Positions 1 to 56,135 of a stretch of 56,135 nucleotides of DNA are shown one piece after another. The notes beneath the pieces are model-generated. The model worked only from the letters and a program-made list of their open reading frames with translations. It made no database searches and was not told the DNA's origin. Numbering within the stretch: the stretch's first letter is position 1; every line of letters begins with the position of its first letter. The stretch is taken from contig JAJCYI010000116.1 in NCBI GenBank assembly GCA_029263015.1, forward strand, positions 1 to 56,135, given 5' to 3'. A program made the translations under genes and the position numbers. The DNA is from Saprospiraceae bacterium (GTDB lineage Bacteria; Bacteroidota; Bacteroidia; Chitinophagales; Saprospiraceae).

Positions 1-266
1 AAGAGATTTTAAATATTACAACTTCAAAACTCTTTGTGAATGCTTTATAAAATCTTTCAAACGCACGAAATTGAGCAAAATCAAGCTGAAACCTAAAATT
101 TCAGCATGTAAACACTCTACTTATGGGATGACTCATGTTTGCGGAAGTGATAATTTCAAACTAAAAATGTGCAGTCAATTTGAGGATTTGAGGTGAAGCC
201 TTTGGGTTGGAATAGCGGGAAGAAAGGCGTTGCCTCAAATTCGAGAAGGATCAGGCGTTGCCTCAA
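1..266. other. intergenic, no gene seen
   Basis: AT-rich sequence with no convincing reading frame on either strand. The only structure is a 14-base direct repeat (AGGCGTTGCCTCAA) at 225-238 and 253-266, ending at the stop codon of the next gene. Whatever lies to the left of the window is not visible. Confidence 0.5.
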
Positions 267-1046
267 TTATACAACAACGGCAGGTTTCCAATACTGCGGA
301 TAAACCACGCCTTTGATTCCCCTTTCAAATACAAACGGCTGCCAATACCCTTCTTCCTGAGCCAACCTATCAGCAATACAGAGCAAAACTGACGGATTGT
401 GGCCAAGACCCAAATGACTTCCAACCACTTCGATATTTTGGATCGTATCCCTTTCTGTTGGTTCCATGCAATGTTGCCAGCAAACGATGCCATCGCCTTT
501 TGAGTATATGGAAGTAAAAGGCACAGGTGGGGCGGTTTCAATCATATTTATTATTTCATCGGAAACTTCACCTCGTTTTTGTCCACTCGCAAACTCATAG
601 GCCATATCTGCATTGCTCTCCCCGTGGACTCCCATAAAAGGAGATCCTAACGTGATAACTTGCCTGATCTTCTCGGGCATCCTGTTGGCCATCACCCTTG
701 CAAAAATACCTCCCAAGCTCCAGCCAATGAGGCTTACTTTTTTTCCATGTTTGAGGTATAATTGATCGATCCGGTCTCTCAATGTCTCGACATATGCCAC
801 TTGTCCGAAATTCCTCCCAAGCTCCCAGGGATAGGCATAATTTCCTTTATCATTGATAAATCTCCTAAGCGGCTTGGTGGAAAAATCACTGGCGAGGAGA
901 CCCGGCATCACCAACACGGGATGGCTGTCGCCCTTTGGAGCATTCTTCAAAAATGGATAGGAGGAATAATATACTCCCAATTCAATTAGCGCACGGGTTT
1001 CTAATAGGACCTTCCAGAACGGTGGTTTTTTTATATTTTTTGACAT
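267..1046 (-). CDS. alpha/beta hydrolase, lipase/esterase-like
   Basis: A 259-residue soluble hydrolase. The nucleophile elbow GWSLGG places the catalytic serine at residue 110. A plausible acid is Asp185 (in YSKGDG) and a plausible histidine is His211 or His216 (GSHLGLGH), giving a Ser-Asp-His order typical of the fold. The stretch VLVMPGLLASD near residue 50 would form the oxyanion side. There is no signal peptide, so it probably acts in the cytoplasm. The acyl substrate cannot be read from sequence; the family includes lipases and PGAP1-like hydrolases. The ATG at 1046 is the first start and no operon partner lies close by. The fold is secure, the substrate open. Confidence 0.85.
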   Translation of the reverse strand: MSKNIKKPPFWKVLLETRALIELGVYYSSYPFLKNAPKGDSHPVLVMPGLLASDFSTKPLRRFINDKGNYAYPWELGRNFGQVAYVETLRDRIDQLYLKHGKKVSLIGWSLGGIFARVMANRMPEKIRQVITLGSPFMGVHGESNADMAYEFASGQKRGEVSDEIINMIETAPPVPFTSIYSKGDGIVCWQHCMEPTERDTIQNIEVVGSHLGLGHNPSVLLCIADRLAQEEGYWQPFVFERGIKGVVYPQYWKPAVVV

Positions 1047-1170
1047 CGTACAACAAATTTCTATGTCTTCTCAAACAATCAAACTGTAACAGGGTTGCAA
1101 TTACCAAAGAATTATTGGCAATCGTGTAAGTTACAAGGAGTTAATTTTGAAATTGGGCCGAAAGGAGTTC

Positions 1171-1203
1171 AGAAGCGACGCTTTTCTAAAAAGCGTCGCT
1201 TCT
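1171..1203. repeat. perfect hairpin in the 1047-1538 gap
   Basis: Arms of 14 bases (AGAAGCGACGCTTT and its complement) at 1171-1184 and 1190-1203 flank a 5-base loop. It lies between two divergently transcribed genes, so it is not an obvious terminator for either. It may be a solo repeat of the kind scattered through this window. I see no gene in 1047-1538. Confidence 0.6.
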
Positions 1204-1235
1204 ATGGACAGCAACTTCCCCAAATTTGTACCGCA

Positions 1236-1381
1236 GCGTTTTGCATTAATTTTACATTCTGACTATTGTAAACACAGTTCCAAAAAATAGAGTTTTGAAA
1301 TTCCCTCCCAATTTACCTGAACATCCCCTATTATTCGATTTCTGCTATATAACAGCATTTTGTATTCATTTTGACATTCTG
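1236..1381 (+). repeat. pair of 27-base direct repeats upstream of a T9SS gene
   Basis: Two imperfect copies of GC(G/A)TTTTG(C/T)ATT(A/C)ATTTT followed by ACATTCTG lie at 1236-1262 and 1355-1381, about 119 bases apart. A possible -7 element, TACCTTCG at 1415-1422, follows. The repeats could be a regulator site or two promoter copies. That reading is inference. Confidence 0.4.
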
Positions 1382-1538
1382 TATTTTATCAATGTGCCCC
1401 CATTTAAAATAGCTTACCTTCGTGCAATCCGTGCATGGATCAAGTTCTTCTCAAAAGAATAAATACTCTAAGTCCCACCTGTTTTACTTGATTTCTTAAT
1501 CTTAAATTTTTTTATCATGTTTCTCAACGCATAATACC

Positions 1539-3080
1539 ATGTTCAGGATTTTTTATACGCTCCTATTCTTCCTATTTTTTGTTTGCCAAACTTCCGCGCA
1601 GCCAGGCTTCAACAAACTAATTGATACCGGATTCCCCTTAAACCACTTGCGGGATATGATAGTGGTGAACGACACGATCATAGGCTACGGCATGGCTCAG
1701 GCAGATACCATTGATTACCAACAAGGTGTCATCTTGGTGAAGATTGATTCTTCAGGGAACCTGATAAAATCCAACGTGATTGTGGACACGACTGGAGACC
1801 TTTTGTCAATTGACAAATACTGGGGCAAGATAACCGCATCGTCGGAAGGTGGATATGCCTTTACAACTGCCCCATTTGTCAAGAACAGTGCATGGTTGGT
1901 AAAAGTGGACGATGACCTGGAACTGGAGTTCATCCATGAATACCCAGATACAGTTAATGCCAGTAACTTCATGTACAGCATATTGGAAATAGAAGATGGG
2001 TATATCCTTTATGGAGGAATACAAGACCCTGATTTGACCTTAAGATCATTTATTAAGAAAGTGGATAAAAATGGGGAAATTATTTGGACCAAGTTTTATG
2101 GTAATCCTAATTTCTGGGGAGTGATCACAGATGTTGAGTTGGTAAATGATGCTATATTTATTGTTAGCAGTAATGAATGGCTTTCGGCTGATATTATTTT
2201 CGGATCTACACAGACCGTGCTTTATTATATTGATATGGAGGGAGAAGTGGTTGAATCTTGGGTGTCAGGGCCCAATCCAAACGTAGGCTTAATTTACAAA
2301 ATTCTGCCAATGCCCAATGGCGGCTTTATTGGTTTTGGTGAATCTACAGTAGGACATTCACCCATAAGTGGACATCCGATTGTTCAATCTACATTTTCCA
2401 GAATGGATCCCGAATTTAATCTCGAATGGGTCAGCAAATTTGGAAGGATCGGCAAATACACAGCTGACTATACTTTTTACGATATGGAATTTATGCTGGA
2501 TGGCAACATAATAGCCGCGGGTGAAAGCATAACAGAGATGGACGGTAATAAGTACGCATCGGGCTGGCTGATGAAACTATCGCCGGAAGGGGACAGCATC
2601 TGGTCACGCTACGACCTCCCGCCGTTCTCTCCGCACGACCCGTTCAACGACCAATTCTTTGGTGGTGTGGGAGTGCTGTCCAGTGGCAGCATCATAGCAG
2701 GGGGGCAGGCCAATGACCACGGCAAAAGGTACATCTGGCTGGTCAAGGTCACCAGCGACGGGTGCCTGGACACGCTGTACTGTGGGCTGGTGGTGCCCAC
2801 TTCCACAGTAGAGGCACAAGGAAAAACAGGGGGAATGGTTGTCTATCCAAACCCTGCAAGTAGCAGCGTTACCATCGAACTGGTAAAAGGGATTCGGTCG
2901 GGCGGGGAAGTGCTGTTTTTTAATGCACAAGGAAAAGAAGTATTGCGTAAAGTACTGCCTGCACAGCACAAGACCTACACTTTCTCTATTAGTAGCCTGC
3001 CTGTAGGGCTCTATTACATCGAGGCGCGGGACAATGGACAGGGTACTGTGCAGCAGGGCAAGTTGATCGTCATACATTGA
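1539..3080 (+). CDS. secreted T9SS cargo protein, beta-propeller-like
   Basis: A 513-residue exported protein. Residues 1-20 form a signal peptide ending SAQPG. The body holds repeated units of the type GGYxxxG...D...WLVKVD...G, spaced about 50-60 residues, as seen in propeller-like Bacteroidota surface proteins. The last 80 residues form a type A T9SS sorting domain beginning VVYPNPASSSVTIEL and ending GKLIVIH. It should cross the outer membrane and be anchored or released by the type IX system. No enzyme motif is visible. The base composition changes sharply inside the gene: from about 2505 to 2815 it is clearly GC-richer than the AT-rich part before it, as if recombined with another paralogue. 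It is convergent with the small gene at 3111-3278. Confidence 0.88.
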   Translation: MFRIFYTLLFFLFFVCQTSAQPGFNKLIDTGFPLNHLRDMIVVNDTIIGYGMAQADTIDYQQGVILVKIDSSGNLIKSNVIVDTTGDLLSIDKYWGKITASSEGGYAFTTAPFVKNSAWLVKVDDDLELEFIHEYPDTVNASNFMYSILEIEDGYILYGGIQDPDLTLRSFIKKVDKNGEIIWTKFYGNPNFWGVITDVELVNDAIFIVSSNEWLSADIIFGSTQTVLYYIDMEGEVVESWVSGPNPNVGLIYKILPMPNGGFIGFGESTVGHSPISGHPIVQSTFSRMDPEFNLEWVSKFGRIGKYTADYTFYDMEFMLDGNIIAAGESITEMDGNKYASGWLMKLSPEGDSIWSRYDLPPFSPHDPFNDQFFGGVGVLSSGSIIAGGQANDHGKRYIWLVKVTSDGCLDTLYCGLVVPTSTVEAQGKTGGMVVYPNPASSSVTIELVKGIRSGGEVLFFNAQGKEVLRKVLPAQHKTYTFSISSLPVGLYYIEARDNGQGTVQQGKLIVIH

Positions 3081-3110
3081 CAATCTTGGTTTCCCCACCT
3101 ACATCATTCC

Positions 3111-3278
3111 TCAATAAAAAAACGTGTTCACCCAGTCCAAAACCAACTGCCGCCTAAAAAAAAACAGCAGTCCCGAAACGATTAGAACAAAAATGAACAT
3201 CCTCTTTAAAAACAGATTGCTGTTTTTAAGCTTCTCCTGCCGGCTGGTGTATTTTCTTTTTCTGGATTGGTAAATCAT
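3111..3278 (-). CDS. 55-aa basic single-pass membrane protein, copy A
   Basis: A short gene of 55 codons plus stop. It starts ATG at 3278 and stops TGA at 3111-3113. The product has a strongly basic N-terminus (MIYQSRKRKYTSRQ...), one hydrophobic stretch of about 15 residues (MFIFVLIVSGLLFFF, residues 27-41), then RRQ and an aromatic tail ending NTFFY. A Lys/Arg-rich inside and a short outer tail are predicted. The copy at 7733-7900 differs at 11 of 168 bases: ten codons differ, nine silently, and the only replacement is Glu15 to Gln. About 55 bases of leader are also shared, but in copy B an insertion breaks the reading frame there, which supports this ATG. Its 3' end faces the T9SS gene stop at 3080. 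I do not recognise the family. Confidence 0.8.
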   Translation of the reverse strand: MIYQSRKRKYTSRQEKLKNSNLFLKRMFIFVLIVSGLLFFFRRQLVLDWVNTFFY

Positions 3279-3544
3279 GTTGGAGATTGGTTTTTGGTTT
3301 GGGACGACGACTTTGAGTATCGTGTTTGTTTTAAAAAAGGACTCTAAATATCTGGTTATCAGTGATTAATATTCAAAAATTATATTGTTTTAGTCAAAGG
3401 GCTATTCAATTGCCCTTCATTATTTTGATTTCAGTAATTCGTAAAATCTATGACAAATAATGCAGAATACAGTTACATCAATGTATTTTCCACTATTTTT
3501 ACTTTCGACAATTTTTCACTAATAAACCATTAACCCTTTAAATC

Positions 3545-5992
3545 ATGACCAATTTTCATTTAAAGCATTTACTATCTACCTCCCCCCACTTATCTTTTCC
3601 CCCACTAAAAATAGCTGGACAAAATAACATTGCCCACTATTTTAAGACCGGACTTTTTCTCTTACTGCATTGTTTATATCAGACTACCACGGATGCTCAA
3701 TCATTGATAACCTTTTTTGGTGGCGAAACCCAATTGACAACTGCTCAAGCTCTGGACATGGACACATTTTTTTACAATTATGACGTCTTTGATTTTGACC
3801 ATTACCAATTGAACCACCATGTAAAAAATGGTGGGGATACCGTTGCTTTTTCGATCTACATCAATGATACATTGAACTGGGACTTTACGGTTTCAAAGAA
3901 GGAGGTGTTTTCCGATAATTTCCTTTTGATGTACACCACACCGACCGGAGAAAAGGTTGTTTCTCAAAAAGGGGAGACAAACACTTACCAAGGGCAGGTT
4001 GGCAATTCTTCCCAAAACCCCGCTTTTTTCTATATCTCCAACAGCCATCTTAAGGCAGACTTTACCGTAAACGGTGTCGTTTATATCATTGAGCAGGGTG
4101 GCCCATATACGGAGACGGAGGGGTACGTCCTCTACCGCAAAGAAGACCGCAAACTGCCACCTGGCCCAAACGGGGAAACAGAAGTGACGCTAAGGTCGGT
4201 ACCATGTGCGCCCAGTTACCCAACTTGCGAGTGCTATGATGAGGGATGGGAAGACCGGCAATACTATCTGGAACTAGCCTTCGAGATGGACTGTGAGTTT
4301 GTTAGGGATAAGATTTGGAATAAAGATATTAATGAAGAAAATCTTCTAAGGCAGGCTGTCGAGGAGTATTTAGGTGAAAGGATATTAATGGAGATAAGCA
4401 AGGCGTATGAGGATGCCATCGACATGCAGGTTATCGGGGTTTTTGCCCATTTCTGGATGCCATCGTTGAATGCCAATCCCGCTATTGTGCCAGATTGTAC
4501 GGGAATAGACCCTTATCCGGATGAAGGCGAAAACGGTGAACTCGCCTTTTTTTGGAAAGAGTTCCGTGAGTACTGGCATGCGAATTTTGGCTATGTCAAC
4601 AGGGATTGGGCGCATGTTTTTTCGGGGCGGAATTTAGGGCCAATGGCTGATGGGATTTCTTCGGGGAACCCATACACGGGGTTCTCTGGATCTGGGTCAA
4701 TCTGTGGCCGTGACGATCCAATTTTTCAATCCCCTAGCGATCCACACTGGATGAATTCCTATTCGGTTTCTGATGTGGGCGCAGACTGGACAACGGTAGC
4801 TCATGAAATTGGACATGGCTTCGGTTTAGGTCACGGACATGGGTGTAACGATGGTTGCGAACAGGAATATGACCACGATCATTGTGACTGTGGGTTGATG
4901 GAAGCAGGTTGCGGCTGTAGCGAAAGATTTGAATGTTTTACCCATTACACCTGTGGCAGTGTCCCTGCCCAGAACGTCTTCCCTTATCACGAAACATCAC
5001 ATTATAGGTTATGTCAATATTTGAATGGGTGGAATGCTAGTTTGCAAAGGGACAACTACCTCTGCCTGTTGGCCTCTCCCCCCATCAATTATGAATTTGA
5101 TATCCTAATAGAGGATGACCAGGCCATTTCAATTGAGGATGACCTTATTTGTATAGATGAAGAAGTAAACGTGAGTTTTTACTACACATTTGCACTCAAC
5201 AATTTTTCATGGGATCTTGGGCCTGGCTTAGCATTGGTTTCTGGCACCCTCAATGACCCTTCAATCAGGGTAAAAGGTACAGCAAACTGGAACTCTAAAA
5301 TATGCGCCAATTTTGATTATAATGGCCAGTCGTTGACTTACTGTCAGGACATCTATATTGGTTTGCCACCTTCCCCTGGAGCGCCCATTTTTTCGCCTAT
5401 TTACAACAATGGCGAACTCTGTCTCAGTATTGGGTTTCCACCTGATGCCCACACTTCTTATTTTGATTATTCTTTTACCTTGTTTGAAAACAGTTCCGGG
5501 ACAAACCTGCTCGATAGTGGGAGTGGTACCACAACAAACCCCGACCCATTGGTCTTTCCTGTATGCGATGACAACTGTGTCAACATTACTATCAAAGCTG
5601 GCAACAAATGTGGATTGAACCTTTATACGCCATTTGATCCGTTTTCAGACTGTTTTGAAGACTTGGCCTTGAAAGTACCGCCCTCAAAGGATGTTGAAAG
5701 CTGGAAAGTTTCATTTGATCAGAAAAACAAATTCATTGGAAACGGCGAAAATGGTTTTGCCATATATCCCAATCCTTCCAATGGTAAAGTCAATATTGTT
5801 TTACCTGTCCATGATGGGGTATCCAAACTCCGTATTGTAGATATGACAGGAAAGACTGCTTATAGCGGGGAAATAGCTAAATCAGTCAGGCGGGTTGAAC
5901 TTGATGGCAGCAATTGGGGCAGTGGCATATACAAGGCCCAATTGATACAAGGAAATAGGATATACCAGAAAAAACTGGAGATCATTCAATAA
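3545..5992 (+). CDS. secreted metzincin-type zinc metalloprotease with T9SS domain
   Basis: An 815-residue exported protein. The zinc site HEIGHGFGLGH (about residues 420-430) has the metzincin form HExxHxxGxxH. A Met-turn candidate (GLMEAG) follows about 20 residues later, and the stretch between is rich in Cys, His and Asp. Downstream are beta-sandwich-like regions (about 520-720) and a type A T9SS sorting domain starting FAIYPNPSNGKVNIVL. The hydrophobic export segment (FKTGLFLLLHCLY) lies at residues 34-46, behind an unusually long polar leader. No later ATG would shorten it, so the start is not fully settled. It probably digests extracellular or surface protein. A possible -7 element, TACTTTCG, lies at 3500-3507. 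Confidence 0.9.
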   Translation: MTNFHLKHLLSTSPHLSFPPLKIAGQNNIAHYFKTGLFLLLHCLYQTTTDAQSLITFFGGETQLTTAQALDMDTFFYNYDVFDFDHYQLNHHVKNGGDTVAFSIYINDTLNWDFTVSKKEVFSDNFLLMYTTPTGEKVVSQKGETNTYQGQVGNSSQNPAFFYISNSHLKADFTVNGVVYIIEQGGPYTETEGYVLYRKEDRKLPPGPNGETEVTLRSVPCAPSYPTCECYDEGWEDRQYYLELAFEMDCEFVRDKIWNKDINEENLLRQAVEEYLGERILMEISKAYEDAIDMQVIGVFAHFWMPSLNANPAIVPDCTGIDPYPDEGENGELAFFWKEFREYWHANFGYVNRDWAHVFSGRNLGPMADGISSGNPYTGFSGSGSICGRDDPIFQSPSDPHWMNSYSVSDVGADWTTVAHEIGHGFGLGHGHGCNDGCEQEYDHDHCDCGLMEAGCGCSERFECFTHYTCGSVPAQNVFPYHETSHYRLCQYLNGWNASLQRDNYLCLLASPPINYEFDILIEDDQAISIEDDLICIDEEVNVSFYYTFALNNFSWDLGPGLALVSGTLNDPSIRVKGTANWNSKICANFDYNGQSLTYCQDIYIGLPPSPGAPIFSPIYNNGELCLSIGFPPDAHTSYFDYSFTLFENSSGTNLLDSGSGTTTNPDPLVFPVCDDNCVNITIKAGNKCGLNLYTPFDPFSDCFEDLALKVPPSKDVESWKVSFDQKNKFIGNGENGFAIYPNPSNGKVNIVLPVHDGVSKLRIVDMTGKTAYSGEIAKSVRRVELDGSNWGSGIYKAQLIQGNRIYQKKLEIIQ

Positions 5993-6000
5993 AACAAGGC

Positions 6001-6040
6001 AAACGGGCCGGGCAATTGTATTGCCCGGCCCGTTTGTTTT
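6001..6040 (+). terminator. intrinsic terminator after the metalloprotease gene
   Basis: Perfect 15-base arms (AAACGGGCCGGGCAA and complement) at 6001-6015 and 6021-6035 with a 5-base loop, followed by GTTTT. It begins 8 bases after the protease stop. A TTG at 6016, in frame with the next gene, falls in the loop and is not a credible start. Confidence 0.9.
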
Positions 6041-6048
6041 ATATAGAC

Positions 6049-7638
6049 ATGAAAATTTTTAATAACCTTTTCTTGATTGTTTTCGCTATCTTTCTTTGGG
6101 GAATAGTCCGAGCTGATTGCCAGCCTGTTATCGTCTGGGACAAGGTCTATGGATCATATTTTGATGATTCAGGGATTCAAATAATAGCTACTCAGGAAGG
6201 AGGGTGTGTTTTTACCGCTTGGCCTTTTGAACCGGGAAGTGGAGACGTACCAGAACAAAAAGGCGGTAGAGATGTGTGGGGTTGCAAGTTGGATGTAAAC
6301 GGTGAAATTCTCTATTCGAGGATATTAGGCGGTTCGAATGATGACTTTGCTGCCTCAATAATGGGAACAAATGATGGTGGTGTCATATTCCAATACGGTA
6401 CTCTTTCTTCTGATTTTGACATCCCGCATTTAATTGGGGAAAATGACGAGGCTTTCCATAAACTTGATGTAGATGGTAAAACTGAATGGGTTAGAGTGTT
6501 TGGAAGTACGGGAGGAGACAGTGGCCTTTCCCTTCAAAAAGAAGATGGTAATTTCCTGATGTACCTGTACTATGGCCACAACGACGGTGATCTAGAAGAT
6601 GTGGAAGAAGACGGGGTGGGTGCATTGGTGATCGAGTTCGATCAGGACTGCAACGCCCTGTGGAAAATTCCCATAGATTTCCAACCCGTGGACGAGGTCT
6701 TTCAATCTCGAATTTATGATACTGCTGATGGCGGTTTTGTTTTCGGCGTGAGTTCAAAAGTAAACCCCGGCAACCATGGCGCTTCGGACATCTGCATTTG
6801 GAAATATTCCCCTGACAGGGTCATTGAATGGGAAAGTTGTTTTGGAGGAGAGGACGGGGAGTTTGTCAGGGACATATTGGAACTGCCGGATGGCGGATTT
6901 CTGATAGCGGCCGGGACATGGTCAAAAGGGGGGGACATAACCGATCCGCTCGGTCGCCGTGATATCTGGCTTCTGCACTTAGATCGTAACGGCAACCTTG
7001 TGTCCCAAAGGACAATGGGCGGTTCGGGTTTGGACTCAATTGAGAAAATGATATTGGCCGATGGCGGTCAATCAGCAATACTACTGTGCTACACTAGTTC
7101 TGATGACGTTGACGTGAGTTTCAACCATGGAGGGAGCGATGTTTGGCTGGTAAAGATAGACCTTGCCACCAAAAGTATCATCTGGGAAAAGACGTATGGC
7201 AGCAGCACCGGGGCTGAATTTGCAAGGGACATGGTACAGTTGGAAGATGGCAGCCTGATCGTACTTGGCGAAATAGCAGCGGGTCATGGCCAGGACGGGG
7301 ATGTCACGGGCGAAACCCATTCCAACCACAAGGATATTTGGGTCTTTAAACTTGCGCCCGAAGAAGTACAGGAATCAAACGATTGTGGCGGGTTCACCAT
7401 CATGCCCAACCCAGCCAGCAGTAACCATGTAGAAATAATTTTTGAAAACCTTTTAAAGGACGATCCAGATATCAGGGTTTTTGATATCCGTGGCTCACTC
7501 GTAACTTATTATCCCAGTGCATCGTTGCAGGGGGCTTGGAAAGCAGAACTCGAACTACCGCAAAACCTACCTTTTGGTATTTATTTGGTGCAGGTGGAAG
7601 GGTGTCCCCAAGTTGGGAAGTTGTTGAAGATGAATTAA
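6049..7638 (+). CDS. secreted T9SS cargo protein, beta-propeller-like
   Basis: A 529-residue exported protein when started at ATG 6049. The signal peptide (MKIFNNLFLIVFAIFLWG...) begins there, and the earlier in-frame TTG lies inside the preceding terminator. The body carries about seven blocks with the theme GGSxDD...DGGxxxxG...DIWxxKxDxxGxxxWxxxxG, which suggests a propeller like the protein at 1539. The C-terminus is a T9SS type A sorting domain (TIMPNPASSNHVEI to VGKLLKMN). No catalytic motif is seen, so a binding or surface-layer role is likely. The gene is convergent with copy B of the small membrane protein at 7733-7900, the same arrangement as at 1539/3111. Confidence 0.88.
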   Translation: MKIFNNLFLIVFAIFLWGIVRADCQPVIVWDKVYGSYFDDSGIQIIATQEGGCVFTAWPFEPGSGDVPEQKGGRDVWGCKLDVNGEILYSRILGGSNDDFAASIMGTNDGGVIFQYGTLSSDFDIPHLIGENDEAFHKLDVDGKTEWVRVFGSTGGDSGLSLQKEDGNFLMYLYYGHNDGDLEDVEEDGVGALVIEFDQDCNALWKIPIDFQPVDEVFQSRIYDTADGGFVFGVSSKVNPGNHGASDICIWKYSPDRVIEWESCFGGEDGEFVRDILELPDGGFLIAAGTWSKGGDITDPLGRRDIWLLHLDRNGNLVSQRTMGGSGLDSIEKMILADGGQSAILLCYTSSDDVDVSFNHGGSDVWLVKIDLATKSIIWEKTYGSSTGAEFARDMVQLEDGSLIVLGEIAAGHGQDGDVTGETHSNHKDIWVFKLAPEEVQESNDCGGFTIMPNPASSNHVEIIFENLLKDDPDIRVFDIRGSLVTYYPSASLQGAWKAELELPQNLPFGIYLVQVEGCPQVGKLLKMN

Positions 7639-7732
7639 GGCAATTTAACCGCCTTCTCCATTTTCGGCATTTTATTTTTCAAACCTTAACCCTCCTATGG
7701 GTTTTCAATTTTTTATTGAAATGATAATATCC

Positions 7733-7900
7733 TCAATAAAAAAACGTATTCACCCAGTCCAAAACCAACTGCCGCCTGAAAAAAAACAGCAGTCCCGAAA
7801 CGATCAAAACAAAAATGAACATCCTCTTTAAAAACAAGTTGCTGTTTTTAAGTTTCTGTTGTCGGCTGGTGTATTTTCTCTTTCTGGATTGGTAAATCAT
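7733..7900 (-). CDS. 55-aa basic single-pass membrane protein, copy B
   Basis: A paralogue of the gene at 3111-3278. The ATG is at 7900 and the TGA at 7733-7735, with the same 55 codons. The protein is identical to copy A except Gln for Glu at residue 15, while nine other codons differ silently. Coding between the two copies has therefore been conserved while the DNA drifted. Upstream, an extra segment of roughly 20 bases (CCCCAAACCAAAAACTAAAA-like) has been added between the shared leader and the ATG. It could be the last gene of a minus-strand unit that starts with the patatin-like gene (gap about 190 bases) or have its own promoter. Function unknown. Confidence 0.8.
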   Translation of the reverse strand: MIYQSRKRKYTSRQQKLKNSNLFLKRMFIFVLIVSGLLFFFRRQLVLDWVNTFFY

Positions 7901-7910
7901 GTGGAGGAGG

Positions 7911-8085
7911 TTGGTTTTTGGTTTGGGGTTTTTAGTTTTTGGTTTGGGGCGACGACTTTGGGTATTGTGTTTGTTCTAATTTCCAGGACACAAAAATAAT
8001 TCATTTTGCAAATATTCACTTTTTCGGGCAACTCAACCCCAAACCAAAAACCCCGAACTAAGAACCCTGAACCAAAAAACCTGAA
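7911..8085. repeat. wordy inverted repeat between small gene and patatin gene
   Basis: The left arm 7911-7949 consists of TTGGTTTTTGGTTTGGGG-type words. The right arm 8036-8085 consists of CCCCAAACCAAAAACCCCGA-type words, roughly the reverse complement. The arms are about 90 bases apart. It lies just after the patatin stop codon in the direction of transcription. Confidence 0.6.
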
Positions 8086-8092
8086 CTCTTCC

Positions 8093-10483
8093 TCAAATCT
8101 TGAATCGCATTTCCTGAATGATCTCTTCCTCCTGAATTTCATCTGGGGCAGGGATGTACGCCTCAGCTTCGGCAGGTTGTGATTCAGCATCTTTCTTTGA
8201 CGGGGTGATTTCAGCAGCCATTTTATGCGAAATATCCACGAGGCCAGACATCGTTTCATCTTGTTTAAAGATCCCTTTATTGTTGTCGAATAGGCCAATC
8301 AATTGTGCAATGGACACATCGTACTCGCCCCGTCGATATTCACTTGGCGTTTTGGTTGCATTCAAAACATCCGTTCCGATAAACTGGCCCAATTGGAAAT
8401 AAGACTCCCATTGTACGGGGTCAAAAAACTGATCGGCAGTCGGTTCGTGGGGGAAGTCGGGATGGTAGATTTTATATTTGAACGTGTCAAACTGCGGGTT
8501 TTTGTCGCCGTTCGAATGGTATTCGGGCACGAATAATTTCCGTGGCGATGTCACTGAAGATTTGATATAAACCATAGTGCCCATTTTAATCTTGTCGCTG
8601 CCCACTTTGTCTGTCATGGCATTGAGCTTATCCAGGGTGGTTTGGACGGCTATTGCATGGAGTTCGTCAAATCGTTCTTCTGTGAAATCAATGCCCCTTT
8701 CTGCTTTTAGGTCAACCTTGAATTTCAGGATATTCTTGTCTTTTTTAGAATAAAAATAATTGACCAGAGCTTCCAGTTTTTTCTTTTTCTCCTGAATTTT
8801 CCCCTTCACAACGATTCGCATATTGAATGGGACAGGTTCTTTGTTTTCATCTAAAACAATGAATTCTTCCCAGATTTTCATTAGGTCGGCCACGGCAAAA
8901 CGCTTTTGGGCGTAGCCCGTTGACGCTTTTGGATAAATAATGTCAACAGGATCATTCCCCGTGCGGAAGCTAATGTCAACCCCCAGTTCGTTCCGGGCAC
9001 GTATGGAGAGGTTCTCAAGATCGGCAAAAGTGCTATCGGGATCGGCCCCTGCATCAACAGCCAGAATGAGCCGGCACTTTCGACGGAGGAGTTCATATAC
9101 AGCCAGGTTTTCAATATGCCCACCGTCGGAAATGTTGAGTTTACGGTTGTCCGTACCGATTTTGGAAAATAACTCTTTAAAGAAAAAAGAAGGCCACCAA
9201 ACGATGTAGGTCGCCCAATTGGGCAGCAACTTCCGCTTTTTTGCTCCAGGGTTATTGACCCAGAAACCCAAACGGGCATTGAACAGCGTCATCATGACAC
9301 TCAACATTTTATTTGAATAAATCCCCATTCCCGGATTAACGGCTGCCGCCGAGATGGTCAGTGCCGCAGGCAATGTCATATCCTTAAAACCTGGAAAATC
9401 AGGGGTTTTCACATATCCTGAAAGCTTGGATCCACAAAAAGCTGGTGACAAGAGAAAATAATCGCTTGCTTTGGCGCCTTTGAACTTGTCCTCGCCCCCA
9501 GGGTTTTGCAGGTTGAGGCAAGTATTGATAAGGGGGTAAGGGGCAAGGTAATTCCGTTGTTCTTTTTCATCGAGGTTAAAGATATTTTTCAACAAAAAAT
9601 TGCGGTATTTACCAGTATGATTCAAAAACGCATCTGCCAGTTGTTTTCTATAAAAGCGGTGAAAACTCAGCGAGTTAGGATTTAAAAATAGCCCAAAAAT
9701 GTACAATCCCGTAGCCCCTAAAAGTGCCTTCCTGATTTGTATCCAGGTCCATTCCGCACTAGTGTCCAAGGTGATGATACCAACAAACATGAGGAATACC
9801 ATGATGAGAAGCGCAAGGGTGGATTCTATTTTGGTAAATATTTTTGAAACACCCAAGCTGAAATTAAACATGAGATTGAGCACAAAATGGATAAACGCCA
9901 CAGCACCCAATGCCCAAAGCGCTGGTTTTAAGTAAAACATGACCTTGTTTTGTTCAAAATTCCAGTCTAGGAAAGAATCCTCAACTTCGAGATAGGGTAT
10001 TGACGCCACTGAACGGAACAATAAATAAATGATCAATATAGTCGCAATTGGGCTTAATAAACTCATCACCCAACTCACCAGGTAGCCAAGCATCAAAAGA
10101 GTGGTATTCCACGATTTTTCCCATTTCCCTTGTCCGGGGATCATGTAATCGCCATAGCTGCGCAGGCGGCTTATTTTATCTTCCTGAAACAACTCATCGT
10201 ACCCATCTAATTGTTTCACCGTTGCTTGCACATACGCGCCTGTGTAGCCCCCTCCAGAAACAGTTGAAATATAATCGGCCTTTTCCAGAATTTTGAAAAG
10301 GTTGAGCGTTTTGAGAAAACCTAAATTGATCGTGGCCGAGCGAATGCCTCCACCTGAAAGGGCAATACCAAATTTGTTATTGTCTATTTCCCCAGCGGCC
10401 TCTTTCCCAAACAACTTTGCTCGGCGTTCTTTCACCAGTTTTTTTTCTTCTTCTAAGACTTTGTTGAGTTTGAGTGTATCCAT
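8093..10483 (-). CDS. patatin-like phospholipase with membrane segments
   Basis: A 796-residue protein. The N-terminal patatin core shows the oxyanion loop SGGGIRS (residues 43-49) and the nucleophile context STVSGGGYTG with Ser76. The catalytic Asp is in ISDGGHIENL (Asp453), followed by LAVDAGAD. Four hydrophobic segments (about residues 135-265) interrupt the core, so the enzyme is probably anchored in the inner membrane. The last roughly 50 residues are charged and low in complexity (Ala/Glu/Pro-rich). Patatin enzymes hydrolyse acyl chains from phospholipids; the substrate here is unknown. It is longer than typical patatins (about 300 residues) but matches the large membrane-bound bacterial type. 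Alanine dehydrogenase lies upstream on the same strand. Confidence 0.9.
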   Translation of the reverse strand: MDTLKLNKVLEEEKKLVKERRAKLFGKEAAGEIDNNKFGIALSGGGIRSATINLGFLKTLNLFKILEKADYISTVSGGGYTGAYVQATVKQLDGYDELFQEDKISRLRSYGDYMIPGQGKWEKSWNTTLLMLGYLVSWVMSLLSPIATILIIYLLFRSVASIPYLEVEDSFLDWNFEQNKVMFYLKPALWALGAVAFIHFVLNLMFNFSLGVSKIFTKIESTLALLIMVFLMFVGIITLDTSAEWTWIQIRKALLGATGLYIFGLFLNPNSLSFHRFYRKQLADAFLNHTGKYRNFLLKNIFNLDEKEQRNYLAPYPLINTCLNLQNPGGEDKFKGAKASDYFLLSPAFCGSKLSGYVKTPDFPGFKDMTLPAALTISAAAVNPGMGIYSNKMLSVMMTLFNARLGFWVNNPGAKKRKLLPNWATYIVWWPSFFFKELFSKIGTDNRKLNISDGGHIENLAVYELLRRKCRLILAVDAGADPDSTFADLENLSIRARNELGVDISFRTGNDPVDIIYPKASTGYAQKRFAVADLMKIWEEFIVLDENKEPVPFNMRIVVKGKIQEKKKKLEALVNYFYSKKDKNILKFKVDLKAERGIDFTEERFDELHAIAVQTTLDKLNAMTDKVGSDKIKMGTMVYIKSSVTSPRKLFVPEYHSNGDKNPQFDTFKYKIYHPDFPHEPTADQFFDPVQWESYFQLGQFIGTDVLNATKTPSEYRRGEYDVSIAQLIGLFDNNKGIFKQDETMSGLVDISHKMAAEITPSKKDAESQPAEAEAYIPAPDEIQEEEIIQEMRFKI

Positions 10484-10497
10484 AAGTTTTTGATTGA

Positions 10498-10564
10498 GGA
10501 TTCAGGGGTCAGGTGAGTATTATTTAGGTGACAAATCTTTCGTATTTCCAGCGACCCTGAATCC
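10498..10564. repeat. wordy inverted repeat between patatin and ald
   Basis: GGATTCAGGGGTC at 10498-10510 pairs with GACCCTGAATCC at 10553-10564 with one bulged base. It fills the gap between the ald stop (10567) and the patatin start (10483), so it could attenuate or terminate ald transcription. Confidence 0.6.
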
Positions 10565-10566
10565 TG

Positions 10567-11802
10567 TCAAGAAGTCCGCGAGGTCATCAGGAGGTCGAGG
10601 TCGGTGTATTTTAAGTCATATCTTCTGCTGAGGTAGTTGTTAGTGAGGCGACCTTTGTATGCATAGACGCCATTGCGCAGGCCATGATGTTCGTAAAGAT
10701 AGTCTTCGAGTCCGCCAATTTTTCCCGCGGCGACCAACAGTGGCATGAGGATGTTACTGATAGCAATAGATGAAGTGCGGGGTACTTTGGAGGCTATGTT
10801 CGGCACACAATAATGAATGACTCCATGTTTGGTGAAAGTAGGGCGGTTGTGGCTGGTCATTTCAGAAGTTTCAAAACACCCACCCTGATCTATACTGATG
10901 TCTATGATGACTGAACCTGCTTTCATTTGCATGACCATGGCTTCCGTTACGACGACAGGAGCACGGCTGGTTTTCGAATGCAGTGCGCCAATGGCCACAT
11001 CGGCATTCAGCAGTTCTTTGGCCACTTGATAAGGGTTCATCGTGGAGGTGTTCAACTGCCTTCCAACATGGTGCTTTAGCCGCATCAGTTTATGCACATT
11101 ATTGTCAAATATCCGCACATCGGCTCCGAGGCCAAGCGCTACCCGAGTTGCTGATTCTCCGACGACTCCTGCACCCAGGATCACAATCTTGGCCGAAGGC
11201 ACACCAGATACCCCAGCGAGCAATACCCCTTTTCCGCCATTGGTGGCAGCGAGGAGTTCGCCGGCGGTGAGCACAGCACTTACTCCTGCAATCTCACTCA
11301 AAACCCTGACAAAAGGAAATGTACCCCCATCGTCCTGAATGTATTCCATGCTGAGAGCAATTATTCTTTTTTCCAATATTTTTTTTAATACATCTTTGGA
11401 AAAGGCAGGTAAGGTAAGTGGGGAGATGACGATTTGATTGGGCGGCATCAGGTCAAGTTCATCAAGTGTAATTGGGGTGGCCTTTAAAAGGACATTGGCT
11501 TTATAAACTTCTTCTTTTGTATAACTTATTTCGCCCCCCACCTCAGAGTATCGATGGTCGATGTAATTGGATTTTTCCCCTGCACCTGCTTCCAATATGA
11601 TGCGGTGACCATACCCAGCGAGGATTGCCACAGCCGAGGGCACCATGACCACCCTATTTTCTTGCATCATATCCGTTTTGGGAATGCCGATGAACATGCT
11701 ACCCTGCTTTTTCTCAATGGCAAGCATTTCGGCTTGGGGGACATATCGGCTCTCAACAAGCGATTTTGGGATGGGTATTTTTCTTTTTGTGGATTCAGGC
11801 AT
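10567..11802 (-). CDS. ald: alanine dehydrogenase
   Basis: A 411-residue enzyme converting L-alanine to pyruvate and ammonia with NAD. The start of the family shows at GIPKTDMMQENRVVMVPSAV. The NAD-binding Rossmann loop is ILGAGVVGESATRVALGLGA, and the conserved C-terminal region reads VPNIASKVPRTSSIAISN. I start at ATG 11802 (MPESTKRK). An in-frame start 24 codons earlier would translate a wordy repeat (NPKQRTPNQKPPN) and is probably spurious. It may be cotranscribed downstream of tsaE. Bacteroidota often pair these two genes. Function is well supported by end-to-end similarity in length and motifs. Confidence 0.95.
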   Translation of the reverse strand: MPESTKRKIPIPKSLVESRYVPQAEMLAIEKKQGSMFIGIPKTDMMQENRVVMVPSAVAILAGYGHRIILEAGAGEKSNYIDHRYSEVGGEISYTKEEVYKANVLLKATPITLDELDLMPPNQIVISPLTLPAFSKDVLKKILEKRIIALSMEYIQDDGGTFPFVRVLSEIAGVSAVLTAGELLAATNGGKGVLLAGVSGVPSAKIVILGAGVVGESATRVALGLGADVRIFDNNVHKLMRLKHHVGRQLNTSTMNPYQVAKELLNADVAIGALHSKTSRAPVVVTEAMVMQMKAGSVIIDISIDQGGCFETSEMTSHNRPTFTKHGVIHYCVPNIASKVPRTSSIAISNILMPLLVAAGKIGGLEDYLYEHHGLRNGVYAYKGRLTNNYLSRRYDLKYTDLDLLMTSRTS

Positions 11803-11823
11803 AATTGAATGGTTGGGTGGTTT

Positions 11824-11902
11824 TTGGTTCGGAGTTCTTTGTTTGGGGTTCGTACTCGTCATAAGGGAAACCAAGAACTAAAAACTAAGAACCCCGAACC
11901 AA
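11824..11902. repeat. wordy inverted repeat between tsaE and ald
   Basis: The left arm 11824-11852 (TTGGTTCGGAGTTCTTTG...) and the right arm 11869-11902 (AACCAAGAACTAAAAACTAA...) are imperfect reverse complements separated by about 16 bases. The element lies between the tsaE stop and the ald start and is read as false N-terminal residues if ald is started too early. Confidence 0.65.
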
Positions 11903-11910
11903 TTCACATT

Positions 11911-12351
11911 CTACAAAATTAAAATTTTCCGTGAGGAATCATTGAGAATGGAGATATTTATCTTGACCACATCTTCTGGGAGCAGAGGTTTAATAATATC
12001 TGGCCACTCAATGAAACAATACTGGTCATTATAAAGAACATCTTCAATGCCGATATTGAGTGCTTCTTCGATGGATTTTAAGCGGTAAAGGTCAAGATGT
12101 CGAAATATTTGTTCAGCACCAGATTTGTCAAAGTAAGTGTATTCATTGACAATTGAAAAGGTAGGACTCGTCACATTTTCCTGAACGCCAATTAAGTGAC
12201 AAATAGCTTGGATGAGGGTAGTTTTACCAGCACCAAGGTCTCCAGTGAGAGCGAAAGTTTTGCGAGCAGCAGCATAAATAAGTATTTGTTCTGCCGCTTT
12301 ACCAATATCTTCTACTGATTTAAGTGCTATTTCAATTCCAGTGTTTTCCAA
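11911..12351 (-). CDS. tsaE: tRNA threonylcarbamoyladenosine biosynthesis ATPase TsaE
   Basis: A 146-residue P-loop protein. The Walker A motif GDLGAGKTTL lies near residue 38, then TSPTFSIVNEY and HLDLYRL, and the CFIEWPD motif near residue 112. All are hallmarks of TsaE (YjeE). It drives the t6A modification of tRNAs reading ANN codons together with TsaB, TsaC and TsaD, none of which lies in this window. The length is normal for the family. The N-terminal MENTGIEIALKS is compatible with ATG at 12351. Confidence 0.95.
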   Translation of the reverse strand: MENTGIEIALKSVEDIGKAAEQILIYAAARKTFALTGDLGAGKTTLIQAICHLIGVQENVTSPTFSIVNEYTYFDKSGAEQIFRHLDLYRLKSIEEALNIGIEDVLYNDQYCFIEWPDIIKPLLPEDVVKINISILNDSSRKILIL

Positions 12352-12370
12352 TTTATTAGAACTATGTAGG

Positions 12371-12412
12371 TGTCAGGATAGTGGAGTCAGGATAGTGGAG
12401 TCAGGGGTCAGA
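12371..12412. repeat. tandem 14-base words between the channel gene and tsaE
   Basis: GTCAGGATAGTGGA is repeated twice in tandem and followed by a partial third copy (GTCAGGGGTCAG). It lies 20 bases upstream of the tsaE start, in the same position as the other wordy repeats in this window. Confidence 0.6.
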
Positions 12413-12435
12413 TAGAATAATGAAAAGAGCACCCC

Positions 12436-13230
12436 TTATTTTTTATCAAATTCTTCTTTCACTGCCAACACAATTACGCCTGCCACCAAAACAAGCACTA
12501 TCCAGAACATCAGGCTGGTTTGACCTTGGAATGCAGCTTTGTATCCCAGTGCACCAAAAAGCCCTCCGACGACCGGACCCACTATTGGGATTGGTGCATA
12601 TGCCCAATCAGAATCCCCTTTGCCTTTGATAGGCAGCAATGCATGTGCAATCCTTGGCCCCAAATCCCTGGCTGGATTGATCGCATAACCAGTTGTCCCA
12701 CCCAATGACATACCAATGGAAACAATCAAAATACCAACAACTATAGGGTTCAACCCTTCGGTAAACTTGTTCACCCCAATGAACATCAGCCCAGCCACCA
12801 AAATAAATGTACCGATGAGTTCGCTCAATAAGTTAGCCCAGCGAGAACGGACGGCAGGCCCAGTAGAGAATATGGCCAGTTTGTCGGCGGGGTTATCAGT
12901 TTGCCCCCAGTGTGGAAGGTAATGCAACCAGACAATGGCTGCCCCCACTATTGCACCAAGAAGTTGTGCAGTCAAATAGGTTGGCACATCGGCCCATGAA
13001 AAACTCCCTTCCGCCGCAAGCCCAAGTGTAACAGCAGGGTTGATATGCGCCCCACTGATATTCCCTACTGCATATATAGCCATCGTAACGGCGATACCCC
13101 ATGCGAAGGTAATGACTACCCAGCCAGAATTTTGTGCTTTTGATTTGTTAAGGAGAACACCTGCCACAACACCGTCGCCAAGGATAATGAGCAGCATAGT
13201 CCCAATGAATTCGCCCCAAAATGATGACAT
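12436..13230 (-). CDS. MIP-family channel, aquaglyceroporin type
   Basis: A 264-residue inner-membrane channel with six membrane spans. Both pore motifs are present: HINPAVTLG in the first half and YAINPARDLGPR in the second. The Asp after the second NPA box (NPARD) is the usual mark of glycerol-conducting members (GlpF type) rather than strict water channels. Start chosen at ATG 13230 (MSSFWGEFIGTMLL), where the family normally begins. The in-frame extension to 13323 is polar and unlike the family. No glycerol kinase gene lies nearby, so the physiological substrate is inferred only from the pore motif. Confidence 0.92.
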   Translation of the reverse strand: MSSFWGEFIGTMLLIILGDGVVAGVLLNKSKAQNSGWVVITFAWGIAVTMAIYAVGNISGAHINPAVTLGLAAEGSFSWADVPTYLTAQLLGAIVGAAIVWLHYLPHWGQTDNPADKLAIFSTGPAVRSRWANLLSELIGTFILVAGLMFIGVNKFTEGLNPIVVGILIVSIGMSLGGTTGYAINPARDLGPRIAHALLPIKGKGDSDWAYAPIPIVGPVVGGLFGALGYKAAFQGQTSLMFWIVLVLVAGVIVLAVKEEFDKK

Positions 13231-13386
13231 CCGCTGTATTGTTTTGATTATGGATCGTTCAAATATTTCGCTATTTTTTGAACATTTCGGCCCTAAAGTA
13301 CATGTAGTATTTGAACTGTGCAACTTGCCAAATGAAATTCGATTATGCCTAATCCCTTCTGAACACCTTCCCCTACTGAACTCCTA

Positions 13387-13547
13387 AGGAACGAGTAAAA
13401 AATAACATATAACATCTTGTTGTTTCTTTTGCCCTTATTTTTTCTTTTAAAATCAGTCATAGTATCAACAATACTTCTTCTTTTAAAGAAAATCTAAAGA
13501 CAAAATAATTCACCAATCTTGTTATAACTTATTCTTTACTCGTTCCT
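13387..13547. mobile_element. MITE-like element, AGGAACGAG inverted-repeat family
   Basis: A 161-base non-coding element whose ends are about 28-base inverted repeats with a few mismatches (AGGAACGAGTAAAAAATAAC on the left; complement of GTTATAACTTATTCTTTACT plus CGTTCCT on the right). The interior is AT-rich with its own weak self-complementarity. No target duplication is clear. The right end lies 12 bases before the start of the 88-aa gene at 13560. The element at 20830-21013 has related ends. Confidence 0.65.
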
Positions 13548-13559
13548 AAAAATTCGACT

Positions 13560-13826
13560 ATGTTAAATCTGTTCAAATTTCCGTTCAGGGGTCGCAATTC
13601 AAAAACGGCTAATAGTTTCCCATCTGATGACATTTCAAACGGAATCATCAGAAACTACTTGTCAAGGAAGAATGACTTATGCGGAGACAAAATAGAAGAA
13701 GCCAGTAGCACCATTGCCAACGAAATGAAATTACTTCAGGAACGATTGATGCAACCTGGCGATGTTGATAGATATGATGTGATTATGGCAGCTTTTGAAA
13801 AGATAGACCGAAGGCTGCAAGAATGA
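13560..13826 (+). CDS. small hypothetical protein, 88 aa
   Basis: I do not recognise a family. The product is charged and soluble, with no signal peptide or membrane segment. A probable helical second half (KIEEASSTIANEMKLLQERL and following) could form a short coiled coil. Support for a real gene is the strong intrinsic terminator 30 bases after its stop codon, and that no gene lies on the other strand. It starts only 12 bases after a MITE-like element, so its transcript must begin inside that element or closely after it. Confidence 0.65.
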   Translation: MLNLFKFPFRGRNSKTANSFPSDDISNGIIRNYLSRKNDLCGDKIEEASSTIANEMKLLQERLMQPGDVDRYDVIMAAFEKIDRRLQE

Positions 13827-13855
13827 CCTGCACTGTATTTGAGACCGATAAAACA

Positions 13856-13897
13856 AACCGGCTACCCAAACATTTCAGGTAGCCGGTTATTATTTTC
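13856..13897 (+). terminator. intrinsic terminator after the 88-aa gene
   Basis: AACCGGCTACC at 13856-13866 and its exact complement at 13878-13888, an 11-base loop, then ATTATTTT. The orientation suits the plus-strand gene. Confidence 0.85.
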
Positions 13898-13959
13898 CAA
13901 ATAATAGAATATCGTTACTAACGATGGAGTTTTCATTCGGAATCCAATTTTCAAACACA

Positions 13960-14652
13960 CTATTTCCTTCTTCTTTTTTGGTATCCTCCACCTGATGATC
14001 CACCGCCTCTCCTGCCATTGTTGTTTCTACCGGAAGAACGGTAGCCATCCCTGCTATCTCTACCTCCACGATGATTATCGCGGGTATTTCTCCTCATATT
14101 GGAACGGGTCAGGTTATCAAGCGAGGCATCTTCTATTGGCACCAATTGGCCATCTGAGAGTGTATGAAGGTCTTCTATAATGGTGTCGTCGCTGACATAA
14201 TGTTCGCGATTCCAAGTCTTGTAAGCCAATTTCATATATGAACCGATAACCTGCACAAAGCCATCTTTTTTAGGCCCATCTTCCATCGCAATAGCCTTCT
14301 CAATAAGCGTGAGCACATTGTGGCCATAATGACGGAATTTTTTTGCTTTTGCAGGGTAGGGCACCCTTTCTGGTCTTTTTCTTTTATCTTCTTCAGTTGG
14401 TATTTCACCACTTGGGGGCATCACATCAAGATCATATTCTGCAATACGGAAAACATGTTTCCACATTTTGCCCCTATAATCATCAAGGTTACGGTTTTGA
14501 GGGTGCATTTGCATCATCAATCTTACTACTTCTTCAATAAAGTGTTGACGTTCCTCATTATTCTCGATTGCCCTTGCATAGCGTACCATATTTTGCACAT
14601 GGCGTCCATATTCAGGTATAATCAATTCTTCTCTGCTTGAATTATATTCCAT
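13960..14652 (-). CDS. DUF4290 protein with Arg/Gly-rich tail
   Basis: A 230-residue cytoplasmic protein. Residues 1-165 match the Bacteroidota family DUF4290 (EYGRHVQNMVRYA near the start, then FRHYGHNVLTLIEKA). The function of that domain is not established. The last roughly 55 residues are disordered and rich in Arg, Gly, Asn and Ser, with RGG-like repeats (NHRGGRDSRDGY, NNGRRGGGSSGGGYQKRRRK), a composition common in RNA-binding tails. I start at ATG 14652 (MEYNSSREEL). The earlier frame runs through AATGATGAATGATG-type repeat sequence. It follows glmS on the same strand. Confidence 0.88.
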   Translation of the reverse strand: MEYNSSREELIIPEYGRHVQNMVRYARAIENNEERQHFIEEVVRLMMQMHPQNRNLDDYRGKMWKHVFRIAEYDLDVMPPSGEIPTEEDKRKRPERVPYPAKAKKFRHYGHNVLTLIEKAIAMEDGPKKDGFVQVIGSYMKLAYKTWNREHYVSDDTIIEDLHTLSDGQLVPIEDASLDNLTRSNMRRNTRDNHRGGRDSRDGYRSSGRNNNGRRGGGSSGGGYQKRRRK

Positions 14653-14727
14653 TACTTTAATTATGAATGAAAAATGATGAATGATGAATGGATGTTCCAT
14701 TTTTCAATCACCAGTTTATATTATTTT

Positions 14728-14806
14728 GAGTTAGTGAGTTTGTAAGTGTTGAGTTTGTGAGTTTGGTACTCAATTACTCAGCAACTCAACACTCAATAAC
14801 TAACTC
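14728..14806. repeat. wordy inverted repeat between glmS and the DUF4290 gene
   Basis: The left arm 14728-14765 (GAGTTAGTGAGTTTGTAAGT...) and the right arm 14769-14806 (ACTCAATTACTCAGCAACTC...) are imperfect reverse complements meeting almost back to back. The element touches the glmS stop codon and could act as a terminator or RNA-stability hairpin. Confidence 0.65.
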
Positions 14807-16645
14807 CTATTCAACGGTTACTGATTTGGCAAGGTTGCGTGGTTGATCCACATTGCACCCTCGCATAACAGCTATATGATATGACAACAATTGCAAGGGG
14901 ACAACTGACAACAGTGGAGAAAAAGGCTCCTCTGTTTCAGGAATCGGGATAGTATAATCAGCAATTTTGTTTATTTCTTCATCCCCTTCCGACACAATTG
15001 CAATAACGATTCCTTTACGAGCTTTCACTTCCATGATATTGGAAACAATCTTTTCATTCAAGCTCTTGTTTGTAGCTATTACAACAACTGGCATGTTTTC
15101 GTCAATCAGGGCGATAGGGCCGTGTTTCATTTCAGCGGCAGGATAACCCTCGGCATGGATGTATGATATTTCTTTCAATTTCAAGGCTCCTTCCAAAGCG
15201 ACTGGGAAATTATATCCCCTTCCTAGATAAAGTGCATTTGGCGAATCTTTGATTTCAGAGGCAATGTATTTTATCAGGTCATTGGACTTTAGCACCTTTT
15301 CCACCTTTTGCGGTATTCTATCAAATTCTTGTAACAGTCGTTGATAATATTCGGTCGTAATCTGCCCCCTTTCTTTAGCAATTTTTATAGCCATCAAAGT
15401 CAACAAGGTAACTTGACCAGTAAATGCTTTAGTTGAAGCTACTCCGATTTCAGGGCCTGCATGGATATATGAACCCGCATCGGTCATACGTGAAATGGAT
15501 GATCCAACTGAATTGACAATGCCATAAATGAAAGCACCCTGTTTTTTGGCCAATTCAAGTGCAGCGTATGTGTCTGCCGTTTCGCCAGATTGTGATATTG
15601 CGATCACGACATCTTTGGGTCGGATGACTGGATTCCTATACCTGAATTCAGATGCATATTCCACTTCAACAGGAATCCTGGCAAGATCTTCAAAAAGGTA
15701 CTCACCAATCAGCCCAGCATGCCAAGAAGTACCACAACCAACAATAATGAATCTTTCAGCTAAACGAACATTGTCGCCAAAATCATCGACACCACCCAAC
15801 CTGATCCAACCTTCCTTGGCATTTAACCTCCCACGCATGGCATCACATATGGTTCGTGGCTGCTCATGGATTTCTTTTAACATGAAATAATCATATCCAC
15901 CTTTTTCCATGCGCGCTATTTCCATGGTCAGTTCGTCAATAAACGGGGTATGAATTTCATTGTCAATGGTCCTTATTTCATAATCCCCATTCCTGTTCAC
16001 CACAGCCGTATGTTCGTCGTCGAGGTAGATTACTTTTTTGGTATGTTCAACGATAGGTGTTCCATCTGAAGCGAAAAAAAATCCATCATCGCTTAGTCCT
16101 ATCACCAGCGGGCTCCCTTTTCTCGCAGCCACCAATTTGTCGGGGTCATTTTTATCCATAACCACGATTGCATAAGCCCCCACTACCCTTGTAAGTGCTT
16201 CACGGACAGCCTCTTCAATGGGTAGATCGTCTTGGTTTTGCACTTCTTCTATCAAATGAACCAACACTTCCGTATCAGTCTGAGTATGAAAAACATGGCC
16301 CTCGTTTTTTAAAGCTTCTTTAATCAAGGCGTAGTTTTCAATGATCCCATTGTGGACAATGGTCAGCCTTCCATTCCCAGAAACATGTGGGTGGGCGTTA
16401 TTATCATCTGGTTTCCCATGCGTGGCCCACCTGGTATGGCCAATGCCAGAAGTTGCACCGAGGTTTTTGTTTTCGGCAAAATCCAATAGGTCTTTGACTT
16501 TGCCTTTTTTCTTGTAAATGTTAAGATCGCCGTTGAGCAATGCAACGCCAGCACTATCGTATCCTCTATATTCCAGCCGTTGCAAGCCTTTGATCAAAAT
16601 TGGGTAAGCTTGTTTTGTTCCGATGTAAGCAATTATTCCGCACAT
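14807..16645 (-). CDS. glmS: glucosamine-6-phosphate synthase (isomerizing)
   Basis: A 612-residue cytoplasmic enzyme making glucosamine-6-phosphate from fructose-6-phosphate and glutamine, the entry to cell-wall amino sugars. The N-terminal glutaminase begins MCGIIAYIG, with Cys2 the nucleophile once Met is removed, and shows RLEYRGYDSAG and GHTRWATHG. Two SIS domains follow (GCGTSWHAG; SQSGETADT; LGRGYNFPVALEGALKLKEI). The C-terminus NLAKSVTVE is the intact family ending. The leader shows no glmS ribozyme-like sequence that I can recognise. Confidence 0.97.
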   Translation of the reverse strand: MCGIIAYIGTKQAYPILIKGLQRLEYRGYDSAGVALLNGDLNIYKKKGKVKDLLDFAENKNLGATSGIGHTRWATHGKPDDNNAHPHVSGNGRLTIVHNGIIENYALIKEALKNEGHVFHTQTDTEVLVHLIEEVQNQDDLPIEEAVREALTRVVGAYAIVVMDKNDPDKLVAARKGSPLVIGLSDDGFFFASDGTPIVEHTKKVIYLDDEHTAVVNRNGDYEIRTIDNEIHTPFIDELTMEIARMEKGGYDYFMLKEIHEQPRTICDAMRGRLNAKEGWIRLGGVDDFGDNVRLAERFIIVGCGTSWHAGLIGEYLFEDLARIPVEVEYASEFRYRNPVIRPKDVVIAISQSGETADTYAALELAKKQGAFIYGIVNSVGSSISRMTDAGSYIHAGPEIGVASTKAFTGQVTLLTLMAIKIAKERGQITTEYYQRLLQEFDRIPQKVEKVLKSNDLIKYIASEIKDSPNALYLGRGYNFPVALEGALKLKEISYIHAEGYPAAEMKHGPIALIDENMPVVVIATNKSLNEKIVSNIMEVKARKGIVIAIVSEGDEEINKIADYTIPIPETEEPFSPLLSVVPLQLLSYHIAVMRGCNVDQPRNLAKSVTVE

Positions 16646-16727
16646 GATAAATTGGGTGTTTTGTGTATCAAAAGATCAACATATATCTCAAATGAACTTC
16701 TATTATACAACCTATGTAACAACCTAA

Positions 16728-18074
16728 TTAAAAGTTCGTGTAGATAATTTTCAACTTCGCAGGGCCAGCAGAATTCCCAGGCCCGTTCAATACAACTCTT
16801 GCGGCTTGTTCGGCCTTTGGGGAAACAGTGATTACCATTTTGTTAGTAACCAATCCACGGATCATATCTTGAAAGTGACTGGATATGTTCAAACGATAGG
16901 TATTGTCTGATTCCACATCTCCGCCAAACAGCTCCGTAAAATTACCTGTTCCGACTCTATTGATCGCAAATGTTATGTCATCAATTACTCGGAAACTCCC
17001 ATCTTCTCGTATTTCAGAAATAATAATCAGGTCGGCTGGATCGTATTGTGGTTCGTCTTCCATCAAAAATTGTATAGGAAGCTCTAACTCCGCTTTGTTG
17101 ATTAGTATATCGTTCAATGTTGTAGCATAAGGGACCTCGATAACAACGTTGGTGCCGGACATGCCCTGTAAAAATAACAAACTATCTGTGAAATCAGCAT
17201 TTTCACCTATAAAATCTTCGTCTAAGTTAATGAGAGAGGTAGTCCGGTCGTGTTCGTAATTGGCAGTAACCACGTTTCCTGAAAATATCGGAAATTGGTA
17301 CTCAAAAAACACAGAGTCCAAGTGATAGTACACTCTCATACCAGCGTTTGTTGTCCTGAAAGTAAAACTGGGCATACCTTTATTTTCCGATACGGGCTTA
17401 ATATGTATTCCCTTTAGAAATTCTTGAAATTCATTGGCTGAATTTGAAATGATGGTATCAATGCCAAAAAGTTCTTCAGCAAAATCACCTTGATCCAAAT
17501 TGATCCTCAACTGTGGTTGCAAATTGACCATAGTGTCAAGGATGCCAGAATAAATTTCAACAGAGTCATTGGGACTAGGTACATAAGAAACTGAACCGAT
17601 CAGGCCGTCAAGTGGAAAATCCATATTGGAATAAAGCACCGTATCAGGAAAAACTTCGGCCATCTGATAAACCTCCAACGAATAGGATTCATCAAAATCT
17701 CCATAAGAGTTATCAACATGGTAAGGAAGGGTTAGTACTACTGAATCAAGCACCAGGGCGGAATCATCAAAATCAGGAAAACTGACATTCAAAGATGGCT
17801 GCAAATAAACGCCCGAACTTGACTTCCCAAATATCGGGTCAGCAAATATGCCCAGCGGAAAACTTTCAATGTTTATGAAACTATTTGGACTATAGGTCAA
17901 AACTGAATCAACAGGTTCATTATAAGTCTTCAAGGTTACTGAGTCCATGAATTCGACATCCAGTTGATCGCCCGTTAACAAATCGGAGCCAATCACTGTG
18001 GGGTCGTTGCAAGCAACATGCGCAAAGCAGATGCCCCCCAACAGGAAAAAAATAAAAGGTTGGATATATTTCAT
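16728..18074 (-). CDS. DUF4270 lipoprotein
   Basis: A 448-residue exported lipoprotein. Started at ATG 18074, it has a signal peptide (MKYIQPFIFFLLGGICFAHVAC) with the lipidation cysteine at residue 22, followed by NDPTVIGSDLL. The body is beta-rich with Asp/Asn-rich loops and matches the Bacteroidota family DUF4270, which often lies beside panC and a glycogen-synthase-like gene, as here. Its biochemical role is unknown. An envelope or outer-membrane location is inferred from the lipobox. The frame continues 42 codons upstream, but without any export signal. Confidence 0.88.
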   Translation of the reverse strand: MKYIQPFIFFLLGGICFAHVACNDPTVIGSDLLTGDQLDVEFMDSVTLKTYNEPVDSVLTYSPNSFINIESFPLGIFADPIFGKSSSGVYLQPSLNVSFPDFDDSALVLDSVVLTLPYHVDNSYGDFDESYSLEVYQMAEVFPDTVLYSNMDFPLDGLIGSVSYVPSPNDSVEIYSGILDTMVNLQPQLRINLDQGDFAEELFGIDTIISNSANEFQEFLKGIHIKPVSENKGMPSFTFRTTNAGMRVYYHLDSVFFEYQFPIFSGNVVTANYEHDRTTSLINLDEDFIGENADFTDSLLFLQGMSGTNVVIEVPYATTLNDILINKAELELPIQFLMEDEPQYDPADLIIISEIREDGSFRVIDDITFAINRVGTGNFTELFGGDVESDNTYRLNISSHFQDMIRGLVTNKMVITVSPKAEQAARVVLNGPGNSAGPAKLKIIYTNF

Positions 18075-18243
18075 TCTAATAATTCCTATAAAAAATTTGC
18101 GGAAAAGAATTTGAAGGCTTAATTCAAAGTTGAAATCCAGTTCAAGAACGATATAATTATATGGATTCCAAGTATGTTTTGAGCGTTCAAACAATATCAA
18201 GGAAAGAGAGTATTCACCAAAGCAGAAAGTTGTATGAAATTGA

Positions 18244-18290
18244 AAAAGCAGTTGGCAAATACCAGGGTTGTCTGATTGCCAACTGCTTTT
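18244..18290 (-). terminator. intrinsic terminator after the glycogen-synthase-like gene
   Basis: Perfect 15-base arms (AAAAGCAGTTGGCAA and complement) at 18244-18258 and 18276-18290. Read on the minus strand the hairpin ends in TTTTTC, so it closes transcription of the gene at 18316-19146 before the DUF4270 gene begins. Confidence 0.88.
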
Positions 18291-18315
18291 CGTTCACATT
18301 TTTCAAATCTCGCAA

Positions 18316-19146
18316 TTATTGTTCTACCGTTTCTTCCTCTTCAAGAAGGGAATGATAGAAATCAAGGTAAGCTCCGAGGAACTCATCTTCATTTTTATAA
18401 TCAAGAATTGGTAAGTCAGTAGAATTGAGCAATGCTTCCAAGTTTTCAGTGAGTTCTTCACTGCCTCGGATCAATGCATCTGAATTGGCAATGGCGCCTT
18501 TATCGAGCGTTACTCCAGTGCCATTCATATAGCCCTCAAGGTCTTCTTCAGTAAGGTTGTTAATGGATGCTTTTGATGAAAAAGAATCATCAAAATGCTT
18601 ATCCATCTCATTGTTATACACTGAATAGACAATCTTAGACCGTTGGAACAACGGTTCTGTTTTGTAAGCTTCCCTGATAAAGATAGGGATCAAGCTGGTC
18701 ATCCAACCATGGCAATGGATAATATCAGGAGGCCATCCGAATTTACGGACCGTTTCGATGACACCCTTACAAAAGAAGATCATCCTATCGGGGTTATCTT
18801 CAAATGGCTTACCATTGTCATCAGCAAAAACTGATTTTCGCTTGAAAAAATCTTCATTATCAAGGAAGTAAACCTGCATGCGGGTATTCGGCAAGGAAGC
18901 CACTTTGATAATCAATGGAAAATCATCGTCGTCCACAATAATGTTCATGCCTGACAGCCTTACTACCTCGTGAAGCCTATGACGCCGTTCGTTGATGGTG
19001 CCATATTTGGGCATCAGCACCCTAATTTCCATCTGGTTGTTCTGAGCATATTCAGGCAACTTCCTGACGATTCCGGAAATTTCTGAAAGGGCGGTGTACG
19101 GATCCATTTCCTGGGTCACGAAAAGAACTTTCTTCTTATCTGTCAT
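18316..19146 (-). CDS. glycogen/starch synthase-like protein, N-terminal half only
   Basis: A 276-residue protein resembling the N-terminal GT-B half of GT5 glycogen synthases: VLFVTQEMDPYTALSEISGIVRKLP at the start, RVLMPKYGTINERRH, and PDIIHCHGWMTSLIPIF in the middle. Full enzymes are about 480-550 residues. The C-terminal nucleotide-sugar-binding half is absent, and the acidic tail ends naturally at a stop followed by a strong terminator. The KxGGL loop of true synthases reads ALSEISG here, lacking the lysine. It is therefore unlikely to be an ordinary glycogen synthase. Short forms beside panC are, to my knowledge, common in Bacteroidota. The role is unknown. Confidence 0.82.
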   Translation of the reverse strand: MTDKKKVLFVTQEMDPYTALSEISGIVRKLPEYAQNNQMEIRVLMPKYGTINERRHRLHEVVRLSGMNIIVDDDDFPLIIKVASLPNTRMQVYFLDNEDFFKRKSVFADDNGKPFEDNPDRMIFFCKGVIETVRKFGWPPDIIHCHGWMTSLIPIFIREAYKTEPLFQRSKIVYSVYNNEMDKHFDDSFSSKASINNLTEEDLEGYMNGTGVTLDKGAIANSDALIRGSEELTENLEALLNSTDLPILDYKNEDEFLGAYLDFYHSLLEEEETVEQ

Positions 19147-19202
19147 ATCAATTCTCTATATTAATTTCAGAAAGGTTATCTTGACTTTTTCAAAATAGTC
19201 CG

Positions 19203-19210
19203 CAAAGATA
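19203..19210 (-). promoter_or_regulatory. Bacteroidota-type -7 element (TATCTTTG)
   Basis: On the minus strand TATCTTTG fits TAnnTTTG, 57 bases upstream of the start at 19146. A TTG lies about 22 bases further upstream as a weak -33 element. On the plus strand TAATTTTG at 19251-19258 could serve panC. Confidence 0.5.
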
Positions 19211-19440
19211 CTAAAAAAATTAGGTGAATTATCAATGCTTTTCCCATAAATAATTTTGCAAAACTCAAAACAAGCGGGGCTTCTGGTGTCTCTTGGGCAC
19301 CGAATTATATATAAAATGATCGATTTGTTTTGGCTGCATTCCAATGCTGCTAAATCCGCAAAATGACCTATTTTCGCCAGCGAAAGACCTGCCATATGTG
19401 AGCATGTCCAAATAATGAAACATTTCAATTAGCCTTTATT

Positions 19441-20289
19441 ATGCTATTATTCAAAAAAGTCAGTGACCTCCGCAAACACATTTTCAATGAAAGAAACATA
19501 GGCAAAACAGTTGGTTTTGTTCCCACCATGGGGGCATTGCACCAAGGACATATATCGCTGATCGGAAAATCAATCAAGGAGACCGATCTGACCGTATGCA
19601 GCATTTTTGTGAACCCTGCCCAATTTAATGAAAATGCAGACCTAAAAAACTATCCAAGAAGCCCTGGAAAAGACATTGACCTCCTGACAGCTTCGGGCTG
19701 TCATGTGTTGTTCATGCCCGCAGCCAGTGAGGTATATCCTGATAATTACAAACAGCTTCACCAGTTTGATTTTGGCTACCTCGAACAGCCAATGGAAGGT
19801 GCTCACCGCCCCGGCCATTTCCAAGGCATGGCCAAAGTAGTCAGTAGGTTGCTCAATATTGTTGAACCCGATAGTTTGTTCATGGGACAAAAAGATTATC
19901 AGCAGTTCGCCATTGTACAGGAAATGCTCATGCAGATGAATTCAGAAACGAAATTGGTGATGTGCCCCATCATTCGCGAAAAGGATGGCCTGGCAATGAG
20001 CAGCCGCAACATGCGGCTGGATAAAATGCCCAGGCTGATAGCCCCAGTCATTTTTCACACGTTGACCGAGGCTAAACAAAACGCGAAATCCCAAACTCCC
20101 AAACAGATAAAAGAAGCCGCAATGGAAATGCTTTCGTTACCAGGCATGAAGCTAGAATACTTTGAAATTGTTGATGGGAAAACCTTGCACCCTGTCGAAT
20201 ATTTTGAACAATTTGAAACTGTGATTGCTTGTACGGCAGCGAAGCTGGGAGGGGTGAGGTTGATCGACAATATGGTGATTAAATCTTAA
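19441..20289 (+). CDS. panC: pantothenate synthetase
   Basis: A 282-residue cytoplasmic ligase joining pantoate and beta-alanine with ATP, the last step to pantothenate and so to coenzyme A. Conserved sites are VGFVPTMGALHQGH (with the HxGH motif), CSIFVNPAQFNENADL, LFMGQKDYQQFAIVQ and GLAMSSRN (ATP-binding loop). The length is normal. It is divergent from the half glycogen synthase-like gene. The panD gene that often follows panC in Bacteroidota is not here. Confidence 0.97.
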   Translation: MLLFKKVSDLRKHIFNERNIGKTVGFVPTMGALHQGHISLIGKSIKETDLTVCSIFVNPAQFNENADLKNYPRSPGKDIDLLTASGCHVLFMPAASEVYPDNYKQLHQFDFGYLEQPMEGAHRPGHFQGMAKVVSRLLNIVEPDSLFMGQKDYQQFAIVQEMLMQMNSETKLVMCPIIREKDGLAMSSRNMRLDKMPRLIAPVIFHTLTEAKQNAKSQTPKQIKEAAMEMLSLPGMKLEYFEIVDGKTLHPVEYFEQFETVIACTAAKLGGVRLIDNMVIKS

Positions 20290-20410
20290 ATGATTAAAAA
20301 CGAGAAGAGCAATTCTGATTTAAATTACTGATAATCATAAATTTAAAAATTTAAAAAAAATCTTATTCAAAAGATTAATAGACTATTAACTCTTAAAATA
20401 TTTTTTTTAT

Positions 20411-20418
20411 TACATTTG
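20411..20418 (+). promoter_or_regulatory. Bacteroidota-type -7 element (TACATTTG)
   Basis: TACATTTG matches TAnnTTTG, about 100 bases before the ATG at 20517, in a very AT-rich stretch. No clean TTTG element is seen at the expected -33 position. Confidence 0.5.
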
Positions 20419-20516
20419 CCGCCACAAAGGAAAATTACACAAACACAAAGTTAGGATAAACACCTTTACTGTCTTGTTACCATTCAATATCTCTAACTTA
20501 CTTTAACTGTTTACTG

Positions 20517-20822
20517 ATGCAAAAGGAATTTCAATACATGGTAGATTTTAGACTACCTACCAGCCTTTCAGAAGATTTTCTCAAACTCATCCCTTACCAA
20601 AGGAACAAAATCAACAAACTTTTTAGGGAAGGCAAGCTAATCAACTACGCACTTTCTTTGGATCATTCCAAAATGTGGGCTGTATTAGCCGCCAGTTCCG
20701 AATCTGAAGTAAAGGACTTACTTCTCGAACTGCCCTTGACCCAGTTCATGGAATTCGACATCAACATGCTCACATTGTACAATTCCGTCAACAACGAGTC
20801 TCCAGCATTTTCATTGAACTAA
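20517..20822 (+). CDS. muconolactone isomerase-like small protein
   Basis: A 101-residue soluble protein. The layout YMVDFRLPTSLSEDFLKLIPYQRNKINKLFREGKLINYALSLDHSKMWAVL resembles the dimeric alpha/beta-barrel (ferredoxin-like) proteins of the muconolactone delta-isomerase type. In these a beta strand is followed by a helix, a second strand (YALS), and a W-x-V strand. No aromatic-degradation gene is nearby, so the family name is not evidence for that pathway. It is probably a stand-alone gene with its own promoter. A MITE-like element begins 8 bases after its stop. Confidence 0.7.
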   Translation: MQKEFQYMVDFRLPTSLSEDFLKLIPYQRNKINKLFREGKLINYALSLDHSKMWAVLAASSESEVKDLLLELPLTQFMEFDINMLTLYNSVNNESPAFSLN

Positions 20823-20829
20823 AATATCC

Positions 20830-21013
20830 TAAGGAAATGAGTTCTAAATAAAGTATACAACTATACTTTATCTTCCTTCCTGCCGGCAGGAAGGTTTGCA
20901 CCACTCTTTGTTCTCAAACGCTTATTATTCTTGGCATAACGTTCGCGTTGACGCCTCGATTGGCACAAAAATATTTTGCCTACTTGTACACTTTATTTAA
21001 ATCTCATTCCTAA
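20830..21013. mobile_element. MITE-like element, AGGAATGAG inverted-repeat family
   Basis: A 184-base non-coding element between convergent genes. Its ends are imperfect inverted repeats of about 30 bases: TAAGGAAATGAGTTCTAAAT on the left against the complement of ATTTAAATCTCATTCCTAAA on the right, both running on through an AAAGTRTACAA segment. Inside is a perfect 20-base palindrome (CCTTCCTGCCGGCAGGAAGG, 20875-20894). No coding capacity. Confidence 0.65.
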
Positions 21014-21037
21014 ACCACCACCCTATTTACTGCTCTC

Positions 21038-21550
21038 CTATTTAAACCAGCCAGCATACATGACATAATTGTTGGCTATCCGCTCAACGGTTTCTTTAAA
21101 CTGTTCTTCCGAGATTGATTTTACTTTTTTTGCGGGAACGCCAGCATAGATGCAACCTGCATCTAAATGGGAATTTTCGAGTACTACTGCTCCAGCTGCA
21201 ATCAGACAATTTTCTTCGACTACCACATGATCCATAACAATGGCACCCATGCCAATAAGTACATTATCGTGGATTGTACAACCATGCACTATGGCCCTGT
21301 GGCCGATGCTGACATTATTGCCAATAGTCGTTGCCGCTTTGAGGTAGGTGCAATGAATAATCGCCCCATCCTGAATATTGACCCGATTGCCAATACGGAT
21401 GCTGTTCACATCGCCGCGGACAATGGCCTGAAACCACACACTACATTCATCTCCCATAATGACATCGCCAATCACAGTGGCATTTTCAGAAAAATAACAG
21501 TCGCTGCCAAATTTTGGGGTAAAGCCTCGAACGGATTTAATCAATGCCAT
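21038..21550 (-). CDS. gamma carbonic anhydrase-like hexapeptide protein
   Basis: A 170-residue left-handed beta-helix protein. Hexapeptide repeats with I/V every sixth residue run from about residue 20 to 145 (ATVIGDVIMGDECSVWFQAIVRGDV, IGNRVNIQDGAIIH, IGHRAIVHGCTI). Histidines in IIHCTY, IGHRAIVHG are at the positions that bind zinc in the gamma class. Family members include YrdA, PaaY and CaiE, and most have weak or no measured anhydrase activity, so the activity is uncertain. The length is normal. It lies upstream of wordy repeat sequence and convergent with the 101-aa gene. Confidence 0.88.
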   Translation of the reverse strand: MALIKSVRGFTPKFGSDCYFSENATVIGDVIMGDECSVWFQAIVRGDVNSIRIGNRVNIQDGAIIHCTYLKAATTIGNNVSIGHRAIVHGCTIHDNVLIGMGAIVMDHVVVEENCLIAAGAVVLENSHLDAGCIYAGVPAKKVKSISEEQFKETVERIANNYVMYAGWFK

Positions 21551-21556
21551 TTGTAG

Positions 21557-21592
21557 AGTGATGAGTTATTGAGTTATTGAGTTATTGAGGAG
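21557..21592. repeat. wordy tandem repeat upstream of the hexapeptide gene
   Basis: GAGTTATT is repeated in tandem (GTGATGAGTTATTGAGTTAT...), beginning 7 bases before the start codon at 21550. CCTCACTCATAACTTA at about 21676-21691 is a weak complementary partner. Confidence 0.55.
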
Positions 21593-21696
21593 CGGCATAA
21601 GATTCATTCACAGTACCATCTCAAATTATTGAATATCAGATGTTTATTGGTTGAGGTGTATCATTTTGGACGATCCTCACTCATAACTTAAATGGA

Positions 21697-21732
21697 AAAG
21701 CCCTCAATCAACGATCGTCAATTGAGGGCTTT
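21697..21732 (-). terminator. intrinsic terminator after trxA
   Basis: AAAGCCCTCAAT at 21697-21708 and its exact complement at 21721-21732 with a 12-base loop, which can pair partly. Read on the minus strand it is followed by CTTTTCC. It lies 44 bases beyond the trxA stop. Confidence 0.82.
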
Positions 21733-21775
21733 GGTTCAGAAAAGCATATTACGTGAAGTAAGGAGAAAAAATCCT

Positions 21776-22096
21776 TTAGTTCATCTGCTCATCTATAAGC
21801 CTCGACAGGTTTGCCTGGGTTGTCACCCCCACGTGGCGTTGCACTTCCTTACCGTCTTTTAAAATAACAACGGTTGGGATGCTCCTCACGCCAAATTTCA
21901 TGGCCACATCTGGGTTGTGATCTACGTTGACTTTTCCGACAAGGGCTTTGCCTTCGTACTCAGTTGCTAATTTTTCAATGATAGGCCCTATGAGCCGGCA
22001 AGGGCCACACCATTCTGCCCAAAAATCCATAACGGTTATACCGCCTTTTTCTTCGACATCCTGCTGGAAATTGCTATCTGTGATTTCAAAAGCCAT
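21776..22096 (-). CDS. trxA: thioredoxin
   Basis: A 106-residue redox protein with the active site WAEWCGPCR (cysteines about 31 and 34), the cis-proline loop RSIPT and the fold pattern of classical thioredoxin. It reduces protein disulfides using electrons from thioredoxin reductase, which is not encoded in this window. Start at ATG 22096 (MAFEITDSNF). The in-frame extension to 22153 would add hydrophobic residues but lies in the leader and is not needed for the fold. Confidence 0.95.
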   Translation of the reverse strand: MAFEITDSNFQQDVEEKGGITVMDFWAEWCGPCRLIGPIIEKLATEYEGKALVGKVNVDHNPDVAMKFGVRSIPTVVILKDGKEVQRHVGVTTQANLSRLIDEQMN

Positions 22097-22173
22097 TTTG
22101 CTAAAATTTAGTGTTAAAAAAATATGAGAAATAAATAACGGCTCATTTAACAACCGCTTTCATTTAAAGTTTG

Positions 22174-22181
22174 CAAAACTA
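22174..22181 (-). promoter_or_regulatory. possible -7 element for trxA (TAGTTTTG)
   Basis: On the minus strand TAGTTTTG fits TAnnTTTG and lies about 78 bases upstream of the trxA start. No strong -33 element is seen. Confidence 0.4.
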
Positions 22182-22346
22182 AGAAAAGATTAAAAGAGCT
22201 ACGTTATTTTGATAATAATCACAGGTGTTTGGCCTTACCAAACATGGGATGCAAAATTTTATTAGTATTCGACCTGCCAAAAGTGCGGTCAATGAAATTA
22301 ATGTAGGTATTCCTTTAAGTTTATTGCCATTTGTTTGTTATCTTTC

Positions 22347-22354
22347 TATCTTCG
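22347..22354 (+). promoter_or_regulatory. possible -7 element for the Lrp-type gene (TATCTTCG)
   Basis: TATCTTCG, a variant of TAnnTTTG, lies about 98 bases upstream of the ATG at 22452. TTTG at 22330-22333 is too close to be a standard -33 box. Confidence 0.4.
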
Positions 22355-22451
22355 CATTCTTTTTTATACTCGATAAAACATCTGGACTTGTTCCTAAATA
22401 AGTTTTGAGGATCTTAAGATTATATTTTGGAACCAGACTACTTAATTAGAT

Positions 22452-22925
22452 ATGGCAGACAAACTTGATAGGACAGATCTGAAGATTCTCCAAATCCTTC
22501 AGGAAAATTGCAAAATCACGAACCTCGACCTCTCAAAAAAAATTGGACTTTCCCCAGCACCAACCCTCGAAAGGGTAAAAAAACTGGAGCAATCAGGATA
22601 TATCGAAAGTTACCACGCACAGGTAAACCCACAGAGCATCGGGCTAAACGTGCAGACATTTGTCCAAGTATCGTTGGCGTGGCAAAAAGAAAACGCCCTC
22701 AATAATTTCATGGAAAAGCTCAAAGGAATTGATGAAATTGTTGAGTGTTACATCATCACGGGCGAGGCTGACTTTTTGATAAAAATAGTGTGCAAGGACA
22801 TCCCTACCTATGAACAGCTTTTGTTCAAAACGCTTTCCCAAATAGAAGAGATTGAACGTCTCAAAACGCTCATGACGCTCTCGACCGTCAAAAATTCAAA
22901 AGTACTTCCTTTTGATTATGAGTAA
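22452..22925 (+). CDS. Lrp/AsnC family transcription regulator
   Basis: A 157-residue DNA-binding regulator. The N-terminal winged helix-turn-helix reads LDRTDLKILQILQENCKITNLDLSKKIGLSPAPTLERVKKLEQSGYI, and the C-terminal ligand-sensing RAM domain includes VECYIITGEADFLIKIVCKD. Such proteins form octamers and respond to amino acids. Its targets cannot be read from here. It could control itself: the gap upstream is 355 bases and holds no gene. A terminator follows directly, so it is monocistronic. Confidence 0.95.
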   Translation: MADKLDRTDLKILQILQENCKITNLDLSKKIGLSPAPTLERVKKLEQSGYIESYHAQVNPQSIGLNVQTFVQVSLAWQKENALNNFMEKLKGIDEIVECYIITGEADFLIKIVCKDIPTYEQLLFKTLSQIEEIERLKTLMTLSTVKNSKVLPFDYE

Positions 22926-22933
22926 ATCGGGCA

Positions 22934-22979
22934 ACCCGCTGACAGTGATTTAGAAATCACCGTCAGCGGGTCCATTTTT
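22934..22979 (+). terminator. intrinsic terminator after the Lrp-type gene
   Basis: A long hairpin: ACCCGCTGACAGTGATTT pairs with AAATCACCGTCAGCGGGT apart from one bulge or mismatch, and CCATTTTTA follows. It begins 9 bases after the stop codon at 22925. Confidence 0.88.
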
Positions 22980-22989
22980 ATGCGCCAAT

Positions 22990-23778
22990 TTGTCTTCCAA
23001 AAACACTTTCCTCTGGCAAATTTCAAGTGATTCCTTCCCAGGACATTCATACTTGTTCGGCACTATGCATGTACAGGACAGGGTGGCTTTTGGCAAATTC
23101 GATTTAGTAAAAGAAAAGATAAAATCTTGTGAGGTGTTTGCGCTGGAACTCCATCTTGATGATCCCACCCAAGCACGAGCAGGTAGCATGGTTTTCGCCG
23201 ATGGGCAGACCCTTAAATCTCTTATTCCGGCAAAAAAATATGCAAAACTAAGGCGCATATTAATAAAAACCGTCGCTCTCGATATTGACCGTTTCCAACA
23301 TTCTTCCCCATTTTTATTGACAGGTCTGATTGCGGCCCAATCCCTTCGCAAGGATATGCCACTTTCATTGGACGAGCACCTCTGGGAATTTGCAAAGCAA
23401 GAGGACAAAACCATGCTTGGAATTGAGACTTTTGAAGAACAAATCAATGTATTGAATAAAATACCTTTAAAAGACCAGGCGAAAATGCTGCTCGAAATTG
23501 GGCGAAACCCAAAAAGGGCAAAGCATCATGCCAAGCATATGGCAGCCCTGTATCAAAATGGTGAGTTACTCCGTTTGTCAAAATGTGTGAAAAAAAATGC
23601 CAGCGGATTGAGGAAGTTAATGCTGTACCAAAGGAATGAAGTCATGGCAAATCGCATATTTGCTCTGGCAAGTAATTCTACTCTTTTTGCGGCAGTCGGC
23701 GCAGGTCATTTAGGCGGGGGGAAGGGCGTAATACGCCTGCTGAAAAAGAAAGGATTGAAACTAAGGCACGTTGATTAA
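22990..23778 (+). CDS. TraB/GumN family protein
   Basis: About 262 residues. It opens with NTFLWQISSDSFPGHSYLFGTMHVQDR, the defining first motif of the TraB/GumN family, and ends with a second GxGH-type motif (FAAVGAGHLGGGKGVIRLLKKKG). Some relatives are proposed to be metalloproteases. Most bacterial members carry a signal peptide or lipobox, but none is visible here, so this copy appears to be cytoplasmic. The start is uncertain: no ATG lies in frame before the first motif, so TTG at 22990 is used. This places it just after the terminator hairpin at 22934-22971. Confidence 0.8.
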   Translation: MSSKNTFLWQISSDSFPGHSYLFGTMHVQDRVAFGKFDLVKEKIKSCEVFALELHLDDPTQARAGSMVFADGQTLKSLIPAKKYAKLRRILIKTVALDIDRFQHSSPFLLTGLIAAQSLRKDMPLSLDEHLWEFAKQEDKTMLGIETFEEQINVLNKIPLKDQAKMLLEIGRNPKRAKHHAKHMAALYQNGELLRLSKCVKKNASGLRKLMLYQRNEVMANRIFALASNSTLFAAVGAGHLGGGKGVIRLLKKKGLKLRHVD

Positions 23779-23820
23779 ATAAATGCTCAAATTTTGGGTA
23801 GCTTATTTTGGTTTTAGTTT

Positions 23821-23840
23821 CCTGCCTGTCGGTAGGCAGG
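23821..23840. repeat. 20-base palindrome CCTGCCTGTCGGTAGGCAGG
   Basis: A nearly perfect palindrome 42 bases after the TraB-type gene. It is followed by TTCTTTAAAA and could also terminate transcription. Close relatives occur at 20875-20894 and 56038-56057. Confidence 0.65.
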
Positions 23841-23952
23841 TTCTTTAAAAGAGGGAATATTGTTGATACTATGACTGATTTTAAAGAAAAAATAAGAGCA
23901 AAAGACGCAGTCAAAAATGAACATTTATTTAGTCAGCGTACCTTAGGCCAGT

Positions 23953-24600
23953 TCAATCGGAAAGCTGAAAAGTAAACCCAACACCCAAATAAGAAGAGCC
24001 ATCACCCATTATTCCCAATTTTGGTGCTACTCTCAGACTCAAGTCGTCACTCACATCAAAGGTCCTCAAATGACTATCAACAAAAGCTTCAGCAGTTTGA
24101 ATGAGGTGCAGTGCAAATAAGCCGATGTATGATAACTGTTTGTTTTTATCGTAACCGTCACGGATTCGTCTTAGGTCACCCGCATCAAGGCCGGTGTTTG
24201 AATACGCGTGTTCTTCACCAGCCAGTTCAGCAATGTAAGCATCCCTAAAGGCACGGTAATTTTTGGTATTGAAATCAGCGGACAGGATCAAGAGAGTATA
24301 CCCACCGTAAACAAAAGGCAATTTCCACCACCGCTTGTTGTAAATCTGGCCACCGCCAGGAATAGCCAACGAAAGGAACAGGGCTTTTTTAGGATTGGGA
24401 TAATCTTCTTTGAAAATCCTCCTAATAAAACCATGCTTTTTACTGCTTAAAGTATCTGAATCCAAAAATTGGGAAGCGCCTTGGATGGTGTCAATTTCGA
24501 CAGGAACTGATTCTATTGTCAAGGAGTCAGGAACTTGCCCAAACAGAGGGAAGGTCAACAAAGACAGGATGAAAAAAAGCATTTTATTTTCCCATTTCAT
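23953..24600 (-). CDS. DUF5683 membrane protein
   Basis: A 215-residue protein started at ATG 24600, where a signal peptide begins (MKWENKMLFFILSLLTFPLFG). It has the DUF5683 core PKKALFLSLAIPGGGQIYNKRWWKLPFVYGGYTLLI with a membrane segment, and a C-terminal part SLRVAPKLGIMG...YLGVGFTF that looks like outer-membrane beta strands. Function unknown. In many Bacteroidota it follows parA-parB, as here, but no role in partition is shown. The open frame continues upstream to a GTG at 24696, inside a repeat element remnant, which is unlikely to be translated. Confidence 0.88.
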   Translation of the reverse strand: MKWENKMLFFILSLLTFPLFGQVPDSLTIESVPVEIDTIQGASQFLDSDTLSSKKHGFIRRIFKEDYPNPKKALFLSLAIPGGGQIYNKRWWKLPFVYGGYTLLILSADFNTKNYRAFRDAYIAELAGEEHAYSNTGLDAGDLRRIRDGYDKNKQLSYIGLFALHLIQTAEAFVDSHLRTFDVSDDLSLRVAPKLGIMGDGSSYLGVGFTFQLSD

Positions 24601-24693
24601 AAGGACAAAACGCTTGAAGAAGAGGAATGGTACGCCTGTTTTCTTTTCTTTAATATTAGACTTGTTTGCAAATAAGTCCATAAACGAAGCGTA

Positions 24694-24808
24694 CACTTCA
24701 AAATGTCAGTCACCAAAATAGCTACTTTATGTCTTGGTGTCCGACGCCTTTAAGGCCGTCTGACACCTGTGCCAAAAATAATGTAGGCGTCGGACACCGG
24801 GAGTTACG
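24694..24808. mobile_element. remnant of the TTTCAAAATGTCGG MITE family
   Basis: One end, ACTTCAAAATGTCAGT (24694-24710 region), resembles the terminal repeat of the elements at 28623 and 31868. The interior shares the cargo hairpin GGTGTCCGACGCC...GGCCGTCTGACACC and GGCGTCGGACACCGG with the copy at 28623. The opposite terminal repeat is missing, so this looks truncated or decayed. Confidence 0.55.
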
Positions 24809-24857
24809 GCCTTTATCGTACTAATTTACTAATCATCAGTCACTCTATTTCACTACC

Positions 24858-25754
24858 CTACTGGTTTTCAATCAAATCCAAAATCCTATTCAGGTCATTG
24901 GTATTGGTGAATGGGATATTGATTTGTCCGCTCCCGTTGGATTTTAATTTTAGCGACACTTTCGCCCCCAAGAAGCTTTTTAAGTTGTTCTCAACTGATT
25001 GATAATCCCCTGACAATGAGTTGCTCGCAGTGGGTTGGGATGGTGCTGGCTCTCTATAACTTTTAATTAGGTTTTCTGTGGCTCGTACGGAAAGATCTTT
25101 TTCGACAATTTCCTTAAAAATGGCAGACTGCACAGAAAAGTCTTCGATACCTGTTAGTGCCCTGGCATGCCCCATTGAAACAACGCCTTCTTTCAGACTC
25201 CTCTGAATGTCAGGTGGTAATTTTAGCAAGCGGAGGGAATTGGTAACCGTGCTCCGTTTTTTACCAACACGTTCAGAGAGGTTTTCATGGGTCAGGTCAC
25301 ATTCTTCGATCAAGCGCTGATAGGTGATGGCAACTTCAATGGCATTCAAGTTTTCTCGCTGGATATTTTCAACCAAAGCCATCTCGATCATTTCCTGGTC
25401 GTTGGCCAGGCGAATATATGCTGGCACATCTGCCAGGCCTGCTATTTTTGAAGCACGCAACCTACGTTCCCCAGAGATAAGCTGGTATTGCCTGTCTGCC
25501 AAGCGCCTGACCGTAATTGGTTGGATCAGGCCATGGACCTTCAGTGATTCTGCTAGTTCATTCAAAGCGTTTACAGCAAAATCTTTTCGTGGTTGGAAGG
25601 GGTTGACTTCTATTTCACCAATCGGTATCATGGCGACCGAACTGGACAATAACTTTACATTGTCTTCTTTAATTGCCAGGTTGTCAACTTCCATGCTCGA
25701 CAATAATGCCCGCACGCCCAGCCCTAATTGATGCTTCTTTACTTTCTTCGCCAT
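24858..25754 (-). CDS. parB: chromosome-partition protein ParB
   Basis: A 298-residue DNA-binding CTPase of the chromosome segregation system. The N-terminal ParB/Srx domain shows IGEIEVNPFQPRKDF, and the CTP-binding arginine motif reads GERRLRASKIAG. The helix-turn-helix region follows (ENLSERVGKKRSTVTNSLRLLKLPPDIQ, then GHARAL). The C-terminal dimer domain ends in IPFTNTNDLNRILDLIE. It acts with ParA, encoded 102 bases upstream on the same strand. I found no full-length parS-like palindrome (TGTTTCACGTGAAACA type) in the window. Confidence 0.96.
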   Translation of the reverse strand: MAKKVKKHQLGLGVRALLSSMEVDNLAIKEDNVKLLSSSVAMIPIGEIEVNPFQPRKDFAVNALNELAESLKVHGLIQPITVRRLADRQYQLISGERRLRASKIAGLADVPAYIRLANDQEMIEMALVENIQRENLNAIEVAITYQRLIEECDLTHENLSERVGKKRSTVTNSLRLLKLPPDIQRSLKEGVVSMGHARALTGIEDFSVQSAIFKEIVEKDLSVRATENLIKSYREPAPSQPTASNSLSGDYQSVENNLKSFLGAKVSLKLKSNGSGQINIPFTNTNDLNRILDLIENQ

Positions 25755-25856
25755 ATTAAATTACTGTGGTTTTGTTTGTGATTGCCAAGGGAGTGGTTTA
25801 TTGGTGTAATGGTTCATTGGCTATCCTATCCCTATGGCATGTATAGGCCTATAAAC

Positions 25857-26639
25857 CTACATTACAACAATCGCATCGTTGTTCCTTTGCAAGAACTCTT
25901 TTGCCAAGTTGAAAAAATTTGTGGTGCCAGTACTGCCAGCATCGTACATGACCACTGGGACGTGCATATTTGGTGCTTCGCTGACTTTTGAATTTCGATG
26001 TATGATGGTGTCGAAAACCTTTTCTTTATAAAACCCACGTACCTCATTCACCACGATGTTGGCCAACCTCAATCGGCGGTCGTACATGGAAAGAAGGATT
26101 CCTTCTATCTCTAATTCCGGGTTGAAATTATTCTTGACCGTATTGACGGTATTTTGCAGTTTACCCAAACCCTCTAATGAAAAATATTCGCATTGTACGG
26201 GAATCAATACGGAATCACAGGCAGAAAGGGCATTCAAGGTAATAATGCCAAGTGAAGGCAGACAATCTATGATGATATAATCATAATCATCTTTCACCTG
26301 ATCGAGCACCTTTTTCAATACGTACTCCCGATTTGGTTTTGTCACCAACTCTATTTCAGCACCTACCAAATCAATATGAGAAGGTAATAGATGGAGGTTG
26401 GGTGTTTCTGTTTCATAAACCGCCTCACTGGTTGGTACATCGTTAACGAGGCAATCGTACAAACTCTCTTCAATGTCGTCCTGAAAAATGCCGACGCCAG
26501 ACGAGGAGTTGGCTTGAGGGTCCGCATCCACGAGTAAGACCTTTTTTTCTAAAATGGCCAGACAGGCAGTCAAGTTAATAGCCGTGGTGGTTTTACCGAC
26601 TCCTCCCTTCTGGTTGGCAATAGCGATTATTTTTCCCAT
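25857..26639 (-). CDS. parA: chromosome-partition ATPase ParA (Soj)
   Basis: A 260-residue P-loop ATPase. The deviant Walker A motif [18 protein letters not shown] begins at residue 10. The A' region reads [17 protein letters not shown] and the B motif [19 protein letters not shown]. The size and the lack of an N-terminal helix-turn-helix fit chromosomal ParA rather than plasmid type Ia. It binds DNA and moves ParB-parS complexes to segregate the origin. It lies 12 bases after the metallo-hydrolase gene and precedes parB, so the three are probably one operon. Confidence 0.96.
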
Positions 26640-26651
26640 TTATCATTTAAT

Positions 26652-27335
26652 CTAAACACCCTCGACCGTACTGCCGATGGCTGGCAAAATTAGTTTTTTA
26701 CCGCGCTTTGCAAATGAACTTATTGCAGCGGCGTGGTCTATCTCAATATATCCAAATGTATCGAAATGACAACCAACGATGGTGTCGCAGTCAATAAATT
26801 CAGCAGCAATTGCAGCATCCTCGTGCCCCATGGTAAAATTATCGCCAATAGGCAGGATTGCAAAATCCAACTTGGGGCACGTCATCGGTATTGTTTGCAT
26901 ATCCATGCTCAGCGCAGTGTCACCAGCAAAATAAAAACAAACATTTTTGTCCCAAATTACAAAACCACCAGGGTTGCCACCATACGTGCCATCAGGCAGC
27001 ACACTAGAATGGGTAGCGTAAACATATTTGACCGTTCCAAAATCAAATTTCCATTTCCCTCCGTGGTTCATTGGGTGGCCATCGATGCCCTTCTGGCCGT
27101 ACCACGTCACGATTTCGAAATTTGAAATAATCTTAGCCCCATTGTTTTTGGCAATGCGCTCGGCATCTTCGACGTGATCCTGGTGGCCGTGCGACAGCAG
27201 CACGTATTGCGCTTTTATTCCGTCCACGTCAATATCCGGTGCTTTTGGGTTTGATGAAATGAAGGGGTCGGTAATCAGATGGATGCCGTTCATCTCAATC
27301 AAAAAAGAAGACTGTCCGAAATAGGTGATATTCAT
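26652..27335 (-). CDS. metal-dependent hydrolase, UPF0173 type
   Basis: A 227-residue metallo-beta-lactamase-fold protein. It opens MNITYFGQSSFLIEMNGIHLITDPFISSNP, shows the metal-binding motif SHGHQDHVEDAE, then YATHSSVLPDGTYGGNPGGFV and FYFAGDTALS, and ends CHFDTFGYIEID. These are the marks of UPF0173. The substrate is unknown. The gene sits immediately upstream of parA (12 bases), so it may be translated from the same mRNA. A functional link to partition is not implied. Confidence 0.92.
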   Translation of the reverse strand: MNITYFGQSSFLIEMNGIHLITDPFISSNPKAPDIDVDGIKAQYVLLSHGHQDHVEDAERIAKNNGAKIISNFEIVTWYGQKGIDGHPMNHGGKWKFDFGTVKYVYATHSSVLPDGTYGGNPGGFVIWDKNVCFYFAGDTALSMDMQTIPMTCPKLDFAILPIGDNFTMGHEDAAIAAEFIDCDTIVGCHFDTFGYIEIDHAAAISSFAKRGKKLILPAIGSTVEGV

Positions 27336-27486
27336 TTTGATCCAAAATATAAGAGGTGTTTGGGAAAAACAGAGCCCTGGTTGGAAATTGCCACAAAAGT
27401 AAAGGTTCAGGACTGGAAAGGGGATAGAATCTCAGAAGATTTTTTTTCAATAAATCTACTGCCCAGGAATGCAGATTTCCTATTTG

Positions 27487-27519
27487 ATTTAGGGCGTAAT
27501 TTTAAGTTACGCCCTAAAT
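27487..27519. terminator. hairpin after the OmpA-type gene
   Basis: Perfect 13-base arms (ATTTAGGGCGTAA and complement) at 27487-27499 and 27507-27519, loop TTTTAAG. It lies 69 bases beyond the stop of the minus-strand gene at 27588 and shortly upstream of the metallo-hydrolase gene. Confidence 0.7.
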
Positions 27520-27587
27520 TGATACCTCGTTGCAAATGACTTGTATAATAGACCTTTGGAACCAAAATTGGGCAAGGCACTTCTACC

Positions 27588-28478
27588 CTATTTGCTTTCC
27601 CTAATCATTTTCATCAATTTACCCGTTGGTGGATAAATGACCAATTCTGTCCGCCGGTTTTGCCCTCTCCCTTCTGGGCTGTCGTTGGAAGCATTGGGCT
27701 TAGAATCCCCTTTGCCACATGCCGTAATTTGATTGGGGTTCAATCCTAAATCTTTGGTCAGGGTCCTAACTACCGGGCTTGCTCGGAGGACGCTCAAATC
27801 CCAATTGTCTGAATAGCAACGTGTTTTCACAGGTTGGTTATCTGTATGTCCAACAACGAACACATCCATTTCGGGATACTGCACTAGAACGGTGGCTATT
27901 TTTTCGAGAAGTCCAAATGCGTTTTTGTTAAGCTTTATGGAACCTGACCGGAACAATAATTTTTCTGAAATACTGATATAACCCAACCCCTTTTTGACTT
28001 CAAACACCATATCCTCCACATTTTGATCGGGAAACGAATCACGGACCTTCCCTATCAATTCCATCAGCTGTTGGTTTTGTTGTTCAATAGTAGATTTAAA
28101 TCTATTGATAACTGCTTGTTTATCAGCAAGTTTCTGAGACTTATTCAACAAAGCGATATTCTGTGTCTCCCGATTGTTGACTGATTGGTCAGCCAAATCC
28201 CTCAACTTCTGATCCAGTTCGTCAATCTGTAAATCTTGTTTGTCAATGACTTCTCGAAATGCATTTCTTTCCCCAGTCTTTTCAGCAAGCGCCAATTCCA
28301 AGTTAGCTATATCACGGTTAAGTGAAAGATTGTGCGAACTCAATTGCTGGAGTGTACTATCGCAAACCACCCTAAGAGACACCTCATTCAAGAATTTTTT
28401 CTTACTGACGCAAGAGCCTAAGCAAAAAATAGAAGAGGTTAGGAATAGCAATATTACTTTAGAATAAATCCGGTTCAT
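27588..28478 (-). CDS. OmpA-family peptidoglycan-binding lipoprotein
   Basis: A 296-residue exported lipoprotein. The signal peptide ends in a lipobox (FCLGSC, Cys23). Residues 30-150 are predicted coiled coil (heptad-like Leu/Ile with Glu, Lys, Asp). The C-terminal OmpA domain begins at ISEKLLFRSGSIKLNKNAF and holds FVVGHTDNQPVKT, LSVLRASPVV and GRGQNRRTELVIYP, the peptidoglycan-binding residues of the family. It should tether an envelope membrane to the cell wall. The coiled-coil plus OmpA layout resembles MotB-like or GldM-independent envelope spacers; no motor partner is near. Confidence 0.92.
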   Translation of the reverse strand: MNRIYSKVILLFLTSSIFCLGSCVSKKKFLNEVSLRVVCDSTLQQLSSHNLSLNRDIANLELALAEKTGERNAFREVIDKQDLQIDELDQKLRDLADQSVNNRETQNIALLNKSQKLADKQAVINRFKSTIEQQNQQLMELIGKVRDSFPDQNVEDMVFEVKKGLGYISISEKLLFRSGSIKLNKNAFGLLEKIATVLVQYPEMDVFVVGHTDNQPVKTRCYSDNWDLSVLRASPVVRTLTKDLGLNPNQITACGKGDSKPNASNDSPEGRGQNRRTELVIYPPTGKLMKMIRESK

Positions 28479-28510
28479 ATTAATTGAAATGGCAGGAGTT
28501 TGCCTGCACT

Positions 28511-28567
28511 AGTCTTGTTCACAAATAACAAATTGGAATTTGAAAATTCTTATTTATGAACAAGACT
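28511..28567. repeat. inverted repeat upstream of the OmpA-type gene
   Basis: AGTCTTGTTCACAAATAA at 28511-28528 pairs with TTATTTATGAACAAGACT at 28550-28567 with one mismatch across a 21-base spacer. The core CTTGTTC..AAATAA recalls a single sequence at 22388 (CTTGTTCCTAAATAAG). It may be a small relative of the TTCCTAAA-ended elements. Confidence 0.6.
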
Positions 28568-28614
28568 ACTGAATACAATTCCATGCAGCAAATATTTTTC
28601 GAAAATAAATCTGG

Positions 28615-28776
28615 ACTTCAACGGGTGCATTTCAAAATGTCGGTAGTACTTCCCCCAGCGTCTGACGCCTCTCAGGGCGTCTGACACTTATGCCCGAGTT
28701 AGGTGTCGGACGCCCTACGAGGCGACGGACACCGGGGGCAAACGAAACTGACAAATTGAAATACACCCACTTCAAC
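28615..28776. mobile_element. MITE-like element with perfect 8-bp target duplication
   Basis: A non-coding element of 146 bases (28623-28768) with about 21-base terminal inverted repeats: GGGTGCATTTCAAAATGTCGG on the left and the complement of CTGACAAATTGAAATACACCC on the right, three mismatches. It is bracketed by an exact 8-base direct repeat, ACTTCAAC, at 28615-28622 and 28769-28776, which is the mark of insertion by a transposase. The interior consists of two hairpins built from CGTCTGACGCC/GTGTCGGACGCC words. There is no transposase here; it would have to be mobilised in trans. Confidence 0.8.
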
Positions 28777-28797
28777 CAGCCATAATTCATAACTACA

Positions 28798-29709
28798 TTA
28801 CCTCAACCTAAAACTTGAAGCACCCAACAATCCAATGTCCGTATAAACAGCAACTCTGTAATACCCTCTTTTCAGTTTTTCTTCCAGCCCGTGCGAAAAT
28901 GACAACCTTTGGTTATCTTCAATATCCACTTCCTGCTCTTTGACAGCTTGGATATCCATTTGCTGGCCGTTCACCACCACTTTTGCCTGGATCGGGTTTG
29001 AAATTTTTATCGGAGTACCTTTATCGTCGGTAATAACGAGGAAGAGTGGTCGAACACCCTGGTATTTCGCATTTACATTGGTCAGGTCAAAACTGACCCT
29101 GATTTGCCTTGCCCTGCGTGATTTTGCAGTGGCTTTTGCCTTTTTCTGTTCTACTTCTACCCGAAACGCACTTGCCTTAAAATTGGCCAATGTGAGCATT
29201 TTTAATTCATCCTGGATGGTCGCATTGAGGACCGCCAGTGCTTGGTTCTCGGATTTAGCACTGGCCAAATCGGCAGTTAATTGACCCGTCAGTGCTTTAA
29301 GGGAATCATTTTCTGTTTGTACTATATTAATAGATGATTCCAACTGGGCCTTGTCGGCGAGTAGTAATTCAATTTGTTCTTTTAAGTTAACTCCCTCCGA
29401 TTTAGTCTTCCGCTGGAGTTTGCGGATAATGGCATCTTTTTGTGCAACTTTTTTCGCTGCCTCTTCAACGGACGATTGTAGCGACTCGTTTTCATCTGCC
29501 AGCGTTTCAAATGCAAATTGAAGGCTGTCCACTTCGGTAGCCAACTTGTTTTTAAGACTGTTCAGGTCAGTAATTTCAGCATTCAACTCACTGTTCTCAG
29601 CAGATATTTGCTTCTTTTCATTGTTGGTTTTATATCCCCAATATCCCATCCCCATAAGGAGCAAAAGTAAAATTGCGATGATAATGGCAAAGCCTTGTCT
29701 TGAATTCAT
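28798..29709 (-). CDS. membrane-anchored coiled-coil protein
   Basis: A 303-residue protein of no family I recognise. Residues 7-25 form one membrane span (FAIIIAILLLLLMGMGYWGY), with a short basic N-terminus inside. Residues 30-185 are a long predicted coiled coil (repeated Leu with Glu, Lys, Asn, Ser). The C-terminal 110 residues look like a beta-sandwich (VSFDLTNVNAKYQGVRPLFLVITDDKG..., GYYRVAVYTDIGLLGASSFRLR). This suggests a periplasmic rod with a globular head. Because both it and the OmpA-type protein downstream are coiled-coil envelope proteins on the same strand they may work together, but that is inference. Confidence 0.75.
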   Translation of the reverse strand: MNSRQGFAIIIAILLLLLMGMGYWGYKTNNEKKQISAENSELNAEITDLNSLKNKLATEVDSLQFAFETLADENESLQSSVEEAAKKVAQKDAIIRKLQRKTKSEGVNLKEQIELLLADKAQLESSINIVQTENDSLKALTGQLTADLASAKSENQALAVLNATIQDELKMLTLANFKASAFRVEVEQKKAKATAKSRRARQIRVSFDLTNVNAKYQGVRPLFLVITDDKGTPIKISNPIQAKVVVNGQQMDIQAVKEQEVDIEDNQRLSFSHGLEEKLKRGYYRVAVYTDIGLLGASSFRLR

Positions 29710-29762
29710 GTTGTATGATTTTTAATTCGATGGTAATTCCTTGGAGTTGAAATATTTATCCA

Positions 29763-29827
29763 ACCACTAAGTACAGAGTGCGGGCGGGGAATGTGTTCTC
29801 CCTGTGCTTCCCTGTGTTCTCCGTGGT
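29763..29827. repeat. wordy inverted repeat in the 29710-30533 gap
   Basis: ACCACTAAGTACAGAG at 29763-29778 is an imperfect complement of CTGTGTTCTCCGTGGT at 29812-29827. The spacer carries a further CTCCCTGTGCTTC word. It lies upstream of the coiled-coil gene. Confidence 0.55.
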
Positions 29828-29944
29828 CAAGTAAAGTATCCCACATAGTCCTATATTATAGGAACCTAAGATCGCTGCACTTCAATTTCCATGAAATTTG
29901 CCAAAGAAAATGATTTTACAATGATGGATTATACAATGGTGTTA

Positions 29945-30099
29945 AGAGCATGTCTAGTTTTTCTTTTTCCTGACAACCAACGCTTTAGGCGTTGACTTCG
30001 AATTAACTCGGTCATTTATCCCGATAAATTTTCTCATTAATTCTATGCCATCATCCTAAATCATTGATTCTCAGTTCAAATAAAAACTAGACATGCTCT
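29945..30099. mobile_element. MITE-like element, AGAGCATGT family
   Basis: A 155-base non-coding element with perfect 18-base terminal inverted repeats, AGAGCATGTCTAGTTTTT at 29945-29962 and its complement at 30082-30099. The interior has a small GCTTTAGGC-type palindrome (about 29981-29993). The first nine bases are shared with the element at 45756. No clear target duplication. The rest of the 29710-30533 gap holds no gene. Confidence 0.7.
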
Positions 30100-30386
30100 A
30101 AATTGATCAAGCCCAAAATTAGAAATCTAATGCGCCCAAAGGAAAAGATTATCGGTTTTCTTGTGCAAGAATTTGGAAATCAACTGTGACTGATGTTGAA
30201 TATGCAGAATATGTTGCTTAGTTTTGTAGTTCCTAACCACCGTTTACAAACTAAATGCGAAGCACTATTTTAAGTTTTTTTCGCACGCTCTCTATCACAA
30301 AACGGATCACCAAATTATAATAATTTATAGGGATGTCAATATGAAATATTCCCTATCAAGGGTATAAGGACATTTCATCCACTTTG

Positions 30387-30463
30387 TAAATTTGTGTTTG
30401 CCTCTAAGTTTACTACATTATTTTTGCCTCTAGTATTATTATCATTTTTTTTCTTGCCTCTAA
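30387..30463 (+). promoter_or_regulatory. promoter with three TTTGCCTCTAA repeats upstream of the PLP enzyme
   Basis: A -7-like TAAATTTG lies at 30387-30394. Directly after it are three direct repeats of (T/C)TTGCCTCTA(A/G) at 30397-30407, 30423-30433 and 30453-30463, spaced 26 and 30 bases. They sit 70-140 bases before the ATG at 30534. Spacing near three helical turns suggests a protein-binding array or three stacked start sites. No other copy of the word was noticed in the window. Confidence 0.5.
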
Positions 30464-30533
30464 ATTAAGAAGTAAGCCCACCTCGGGCCAATACGATTAT
30501 ATTCTTAATTACTAACTTTTAAATCCGAGATTG

Positions 30534-31808
30534 ATGAACACTACTCCCCAGACGCAACAGGAATTGATATTCCAGAATGTTGCAAAAGCAAAGAGCTTAG
30601 GCATCGCTCACATTTCTGCTGAAGAGGTAATCCACCCCGGCAGGAAAATTACAGTTGACGGAACAGAAATGGTGAATTTTTCCTCATGCAGCTACATGGG
30701 GCTTGAAACCGATGCTCGTTTGAAGCAAGGAGCCATCGACATGATCGATAAATTTGGCGTCGCTTTTTCTGCTTCTCGTGCATACATAGGTATCGAGCCA
30801 TTCAACGAATTGGAAGATTTACTTAGCCAGGTATTTGGTTATCCAACCTTGGCGATGCCTTCAACCACCATGTCCCACCTTTCTTTGCTACCACTTTTGG
30901 TTGGAAAGAACGACGCAGTTATCCTTGACCATCAAGTGCATTCAAGCGTACAGTTTTCTGTAAAATTAACAAGTGCAGATGGTGTATATGTTGAAATGTG
31001 CAGGCACAATAACCTCGACTTTCTAGACAACCGCATTGAAAAACTGAGCAAAGAATACAACAAAGTTTGGTATATGGCCGATGGTGTTTATTCCATGTAC
31101 GGCGATACTGCCCCTGTTGAGGAGCTGTATCATTTGATGGAAAAACACGACCAGTTTCACCTATACATTGATGATGCACATGGAATGAGCTGGACTGGTG
31201 AAAATGGGTCAGGTTATGTCCTTTCCCAGGCTCCTTACCATGAAAAAATGTCTTTGGTAACTTCCCTGTACAAAGGCTTTGGCACTGGCGGAGCAGCCAT
31301 TGTTTGCAAAAATGATAAAGTCAAAGAATTTGTGAAGAGCTGCGGCGGTACTTTCATATTCTCAGGACCAATGCAGCCAGCCACGCTCGGGGCTGCCATC
31401 GCATCAGCTAAAATCCACCTGACATCAGAAATCTATGAGAAGCAGGTGCAACTCAAGAAGAAAATCCAATACTTCCAGCAAAAAGCAATGGCGCTTAGCC
31501 TACCAGTAGTCAGCGACGGTATGACTCCAATTTTTTACATTGGTGTTGGGAAAATAGACGTTGGATATAAAATATGCCGGGACTTGATTGATACTGGTTT
31601 TGTTGGTGGTATAGCAGCTTATCCAAGTGTGCCAATGGCTAATACTGGAATCAGGGTCATGGTGAATGCCCACCACACCTACGAAGACATTGATAATTTG
31701 CTTGAAAACACCGCCTTCTTGTTTAACCAAGCTTTGGAATCTGAAGATTATGGGATCGATAGTATTCACAGAGCCTTCAGGATGAAAAAAGCAAGTTCTA
31801 TTGCTTGA
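30534..31808 (+). CDS. PLP-dependent alpha-oxoamine synthase-like enzyme
   Basis: A 424-residue fold-type I PLP enzyme of the group holding BioF, Kbl, serine palmitoyltransferase and CqsA. Visible motifs are NFSSCSYMGLETDARLKQGA and GVAFSASRAYIG near the start, then LDHQVHSSVQ, the PLP-binding Asp-His in YIDDAHGMSW and the Schiff-base lysine (about Lys247) in TSLYKGFGTGGAAI. These enzymes condense an amino acid with an acyl thioester. The lysine context differs from the usual (S/T)xxKxxG of SPT and BioF, so neither substrate can be assigned. No acyl-carrier or lipid gene is adjacent. Start at ATG 30534 rather than the TTG just before it. Confidence 0.85.
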   Translation: MNTTPQTQQELIFQNVAKAKSLGIAHISAEEVIHPGRKITVDGTEMVNFSSCSYMGLETDARLKQGAIDMIDKFGVAFSASRAYIGIEPFNELEDLLSQVFGYPTLAMPSTTMSHLSLLPLLVGKNDAVILDHQVHSSVQFSVKLTSADGVYVEMCRHNNLDFLDNRIEKLSKEYNKVWYMADGVYSMYGDTAPVEELYHLMEKHDQFHLYIDDAHGMSWTGENGSGYVLSQAPYHEKMSLVTSLYKGFGTGGAAIVCKNDKVKEFVKSCGGTFIFSGPMQPATLGAAIASAKIHLTSEIYEKQVQLKKKIQYFQQKAMALSLPVVSDGMTPIFYIGVGKIDVGYKICRDLIDTGFVGGIAAYPSVPMANTGIRVMVNAHHTYEDIDNLLENTAFLFNQALESEDYGIDSIHRAFRMKKASSIA

Positions 31809-31867
31809 TCGAAACACATTTTTTTTGACAATAAGTAACTTAAGGTTGCGATGAACCCAGCCCTGAA

Positions 31868-31978
31868 GGTGCATTTCAAATTGTCGGTTCGAAGGTAGGC
31901 CGGATTTCCGAATCCGGCTATAGCGGTGCGGATTGGGAAATCCGCACTACATCTCCACCGACATTTTGAAATGCACCC
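31868..31978. mobile_element. MITE-like element, TTTCAAAATGTCGG family, second cargo
   Basis: A 111-base element with 20-21-base terminal inverted repeats (GGTGCATTTCAAATTGTCGG at 31868-31887; complement at 31958-31978, one mismatch in the shared core). It has the same ends as the element at 28623 but a different interior: two hairpins, GCCGGATTTCCGAATCCGGC and GTGCGG...CCGCAC. No target duplication can be recognised, so it may be older. Confidence 0.72.
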
Positions 31979-32134
31979 GAATAGAAGAGCTAGTTAAATT
32001 AGACGCTACGTCTCAATTCCGATTGTACCAGAATTCTTTGACTGTTACTAATTATCCCAATTCTGCTCATTTTGAGTCAGCTTATTTTCTCCATGAATCA
32101 AGTTTTAGTTCATTATATCTCTTTATGACGTAGA

Positions 32135-32159
32135 TTGGCCTGTAGCAACTACAGGCCAA
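32135..32159. repeat. hairpin in the 31979-32305 gap
   Basis: TTGGCCTGTAG and its exact complement with a 3-base loop, extended by outer GAC/GTC pairs. It could be a terminator for the PLP-enzyme gene beyond the element at 31868, or a solo repeat. I see no gene in this gap. Confidence 0.6.
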
Positions 32160-32305
32160 CTCCGTCAATTTTCATTTCATTGGAAATACTCACCTAAATG
32201 CCCGCTTTCAGTCCAGTAAAGTACTGCCCAAATCACAATCAATTCCATAACAATACTTATTTGGCAAAATATTGGAAATGAATTATTTAGACAAATTCAT
32301 TTTTA

Positions 32306-33682
32306 ATGATCAAAGGACTAAGTTTTACCAAATTAGGCCAGCATTTAGATAAATGGTTCATTTCTCCGAAGTTGAGAACCAATGGCCTTGAGCATTGGAA
32401 AGCAAGATTGTTGGTAGCCATACATATAATGGTTCTGATGATTGGGGTAATCCTTGAATTTGCTGCCCAATTTTTGATAGAAGTCGAAAATCAACCACCC
32501 ATAAAATCTGGGATACTCCTTGTATTGGTGCTCATGTTCATCTTTCGGAAATTTGGAAACATGACACTTTCTGGGAATTTGCTGTCTGCTATCTTTTTCA
32601 TGGTGCTGCTTGTGTCGGTTTTAGAATCAGGCGGGCTATTTTCAGATAATTTACTTTGGATGCTTGGCGCTCCCCTACTTGCCCTTTTGTTTGCCAATAG
32701 GATTTCAGGTTTTTTATGGCTTTTGGCATTGATTGGGGTCGCAAGTTTTTTATATGTGACAGATCAATGCTCACCAGAATTTATTCTTTCAGTTGTTGAA
32801 GGTTCCGGTTCTTTGTACTACCTGATAAGTTATGTGGGGCTTTTTGGAATGGTGGTAGGGATCGTTCTTGTTTTTGCAACTGGGCAAGCAATGATTATCA
32901 AAGCATTGGATGAAAAGCAAATGGAATTGGCCAAGCAAAAAGAAGCATTGGCAATTAAAACAGAATCGCTTCAAAAAGCACAAAAGCAATTAAAAGAAAT
33001 TAACCTGGAATTAGAACATTTTGCTTACGCTGCTTCACACGACTTAAAGGAGCCCCTGAGAATGATAAAGTTATACACTCAATTTATTGGTAAGCGGCTC
33101 TCCGGTCAACTTGATAGTTCCACCACTGAATATATGGGGTATGTAACAGGTGGAGTTACCAGGATGGAACGCCTTCTGACAGATTTACTTGAATATTCCA
33201 GGTTGGGCAGAAACAATCGCAAAGTTATCGACACCAACCTGAACGACGTTTTAGTAATCGTCATCAACAATTTGATAGCAACCATGAACGATTCCAAAGC
33301 GGCCATAGTGAGCAATAAACTGCCTGTACTCAAGTCAACATCAACGGAAATGATCCAACTTTTTCAAAATTTAATTTCTAATTCTATTAAATTTCGTCAA
33401 ACCGAAGTAACTCCAGTTATCGAAATCAACCATATACTCGAAGAAGGCAACCACCATTTTTATTTCCATGATAATGGCATCGGAATTCCTCCAGAAGCAT
33501 GTGGTAAAGTGTTTAAAATATTTGAACGCCTGCACAGCAAAACTGAATTTGAAGGTACAGGGATCGGCTTGGCCACCTGCAAGAAAATTGTGGACAACCT
33601 GGGTGGAAAGATATGGGTCGAACCTGGCAAAGAGGGGGGTACTACTTTTCAAATTGTCATCCCCGGAATCCAATCAAATTAA
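32306..33682 (+). CDS. membrane sensor histidine kinase
   Basis: A 458-residue inner-membrane kinase. Residues 25-200 hold about six hydrophobic segments forming a membrane sensor, followed by a short coiled coil (QKEALAIKTESLQKAQKQLKEI). The HisKA domain carries the phosphorylated histidine (His245 in YAASHDLKEPLRMIK). The ATPase domain shows the N box (QNLISNSIKFRQ), the G1 box (FHDNGIGIPPE), FERLHSK, and the G2 box (GTGIGLATCKKIVDNLGG). This layout resembles the phytochrome-type kinases common in Bacteroidota. No response regulator is encoded beside it, so its partner is elsewhere. Confidence 0.93.
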   Translation: MIKGLSFTKLGQHLDKWFISPKLRTNGLEHWKARLLVAIHIMVLMIGVILEFAAQFLIEVENQPPIKSGILLVLVLMFIFRKFGNMTLSGNLLSAIFFMVLLVSVLESGGLFSDNLLWMLGAPLLALLFANRISGFLWLLALIGVASFLYVTDQCSPEFILSVVEGSGSLYYLISYVGLFGMVVGIVLVFATGQAMIIKALDEKQMELAKQKEALAIKTESLQKAQKQLKEINLELEHFAYAASHDLKEPLRMIKLYTQFIGKRLSGQLDSSTTEYMGYVTGGVTRMERLLTDLLEYSRLGRNNRKVIDTNLNDVLVIVINNLIATMNDSKAAIVSNKLPVLKSTSTEMIQLFQNLISNSIKFRQTEVTPVIEINHILEEGNHHFYFHDNGIGIPPEACGKVFKIFERLHSKTEFEGTGIGLATCKKIVDNLGGKIWVEPGKEGGTTFQIVIPGIQSN

Positions 33683-33777
33683 TGCTTGTTCTGGCCAGCT
33701 AAATAATCCAAGTTGCAATAAACAATAGTCCGTGTATTTTTTTAACTACCTGATGATCAGTTAGCTGCAAAAACCAA

Positions 33778-33808
33778 TTTAGGAGGTAACATAAAGTTAC
33801 CTCCTAAA
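33778..33808. terminator. bidirectional hairpin between convergent genes
   Basis: Perfect 13-base arms (TTTAGGAGGTAAC and complement) at 33778-33790 and 33796-33808 with loop ATAAA. It lies between the histidine kinase stop (33682) and the DinB-like gene stop (33916), so it can serve both. Confidence 0.75.
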
Positions 33809-33915
33809 CTAACACCCTGATAATCAATAAAATATAAATTGATTTAATATATCTGTTTTTGATTCCAAAAAAAATGCACGGACTATTGTCAGGAATGAGT
33901 TCTAAGACTAACTGC

Positions 33916-34431
33916 TTACAGCCTACTATTATAACTGTCCAATTCTTTTCCAGCATAATAACCTGTGTCAATATCCTTTTTCCATTTCACAAAATAAGTA
34001 ATCTGCCCCACATGGTACGAAAAGTGCTCAACTACATGCACCAGTACACTAAGGCCAGTTTCGTTAAAACCTTGAATTACAATTTGTTGCGCTATCAAAT
34101 CAGTCGTCAATTGATCCAGCGTTTCAATAACCTCTTCCATCACCGATTCCAATTGAGCGACCAATTTTTTTGTTGGGACAGGCCCTTTTTCATCAAATTC
34201 CAACGCTCGCTGGCGGGTATCTGGTTTTCCGCCGAGACCACATACGATCCATTGCCTAACATTGCCACAAAGGTGCAACACCAAATTCCCGACGCTGTTG
34301 CTGTTCTCATTTGGCTTGAGCCAGATTTCCTCAGTAGTCAATTCAGCGAGGCATTTTTTAATCCTTGGAACTCCCTCTCCAATAAGGCGGCGCTTGATTT
34401 CTGCTACCAATAATTTCTTGATTTGATGCAT
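33916..34431 (-). CDS. DinB-like protein, DUF1572 type
   Basis: A 171-residue four-helix-bundle protein of the DinB/DUF1572 group. Candidate metal-binding histidines are in NLVLHLCGNVRQW, LVHVVEHFSYHVGQI (the HxxxHxxxH-like cluster near residue 140). The group includes thiol-dependent transferases such as bacillithiol S-transferases, but the activity here is unknown. Start at ATG 34431 (MHQIKKLLVAEI), which suits the family. A longer frame to 34500 begins in leader sequence. The gene is convergent with the kinase and divergent from the DUF6438 gene. Confidence 0.85.
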   Translation of the reverse strand: MHQIKKLLVAEIKRRLIGEGVPRIKKCLAELTTEEIWLKPNENSNSVGNLVLHLCGNVRQWIVCGLGGKPDTRQRALEFDEKGPVPTKKLVAQLESVMEEVIETLDQLTTDLIAQQIVIQGFNETGLSVLVHVVEHFSYHVGQITYFVKWKKDIDTGYYAGKELDSYNSRL

Positions 34432-34534
34432 ATTTAGTTTATTTTTGAAAATTGCGGTTTGAATACTTTCATGCCCCCCACCCCTAAAACTACAAACCAC
34501 TCACATATTCATCTTCAATCTTAAACAATATCTG

Positions 34535-35011
34535 ATGAAAAACCTCTGCCTCTTAATATTCATTGCATCTTCAATTTGTTCCTGCAAACCGGCTGATCCC
34601 TACCACTATGAAGGTTCTTCCTATATAGAAATGAAAAAAGACCCCTGCTTTGGATTTTGCCCTGTTTATTCTTTCAGGGTGGACGGGAAAGGCAATGCCA
34701 TATTTACAGGAGAAAGAAACGTATCGAAAGAAGGGAACTGGTTGCGGCAACTCGACGCGGTCGAGACCAACCAACTGTTTGAATCGTTTAAGAATGCCGG
34801 TTTTTGGGAGTTGGAAAATGAATACACATCTCAAGTGACCGACTTGCCAACTACCTGGGTAACTTTCCATTTAGGCGAAATGAGCAAAACAATAAAAGAT
34901 TATTATGGGGCACCCGAAAATCTGAAAGTGTTGGAAAAGTTGGTGGAGTCGATTGCTGAAACAAATGAAGGCTGGAAGCAAAGCGACTCGATTGAAGTAC
35001 CTAAGGAATGA
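34535..35011 (+). CDS. DUF6438 lipoprotein
   Basis: A 158-residue exported lipoprotein. The signal peptide MKNLCLLIFIASSICSC places the lipidated cysteine at residue 15 or 17, followed by KPADPYHYEG. The domain shows the family pattern DPCFGFCPVYSFRVDGKGNAIFTG, ending ENLKVLEKLVESIAE. It matches DUF6438, found in envelope proteins of Bacteroidota; its role is unknown. Divergent from the DinB-like gene, and no operon partner follows. Confidence 0.85.
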   Translation: MKNLCLLIFIASSICSCKPADPYHYEGSSYIEMKKDPCFGFCPVYSFRVDGKGNAIFTGERNVSKEGNWLRQLDAVETNQLFESFKNAGFWELENEYTSQVTDLPTTWVTFHLGEMSKTIKDYYGAPENLKVLEKLVESIAETNEGWKQSDSIEVPKE

Positions 35012-35660
35012 GTTTATCAAACGACTATATTTATCCCGTTTTGGATTTCAAAATCCTCACCTCAACAAATGAAAATTTGGAATAGGGCAATGGCTCTTGA
35101 TTTCAATTGGGCCATTGCTCATACAAAAAATGTATTTGAAGTTATTTTACAAATAAAAAAATAGCTATCTTAGCCCATTATTATTAACTCCCTATCCGAT
35201 TTAAGTATTTATTTTTCGAGTTCTTCTAATCAGAATCAACTGTTTCACTCCCTATTACAATCGTTTTGTCATCTACCTATTTATTCAATTATTGACAAGA
35301 CAGCATCACGTCCAAGGCCCATAGTAGGCTATTATTAAATTTACTGGTTTCCCTTTAAGTAAAAGAAAATAAATAACTTAGACCAACTCTATAAGCGTGA
35401 CTTATTAGTTTATTCAGATCTTCGTTTCACATGGTCTAAGTTATTGATTTCACTTTTCTAAGTCATTTATCGACAATCTACATTTGGTACATTGTACATT
35501 AAATTTCTTTGCTTTTCTGTTTTCTACTGAAAATGAAAATCGGCATCGGCTTCATTTTTATTTTAATTAGATCTCAAAATCGTTGGCAATTTAATGTACG
35601 CTGAACTTAGCATGGCTTTTTAAGCCTACACTTTACAATTTCACCAAACTTAAATTTACT
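35012..35660 (+). other. long AT-rich gap and leader before the SprB-repeat gene
   Basis: No gene is visible in these 649 bases. Two inverted repeats occur: AATAACTTAGACCA at 35372-35385 with its complement at 35432-35445, and GTACATTAAATT at 35494-35505 with its complement at 35588-35599. A TATCTTAG at about 35164-35171 resembles a -7 box. If used, the leader would be nearly 500 bases. Confidence 0.45.
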
Positions 35661-38600
35661 ATGAACCCAACACAACTCACTGATAATCATTTTTTTAAAT
35701 TAAACCGTTTTTATAAAATATTCTTTTTGTTACTGTTGCCTTGTTGGGTAACTGCACAGTTGTCAGTTACCATGGACGGTGTCAATCCGACCTGTAATGG
35801 TTGGGCCAATGGAAGCGCTGTAGCAACAGCTACGAATGGTGTTATGCCTTATTCCTATTCCTGGAATGGCAGCCCACCTTCCAGTAGCAACACATTTGCA
35901 AGTATCGGAGCGGGGACCTACCAGGTAGTCGTCACTGATGCCAACAATGAAACTGCTTCTGCTTCAATCACACTTACTGAACCTTCTGCTATAGTTGTCG
36001 ATGTTACCACTAATAATGGTTGCGGTGGCGGGAATGAAGCTACTGCCTCCGTTTCAGGAGGAGTTGGTGGGTACACTTATGAGTGGGACAATGGTGATAC
36101 CGGTACAACGGCATCAGGACTGAGTGCAGGTGTGCATTGTGTGACCGTTACTGATGCAGCAGGTTGTCAAACAGTTGGTTGCGCCACCATCATCGCTAGC
36201 CTTTCTATAGAAATGGTTGTGGGAGGTTTGGCTTGTTTCAACTTTTGTGATGCTAGCGTGGAAGCAGTGGTGATGGGAGGGACTCCTCCCTATACCTATT
36301 CCTGGAACAATGGTGCCAATGGCCCCGTCAACGGCAACCTCGGCCCAGGAACTTATGATGTTACGGTCACAGATCAGGAAGGATGTACCATTACAAGTTC
36401 AGCAACGGTTGTTAATCCGTTTGTAATAGATATTGATGTTATTGTTACGAACCCACTTTGTGGTAGTGGGGGTACCGGTTCAGCTTCGGCCACTGCTTCA
36501 GGTGGCAACGCACCCTATACATACGAGTGGAGTAATGGCGATACCGGCCCTGATGTTACTGATTTGGCACCAGGCACGTATGGCCTTACAGTGACAGATT
36601 TTCTTGGTTGTCAGGGAATTACCTCGATAATTATCATTGAAGATTCTGGCCTGACACTAAGTGTGCTTTCAACTCCATCATCGGGTTGCGGGGCTGCCGA
36701 CGGAACGGCTTCGGTTTTCATCGATGGTGGAACTCCGCCTTTTTTTATTTCGTGGAACAACGGGAGTACTGCATCAGACGTCGCAAATTTACCTCCTGGA
36801 GATTATACAGTCATGGTGACAGATGGCGAAGGATGTGGCGCCATGGCGTCAGTAACTGTGGAAGGGGCATTGGCAATGGATTTACACATCATGGGTGTAA
36901 ATGCAGGATGTGTAGCCAACGGCTCTGCTAGTGCTATGGTTACTCCCGGAACGGGTACACCACCATTTCAATTTGAATGGAGTAATGGAGAAACAACATC
37001 CATTATCAACAATATTGGGCCTGGAACATATTCCGTAACTGTCACTGATTCAGATGATTGCACAGCTACAGAAGAGGTCACCGTTATTGGCTCAGCTGAC
37101 ATTTCTGTTAGTACGACCGTCACCAATAATCCTTGTTTGGGGGATAGCCAAGGTACTGCTACTGCAAATGTTTCGGGGACGAGCGGACAAATTACCTATG
37201 CATGGAGCAATGGCGGCAACACGCAAACTATATCAAATTTACCTACTGGGACATATTTTGTAACAGTAACCGACAGCGACAGCGGTTGCACAGCAACTAC
37301 CAATGCGTTCATCAGTCAACCCACTGAACTTGTAGCTTCCGTAATAGGTGTAGATGAAGAATGTACAGAACTTGGTTCAGCCACTGCAAGTGCAGATGGC
37401 GGCACACCACCTTACTCTTTTGAATGGAGCACTGGCGACACCGAGGCAAGTATTGATAGTTTGTCTGGTGGCATTTATGACGTTACAATTACTGACATGA
37501 ATGGATGTATTGACGAAGATAGTGTTATCATCGCAGGTGCCGAAAACATAGATGTAGTTGTTGAAATTGTTGATCCGATAAGCAGTGGTTCAGCAAGCGA
37601 TGGCTCTGTCATGGCTACAGCCAGTGGAGGAGAACCTCCCTATACATATCTCTGGAACACAGGGGACGTGACTCAAATAGTGACAGACCTACCTGCCGGC
37701 ACTTATTCTGTGACAGTGACTGATGCGGAGGGATGTACAGGTACCGGATCAGTGGAATTGGTCGAGTTGGGATGTATCGGAAATAGGGTTTGGGAAGATA
37801 TTAATCGAGATGGATGCCAAAACCCTGGAGAGTTTGGGATTGGAGGGGTGACGGTTACTTTAACCGGGACTGATGAAAATGGTAATGATGTAAATCTCAC
37901 TACCACTACTGCTACCAATGGCTTTTATATTTTTGACAACCTGGTGGCTGGAGATTATGTAGTCCATGTGGACTTGCCATCAGATTTTGCCCATTCTCCT
38001 GCAGATGCATGCAGTGATGATTTTACAGACAGCGATATTCAGTCAAATGGAAGCACGAGCACGATTAGTTTGGCCGAAGGACAATGCAACACAACAATTG
38101 ATGCTGGGATTTATGATGATTGTTTGAATATCACCGATCCTGGTGAAATTTGTTGCGGCCAGTACTTATGTGGCCCCGGCAATGACCCTGCTCCGATCAC
38201 CAGCACTGCTCTTGCAACTGGAGGTGGCAGCCCCGTGGTTTACCTTTGGATGTCCTCAACCATGAATGTGCCTTTCAATACAAATTTTTGGTCACCCGTG
38301 CCAGGGGCTACTGGGCCATCATACGACCCTGGACCTCTGCAGGAAACGACCTATTTCATCAGGTGTGCCAGGGCTTCTAACTGTGCAAAATGGTTTGAGT
38401 CGAATTCAGTTAAGATAGAAGTGGGGATGGAAGCTTTTGCTGAAATAACTGGCCCAGATCTCGTATGCGTGGGAGATGATGCAACATACACAGCTACATC
38501 TAATGGTTCGAATGCCACCTATTCATGGGATTTTGGGCCGTGGGCTACACCTTCCACTTCCAACGAGCAGTCACCGACCATTACTTGGAACCAATTTGGG

Positions 38601-39227
38601 GTTGCATATATTACCCTCACCGTACAAAACAATGGTTGTACTTCTTCCTCAGTAATGGGCGTGGCAATTTCAAACAGCCCAATCATTTGCGGAAGCGGAT
38701 TAATCATTAATGGAGAAAATGAAGATCATTCTGTCGAGGTGGAGTGGGAAATAGAAATTATCGAGGGTGATTTCAAATTTATGGTGCAGCGATCTGACAA
38801 TGGCTCTGATTTCAATACATTGGGCACAGTGCTCCAGGTTTCAGGGCAAGGCATGAAACAATACACATTTACCGATCATTTCCCGAAAGAGGGCAATGCC
38901 ATGTATAGGGTGGAATTGTTGAACGACAACGGTCATCATGGCTATTCGAACGAAGTATTGATCCAACGTTTTGGACCTACTCAAATGATAATGGTCTATC
39001 CAAACCCAGTTTCCAATCATTTGACCTTAGAATGCAGCGGAAACATCACCACAGCAGTCGGTTTGGAATTGCGAACCGTGCAGGGCAAGCTACTTCTTAA
39101 AGAAGATATCCCACTCGGCATCATCAGGCACGGCATAGATATGTCAAATATGAGGGCAGCCACTTATTTCGTTTACCTGACCTATAATGATGGCTTGAAA
39201 GAAGTCTTTAAAGTGGTGAAACAATAA
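35661..39227 (+). CDS. SprB-repeat giant surface protein with T9SS domain
   Basis: A 1188-residue exported protein. The signal segment spans residues 17-33 (IFFLLLLPCWVTAQ). Residues 34 to about 690 contain nine SprB-type repeats of 70-75 residues, each with C...G.A......PY.Y.W.NG......L..GTY.VTVTD..GC. Next comes an SdrD_B-like beta domain (GNRVWEDINRDGCQNPGEFGIGG...), an Ig-like region, a PKD-like domain (YSWDFGPWATPS), a further beta domain, and the T9SS sorting domain (MVYPNPVSNHLTLEC to VFKVVKQ). SprB itself is a gliding adhesin, but this array is widespread in secreted proteins and gliding is not implied. Adhesion or matrix binding is likely. Confidence 0.92.
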   Translation: MNPTQLTDNHFFKLNRFYKIFFLLLLPCWVTAQLSVTMDGVNPTCNGWANGSAVATATNGVMPYSYSWNGSPPSSSNTFASIGAGTYQVVVTDANNETASASITLTEPSAIVVDVTTNNGCGGGNEATASVSGGVGGYTYEWDNGDTGTTASGLSAGVHCVTVTDAAGCQTVGCATIIASLSIEMVVGGLACFNFCDASVEAVVMGGTPPYTYSWNNGANGPVNGNLGPGTYDVTVTDQEGCTITSSATVVNPFVIDIDVIVTNPLCGSGGTGSASATASGGNAPYTYEWSNGDTGPDVTDLAPGTYGLTVTDFLGCQGITSIIIIEDSGLTLSVLSTPSSGCGAADGTASVFIDGGTPPFFISWNNGSTASDVANLPPGDYTVMVTDGEGCGAMASVTVEGALAMDLHIMGVNAGCVANGSASAMVTPGTGTPPFQFEWSNGETTSIINNIGPGTYSVTVTDSDDCTATEEVTVIGSADISVSTTVTNNPCLGDSQGTATANVSGTSGQITYAWSNGGNTQTISNLPTGTYFVTVTDSDSGCTATTNAFISQPTELVASVIGVDEECTELGSATASADGGTPPYSFEWSTGDTEASIDSLSGGIYDVTITDMNGCIDEDSVIIAGAENIDVVVEIVDPISSGSASDGSVMATASGGEPPYTYLWNTGDVTQIVTDLPAGTYSVTVTDAEGCTGTGSVELVELGCIGNRVWEDINRDGCQNPGEFGIGGVTVTLTGTDENGNDVNLTTTTATNGFYIFDNLVAGDYVVHVDLPSDFAHSPADACSDDFTDSDIQSNGSTSTISLAEGQCNTTIDAGIYDDCLNITDPGEICCGQYLCGPGNDPAPITSTALATGGGSPVVYLWMSSTMNVPFNTNFWSPVPGATGPSYDPGPLQETTYFIRCARASNCAKWFESNSVKIEVGMEAFAEITGPDLVCVGDDATYTATSNGSNATYSWDFGPWATPSTSNEQSPTITWNQFGVAYITLTVQNNGCTSSSVMGVAISNSPIICGSGLIINGENEDHSVEVEWEIEIIEGDFKFMVQRSDNGSDFNTLGTVLQVSGQGMKQYTFTDHFPKEGNAMYRVELLNDNGHHGYSNEVLIQRFGPTQMIMVYPNPVSNHLTLECSGNITTAVGLELRTVQGKLLLKEDIPLGIIRHGIDMSNMRAATYFVYLTYNDGLKEVFKVVKQ

Positions 39228-39269
39228 ATAGAACCGAAGATATTTTTAGTTTTTAGCCAATACTTACAT

Positions 39270-39304
39270 AAAGGCATCTCCAATTAGGGGATGCCTTTTC
39301 TTTT
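39270..39304 (+). terminator. intrinsic terminator after the SprB-repeat gene
   Basis: AAAGGCATC at 39270-39278 and its complement at 39290-39298, an 11-base loop, then a C-interrupted T-run (CTTTTTT). Confidence 0.82.
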
Positions 39305-39499
39305 TTCTGGAAAATTTTTTGTTGATTTACCATTCATTTCTGAAATCACCTACCATATTTTTCTCTTTTAACCAAAGCTGGAATTGGACCAGCCAAATTG
39401 CCTATCTGTGACACAGTGACTTTACAGGGCTCTCGTTCGATTGGATTGTCTCTATAAATAATTGCCTTTCAATATTTTACAACTATAAAACATTAGATT

Positions 39500-41173
39500 A
39501 TGAAAAAAAGAACTATACTCTCTTTTGGCTTATTCCTGTTTTGTTTGGTCTTCTCTGACCTTATGTATGCGCAGCCCGCCAATGATAACTGTGCCGACGC
39601 CGAACCAATTGTCTTGGATGCAATGGTCACCTTCACCACTATAAATGCAACAACCGATGGCCCATTTCACCCAAATTCACCCTGCCCTACAAGTGCGTCC
39701 GATTCCATATTCAGTGACATTTGGTTTGTACATACCGCAAACATCACTGGTGAGTTGAGATGGAGCCTTTGCGGGTCAGCCGATTTCGATTCCAGAATAG
39801 CGGTTTACAATGCTGGTGCAACATGCCCATTGTCCGATGGCGATCTGTTGAACTGCAATGAAGATGGCCCTGCTGCTTGTGTGAATTTTGAATCGGAACT
39901 GGACTTTAATGTAGTGGCGGGTGAAACTTATTATTTACGGTTGGGCGGGTTTGGATCGGAAGAACCGGGAGCTCAAGGGTCTGGTTCTTTTGCCTTGACC
40001 CAAGCCCCTACTGGTCCGCCGAACGACTTTTGTGATAATGCCATCGCCATTACACTCGGTGAAGATCAACCCATTTCGAACATTGATGCGACCACCGACG
40101 GGCCAACCCACCTCAACGACCAAGTGTGTTTTGGCTTCAATGACAACACCGCCCAAAGCGATATCTGGTACACTTTCACGTCCCCTGTCACTGGTTTGAT
40201 CGAATGGTCAACCTGTGGTCAAGTCGACTGGGATTCCCGACTCATTGTTTATGGCCCTGGCGTTTCGTGCCCAGTGACCCCCGATGACATGATCGCGTGC
40301 AGTGACGCCACAGCTGGCTGTGCTGGGTTCACCAATATCTTGAACTTCGATGCTGTTGAAGGGGAAACCTATATTTTCAGGGTTGGCGGCTTTTTTGGTG
40401 CTACGGGAACAGGTGTGTTCGACCTGATCGAAATTGCCCCGGTTGAACCTCCTGCCAACGACTTTTGCACTTCACCAGATACTGCCTGGATATTGACACC
40501 GCAGCAAGCCGATGATTTTGACGAAATATTTGCGGGAACGGTAATAAACAGTACCATCAGTTCGGGATTAATTGATCCCTCATGTGGTGACGGAAATGGA
40601 GGCAAATTTCCCGATGTGTGGTTTAAGTTCAATTCCCTGGGCAATGAAAATATTGAGATCAGGTACATAGTGGATGAACCTGGCACTGGGGTTATCTACG
40701 AAGTGTTCGAAAACTGCGCCGGAGACACCCTGAATGGCAATTCCTGCTTTAGGTATTCACCCGACGATGTCAACATACTTATTGATTCGATAACTGGATT
40801 GCCGCCTGTACCGACCGAATTTTACATCAGGGTATCTGGGTGGCTATTTTGGACTCCCGGTTCGTTCTGGTTCCAGTTGGTGGGCGACAATACAGTCGGC
40901 ACAGATGAAGTAGTGTTCCCAGGCACAGTAAAAATAGCGCCCAATCCTACTAACGAGTATCTGGGACTTGATCTGGATTTGTCGGAACCAATGAATGCTA
41001 ACATACAGATATTCAATATTTTAGGGGAAATAATTATGAAAGAACAACTGGGGCATTTAACAAATGGCAAGCATCGGCTTTCATTTGATGTTTCTGAATT
41101 TCCTCAAGGGATTTATACAATGGTGATTACGGGAGATGAGTCAAAGCGGGCATTAAAATTTACCAAGCTGTAA
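39500..41173 (+). CDS. secreted T9SS protein with three PPC-like repeats
   Basis: A 557-residue exported protein with signal peptide MKKRTILSFGLFLFCLVFSDLMYAQ. Two close repeats of about 140 residues (NDNCADAEPI... and NDFCDNAIAI...) share TTDGP, SDIW, DSR and VEGETY-type motifs. A third, more divergent unit starts NDFCTSPDTAW. They resemble bacterial pre-peptidase C-terminal-like beta domains, here without a protease. The T9SS sorting domain starts VKIAPNPTNEYLGLDL and ends ALKFTKL. It is likely a binding or structural surface protein. It has its own terminator and is the second of two adjacent cargo genes. Confidence 0.88.
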   Translation: MKKRTILSFGLFLFCLVFSDLMYAQPANDNCADAEPIVLDAMVTFTTINATTDGPFHPNSPCPTSASDSIFSDIWFVHTANITGELRWSLCGSADFDSRIAVYNAGATCPLSDGDLLNCNEDGPAACVNFESELDFNVVAGETYYLRLGGFGSEEPGAQGSGSFALTQAPTGPPNDFCDNAIAITLGEDQPISNIDATTDGPTHLNDQVCFGFNDNTAQSDIWYTFTSPVTGLIEWSTCGQVDWDSRLIVYGPGVSCPVTPDDMIACSDATAGCAGFTNILNFDAVEGETYIFRVGGFFGATGTGVFDLIEIAPVEPPANDFCTSPDTAWILTPQQADDFDEIFAGTVINSTISSGLIDPSCGDGNGGKFPDVWFKFNSLGNENIEIRYIVDEPGTGVIYEVFENCAGDTLNGNSCFRYSPDDVNILIDSITGLPPVPTEFYIRVSGWLFWTPGSFWFQLVGDNTVGTDEVVFPGTVKIAPNPTNEYLGLDLDLSEPMNANIQIFNILGEIIMKEQLGHLTNGKHRLSFDVSEFPQGIYTMVITGDESKRALKFTKL

Positions 41174-41178
41174 GAACG

Positions 41179-41211
41179 AGAGTTGACAACTTTTGAAAAG
41201 TTGTCAACTCT
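41179..41211 (+). terminator. hairpin after the PPC-like T9SS gene
   Basis: Perfect 16-base arms (AGAGTTGACAACTTTT and complement) with a single-base nominal loop, 6 bases after the stop codon. In RNA the inner few pairs would open to form the loop. Confidence 0.8.
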
Positions 41212-41360
41212 TCAACCAATAACTTACCAGAAACTACTTGATTGACTTATTAGCCGGTCAGATCGATTTCCATATTAATTCTCTTAATTTTACTTTCTTT
41301 TTAATCCAGACAATCAGGCATCGGTGAAATCCGCCATGCCCCACTCACAAATCCCAGCCC

Positions 41361-42440
41361 ATGCCAGGCAGTTCTTTTGGTCAAATTTTTCGCATAACCA
41401 CATTTGGCGAGTCGCACGGCGTTGCCATCGGTGCAGTTGTTGATGGTTGCCCTGCAGGATTGGAAATTGATGAAAATTTCATCCAATCGGAACTCGACCG
41501 CCGTCGGCCAGGTCAATCAAAACTGGTTACCCAACGCAAAGAAAGCGACACAGTAGAAATTCTTTCCGGCGTTTTTGAGGGCAAAACGACCGGGACACCC
41601 ATTGGCCTCCTGATTCGCAATGCCGATGCCCGCTCAAAGGATTACAGTCACATCGCTGATAAATACCGCCCCTCTCACGCTGATTTTACTTTTCAGGAAA
41701 AATATGGCCACCGCGATTACCGTGGAGGCGGACGCTCGTCGGCACGGGAGACCGCTGCAAGGGTCGCTGCCGGAGCCATTGCCAAATTGTTTTTGAAACA
41801 AAATAACATTGACATAAAAGCTTTTGTGAGCAGGGTTGGAGAAATTGAAGTGGAAAAGGATTATGCACAACTCGACCTTTCCCAAGTTGAGGCCACCCCC
41901 GTTCGATGCCCCGACCTTGCTGTGGCCGAGAAAATGATGGATCTCATCCTACAAGTAAAAAAAGCTGGCGATACTGTCGGAGGCTATATTAGCTGCATTA
42001 TCACGGGCTGCCCAGTCGGTCTCGGCGAGCCAGTTTTCGACAAATTACATGCTGACTTGGGAAAAGCGTTGCTCAGTATCAATGCCTGCAAGGGCTTCGA
42101 GATCGGTTCCGGTTTTGCAGGCGTAACCATGCGTGGATCAGAGCACAACGATGCTTTTTTTAAAGAAAATGGCAAAATAAAAACCCGCACCAACTACTCC
42201 GGAGGTGTGCAGGGTGGCATTTCCAACGGCATGGATATTTATTTTAAAACTGCCTTTAAACCTGTGGCAACGATCGTGAAATCGCAAGAGTCGATCAACA
42301 TGGCAGGGGAAACAGTGGAGGTAACAGGCAAAGGCCGCCACGACCCCTGCGTACTTCCGCGTGCTGTGCCGATTGTGGAAGCGATGGCCGCTTTGGTGGT
42401 GGCGGATCATTTGTTGCGGCAACGGGCGGCAAGGGTGTGA
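41361..42440 (+). CDS. aroC: chorismate synthase
   Basis: A 359-residue enzyme making chorismate from EPSP, the end of the shikimate pathway. Signature regions are [37 protein letters not shown], the FMN-site region [37 protein letters not shown] and the C-terminal [20 protein letters not shown]. The length is normal. It has a strong terminator of its own and no other shikimate gene beside it. Confidence 0.97.
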
Positions 42441-42458
42441 ATTTTCCAAAAGCATGGG

Positions 42459-42505
42459 ATTTTTCCAAAAGGGTGGGAATTAAATTCCCACCCTTTTGGA
42501 AAAAT
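42459..42505. terminator. large palindromic terminator after aroC
   Basis: 23-base perfect arms (ATTTTTCCAAAAGGGTGGGA plus ATT, and complement) with almost no spacer. It starts 19 bases after the aroC stop and can work in both directions because each arm ends in an A or T run. Confidence 0.85.
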
Positions 42506-42512
42506 CTTCCCC

Positions 42513-42520
42513 TATATTTG
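42513..42520 (+). promoter_or_regulatory. possible -7 element (TATATTTG) for the esterase gene
   Basis: TATATTTG fits TAnnTTTG and lies 33 bases before the ATG at 42553. TTTTGG in the terminator arm upstream is too near for a standard -33 box. Confidence 0.45.
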
Positions 42521-42552
42521 CCTTTGACAACTAAAAAACAAATCTCCCTACC

Positions 42553-43950
42553 ATGAAATCCAGGATATTATTCTTACTCATCTGCCTCACTTACCAGCTC
42601 ACCGCCCAACTCACCATTAATGTGACTGATATTCCAAATAATACTCCCATGGATGCGGAAATCCATATTGCTGGAAATTTTCAAGGGTGGGATCCAGGCA
42701 GCCCTGATTATACTTTGACCGACAATGGTAACGGCACTTATGAAATCACTTTTTCTCCAGCTGCTGGTTTATTGAAATTCAAGTTTACACGAGGTGATTG
42801 GGATACTGTGGAAGGTGATGCAACCGGTGGCTTCCTCCCTGACCGGGAGTACGATTACGACGGTACGCCATCCGTTTTGGAATTGGAAATTTTGAGTTGG
42901 GAAGATACAGGCGGTACCGGAAATTCCACTGCCGCTGACAATGTCCACATTCTTGATGATAATTTTTACATGCCCCAACTCGACCGCAACCGGCGCATCT
43001 GGATTTACCTGCCGCCAGATTACGAGACTTCCAGTAAATATTACCCTGTGCTGTACATGCACGATGGCCAGAATTTGTTCGACATCCAAACCAGTTTCAC
43101 CGGGGAGTGGGAAGTGGATGAATCACTAAACGGGCTTTTTGAAGATGGCGATCACGGAGCAATTGTGGTTGGCATAGATAACGGCAGCGCACTGCGTACC
43201 GATGAATATTCTCCGTGGTGGAATGCTCAATATAGTGCAGGGGGCGAAGGCGGAGCATATATGGATTTTATTGTTGAAACGTTGAAACCTCACATCGATG
43301 CCAACTACCGCACATTGGCTGGCAGGGAATATACTTGCCTGTTTGGCAGCTCACTCGGCGGACTTATTTCCCAATATGGCCTCATGGAGCACCAAGATGT
43401 ATTTGGGAAAGCTGGTGTTTTTTCCCCGGCCTTTTGGTTCAATTCTGAAATATTCGACCACAGTGCCGATACACCAAAAACAGGTTTCATGAAAATTTAC
43501 ATGCTAGCGGGAATCCCTGAAGGAAACGGTTCAGTGGTTGAGGATGTGAATCAGATGGAATCGGTCCTGTTCAATAATGGTTTTGAGCCCCAGGAAGTCA
43601 ATAAAGCCTTTCACGCTGATGGCGCGCACAGTGAGTGGTATTGGGCGAGGGAGTTTCCCTGGGCCTACCTCTGGCTTTTTGATGGAGTTGACCTGACAGA
43701 TGCTTCTGAAGAGCAGGCCTCCAGTATCCGAATTTACCCCAATCCTGCTGATACCATGCTGTTTTTGGAAAATTTGCCAGAGCTAAAGAAACCTGTCGCA
43801 AGGATTTATTCAATTGATGGGAAACTGATAAAAAAAGAAAGATTAGAAGGGAATAATATTGATGTAAGCAGTTTACAACCAGGCACATATATTTTAAAAA
43901 TACAGGCAAAGCACAAATTTGGTTTTACCAAAAGAATAATCATAAAATAA
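42553..43950 (+). CDS. secreted esterase-D-like hydrolase with T9SS domain
   Basis: A 465-residue exported enzyme. After the signal peptide (MKSRILFLLICLTYQLTAQ), residues 20-115 look like a starch-binding or glycogen-binding-type beta domain (EIHIAGNFQGWDPGSPDYTLTDNGNGTYEITF). The alpha/beta hydrolase domain of the esterase D/enterochelin-esterase family follows: RIWIYLPPDYETS...YYPVLYMHDGQNLFD, nucleophile elbow CLFGSSLGGLIS (Ser about 266), and a histidine in HADGAHSEWYWAREF. The T9SS sorting domain starts IRIYPNPADTMLFLE. It may be a carbohydrate esterase given the N-terminal domain, but the substrate is inferred. Confidence 0.9.
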   Translation: MKSRILFLLICLTYQLTAQLTINVTDIPNNTPMDAEIHIAGNFQGWDPGSPDYTLTDNGNGTYEITFSPAAGLLKFKFTRGDWDTVEGDATGGFLPDREYDYDGTPSVLELEILSWEDTGGTGNSTAADNVHILDDNFYMPQLDRNRRIWIYLPPDYETSSKYYPVLYMHDGQNLFDIQTSFTGEWEVDESLNGLFEDGDHGAIVVGIDNGSALRTDEYSPWWNAQYSAGGEGGAYMDFIVETLKPHIDANYRTLAGREYTCLFGSSLGGLISQYGLMEHQDVFGKAGVFSPAFWFNSEIFDHSADTPKTGFMKIYMLAGIPEGNGSVVEDVNQMESVLFNNGFEPQEVNKAFHADGAHSEWYWAREFPWAYLWLFDGVDLTDASEEQASSIRIYPNPADTMLFLENLPELKKPVARIYSIDGKLIKKERLEGNNIDVSSLQPGTYILKIQAKHKFGFTKRIIIK

Positions 43951-44000
43951 TGGAGAATGGAGAATTTGATACGATTCAGTTCTCCATGCTCCATTCTCCA
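43951..44000. repeat. wordy inverted repeat between the esterase gene and hemH
   Basis: TGGAGAATGGAGAA at 43951-43964 pairs with TTCTCCATGCTCCATTCTCC and final A at 43980-44000. It starts directly after the esterase stop and ends 8 bases before the hemH start. Confidence 0.65.
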
Positions 44001-44008
44001 TTGAATAA

Positions 44009-45034
44009 ATGTTATCTGGAAAAAAAGGCGTCCTCCTTGTCAATCTTGGTACTCCTGACAAACCTACCTGGAGTGCAGTTTACCGATATTTAAAACAGTT
44101 CCTGCTTGATCCACGGGTGATTGATTATCCGTGGTTGGGCCGTAACCTGTTGGTGAGGGGAATCATCCTGCCATTTCGGACTGGAAGTTCCACCAAGTTG
44201 TACAAAAGATTATGGCTGCCAGAAGGTTCACCTTTGAAAGTATATGGAAGACGTTTGGAAGAAGGCGTGAGAACAGTACTTGGGGAAAAATACGAAGTGG
44301 AATTTGCCATGCGGTATCAAAACCCCTCTATCGAATCCGCCATTGAAAAATTGTTGGAAAAGCAGGTAAGTGAACTATTGATATTTCCACTGTTTCCACA
44401 ATATGCGAGTGCAACTACTGGATCGGTTCACGAAGAAGTCATGCGGATTTTACAAAAAAAACAGGTTATCCCGCAAGTCAAGATGGTGAATTCATACCAC
44501 GACTTCCAAGCCATGATTGAAGTATTTGCTGAAAATGGCCGCAAACATGGGATTGAAAAATATGATCACATTTTGTTCAGCTATCACGGCCTGCCCCAGC
44601 GACAACTGGTAAAAGCAGATTCCTGCAACCATTGCCTGCAAGGTGCTGATTGTTGCCAGTCCATTTCAGTGGAAAACCAATTTTGTTATTCTGCCCAATG
44701 CCATTCCACGACCGCTGCGCTTGCCAAAGAACTTGGTTTGTCGGCAGACAGGTACACGACTTGCTTTCAATCCAGGCTTGGAAGGGAGGTCTGGATAAAA
44801 CCTTACACCAGCGAGGCAATAAAAGAACGGGCCAAACAAGGAGACAAAAACCTGCTTGTTTTCTGTCCTGCATTTGTATCGGATTGTTTGGAAACCACTA
44901 TTGAGATTTCAGTGGAATACCAGGAAGAATTTGAGCAACTCGGCGGGGAGAAAGTGCAATTGGTCGAGAGTTTGAACGATCACCCTAATTGGGTCAAAGC
45001 AGTATCAAGTTTCATCAAAAAGGAAACAGCCTAA
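44009..45034 (+). CDS. hemH: ferrochelatase
   Basis: A 341-residue enzyme inserting iron into protoporphyrin (or coproporphyrin) to form haem. It opens KGVLLVNLGTPDKPTWSAVYRYLKQFL. The metal-site histidine is in FSYHGLPQRQ, and the conserved glutamate region reads CPAFVSDCLETTIEISVEY. A cysteine cluster (DSCNHCLQGADCC) follows the histidine; clusters at this place are common in Bacteroidota enzymes, and whether it binds metal is unclear. The stop TAA overlaps the next ATG (TAATG), so the HAD gene is likely translationally coupled. Confidence 0.95.
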   Translation: MLSGKKGVLLVNLGTPDKPTWSAVYRYLKQFLLDPRVIDYPWLGRNLLVRGIILPFRTGSSTKLYKRLWLPEGSPLKVYGRRLEEGVRTVLGEKYEVEFAMRYQNPSIESAIEKLLEKQVSELLIFPLFPQYASATTGSVHEEVMRILQKKQVIPQVKMVNSYHDFQAMIEVFAENGRKHGIEKYDHILFSYHGLPQRQLVKADSCNHCLQGADCCQSISVENQFCYSAQCHSTTAALAKELGLSADRYTTCFQSRLGREVWIKPYTSEAIKERAKQGDKNLLVFCPAFVSDCLETTIEISVEYQEEFEQLGGEKVQLVESLNDHPNWVKAVSSFIKKETA

Positions 45035-45732
45035 TGGGAAAAACACTCGTCATTTTCGATGTGGACGGGACGCTTGTGTTCTCCAACCGAATTGATAGCC
45101 AGTGCTTTGCACAAACATATGAAACCATTTATGGTCGCCCTTTCCCTACCATCGACTGGCGGTATTACCCACACGTTACCGATCACACCATTTTCAATAC
45201 AGTAATAAAAGAACAGTTTGGGCGCTCCGCGACACCAGATGAAATAGGCTATTTCCAAGATCATTTTGTCAGCCTTTTGGAAATTAAACGGATCGAGGAA
45301 CCTGAAGCATTTCAACAAGTACCACATGCCCGTGAAACTATACTAACCCTGATGGCCGACCCGAAATATGTTGTAGGAGTTGGCACCGGAGGTTGGAAAC
45401 GCCCCGCCCATCTGAAGCTCAGTCATGTACAAATACCTGCTGACCAGTTGTTTATGAGTGCAGCAGACGGCAAGGTCACCAGGGAAGCCATTTTGGAAGA
45501 AGTCATTGAAGAAGCAACTTCCCACCATGCAGTTTTTAAAAAAATCATCTATATCGGCGATGCAGTTTGGGATGTGCAAACGACCCGCAACCTATCTTTA
45601 GATTTTGTCGGCATACGCCGTAATGGCGATTTACACGTTTTGGAAGACGCGGGGGCAACTAGCGTGTTGCAAGATTTTTCAGACCACCATCTATTCATTC
45701 AGGCCTTGGAAGATGCCGTGCCGCCACAGTAA
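45034..45732 (+). CDS. HAD-family hydrolase
   Basis: A 232-residue phosphatase-like enzyme. Motif I is VIFDVDGTLVFSN with the nucleophile Asp. Motif II is in VVGVGTGGWKR, and motif IV is IIYIGDAVWDVQTTRNL. The cap region lies between about residues 20 and 85, as in phosphoglycolate-phosphatase-like members. The substrate is unknown. Start ATG at 45034 shares its A with the hemH stop, and this frame gives the normal family start (MGKTLVIFDVDG). An earlier in-frame start would lie inside hemH. Cotranscribed with hemH, although no haem role is implied. Confidence 0.9.
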   Translation: MGKTLVIFDVDGTLVFSNRIDSQCFAQTYETIYGRPFPTIDWRYYPHVTDHTIFNTVIKEQFGRSATPDEIGYFQDHFVSLLEIKRIEEPEAFQQVPHARETILTLMADPKYVVGVGTGGWKRPAHLKLSHVQIPADQLFMSAADGKVTREAILEEVIEEATSHHAVFKKIIYIGDAVWDVQTTRNLSLDFVGIRRNGDLHVLEDAGATSVLQDFSDHHLFIQALEDAVPPQ

Positions 45733-45755
45733 GCTAGTTCAGGTTTTGATTATTT

Positions 45756-45919
45756 AGAGCATGTTGGGGATTTAGGTTTCGAGTGAAAAAGTGTCTATTT
45801 TTTGATGAAACAAGGCGGGAAATTGGGAGCATAGCCATAGCTACATGACTAATTTCGCAACGCCGTGTCATTAAAAAAGAGGCATTTTATCGCCGGAAGT
45901 TAAATCCCCAACATGCTCT
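45756..45919. mobile_element. MITE-like element, AGAGCATGT family, with nested hairpin
   Basis: A 164-base element with perfect 19-base terminal inverted repeats (AGAGCATGTTGGGGATTTA at 45756-45774, complement at 45901-45919). Inside is a second inverted structure, ACAAGGCGGGAAATTGGG...AATTTCGCAACGCCGTGT, with AGCATAGCCATAGCTAC (45828-45844) at its centre. That 17-base core occurs again, exactly, at 56087-56103. The first nine bases of the ends match the element at 29945. Confidence 0.7.
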
Positions 45920-46013
45920 TAGGAACTTTTCACTTTATTTGCTGTTGTTCCCATTATCGCTCTCACAGAGAATCAGACGATTATGTATTTTTTAATAAAA
46001 ATATATTGTCAGG

Positions 46014-46044
46014 TTTGGAATTATTTGAGGTGATAGTATCTTTG
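46014..46044 (+). promoter_or_regulatory. Bacteroidota promoter of tRNA-Lys
   Basis: TTTG at 46014-46017, a 19-base spacer, then TATCTTTG at 46037-46044, an exact fit to the TTTG/TAnnTTTG consensus. The tRNA starts 23 bases downstream of the -7 box. Confidence 0.8.
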
Positions 46045-46066
46045 CCCCCGCTTTCAAAAAAAGCAT

Positions 46067-46139
46067 GATTCCGTAGCTCAGTTGGTAGAGCACTTGACTT
46101 TTAATCAAGGGGTCCTGGGTTCGAGCCCCAGCGGGATTA
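46067..46139 (+). tRNA. tRNA-Lys (UUU)
   Basis: A 73-base cloverleaf. Acceptor arm GATTCCG pairs with CGGGATT, with G-U wobbles at the first and fourth pairs. The D arm is GCTC..GAGC, and the anticodon stem CTTGA/TCAAG encloses loop CTTTTAA with anticodon TTT. The T arm is CTGGG-TTCGAGC-CCCAG. The discriminator base is A and CCA is not encoded. A promoter and a terminator flank it closely. Confidence 0.97.
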
Positions 46140-46141
46140 CG

Positions 46142-46176
46142 AAGCCTCAGCAAAATCTTGCTGGGGCTTTTTTTTT
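46142..46176 (+). terminator. intrinsic terminator after tRNA-Lys
   Basis: AAGCCTCAGCAA at 46142-46153 pairs with TTGCTGGGGCTT at 46158-46169 with one mismatch, loop AATC, followed by a run of nine T including the stem end. Confidence 0.9.
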
Positions 46177-46210
46177 AGGATCGTGAAAAAAATTACTCCT
46201 GCAAAAAAAC

Positions 46211-47080
46211 TTAGATTTTTACTCTTCTGATTTCAACATGTTCCGAAAACAACTCCCTCCCAAAGAATACTGATCCCTGCTTATCAAAATCCGCAGTCGA
46301 ACCAGTCGTTTGAAAAACCAACTTTCCTGTTTTACTGCAATCCTGGTCTATTTCTGGATGCCTTTCCAAATAGTGTTTTAAGCTTTTGGCAACTATTTTT
46401 CCTTGTGAAATAACATTCACATTTTTTGGCAAGAATGTCTTGATGAGCGGCAACAAGAGTGGATAATGCGTACACGCCAATAATATGGTGTCAATATTTG
46501 GAGATTTTGCCAATAATGCCTGCAAATCTTTTTTGACAAAATACTCCGCCCCTACCCCTTCGCACTCACCGTTTTCGATCAGGGGCACCCACATGGGACA
46601 AGTTTGTTGAAAAACCTTGATGTCTGGAAAAAATTTGTTGATTTCCAGCAAATACGATTCTGATTTCACCGTCCCTGTTGTACCCAGCACCCCAACATGA
46701 CCAGAATTGGTGTGCTGTCCAATTATTTCAGTAGTGGGCCTGATCACGCCAAGTACCTTTTTATCAGGAGCAATTATCGGTAAATCAAGTTGCTGGATAT
46801 TCCGCAATGCCTTTGCCGAGGCAGTATTGCATGCAAGTACAACCAAATGGCAGTCTTGATCGATCAGGTAATTCACGCACTCCAACGTGTAGTGGTAAAT
46901 GGTTTCAAAAGACCGAGTCCCATATGGCGACCTGGCATTGTCACCAAAATATAGGAAATCATAGCCAGGCAGTTCTTCCGTAATTTCTTTCAAGACCGTC
47001 AAGCCACCATAGCCGCTGTCAAAGATGCCAATGGGATGGAGGAGTTGGTTCTTGGTTCTTCGTTGTTGGTTGTTTTGCAT
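46211..47080 (-). CDS. murI: glutamate racemase
   Basis: A 289-residue enzyme making D-glutamate for peptidoglycan. Family motifs are PIGIFDSGYGGLTVLKEI near the start, FGDNARSPYGTRS, the first catalytic Cys in LVVLACNTASAKAL, and the second in ILLACTHYPLLLPL. The only in-frame ATG (47080) gives 16 odd residues first (MQNNQQRRTKNQLLH), which are encoded by a GGTTCTTGGTT-type wordy repeat. Thus the repeat seems to be part of this protein, unless a non-standard start is used. The tail is about 20 residues longer than the classical enzyme. Confidence 0.94.
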   Translation of the reverse strand: MQNNQQRRTKNQLLHPIGIFDSGYGGLTVLKEITEELPGYDFLYFGDNARSPYGTRSFETIYHYTLECVNYLIDQDCHLVVLACNTASAKALRNIQQLDLPIIAPDKKVLGVIRPTTEIIGQHTNSGHVGVLGTTGTVKSESYLLEINKFFPDIKVFQQTCPMWVPLIENGECEGVGAEYFVKKDLQALLAKSPNIDTILLACTHYPLLLPLIKTFLPKNVNVISQGKIVAKSLKHYLERHPEIDQDCSKTGKLVFQTTGSTADFDKQGSVFFGRELFSEHVEIRRVKI

Positions 47081-47140
47081 TATCGGGTTTTGTTTCAGTT
47101 AGGATATTGAAGATTAAGGTGCTAAAAGGCTTTCTTATTT

Positions 47141-47221
47141 AACCACAAAAGGAACAAAAGGAATCATAAGGGACTATGTAGGTGCTCATTTTTGACTTAC
47201 TCTTTTGTGCCTTTTGTGGTT
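47141..47221. repeat. wordy inverted repeat between murI and the DUF5691 gene
   Basis: AACCACAAAAGGAACAAAAG at 47141-47160 and its complement with one mismatch at 47202-47221, spacer 41 bases. It ends 14 bases before the DUF5691 stop codon region. Confidence 0.65.
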
Positions 47222-47234
47222 CAAAAAATGTGCA

Positions 47235-48743
47235 TTACAGGTTCAATTCCTCAATCATTTCCTTTCTGAAAAATACGGTATTCAGCATTTCCTCTACCTC
47301 TTTTTCCCAGTCGTACCAAATTGGAGCGCTTATATCCCATCCTTTTTGCAAGGTGGCAGATAGAGATGGATCACAACGACACCCAGTCATTTGCAATAGT
47401 TTCTTGTAATACGTAAACAACCAGGGCTGACCCTTGTATTTTGTCAGCCATTCCTGTAAACGGTTGATAATCAACAATGTCAACTCATTTTGCCACGGCG
47501 CATCATTCTGCTGGAGGACTTGAAACACAGGATCATCTTCTTCCGGTAATCCTTTTCTTTCTTTCAAATAAGCAATGGAAAGTTGGTTTACTATTTCAGG
47601 TGGGGCGAGTTCGAGCACTTGAATCCCGACAGGGTCATTCCACAGCGGAGAATTTTCGTTTTCAAACCAATAGGTGAACATTTGACCTATCCATTTTTCA
47701 TCATGGTGAAATACCGCTGCAATAGCGATGGCTTTGTGCAGGGTGTTCGACCATTCGTTCTTAGCAAAAAGTTTGAGTAAGGGTTCTGGCTCCAACTCAA
47801 AATGTAATTCCCAGCGACTGGGCGGAATTCCTGAAAATATTTGCCCAAGATAACCAGCCTTCTCCCCTTTCCATTCAGGGTGGATAATAAGAATGCCGTC
47901 AGTCGATGCCACTTTATCAGGTTCATCTGGGATGGTGATATGCCATTTTCCTTTTTCATAAAACAAGCAATCGAGTGCTCGTTGAAACATGCGTTCAGCA
48001 TATTCTGATAATGGCAATTGTGACAGCAATTCTGCTGCAACCTGCCGAACTTCCTTGCGCCTGTCGTGCAGGGCATTTTCAAGGAATCCTTCGTCTTCGG
48101 CAGATAAGCCCACCTTCAGCTCTTGTAGAAAAATGGTCTTGTTTCGATAATTTTCTGTGTCCCAAGTTGACCGGAGGAGTTCGATTGCCTGCGCAGGATT
48201 GTTTTTTCTCAAGAATTTTAAAAAGGCAATCCTATGTATTTTGCTCTCCGTTTCCCAATTGCGGTTTTCCGGTTCATTCAGCCTCATTTTCCAATCAGGG
48301 TGCTGACCAATCAACCATCTTCCACCTTGACTGATTGCCATTTCAATCAATTCCCACCATTCATCAATATCGGGCCGCTGCATAAGAGCTGGCATTAGCT
48401 CGGTGGGCAAGCGTTTGCCATTTTCCAAAAGGTGGTAAAGAAATTCTGGAAAAACCAATGCATATTTCCCATCCAAAATGAGTTTTAAGTGGCGGGTGGA
48501 TTTATAGGAACAGTTGGTCTCTTCCACAAACTCTGCTGCCTCTGGCAGTTTTCCTTCAAAATCTTTTAATGGAAAACCTGCTTTCCGCATTTGCGCAAAC
48601 ATGGCCGAAGCTTCCGCCAAAAGAAGTGGCGCTTCCTTTTTTACATCAAATCCCTGCTCTTGCAACTTTTGCAAAGTTCCACTTGAAAAACTGCTGTTCT
48701 CTGTACCGAGCAGGGCAATTTTGGCAAGTTCTTTCCAGGGCAT
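47235..48743 (-). CDS. DUF5691 protein
   Basis: A 502-residue helical, HEAT-repeat-like cytoplasmic protein (blocks such as LSAEDEGFLENALHDRRKEVRQVAAELLSQLP). It opens with MPWKELAKIALLGTENSSF, the defining region of DUF5691. To my knowledge, DUF5691 genes usually lie with a SWIM zinc-finger protein, a MoxR-type AAA ATPase, a VWA protein and DUF5682. None of these is in this window, so this copy appears separated. Start at ATG 48743; ten more codons upstream would translate a GAGTTTTGAGTTTTGAG-like repeat. The glycosyltransferase gene ends 23 bases upstream. Confidence 0.85.
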   Translation of the reverse strand: MPWKELAKIALLGTENSSFSSGTLQKLQEQGFDVKKEAPLLLAEASAMFAQMRKAGFPLKDFEGKLPEAAEFVEETNCSYKSTRHLKLILDGKYALVFPEFLYHLLENGKRLPTELMPALMQRPDIDEWWELIEMAISQGGRWLIGQHPDWKMRLNEPENRNWETESKIHRIAFLKFLRKNNPAQAIELLRSTWDTENYRNKTIFLQELKVGLSAEDEGFLENALHDRRKEVRQVAAELLSQLPLSEYAERMFQRALDCLFYEKGKWHITIPDEPDKVASTDGILIIHPEWKGEKAGYLGQIFSGIPPSRWELHFELEPEPLLKLFAKNEWSNTLHKAIAIAAVFHHDEKWIGQMFTYWFENENSPLWNDPVGIQVLELAPPEIVNQLSIAYLKERKGLPEEDDPVFQVLQQNDAPWQNELTLLIINRLQEWLTKYKGQPWLFTYYKKLLQMTGCRCDPSLSATLQKGWDISAPIWYDWEKEVEEMLNTVFFRKEMIEELNL

Positions 48744-48766
48744 GGAGGGAAGTTTTGAGTTTTGAG

Positions 48767-49768
48767 TTAGCAAAAAAAGTAATAATGTTCTCCTTGGTTA
48801 AAATTGTTTTCTAGCAGGAATTCAATGATTTCCTTTTGGTCATCAGGAGCAGCTACTGCAATAATAATCTGTGGATCAGTGAGTTGAGAGATGATATTAA
48901 AATGACGAAGTTCAATGCCACGAATTTCTTTGCCAATTTTATCTTCGTTGTTACTGACCCATCCAAAAGTAATATTCCGCTCGTTGAGCAACCTTGCCAG
49001 GCGCTTGCCCTTTCTGCCTGCGCCCCAAATAACAAGTGGACGGTTTGGGTCATGATCGGTTTTTAAAAACCAGTCCGTTTTAAGTTCCAAAAAAGAATTG
49101 TCGTGGTAATTTTTATCAGTGCGTGAGGCCCGCTCTGGTCGGTCCCGCCATTGGTGCAATACCTTCTCACACGTGGCAACTGCTAATCCTGAATCCCTCC
49201 ATCTAAAACACAAATCATAATCTTCGGGATACTTATCTTCCTGGGAAAATGCTCCACACTTTTCCAAGTCAGTACGCCAGGCCATCCAGCAAGGCGAAGG
49301 TACCGGGCATTCTTTATAAACCTCTTTCCAATACCTGTTCCCTTCCGCAAGACCGTTCAACCATACCGCATATTTCTTAAATCCCTCGCCCAAACCTTCC
49401 TTAGAAAAATACTCGACCCAGCCCGTAGCCACATGGTTTTTGCCATGTTGCAATAATGTCTTTTTCAAGCATTCCAATTTTCCCGGGAGCATAATATCAT
49501 CGCTGTCCATGCGGGAAATCAAGACCCCACTGCTTTGTTCATAAGCCAATTTAAGCGCAGGGGCTATTCCTTTTATGTTGTTCTGGAAAATTTTGATACG
49601 ATTGTCAGTAACCGCGTATTCATTCAATATGCTACAGCTTTCATCTGTAGAAAAATCATCCACAGCAAGTAGCTCCCATGCTTGCTCAGTTTGGGCCAAG
49701 ATACTGTCAAGGCATTCTCGAAGGTAAGCGGCAGTATTGAAAACAGGCAGGAGGATGGATATTATCAT
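48767..49768 (-). CDS. GT2 glycosyltransferase with extra C-terminal domain
   Basis: A 333-residue protein. Residues 1-215 are a GT-A family 2 transferase: ISILLPVFNTAAYLRECLDSIL, metal-binding ISRMDSDDIMLPGK (Asp-Ser-Asp-Asp), then WMAWRTDLEKCGAFSQEDKYPEDYDLCFRW with the acceptor-side motif ED. The C-terminal 95 residues form an unusual Rossmann-like unit (LVIWGAGRKGKRLARLLNERNI...), similar to the tail of sugar acetyltransferases and C-methyltransferases. The donor and acceptor are unknown. It precedes the DUF5691 gene on the same strand and may be cotranscribed with it. Confidence 0.88.
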   Translation of the reverse strand: MIISILLPVFNTAAYLRECLDSILAQTEQAWELLAVDDFSTDESCSILNEYAVTDNRIKIFQNNIKGIAPALKLAYEQSSGVLISRMDSDDIMLPGKLECLKKTLLQHGKNHVATGWVEYFSKEGLGEGFKKYAVWLNGLAEGNRYWKEVYKECPVPSPCWMAWRTDLEKCGAFSQEDKYPEDYDLCFRWRDSGLAVATCEKVLHQWRDRPERASRTDKNYHDNSFLELKTDWFLKTDHDPNRPLVIWGAGRKGKRLARLLNERNITFGWVSNNEDKIGKEIRGIELRHFNIISQLTDPQIIIAVAAPDDQKEIIEFLLENNFNQGEHYYFFC

Positions 49769-49831
49769 GAAGTAAAGTTAGACGCATTTGCTGTCTGACC
49801 ATTATTGGCTTTTGGCAATAATTTTTTACAA

Positions 49832-49866
49832 AAAAGGGAAACAACATACTTGACTGTTTCCCTTTT
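49832..49866 (-). terminator. intrinsic terminator after the Rpn-type gene
   Basis: AAAAGGGAAACA at 49832-49843 and its exact complement at 49855-49866; read on the minus strand it ends CCCTTTTTTG. A second small stem (ATTATTG...CAATAAT, 49801-49822) lies next to it. Confidence 0.85.
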
Positions 49867-49889
49867 CAGAATTGTTGGCCAACAACTTC

Positions 49890-50813
49890 TCAATTTACCG
49901 ATTCGACCTGCTTCTTGATTTTGAGGACCACCGAGGTTTTTACATTCAATTTTTTGGCAATCTCTTTTATCGGGATGTTGTGCTTCAACATTTTGATAAT
50001 GGCCAAGGTTGTTTCTATTCCTTCTGTTTTCCCTTTTTCAATCCCTTTTGTTTCACCGGTGGCAAATGCTTCCTCTTTAGCGTCCAGCAGGATTGTTTCA
50101 TGCAATGTATTTGGAATCTTTTTCATAGGCCCGATAATTTTATCAAAATTAAGGTAAAAAATTTTATCGTCAAATGGGGTATAGTATTTTATAAACTCCA
50201 AAATCCCGCGTATGGTTGCTTTTGGATAACCCTCCCGAGTCAGTTTCCGTGCAAGGTTTTCCTTGACTTTTAATTTCTCCATATCTTTCTGTTTTCTGTG
50301 ATCCAACCCATACCAAGCTGCTTCCATGATTAATGCGAATGGGTTGGGTTTAAACTTCTCCAAATTTCCAGGTGGGTTTTCCAGTACTTTGAAAGTGGGA
50401 AAGGAGTAATTTAATACCGTTGATAAACAACTGAAAGAAAAGGACTTAGGATGAAAATTTGGATTTTCGTCCGTAAACACAGCCATTGCTGCAACGGGTT
50501 TTTCAAAACGATCGAACAACCGGTATTGTACGGCATACATCCGTTTTGCAAACTCATCATCCAAATAACCTTGCACTTCTACATGGATCAAAAACCAAAA
50601 CTCTTTACCAGCTGGAGTAAAGACTTTTGCTAAAACATCGGCCCGCCTTCCCTTTGCCTCTGCTTCTGGCAAAATCTGTTCAAGTTCTTTGTCCAAGAAG
50701 ACATAGCCTTTGCTCAAATCAACTTCTTTTTGCCAGTTTGGGAAGAAAAATTTTACGAAATAAGGAAACAATTCCCGGATGATTCCCTTCCAGATGAGGT
50801 CACGTTTTTTCAT
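49890..50813 (-). CDS. Rpn/PD-(D/E)XK nuclease-family protein
   Basis: A 307-residue protein of the Rpn (recombination-promoting nuclease) / PDDEXK transposase-like family. It opens KKRDLIWKGIIRELFPYFVKFFFP. The nuclease core shows RRADVLAKV (Asp) and FLIHVEVQGYLD (Glu-x-Gln instead of Glu-x-Lys, usual in this group), then FAKRMYAVQYRLFDRFEKPV. The C-terminal end looks like a short helix-turn-helix (IKEIAKKLNVKTSVVLKI). Start at ATG 50813. Relatives promote RecA-independent recombination in E. coli. The gene is divergent from the nuclease-helicase gene, separated by 130 bases. No transposon ends flank it. Confidence 0.87.
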   Translation of the reverse strand: MKKRDLIWKGIIRELFPYFVKFFFPNWQKEVDLSKGYVFLDKELEQILPEAEAKGRRADVLAKVFTPAGKEFWFLIHVEVQGYLDDEFAKRMYAVQYRLFDRFEKPVAAMAVFTDENPNFHPKSFSFSCLSTVLNYSFPTFKVLENPPGNLEKFKPNPFALIMEAAWYGLDHRKQKDMEKLKVKENLARKLTREGYPKATIRGILEFIKYYTPFDDKIFYLNFDKIIGPMKKIPNTLHETILLDAKEEAFATGETKGIEKGKTEGIETTLAIIKMLKHNIPIKEIAKKLNVKTSVVLKIKKQVESVN

Positions 50814-50920
50814 GGTTAATTGGTTTTCAAGGGTTAAGGTAATTACTGAAAGCCATTTGGCCAAACATGCTCGACTATAGCAGCATTATAAGGGAGTTCC
50901 TATTCCATGTCCATTTTCGA

Positions 50921-50928
50921 TACTTTTG
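50921..50928 (+). promoter_or_regulatory. -7-like element (TACTTTTG) of the helicase gene
   Basis: TACTTTTG matches TAnnTTTG only 15 bases before the ATG at 50944, implying a very short leader. No clear -33 element. Confidence 0.45.
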
Positions 50929-50943
50929 CCTTCTTCAATAAAC

Positions 50944-53900
50944 ATGGATAAAAAAAACAACCACAAATCAACTGAACTTGCCCGATTGTTTTTTCGTGAA
51001 ATCACCAAGATTCATGGAAATGATACATGGCCCCTGATTCAAAAATCCAAAGAACTTGGTCGGCTGCTTGAGGCACTGTTCTTAGAAGTAACCAAAAAGG
51101 AAAACATTCATTTCACCACCCATTTCGCACGGATCAGCTTCGCCAGCCATCAATTCCACCTCAACAAACGCACGCAGTACTGGATCCATTTTTTTAGAAA
51201 GAAACTCAGGGCTGATACACCTGAAGATGAGCATCCCCACCTCTACCACCTAGGCTTACGCACTCTTTCACAGTGCATTGCGGGACTGTTTGACGAAGCT
51301 GTGCCGAATGAAATCTTGAATGAAATCCCATCAGAGATTCGTTATCAATTCACTGAGGTCAAAGTCAAAAAATACCTGGAAAAGGTACGCGTACTTGCAT
51401 TGGAAGATGACGAAGAAAATGATTGTCTTTTGGCAAGGGATGAAGCCAATCCTAGTTTTTCTATTCTGGTAAAATACAATATTGCCGAACGGAATGCTTC
51501 ATTCAACCCCACCATTCAACAGATCAGAAAAACATTTGGGATGCCAGTCATTTTGAGCCTTTTAGATGTCGAGGTTGACGACAAAGGTGTGTACCGGCCA
51601 CGGGCGATCGTGATCGACCCGGACCACCTTTTAGATGTATCCATTGTGGCCAATTGTTTCCAGGGAAAAGGCGCAGAACCCATCGTTTACCTATTGAACA
51701 AATATTTGCCATTCAAGCCAAGCATCCCATTGATTTTGGGAAATATTGCCAACTTTTTTCTCGACGAACTAATGCACAACCCTAAGGCTAATTTCAAAAA
51801 AACCTTTCCTAAAGTATTCAAAACCAATCCGTTGACTTTCTCCATGCTACCCGATGCAGCTATCAGGGAGATTTACCAAAAATCACAAAAGCATTGGGTG
51901 ACGTTGCAGACGATGGTCATGCAAGGGATGAAAAAATCAGGTATCGAACCTTCCGATTGTTACCTCGAACCTTCCTTCTACGACGATACACATGGGCTGC
52001 AAGGCCGCCTCGATATTTTATTTAAAAAGAAAGAGGATAGCGCCATTATCGAATTGAAAAGCGGCAAGCCTTTCATGCCAAACAAATACGGCATCGGGGC
52101 AAGTCATTTTATACAAACCTTATTGTACGACCTGATGGTGCGGTCGGTTTTTATGGAGAAAATAGAACCTGCAAGTTATATTCTTTATTCAGGTCTGGAC
52201 ACCAATCAACTGCGATATGCACCTCGGGTGAAGTCGGAACAAAACGAGGCATTGCAAGTTCGCAACCAACTTGTGTCTATAAACAGACTGCTTGCCAAAA
52301 TCCATGGAAATGTTTCGCAAACGCCACTTTTTCAACGGGTTACGACTGCCCGGTTTCCAAATATAAAAGGGTATTTACAGGGCAATATTGAATTGTTCGA
52401 AAAAACATATTCCTCACTGGATGATCTTGAACGATACTATTTCAATGGGTTTTCAGGCTTCATCGCCAGGGAACACCAACTAGCAAAAACGGGCATTCAA
52501 GGGGTGGACAATGCAAACGGCCTAGCCTCCCTGTGGCTCGATTCTTTTGAAGAAAAAGAACGGAACTTTCAGGTTATCAAGTCATTGAAGATTAAGGATA
52601 ACAAAGCCAGTGAGGAAGAGGCCCTGATTGTTTTTGACAAAACCGAGAACACCAGCGAACTGGCCAATTTCCGAACAGGTGACATCGCTGTGCTTTATCC
52701 TGAGGAAAATAATCCAAGCGATCAATCCCATGCCCGCTCCCCCATCACTACACAGCTATTCAAGGTGACTGTATTGGAAATAACACCTCAAAAGGTAACT
52801 GTCAAATTGCGATACAAACAATTTAACCGAACTATTTTTGAGGAATATGAAATGTGGAACCTGGAGCACGATCAAATGGACATGAGTTTCAATTCGATGT
52901 ACCAAGGCTTGTTCCGTTTTGCTCAAAGCAAAAAGGTGAAAAGGGATTTGTTGTTGACAATAAAACCACCTTCCAAAAGTCTGCCTACCAGTGATAGCAA
53001 TAATCAGGGATTCCTTGCCAATACTAAGGCTGATGCGCAAACCCTCACAGACGAGCAAAAGAGCATTTTGGAAAAAATGCTCGTCGCACAAGATTATTTT
53101 CTCCTATGGGGCCCTCCCGGCACTGGGAAAACCAGCAAAATGCTCAAAAATTATGCAGGTTGGATTTTTGAAAACACAGATGAAAACCTCCTGCTATTGG
53201 CTTATACCAACCGGGCAGTGGACGAAATCTGTGATGCGCTGGAAAGCCTGGGAGATGAGGTGAAAGACACTTACTTACGCATCGGATCGCCGCATTCAAC
53301 TGCCAAGCGCTTTGAAAATCAGTTACTTAGCAAAAAAATAGAGCAGGTCACGAAGCGGGAAGAATTGAAAGGAGTATTGGGCAGACACCGGATTTTTGTC
53401 AGCACTTTGGCTTCACTTTCCAATAATCTGGTGCTCTTGACTTTGAAAAGATTCAAACGGGTGGTGATTGATGAGGCATCTCAAATATTGGAACCGATGC
53501 TGGTCGGCCTGCTCCCAAATTTTGAGCAGTTCATCCTGATTGGCGATCACAAGCAACTCCCAGCGGTAGTGGTGCAAACTTCCGAAGCCTCCAAAGTGGA
53601 CAATGAAGAACTAAAAGCCATCGGCTTGCAAAATTTACGGAACTCACTTTTTGAAAGACTCTACAAAAGATGTTGTGACAATAAATGGGACTGGGCTTAC
53701 GACCATCTCAGCCACCAAGGCAGAATGCACGAGGACATTATGCGATTTCCGGGAGAATTATTTTACGAAGGAAAACTCAAAATTTTACCACAGGACATTG
53801 GATATTCAAAATTGCAGACTATTCCACTCTCCTCGCAACCAACTGATTTACAGGAAGAATGGGCAAAACAAGTCAGTAAAAATCGCATCGTTTTCATTTC

Positions 53901-54354
53901 AACACCAGTGGACTGGGAAACACCATCGAGGAAAACCAATCAGCATGAAGCAAAGCAGATTGCCCAGCTTGTACTATTGTTCCAATCCATTTATGAACCA
54001 TCAAAAATCAATCAAAAATCGATTGGCATCATCACTCCTTACCGGGCACAAATCGCTCAGATTCAGGAGATATTAAAAAACAAGCAAATTGATTGCGAAC
54101 ATCTCACCATTGATACGGTGGAGCGATATCAGGGAGGAGCAAGGGACATCATATTGATTTCACTATGCACCAATGCAGTTTCACAATTGGAATCGTTGGT
54201 ATCACTTTCTGATGAAGGGGTTGACCGTAAATTAAATGTCGCTCTTACGCGGGCACGTGAACATGTGGTCATTCTGGGAAACGAAGAAATCCTCAAGCAA
54301 AATGACGTTTATCTAAAGCTAATAAATTACTGTAGAAGTTTAACAACCACTTAA
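50944..54354 (+). CDS. Dna2-like nuclease-helicase
   Basis: A 1136-residue cytoplasmic protein combining two activities. In the middle is a RecB-type PD-(D/E)XK nuclease: GRLDIL (Asp357), IIELKSGKP (Glu370, Lys372) and a QxxxY motif (FIQTLLYDL). I see no cysteine set for the Fe-S cluster of Cas4 or eukaryotic Dna2. After a beta-rich linker comes a superfamily 1 helicase: Walker A LLWGPPGTGKTSKML (about 720), AYTNRAVDEI, Walker B VVIDEASQILEP, GDHKQLPAVV, ITPYRAQIAQI, VERYQGGARDIILIS and NVALTRAREHVVILG. It should process DNA ends or replication intermediates. A defence role is possible but not shown. Start at ATG 50944. Confidence 0.92.
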   Translation: MDKKNNHKSTELARLFFREITKIHGNDTWPLIQKSKELGRLLEALFLEVTKKENIHFTTHFARISFASHQFHLNKRTQYWIHFFRKKLRADTPEDEHPHLYHLGLRTLSQCIAGLFDEAVPNEILNEIPSEIRYQFTEVKVKKYLEKVRVLALEDDEENDCLLARDEANPSFSILVKYNIAERNASFNPTIQQIRKTFGMPVILSLLDVEVDDKGVYRPRAIVIDPDHLLDVSIVANCFQGKGAEPIVYLLNKYLPFKPSIPLILGNIANFFLDELMHNPKANFKKTFPKVFKTNPLTFSMLPDAAIREIYQKSQKHWVTLQTMVMQGMKKSGIEPSDCYLEPSFYDDTHGLQGRLDILFKKKEDSAIIELKSGKPFMPNKYGIGASHFIQTLLYDLMVRSVFMEKIEPASYILYSGLDTNQLRYAPRVKSEQNEALQVRNQLVSINRLLAKIHGNVSQTPLFQRVTTARFPNIKGYLQGNIELFEKTYSSLDDLERYYFNGFSGFIAREHQLAKTGIQGVDNANGLASLWLDSFEEKERNFQVIKSLKIKDNKASEEEALIVFDKTENTSELANFRTGDIAVLYPEENNPSDQSHARSPITTQLFKVTVLEITPQKVTVKLRYKQFNRTIFEEYEMWNLEHDQMDMSFNSMYQGLFRFAQSKKVKRDLLLTIKPPSKSLPTSDSNNQGFLANTKADAQTLTDEQKSILEKMLVAQDYFLLWGPPGTGKTSKMLKNYAGWIFENTDENLLLLAYTNRAVDEICDALESLGDEVKDTYLRIGSPHSTAKRFENQLLSKKIEQVTKREELKGVLGRHRIFVSTLASLSNNLVLLTLKRFKRVVIDEASQILEPMLVGLLPNFEQFILIGDHKQLPAVVVQTSEASKVDNEELKAIGLQNLRNSLFERLYKRCCDNKWDWAYDHLSHQGRMHEDIMRFPGELFYEGKLKILPQDIGYSKLQTIPLSSQPTDLQEEWAKQVSKNRIVFISTPVDWETPSRKTNQHEAKQIAQLVLLFQSIYEPSKINQKSIGIITPYRAQIAQIQEILKNKQIDCEHLTIDTVERYQGGARDIILISLCTNAVSQLESLVSLSDEGVDRKLNVALTRAREHVVILGNEEILKQNDVYLKLINYCRSLTTT

Positions 54355-54824
54355 CACTTTCAGTAACCTCCTCTAGCAACTTACCGTCTTTCTGTTAGTC
54401 CTTGAACGCATATTTTCTATTTGAATGTTTTTTTCAAGGGATTACACAAAAAAATATTATTGCGAAAAACCTCCACTTTTACAATTAAGATTCACGCTAA
54501 TTCTTGCGTACTACTTTAAATTTTTCAAGTAATCAAGTTGACGAAACCAAATACTCTTGGCTTAAAGAAGTCGATAATAAAGTTTTTGTCATACCTACAC
54601 TATCACATAGTTATTGGAGTTAGATAAAAGCCATGTACCATATTATATTTTGAAACTATGCGAAATATCAATTTCAATCAGAATATTATTCGGCATGTTA
54701 TTGTAAAATTTCACTCCAATGAAGCAACTCGTCGATCTTATTTTGTGAAAAGTCTATAAAACCTGACCAATACCCTTAAAACCAAAAGCTTTGCAAATAT
54801 TTTCCCACTGTTAATATTTATAAA
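54355..54824. other. AT-rich gap, no gene recognised
   Basis: I see nothing beyond short random frames. One 33-codon frame at 54657 has no supporting evidence. The region should hold the promoter of the following gene, but no clear TTTG/TAnnTTTG pair is visible. Confidence 0.5.
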
Positions 54825-55916
54825 ATGATCACACGACTTACAAAAATTACCATGGTTGCAATTGCCATTGCAACCTTCTTTGTTTCCCCATTATGTTCTC
54901 CTATCCAGGCGTTTGAAGATTGGGGGGGATATGAACCACATTCCGGCCAAAGTATTTTCGACCAGATTAGCCAACAGGAGATTGTAAAAATCTCTATAGC
55001 AGGCGATTTGGATTCCCTGGTAAATATCCGCAATACCCGCTCGTACAGCAAAGCCAATTTTTCTTATGAAGATAAATATGGCATTCAGCGAAACTATGCT
55101 ATCAAAGTGAAGCCACGCGGCAAATTCCGGCGGCGGGTCTGTGACTTTCCACCGTTAAAGTTGAAATTTTCAAAAGATCAATTGGAAGCAGCTGGACTGT
55201 CCAAGCACAACGACCTCAAACTGGTCACCCACTGCATGGATGATGTTGAGTACAATGAAAAATTGGTCTTGCGGGAGTATTTGGTTTACAAACTTTATAA
55301 CGAACTAAACCCGAACAGTTTTAGGGTACAATTGATCGAAGTCACTTATCAGGACAAACACGACAAGAAAAACAAAATTACCCAATATGGCTTCCTGATC
55401 GAAGATGTTGACGAACTGGCCGAAAGGATGGGAGGTAAAGAATGTGATGATTGCCTCTCATTGGCAAAAGACCAAATAAATACTTCTCAAGAAAAAGTTG
55501 TTGCCATGTTCCAGTACCTGGTCGGTAACACAGATTGGAGCCTTGAATTGGCAAGGAACTTAAAACTGATAAAAATGCCTAATGGCAGCCACATTCCAGT
55601 ACCTTATGATTTTGACTTTTCAGTACTTGTGAATGCACCTTATCTCCGTCCAAATTCTGATTTGAATCAAACTACCAATATGGAAAGGATATTTATGGGC
55701 CATTCTGAAGATTTCAACCAACTTTATGGTACGGTTTCTTATTTTAAAACCAAAAGAAAAGCCTTGTTGAAGGTCATTCGCAATTTCCATTTTTTGAGCA
55801 AAGATGAACGGTTCTCAGCAGAACTATATGTTGAAACATTTTTTGATAAAATGAATAACCGGGAAAACACCCAGGACATAATTTTCGGAAAAAACGAAGT
55901 GACAGGGTTAAAGTGA
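54825..55916 (+). CDS. secreted CotH-kinase-like protein
   Basis: A 363-residue exported protein with a signal peptide (TKITMVAIAIATFFVSPLCSPIQA). The rest resembles the spore-coat CotH kinase family: KVKPRGKFRRRVCDFPPLKLKFSK, then DLKLVTHCMDD and LREYLVYKLYNEL, the catalytic-loop-like VGNTDWSLELARNLKLI (Asp237), and the metal-binding-like VPYDFDFSVLVNAPY (Asp262, Asp264). If active it would phosphorylate extracytoplasmic proteins. In Bacteroidota these domains occur in cell-surface proteins. No T9SS domain or lipobox is seen, so a periplasmic location is likely. Activity is inference. Confidence 0.8.
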   Translation: MITRLTKITMVAIAIATFFVSPLCSPIQAFEDWGGYEPHSGQSIFDQISQQEIVKISIAGDLDSLVNIRNTRSYSKANFSYEDKYGIQRNYAIKVKPRGKFRRRVCDFPPLKLKFSKDQLEAAGLSKHNDLKLVTHCMDDVEYNEKLVLREYLVYKLYNELNPNSFRVQLIEVTYQDKHDKKNKITQYGFLIEDVDELAERMGGKECDDCLSLAKDQINTSQEKVVAMFQYLVGNTDWSLELARNLKLIKMPNGSHIPVPYDFDFSVLVNAPYLRPNSDLNQTTNMERIFMGHSEDFNQLYGTVSYFKTKRKALLKVIRNFHFLSKDERFSAELYVETFFDKMNNRENTQDIIFGKNEVTGLK

Positions 55917-56037
55917 ACTGCATGGCATAGTTTTTAAAGAATCAAAGAATTAGGAATTGACTGGTACATTGCATATTGAAAGATTTAATTTGAAATAAGT
56001 AGGTGGAGTTAAATAATCGACACTTTTGACGAGGTTA

Positions 56038-56135
56038 CCTGCCTACCGGCAGGCAGGTTTTTTCGTCAGACAAGGCAAAAAAAATTAGCATAGCCATAGC
56101 TACGGTCATTTTTTTTAACAAAGTATGGCGGAAAA
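56038..56135. repeat. partial repeat element at the window edge
   Basis: It begins with the 20-base palindrome CCTGCCTACCGGCAGGCAGG (56038-56057) followed by a T-run. Then comes ACAAGGC and the core AGCATAGCCATAGCTAC (56087-56103), identical to the core inside the element at 45756. A-rich and T-rich arms around the core would form a hairpin. The window ends before its far side. Confidence 0.6.

Follow-up and report, generated by a model that had tools for sequence, protein, structure and literature searches.

The window, by which we mean the whole 56,135-nucleotide stretch of DNA analyzed here, contains two short minus-strand open reading frames (ORFs) that differ at a single residue. The locus raises the question of whether this duplicated frame is a real gene and, if so, what its product does. 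The original prediction held that the two ORFs encode the same 55 residues except for Glu15 or Gln15, that they specify a small membrane protein under protein-level selection, and that the protein may be tied to envelope or secretion functions.

Two copies of a 55-codon frame differ almost only at silent sites

We located the two copies and their 5′ flanks as follows.

3111..3278, minus strand: copy A, predicted gene for a 55-residue bitopic membrane protein with Glu15; probably the displaced daughter, judged by position against genomes G207 and G205
7733..7900, minus strand: copy B, 55-residue gene with Gln15, behind a patatin-like gene in a position shared with two congeners
3279..3334, minus strand: 5′ flank of copy A, repeated at copy B and possibly a leader or promoter (repeat at 3287 to 3334, 90% identical in the alignment)
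7901..7979, minus strand: 5′ flank of copy B, carrying an additional 23 bases of A/C-rich repeat (repeat search and alignment)

Both ORFs were present at these positions, with the same 55 residues apart from position 15, and both lie within a 173-nt direct repeat of 94% identity. The 11 base changes between the copies fall at codon positions 1, 2, and 3 in the ratio 3/0/8, and codon alignment reproduced the earlier count of nine silent codons among the 10 that differ. In the other five frames, 0 to 6 of the 9 to 10 changed codons are silent, and all five contain stops in both copies. By the Nei-Gojobori method, there were 10 synonymous changes on 32.7 sites (dS, 0.393) and one nonsynonymous change on 132.3 sites (dN, 0.0076), for a dN/dS of about 0.02. 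Without protein constraint, one or fewer nonsynonymous changes among 11 would have a probability of 8 × 10−7 (80% nonsynonymous sites).

The length differences between the copies are confined to noncoding DNA, as had been claimed: 23 extra bases in the 5′ flank of copy B break the 5′ part of the repeat. On the 5′ side, the repeated unit takes in about 55 flanking bases, among them a 48-base block of 90% identity; on the other side, it stops 3 bases past the stop codon. The Bacteroidota-type promoter motif is TAnnTTTG, and a match to it was found upstream of copy B only.

Two other interpretations of the repeat were considered and rejected. For a structured RNA instead of a protein, Rfam at gathering scores returned only a tRNA at position 46067 of the window, and the codon changes follow the pattern of a coding frame. 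An antisense ORF as the real gene was not supported by the comparison of the A/B changes across frames.

The frame is conserved and encodes a predicted bitopic membrane protein

We compared 100 loci from 100 genomes, which were hand-picked by match strength and contig extent rather than drawn at random; 99 are from the taxonomic family of the window, and one is from genome G832. In each of the 100 loci, we recovered the small gene as an open frame. We set the start at the first Met leaving 52 to 57 codons where one was available, a rule that partly imposes the length range at the 5′ end, and all 102 sequences (100 loci plus the two window copies) were 52 to 57 residues long. The frame extends upstream of the set start by a median of only 7 codons, with a further in-frame ATG upstream in seven of the 100 loci. 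The start codons were ATG in 99 sequences and TTG in three, one of which (L225) was trimmed by hand.

The members share a basic N-terminal tail of the Y-x-S-R-x-R-Y-x-S-R-R-E-K type, one hydrophobic helix, and an aromatic C terminus. Among 101 members (copy B apart), the conserved tail residues were E15 (99 members, with Asp in the other two), R6 (95), R14 (94), Y10 (91), Y3 (89), and R8 (87), and conserved residues past the tail included R43 (84), T52 (82), F30 (81), F54 (78), and Y55 (74). The most hydrophobic 19-residue stretch begins at residue 23 (median), and hydropathy over 19 residues exceeded 1.6 in 95 of 102 sequences but not in the remaining seven. The net charge before the helix was greater than that after it in 102/102 sequences, with means of +6.9 and +0.6. 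The protein thus has a predicted bitopic layout, with one hydrophobic helix and a positive-inside charge distribution. AlphaFold models of 23 sequences (the window and named loci) placed helices at residues 13 to 41 and 43 to 54, with a mean pLDDT of 80 and a pTM of 0.46.

Selection on the protein was also evident beyond the window. For 33 pairs of homologues at 72% identity or more, a pool in which members are shared between pairs and dS is saturated in seven, pN was 0.080 and pS was 0.61, which bears out the expectation that dN/dS in homologues would be well below 1. The highest ratio for a single pair was 0.20 (G061/G202), and one pair had an identical protein with 17 silent changes. The low dN/dS, the conserved frame and stop, the hydrophobic helix, and the charge bias give strong support, at the level of sequence, to the prediction of a real small membrane protein under protein-level selection. 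A by-eye comparison of the two copies in the raw sequence had sufficed to detect a real small gene.

The family is common in one lineage and has no shared match in family libraries

A single-sequence search matched 107 of 199 genomes of the window's family at an E value of ≤0.1, with many of the weakest matches being partial or containing stops. A single-sequence scan of genome contigs gave no match. A DNA search of 40 relatives yielded two additions, G207 and, through a 34-base match, G202, and both were confirmed by a profile. This profile of 41 sequences, built from copy A plus a single member per locus for 40 loci and omitting copy B, matched at least 233 of 398 genomes of the family at an E value of ≤0.001, a lower bound at 16 or fewer candidates scored per genome. 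Two profile matches occurred in just five of the 233 genomes (G000, G074, G101, G103, and G665), so a second copy is rare. In G079, the listed profile match contains a stop, although a shorter single-sequence match there has none. When all candidates were scored, 12 of 25 family genomes matched at 7.3 × 10−9 or better, but within the window's genus the count was only 5 of 14. The nine genus genomes that gave no profile match include four that are less than 90% complete, and the gene therefore looks dispensable there.

In a sample of the order (149 genomes, up to 44 candidates each), a single strong match fell outside the family, that in G832 (1.1 × 10−16; family f75), and the remaining outside matches were at 0.0027 or weaker. 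A sample of the phylum (395 genomes, up to 16 scored each) gave five matches at 7.3 × 10−9 or better, all in the window's family, and seven further genomes at 0.0027 to 0.009; the family, order, and phylum sets overlap. Close relatives came from 21 loci in named records, namely Phaeodactylibacter luteus, Flavilitoribacter nigricans, a Lewinella metagenome-assembled genome (MAG), and MAGs titled Phaeodactylibacter, Saprospiraceae, Saprospirales, or Bacteroidetes. From these named relatives, we take the family to be Saprospiraceae.

When the 41 members were searched against Pfam (E ≤ 1), NCBIfam (E ≤ 1), and PHROGs (E ≤ 0.1), the listed matches (25 of 33 families for Pfam and 25 of 26 for NCBIfam) were scattered and weak, with no more than six of the 41 members matching any one family and a best E value of 0.0006 among the listed matches. 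The profile had no match at an E value of ≤1 among PDB sequences. Literature searches found nothing on small transmembrane proteins of Saprospiraceae, nothing joining Phaeodactylibacter and rsgA, and nothing on ribosome profiling of Bacteroidetes small membrane proteins; sources that mention rsgA, Bacteroidetes, and a downstream membrane protein together appear to be off-topic. By its predicted features, this is a genuine new family within a known kind, that of small bitopic membrane proteins. In the samples searched it is, apart from the one strong match in G832, restricted by lineage to Saprospiraceae, where it is common without a shared match in Pfam, NCBIfam, PHROGs, or PDB sequences.

A mobile element or phage gene was also considered and rejected. 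The window sequence had no match in phages at an E value of ≤1 and no confirmed relative in viral contigs, and a Phaeodactylibacter-type query had no match in plasmids at an E value of ≤1.

T9SS cargo genes next to the two copies

The suggested tie to secretion came from the ORFs that converge on the two copies; these are listed here with a further ORF that lies between the copies.

1539..3080, plus strand: T9SS cargo ORF, tail-to-tail with copy A (PF18962, TIGR04183)
3545..5992, plus strand: T9SS cargo ORF lying between the copies and containing a reprolysin-like metalloprotease domain (PF18962, PF13688)
6016..7638, plus strand: ORF tail-to-tail with copy B, its T9SS tail just under the cutoffs (PF18962, 25.1 bits against 27; TIGR04183, 22.9 bits against 23)

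Each copy does have a tail-to-tail partner ORF that carries a T9SS sorting domain; the Por_Secre_tail of the copy B partner falls below its cutoff, and the convergent ends are 30 bases apart at copy A and 94 at copy B. This arrangement favors an envelope or T9SS-associated small protein. However, across the genes of the 100 loci, a crude T9SS-tail motif occurred in just 3 of 195 immediate neighbors versus 15 of 510 other genes, so that such tails are no commoner beside the small gene than elsewhere in the same loci and the proposed tie is unsupported. Moreover, two congeners that share the gene order of copy B (G207 and G205) are both outside the three motif-bearing loci. The 55-residue protein itself matched no Pfam family at E ≤ 0.01 and no NCBIfam family at E ≤ 0.1, the sorting domain (PF18962/TIGR04183) and T9SS models included. 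We consider an envelope or T9SS-associated role exceedingly unlikely.

rsgA is a recurrent upstream neighbor

We called genes mechanically, as ORFs of at least 80 residues, in the flanks of the small gene, which reached up to 6 kb per side at 40 loci and up to 3 kb per side at 60. An upstream gene was in reach at 96 of the 100 loci, with the other four at contig edges, and the upstream neighbor, whatever its kind, was on the same strand in 81 of the 96. In 35 of the 96 loci, from 24 genera by genus codes, the gene directly upstream and on the same strand was rsgA. The intervening gaps ranged from −4 to 240 bases and measured 17 bases or less, overlaps included, in 17 of the 35. Seven more loci had rsgA in the stretch in a nonadjacent position, for 42 of 100 in all. 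One representative passed the RsgA model TIGR00157 with 233.8 bits (cutoff, 100). GGGP synthase genes often lie upstream of rsgA. Several loci have a GTP cyclohydrolase II gene (ribA) directly upstream of the small gene. One representative each of GGGP synthase and RibA passed its NCBIfam cutoff (TIGR01769 and TIGR00505, respectively).

The rsgA-linked members belong to both sequence types, with and without residue 9 (11 and 24 members), and the link is therefore probably ancestral. In eight loci (L066, L204, L224, L205, L084, L071, L199, and L221), the small gene starts within or right after the rsgA stop (gaps, −4 to 0), an arrangement suggestive of translational coupling to rsgA in those loci.

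RsgA is a GTPase of 30S assembly. The frequency and closeness of this linkage, which would fit co-transcription, together with the strongly basic and conserved tail, raise the possibility that 30S particles or rRNA are brought to the membrane by binding to the Arg/Tyr-rich cytosolic tail. However, 61 of the 96 loci have another gene directly upstream (seven of those with rsgA further off), so the link may be mere inherited gene order, and a basic tail is also expected from the positive-inside rule. In the window's own genome, rsgA is on another contig, and no such small gene lies behind it in the stretch examined. Among the matches listed in Pfam, NCBIfam, and PHROGs, no family was common to many members. 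We judge a ribosome or rRNA tether unlikely and treat the possible ribosome link only as a lead, drawn from synteny and charge.

The neighborhoods also bear on whether the protein is a small subunit of a larger membrane complex, such as a transporter or a respiratory or lipid enzyme, that is bound mainly through the transmembrane helix, as AcrZ is on AcrB. The size, the single helix, and the conservation of T52, F54, and Y55 in the aromatic C-terminal part fit such a subunit, but the tail is better conserved than the helix. A gene that we read as flippase-like often converges from downstream, and it recurs only in that orientation; no consistent membrane-enzyme neighbor was seen. A subunit of this type appears rather unlikely.

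A proposed accessory role and its relation to known small membrane proteins

We give slightly better than an even chance to the reading that this is a small bitopic inner-membrane protein, N terminus inside, that acts as an accessory or adaptor whose basic cytosolic tail docks on a putative partner. In this model, residues 1 to 16 would form the conserved basic cytosolic tail, residues ∼20 to 41 would cross the inner membrane in the orientation predicted from charge and hydropathy, and the last ∼12 residues would lie on the periplasmic side as a short aromatic helix. The tail residues Y3, R6, R8, Y10, R14, and E15 would dock on one defined cytosolic or membrane partner, and the protein, itself nonenzymatic, would hold or tune that partner at the membrane. 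The most frequent identified upstream neighbor of its gene is rsgA, which often itself follows a GGGP synthase gene; the window and two congeners have a patatin-like gene there instead.

AcrZ consists of a single helix without a catalytic domain and sits on AcrB. AcrZ (PMC7267776) and similar proteins are bitopic small membrane regulators of Escherichia coli, and the Saprospiraceae protein resembles such regulators in being a small single-helix membrane protein without a catalytic domain. Unlike AcrZ-type proteins, it has no family match, its best conserved part is the basic N-terminal tail, and in the samples searched it is found in one family, apart from the one strong match in another. A looser likeness is to YqjD and ElaB, which are ribosome-linked, C-tail-anchored E. 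coli proteins. The likeness lies in an N-terminal cytosolic part followed by a single helix near the C terminus and in a possible ribosome link, which here would come from the rsgA synteny. However, the Saprospiraceae protein is about half as long as YqjD and ElaB. DUF883, their Pfam family, was not among the 25 of 33 Pfam families listed for the 41 members at E ≤ 1, for which the best listed E value was 0.002. The two E. coli proteins are the subjects of reports on ElaB (PMC6389858) and YqjD (PMC10746276). Catalogues of microbial small proteins such as GMSC (PMC11364881) may list members as uncharacterized small ORFs, whereas the libraries that we searched gave no name, function, or family model for the Saprospiraceae protein.

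History of the duplication and the E15Q change

Upstream of copy B, the window contains the following genes.

8093..10483, minus strand: patatin-like phospholipase, directly upstream of copy B (PF01734, 29 bits against a cutoff of 27.7)
10567..11874, minus strand: alanine dehydrogenase-like gene (PF01262, PF05222)
11911..12351, minus strand: tsaE (PF02367, TIGR00150)

In the congeners G207 and G205, the order is alanine dehydrogenase, patatin, small gene, as at copy B; in two other congeners (G061 and G202), the neighbors of the small gene differ. Because its gene order matches that in G207 and G205, copy B is probably in the older position and copy A is the likely displaced daughter. Copies A and B are 98% identical versus 69% for copy A and G207, which places the duplication after the split from G207 unless gene conversion acted. 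In the window genome the gene was copied, together with its putative leader, to a site about 4.6 kb away, probably from B to A. Selection has since been maintained on both copies, and the single protein change, E15Q, lies in copy B.

Residue 15 is Glu in 99 and Asp in 2 of the 101 members other than copy B, and G207 has Glu at this position. E15Q may be a first step toward a changed paralogue, a polymorphism, or an error. One further reading, compatible with the others, takes copy B for a paralogue, inactive or altered, that either modulates copy A or has begun to decay. The sole protein change does fall at the family's least variable acidic site, but the remaining 54 residues were kept despite a dS of 0.39, and one substitution seen in a single assembly may reflect a polymorphism or a sequencing error; we regard this reading of copy B as improbable. 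Very unlikely, in our estimation, is a combined reading in which an rsgA-coupled Saprospiraceae adaptor tethers assembling small ribosomal subunits to the inner membrane by its Arg/Tyr-rich tail, with the E15Q paralogue as modulator. The near-invariant motif, the rsgA link, and the natural E15Q variant are direct experimental handles.

Comparison with these relatives over window positions 7733 to 21779 indicates an inversion or other rearrangement in one of the lineages, with one end just behind copy B. Genes after the small gene in G207 and G205 correspond to the region at 21.8 to 26.6 kb of the window, and in G207 the orientation of that region is opposite relative to the patatin block. A 157-residue ORF at 22452 to 22922 is 95.5% identical to its counterpart in G205 (L217:3919), where the other matched genes of the locus are 50 to 76% identical. 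Degenerate A/C-rich repeats with a unit near AACCCCGAACCAAA occur on both strands between the genes around copy B (7911 to 7949, 8027 to 8089, and 11815 to 11916). Tandem octamers were also present, with five copies of TGAGTTTG at 14727 to 14765 and 3.5 copies of TGAGTTAT at 21562 to 21589, near the synteny break.
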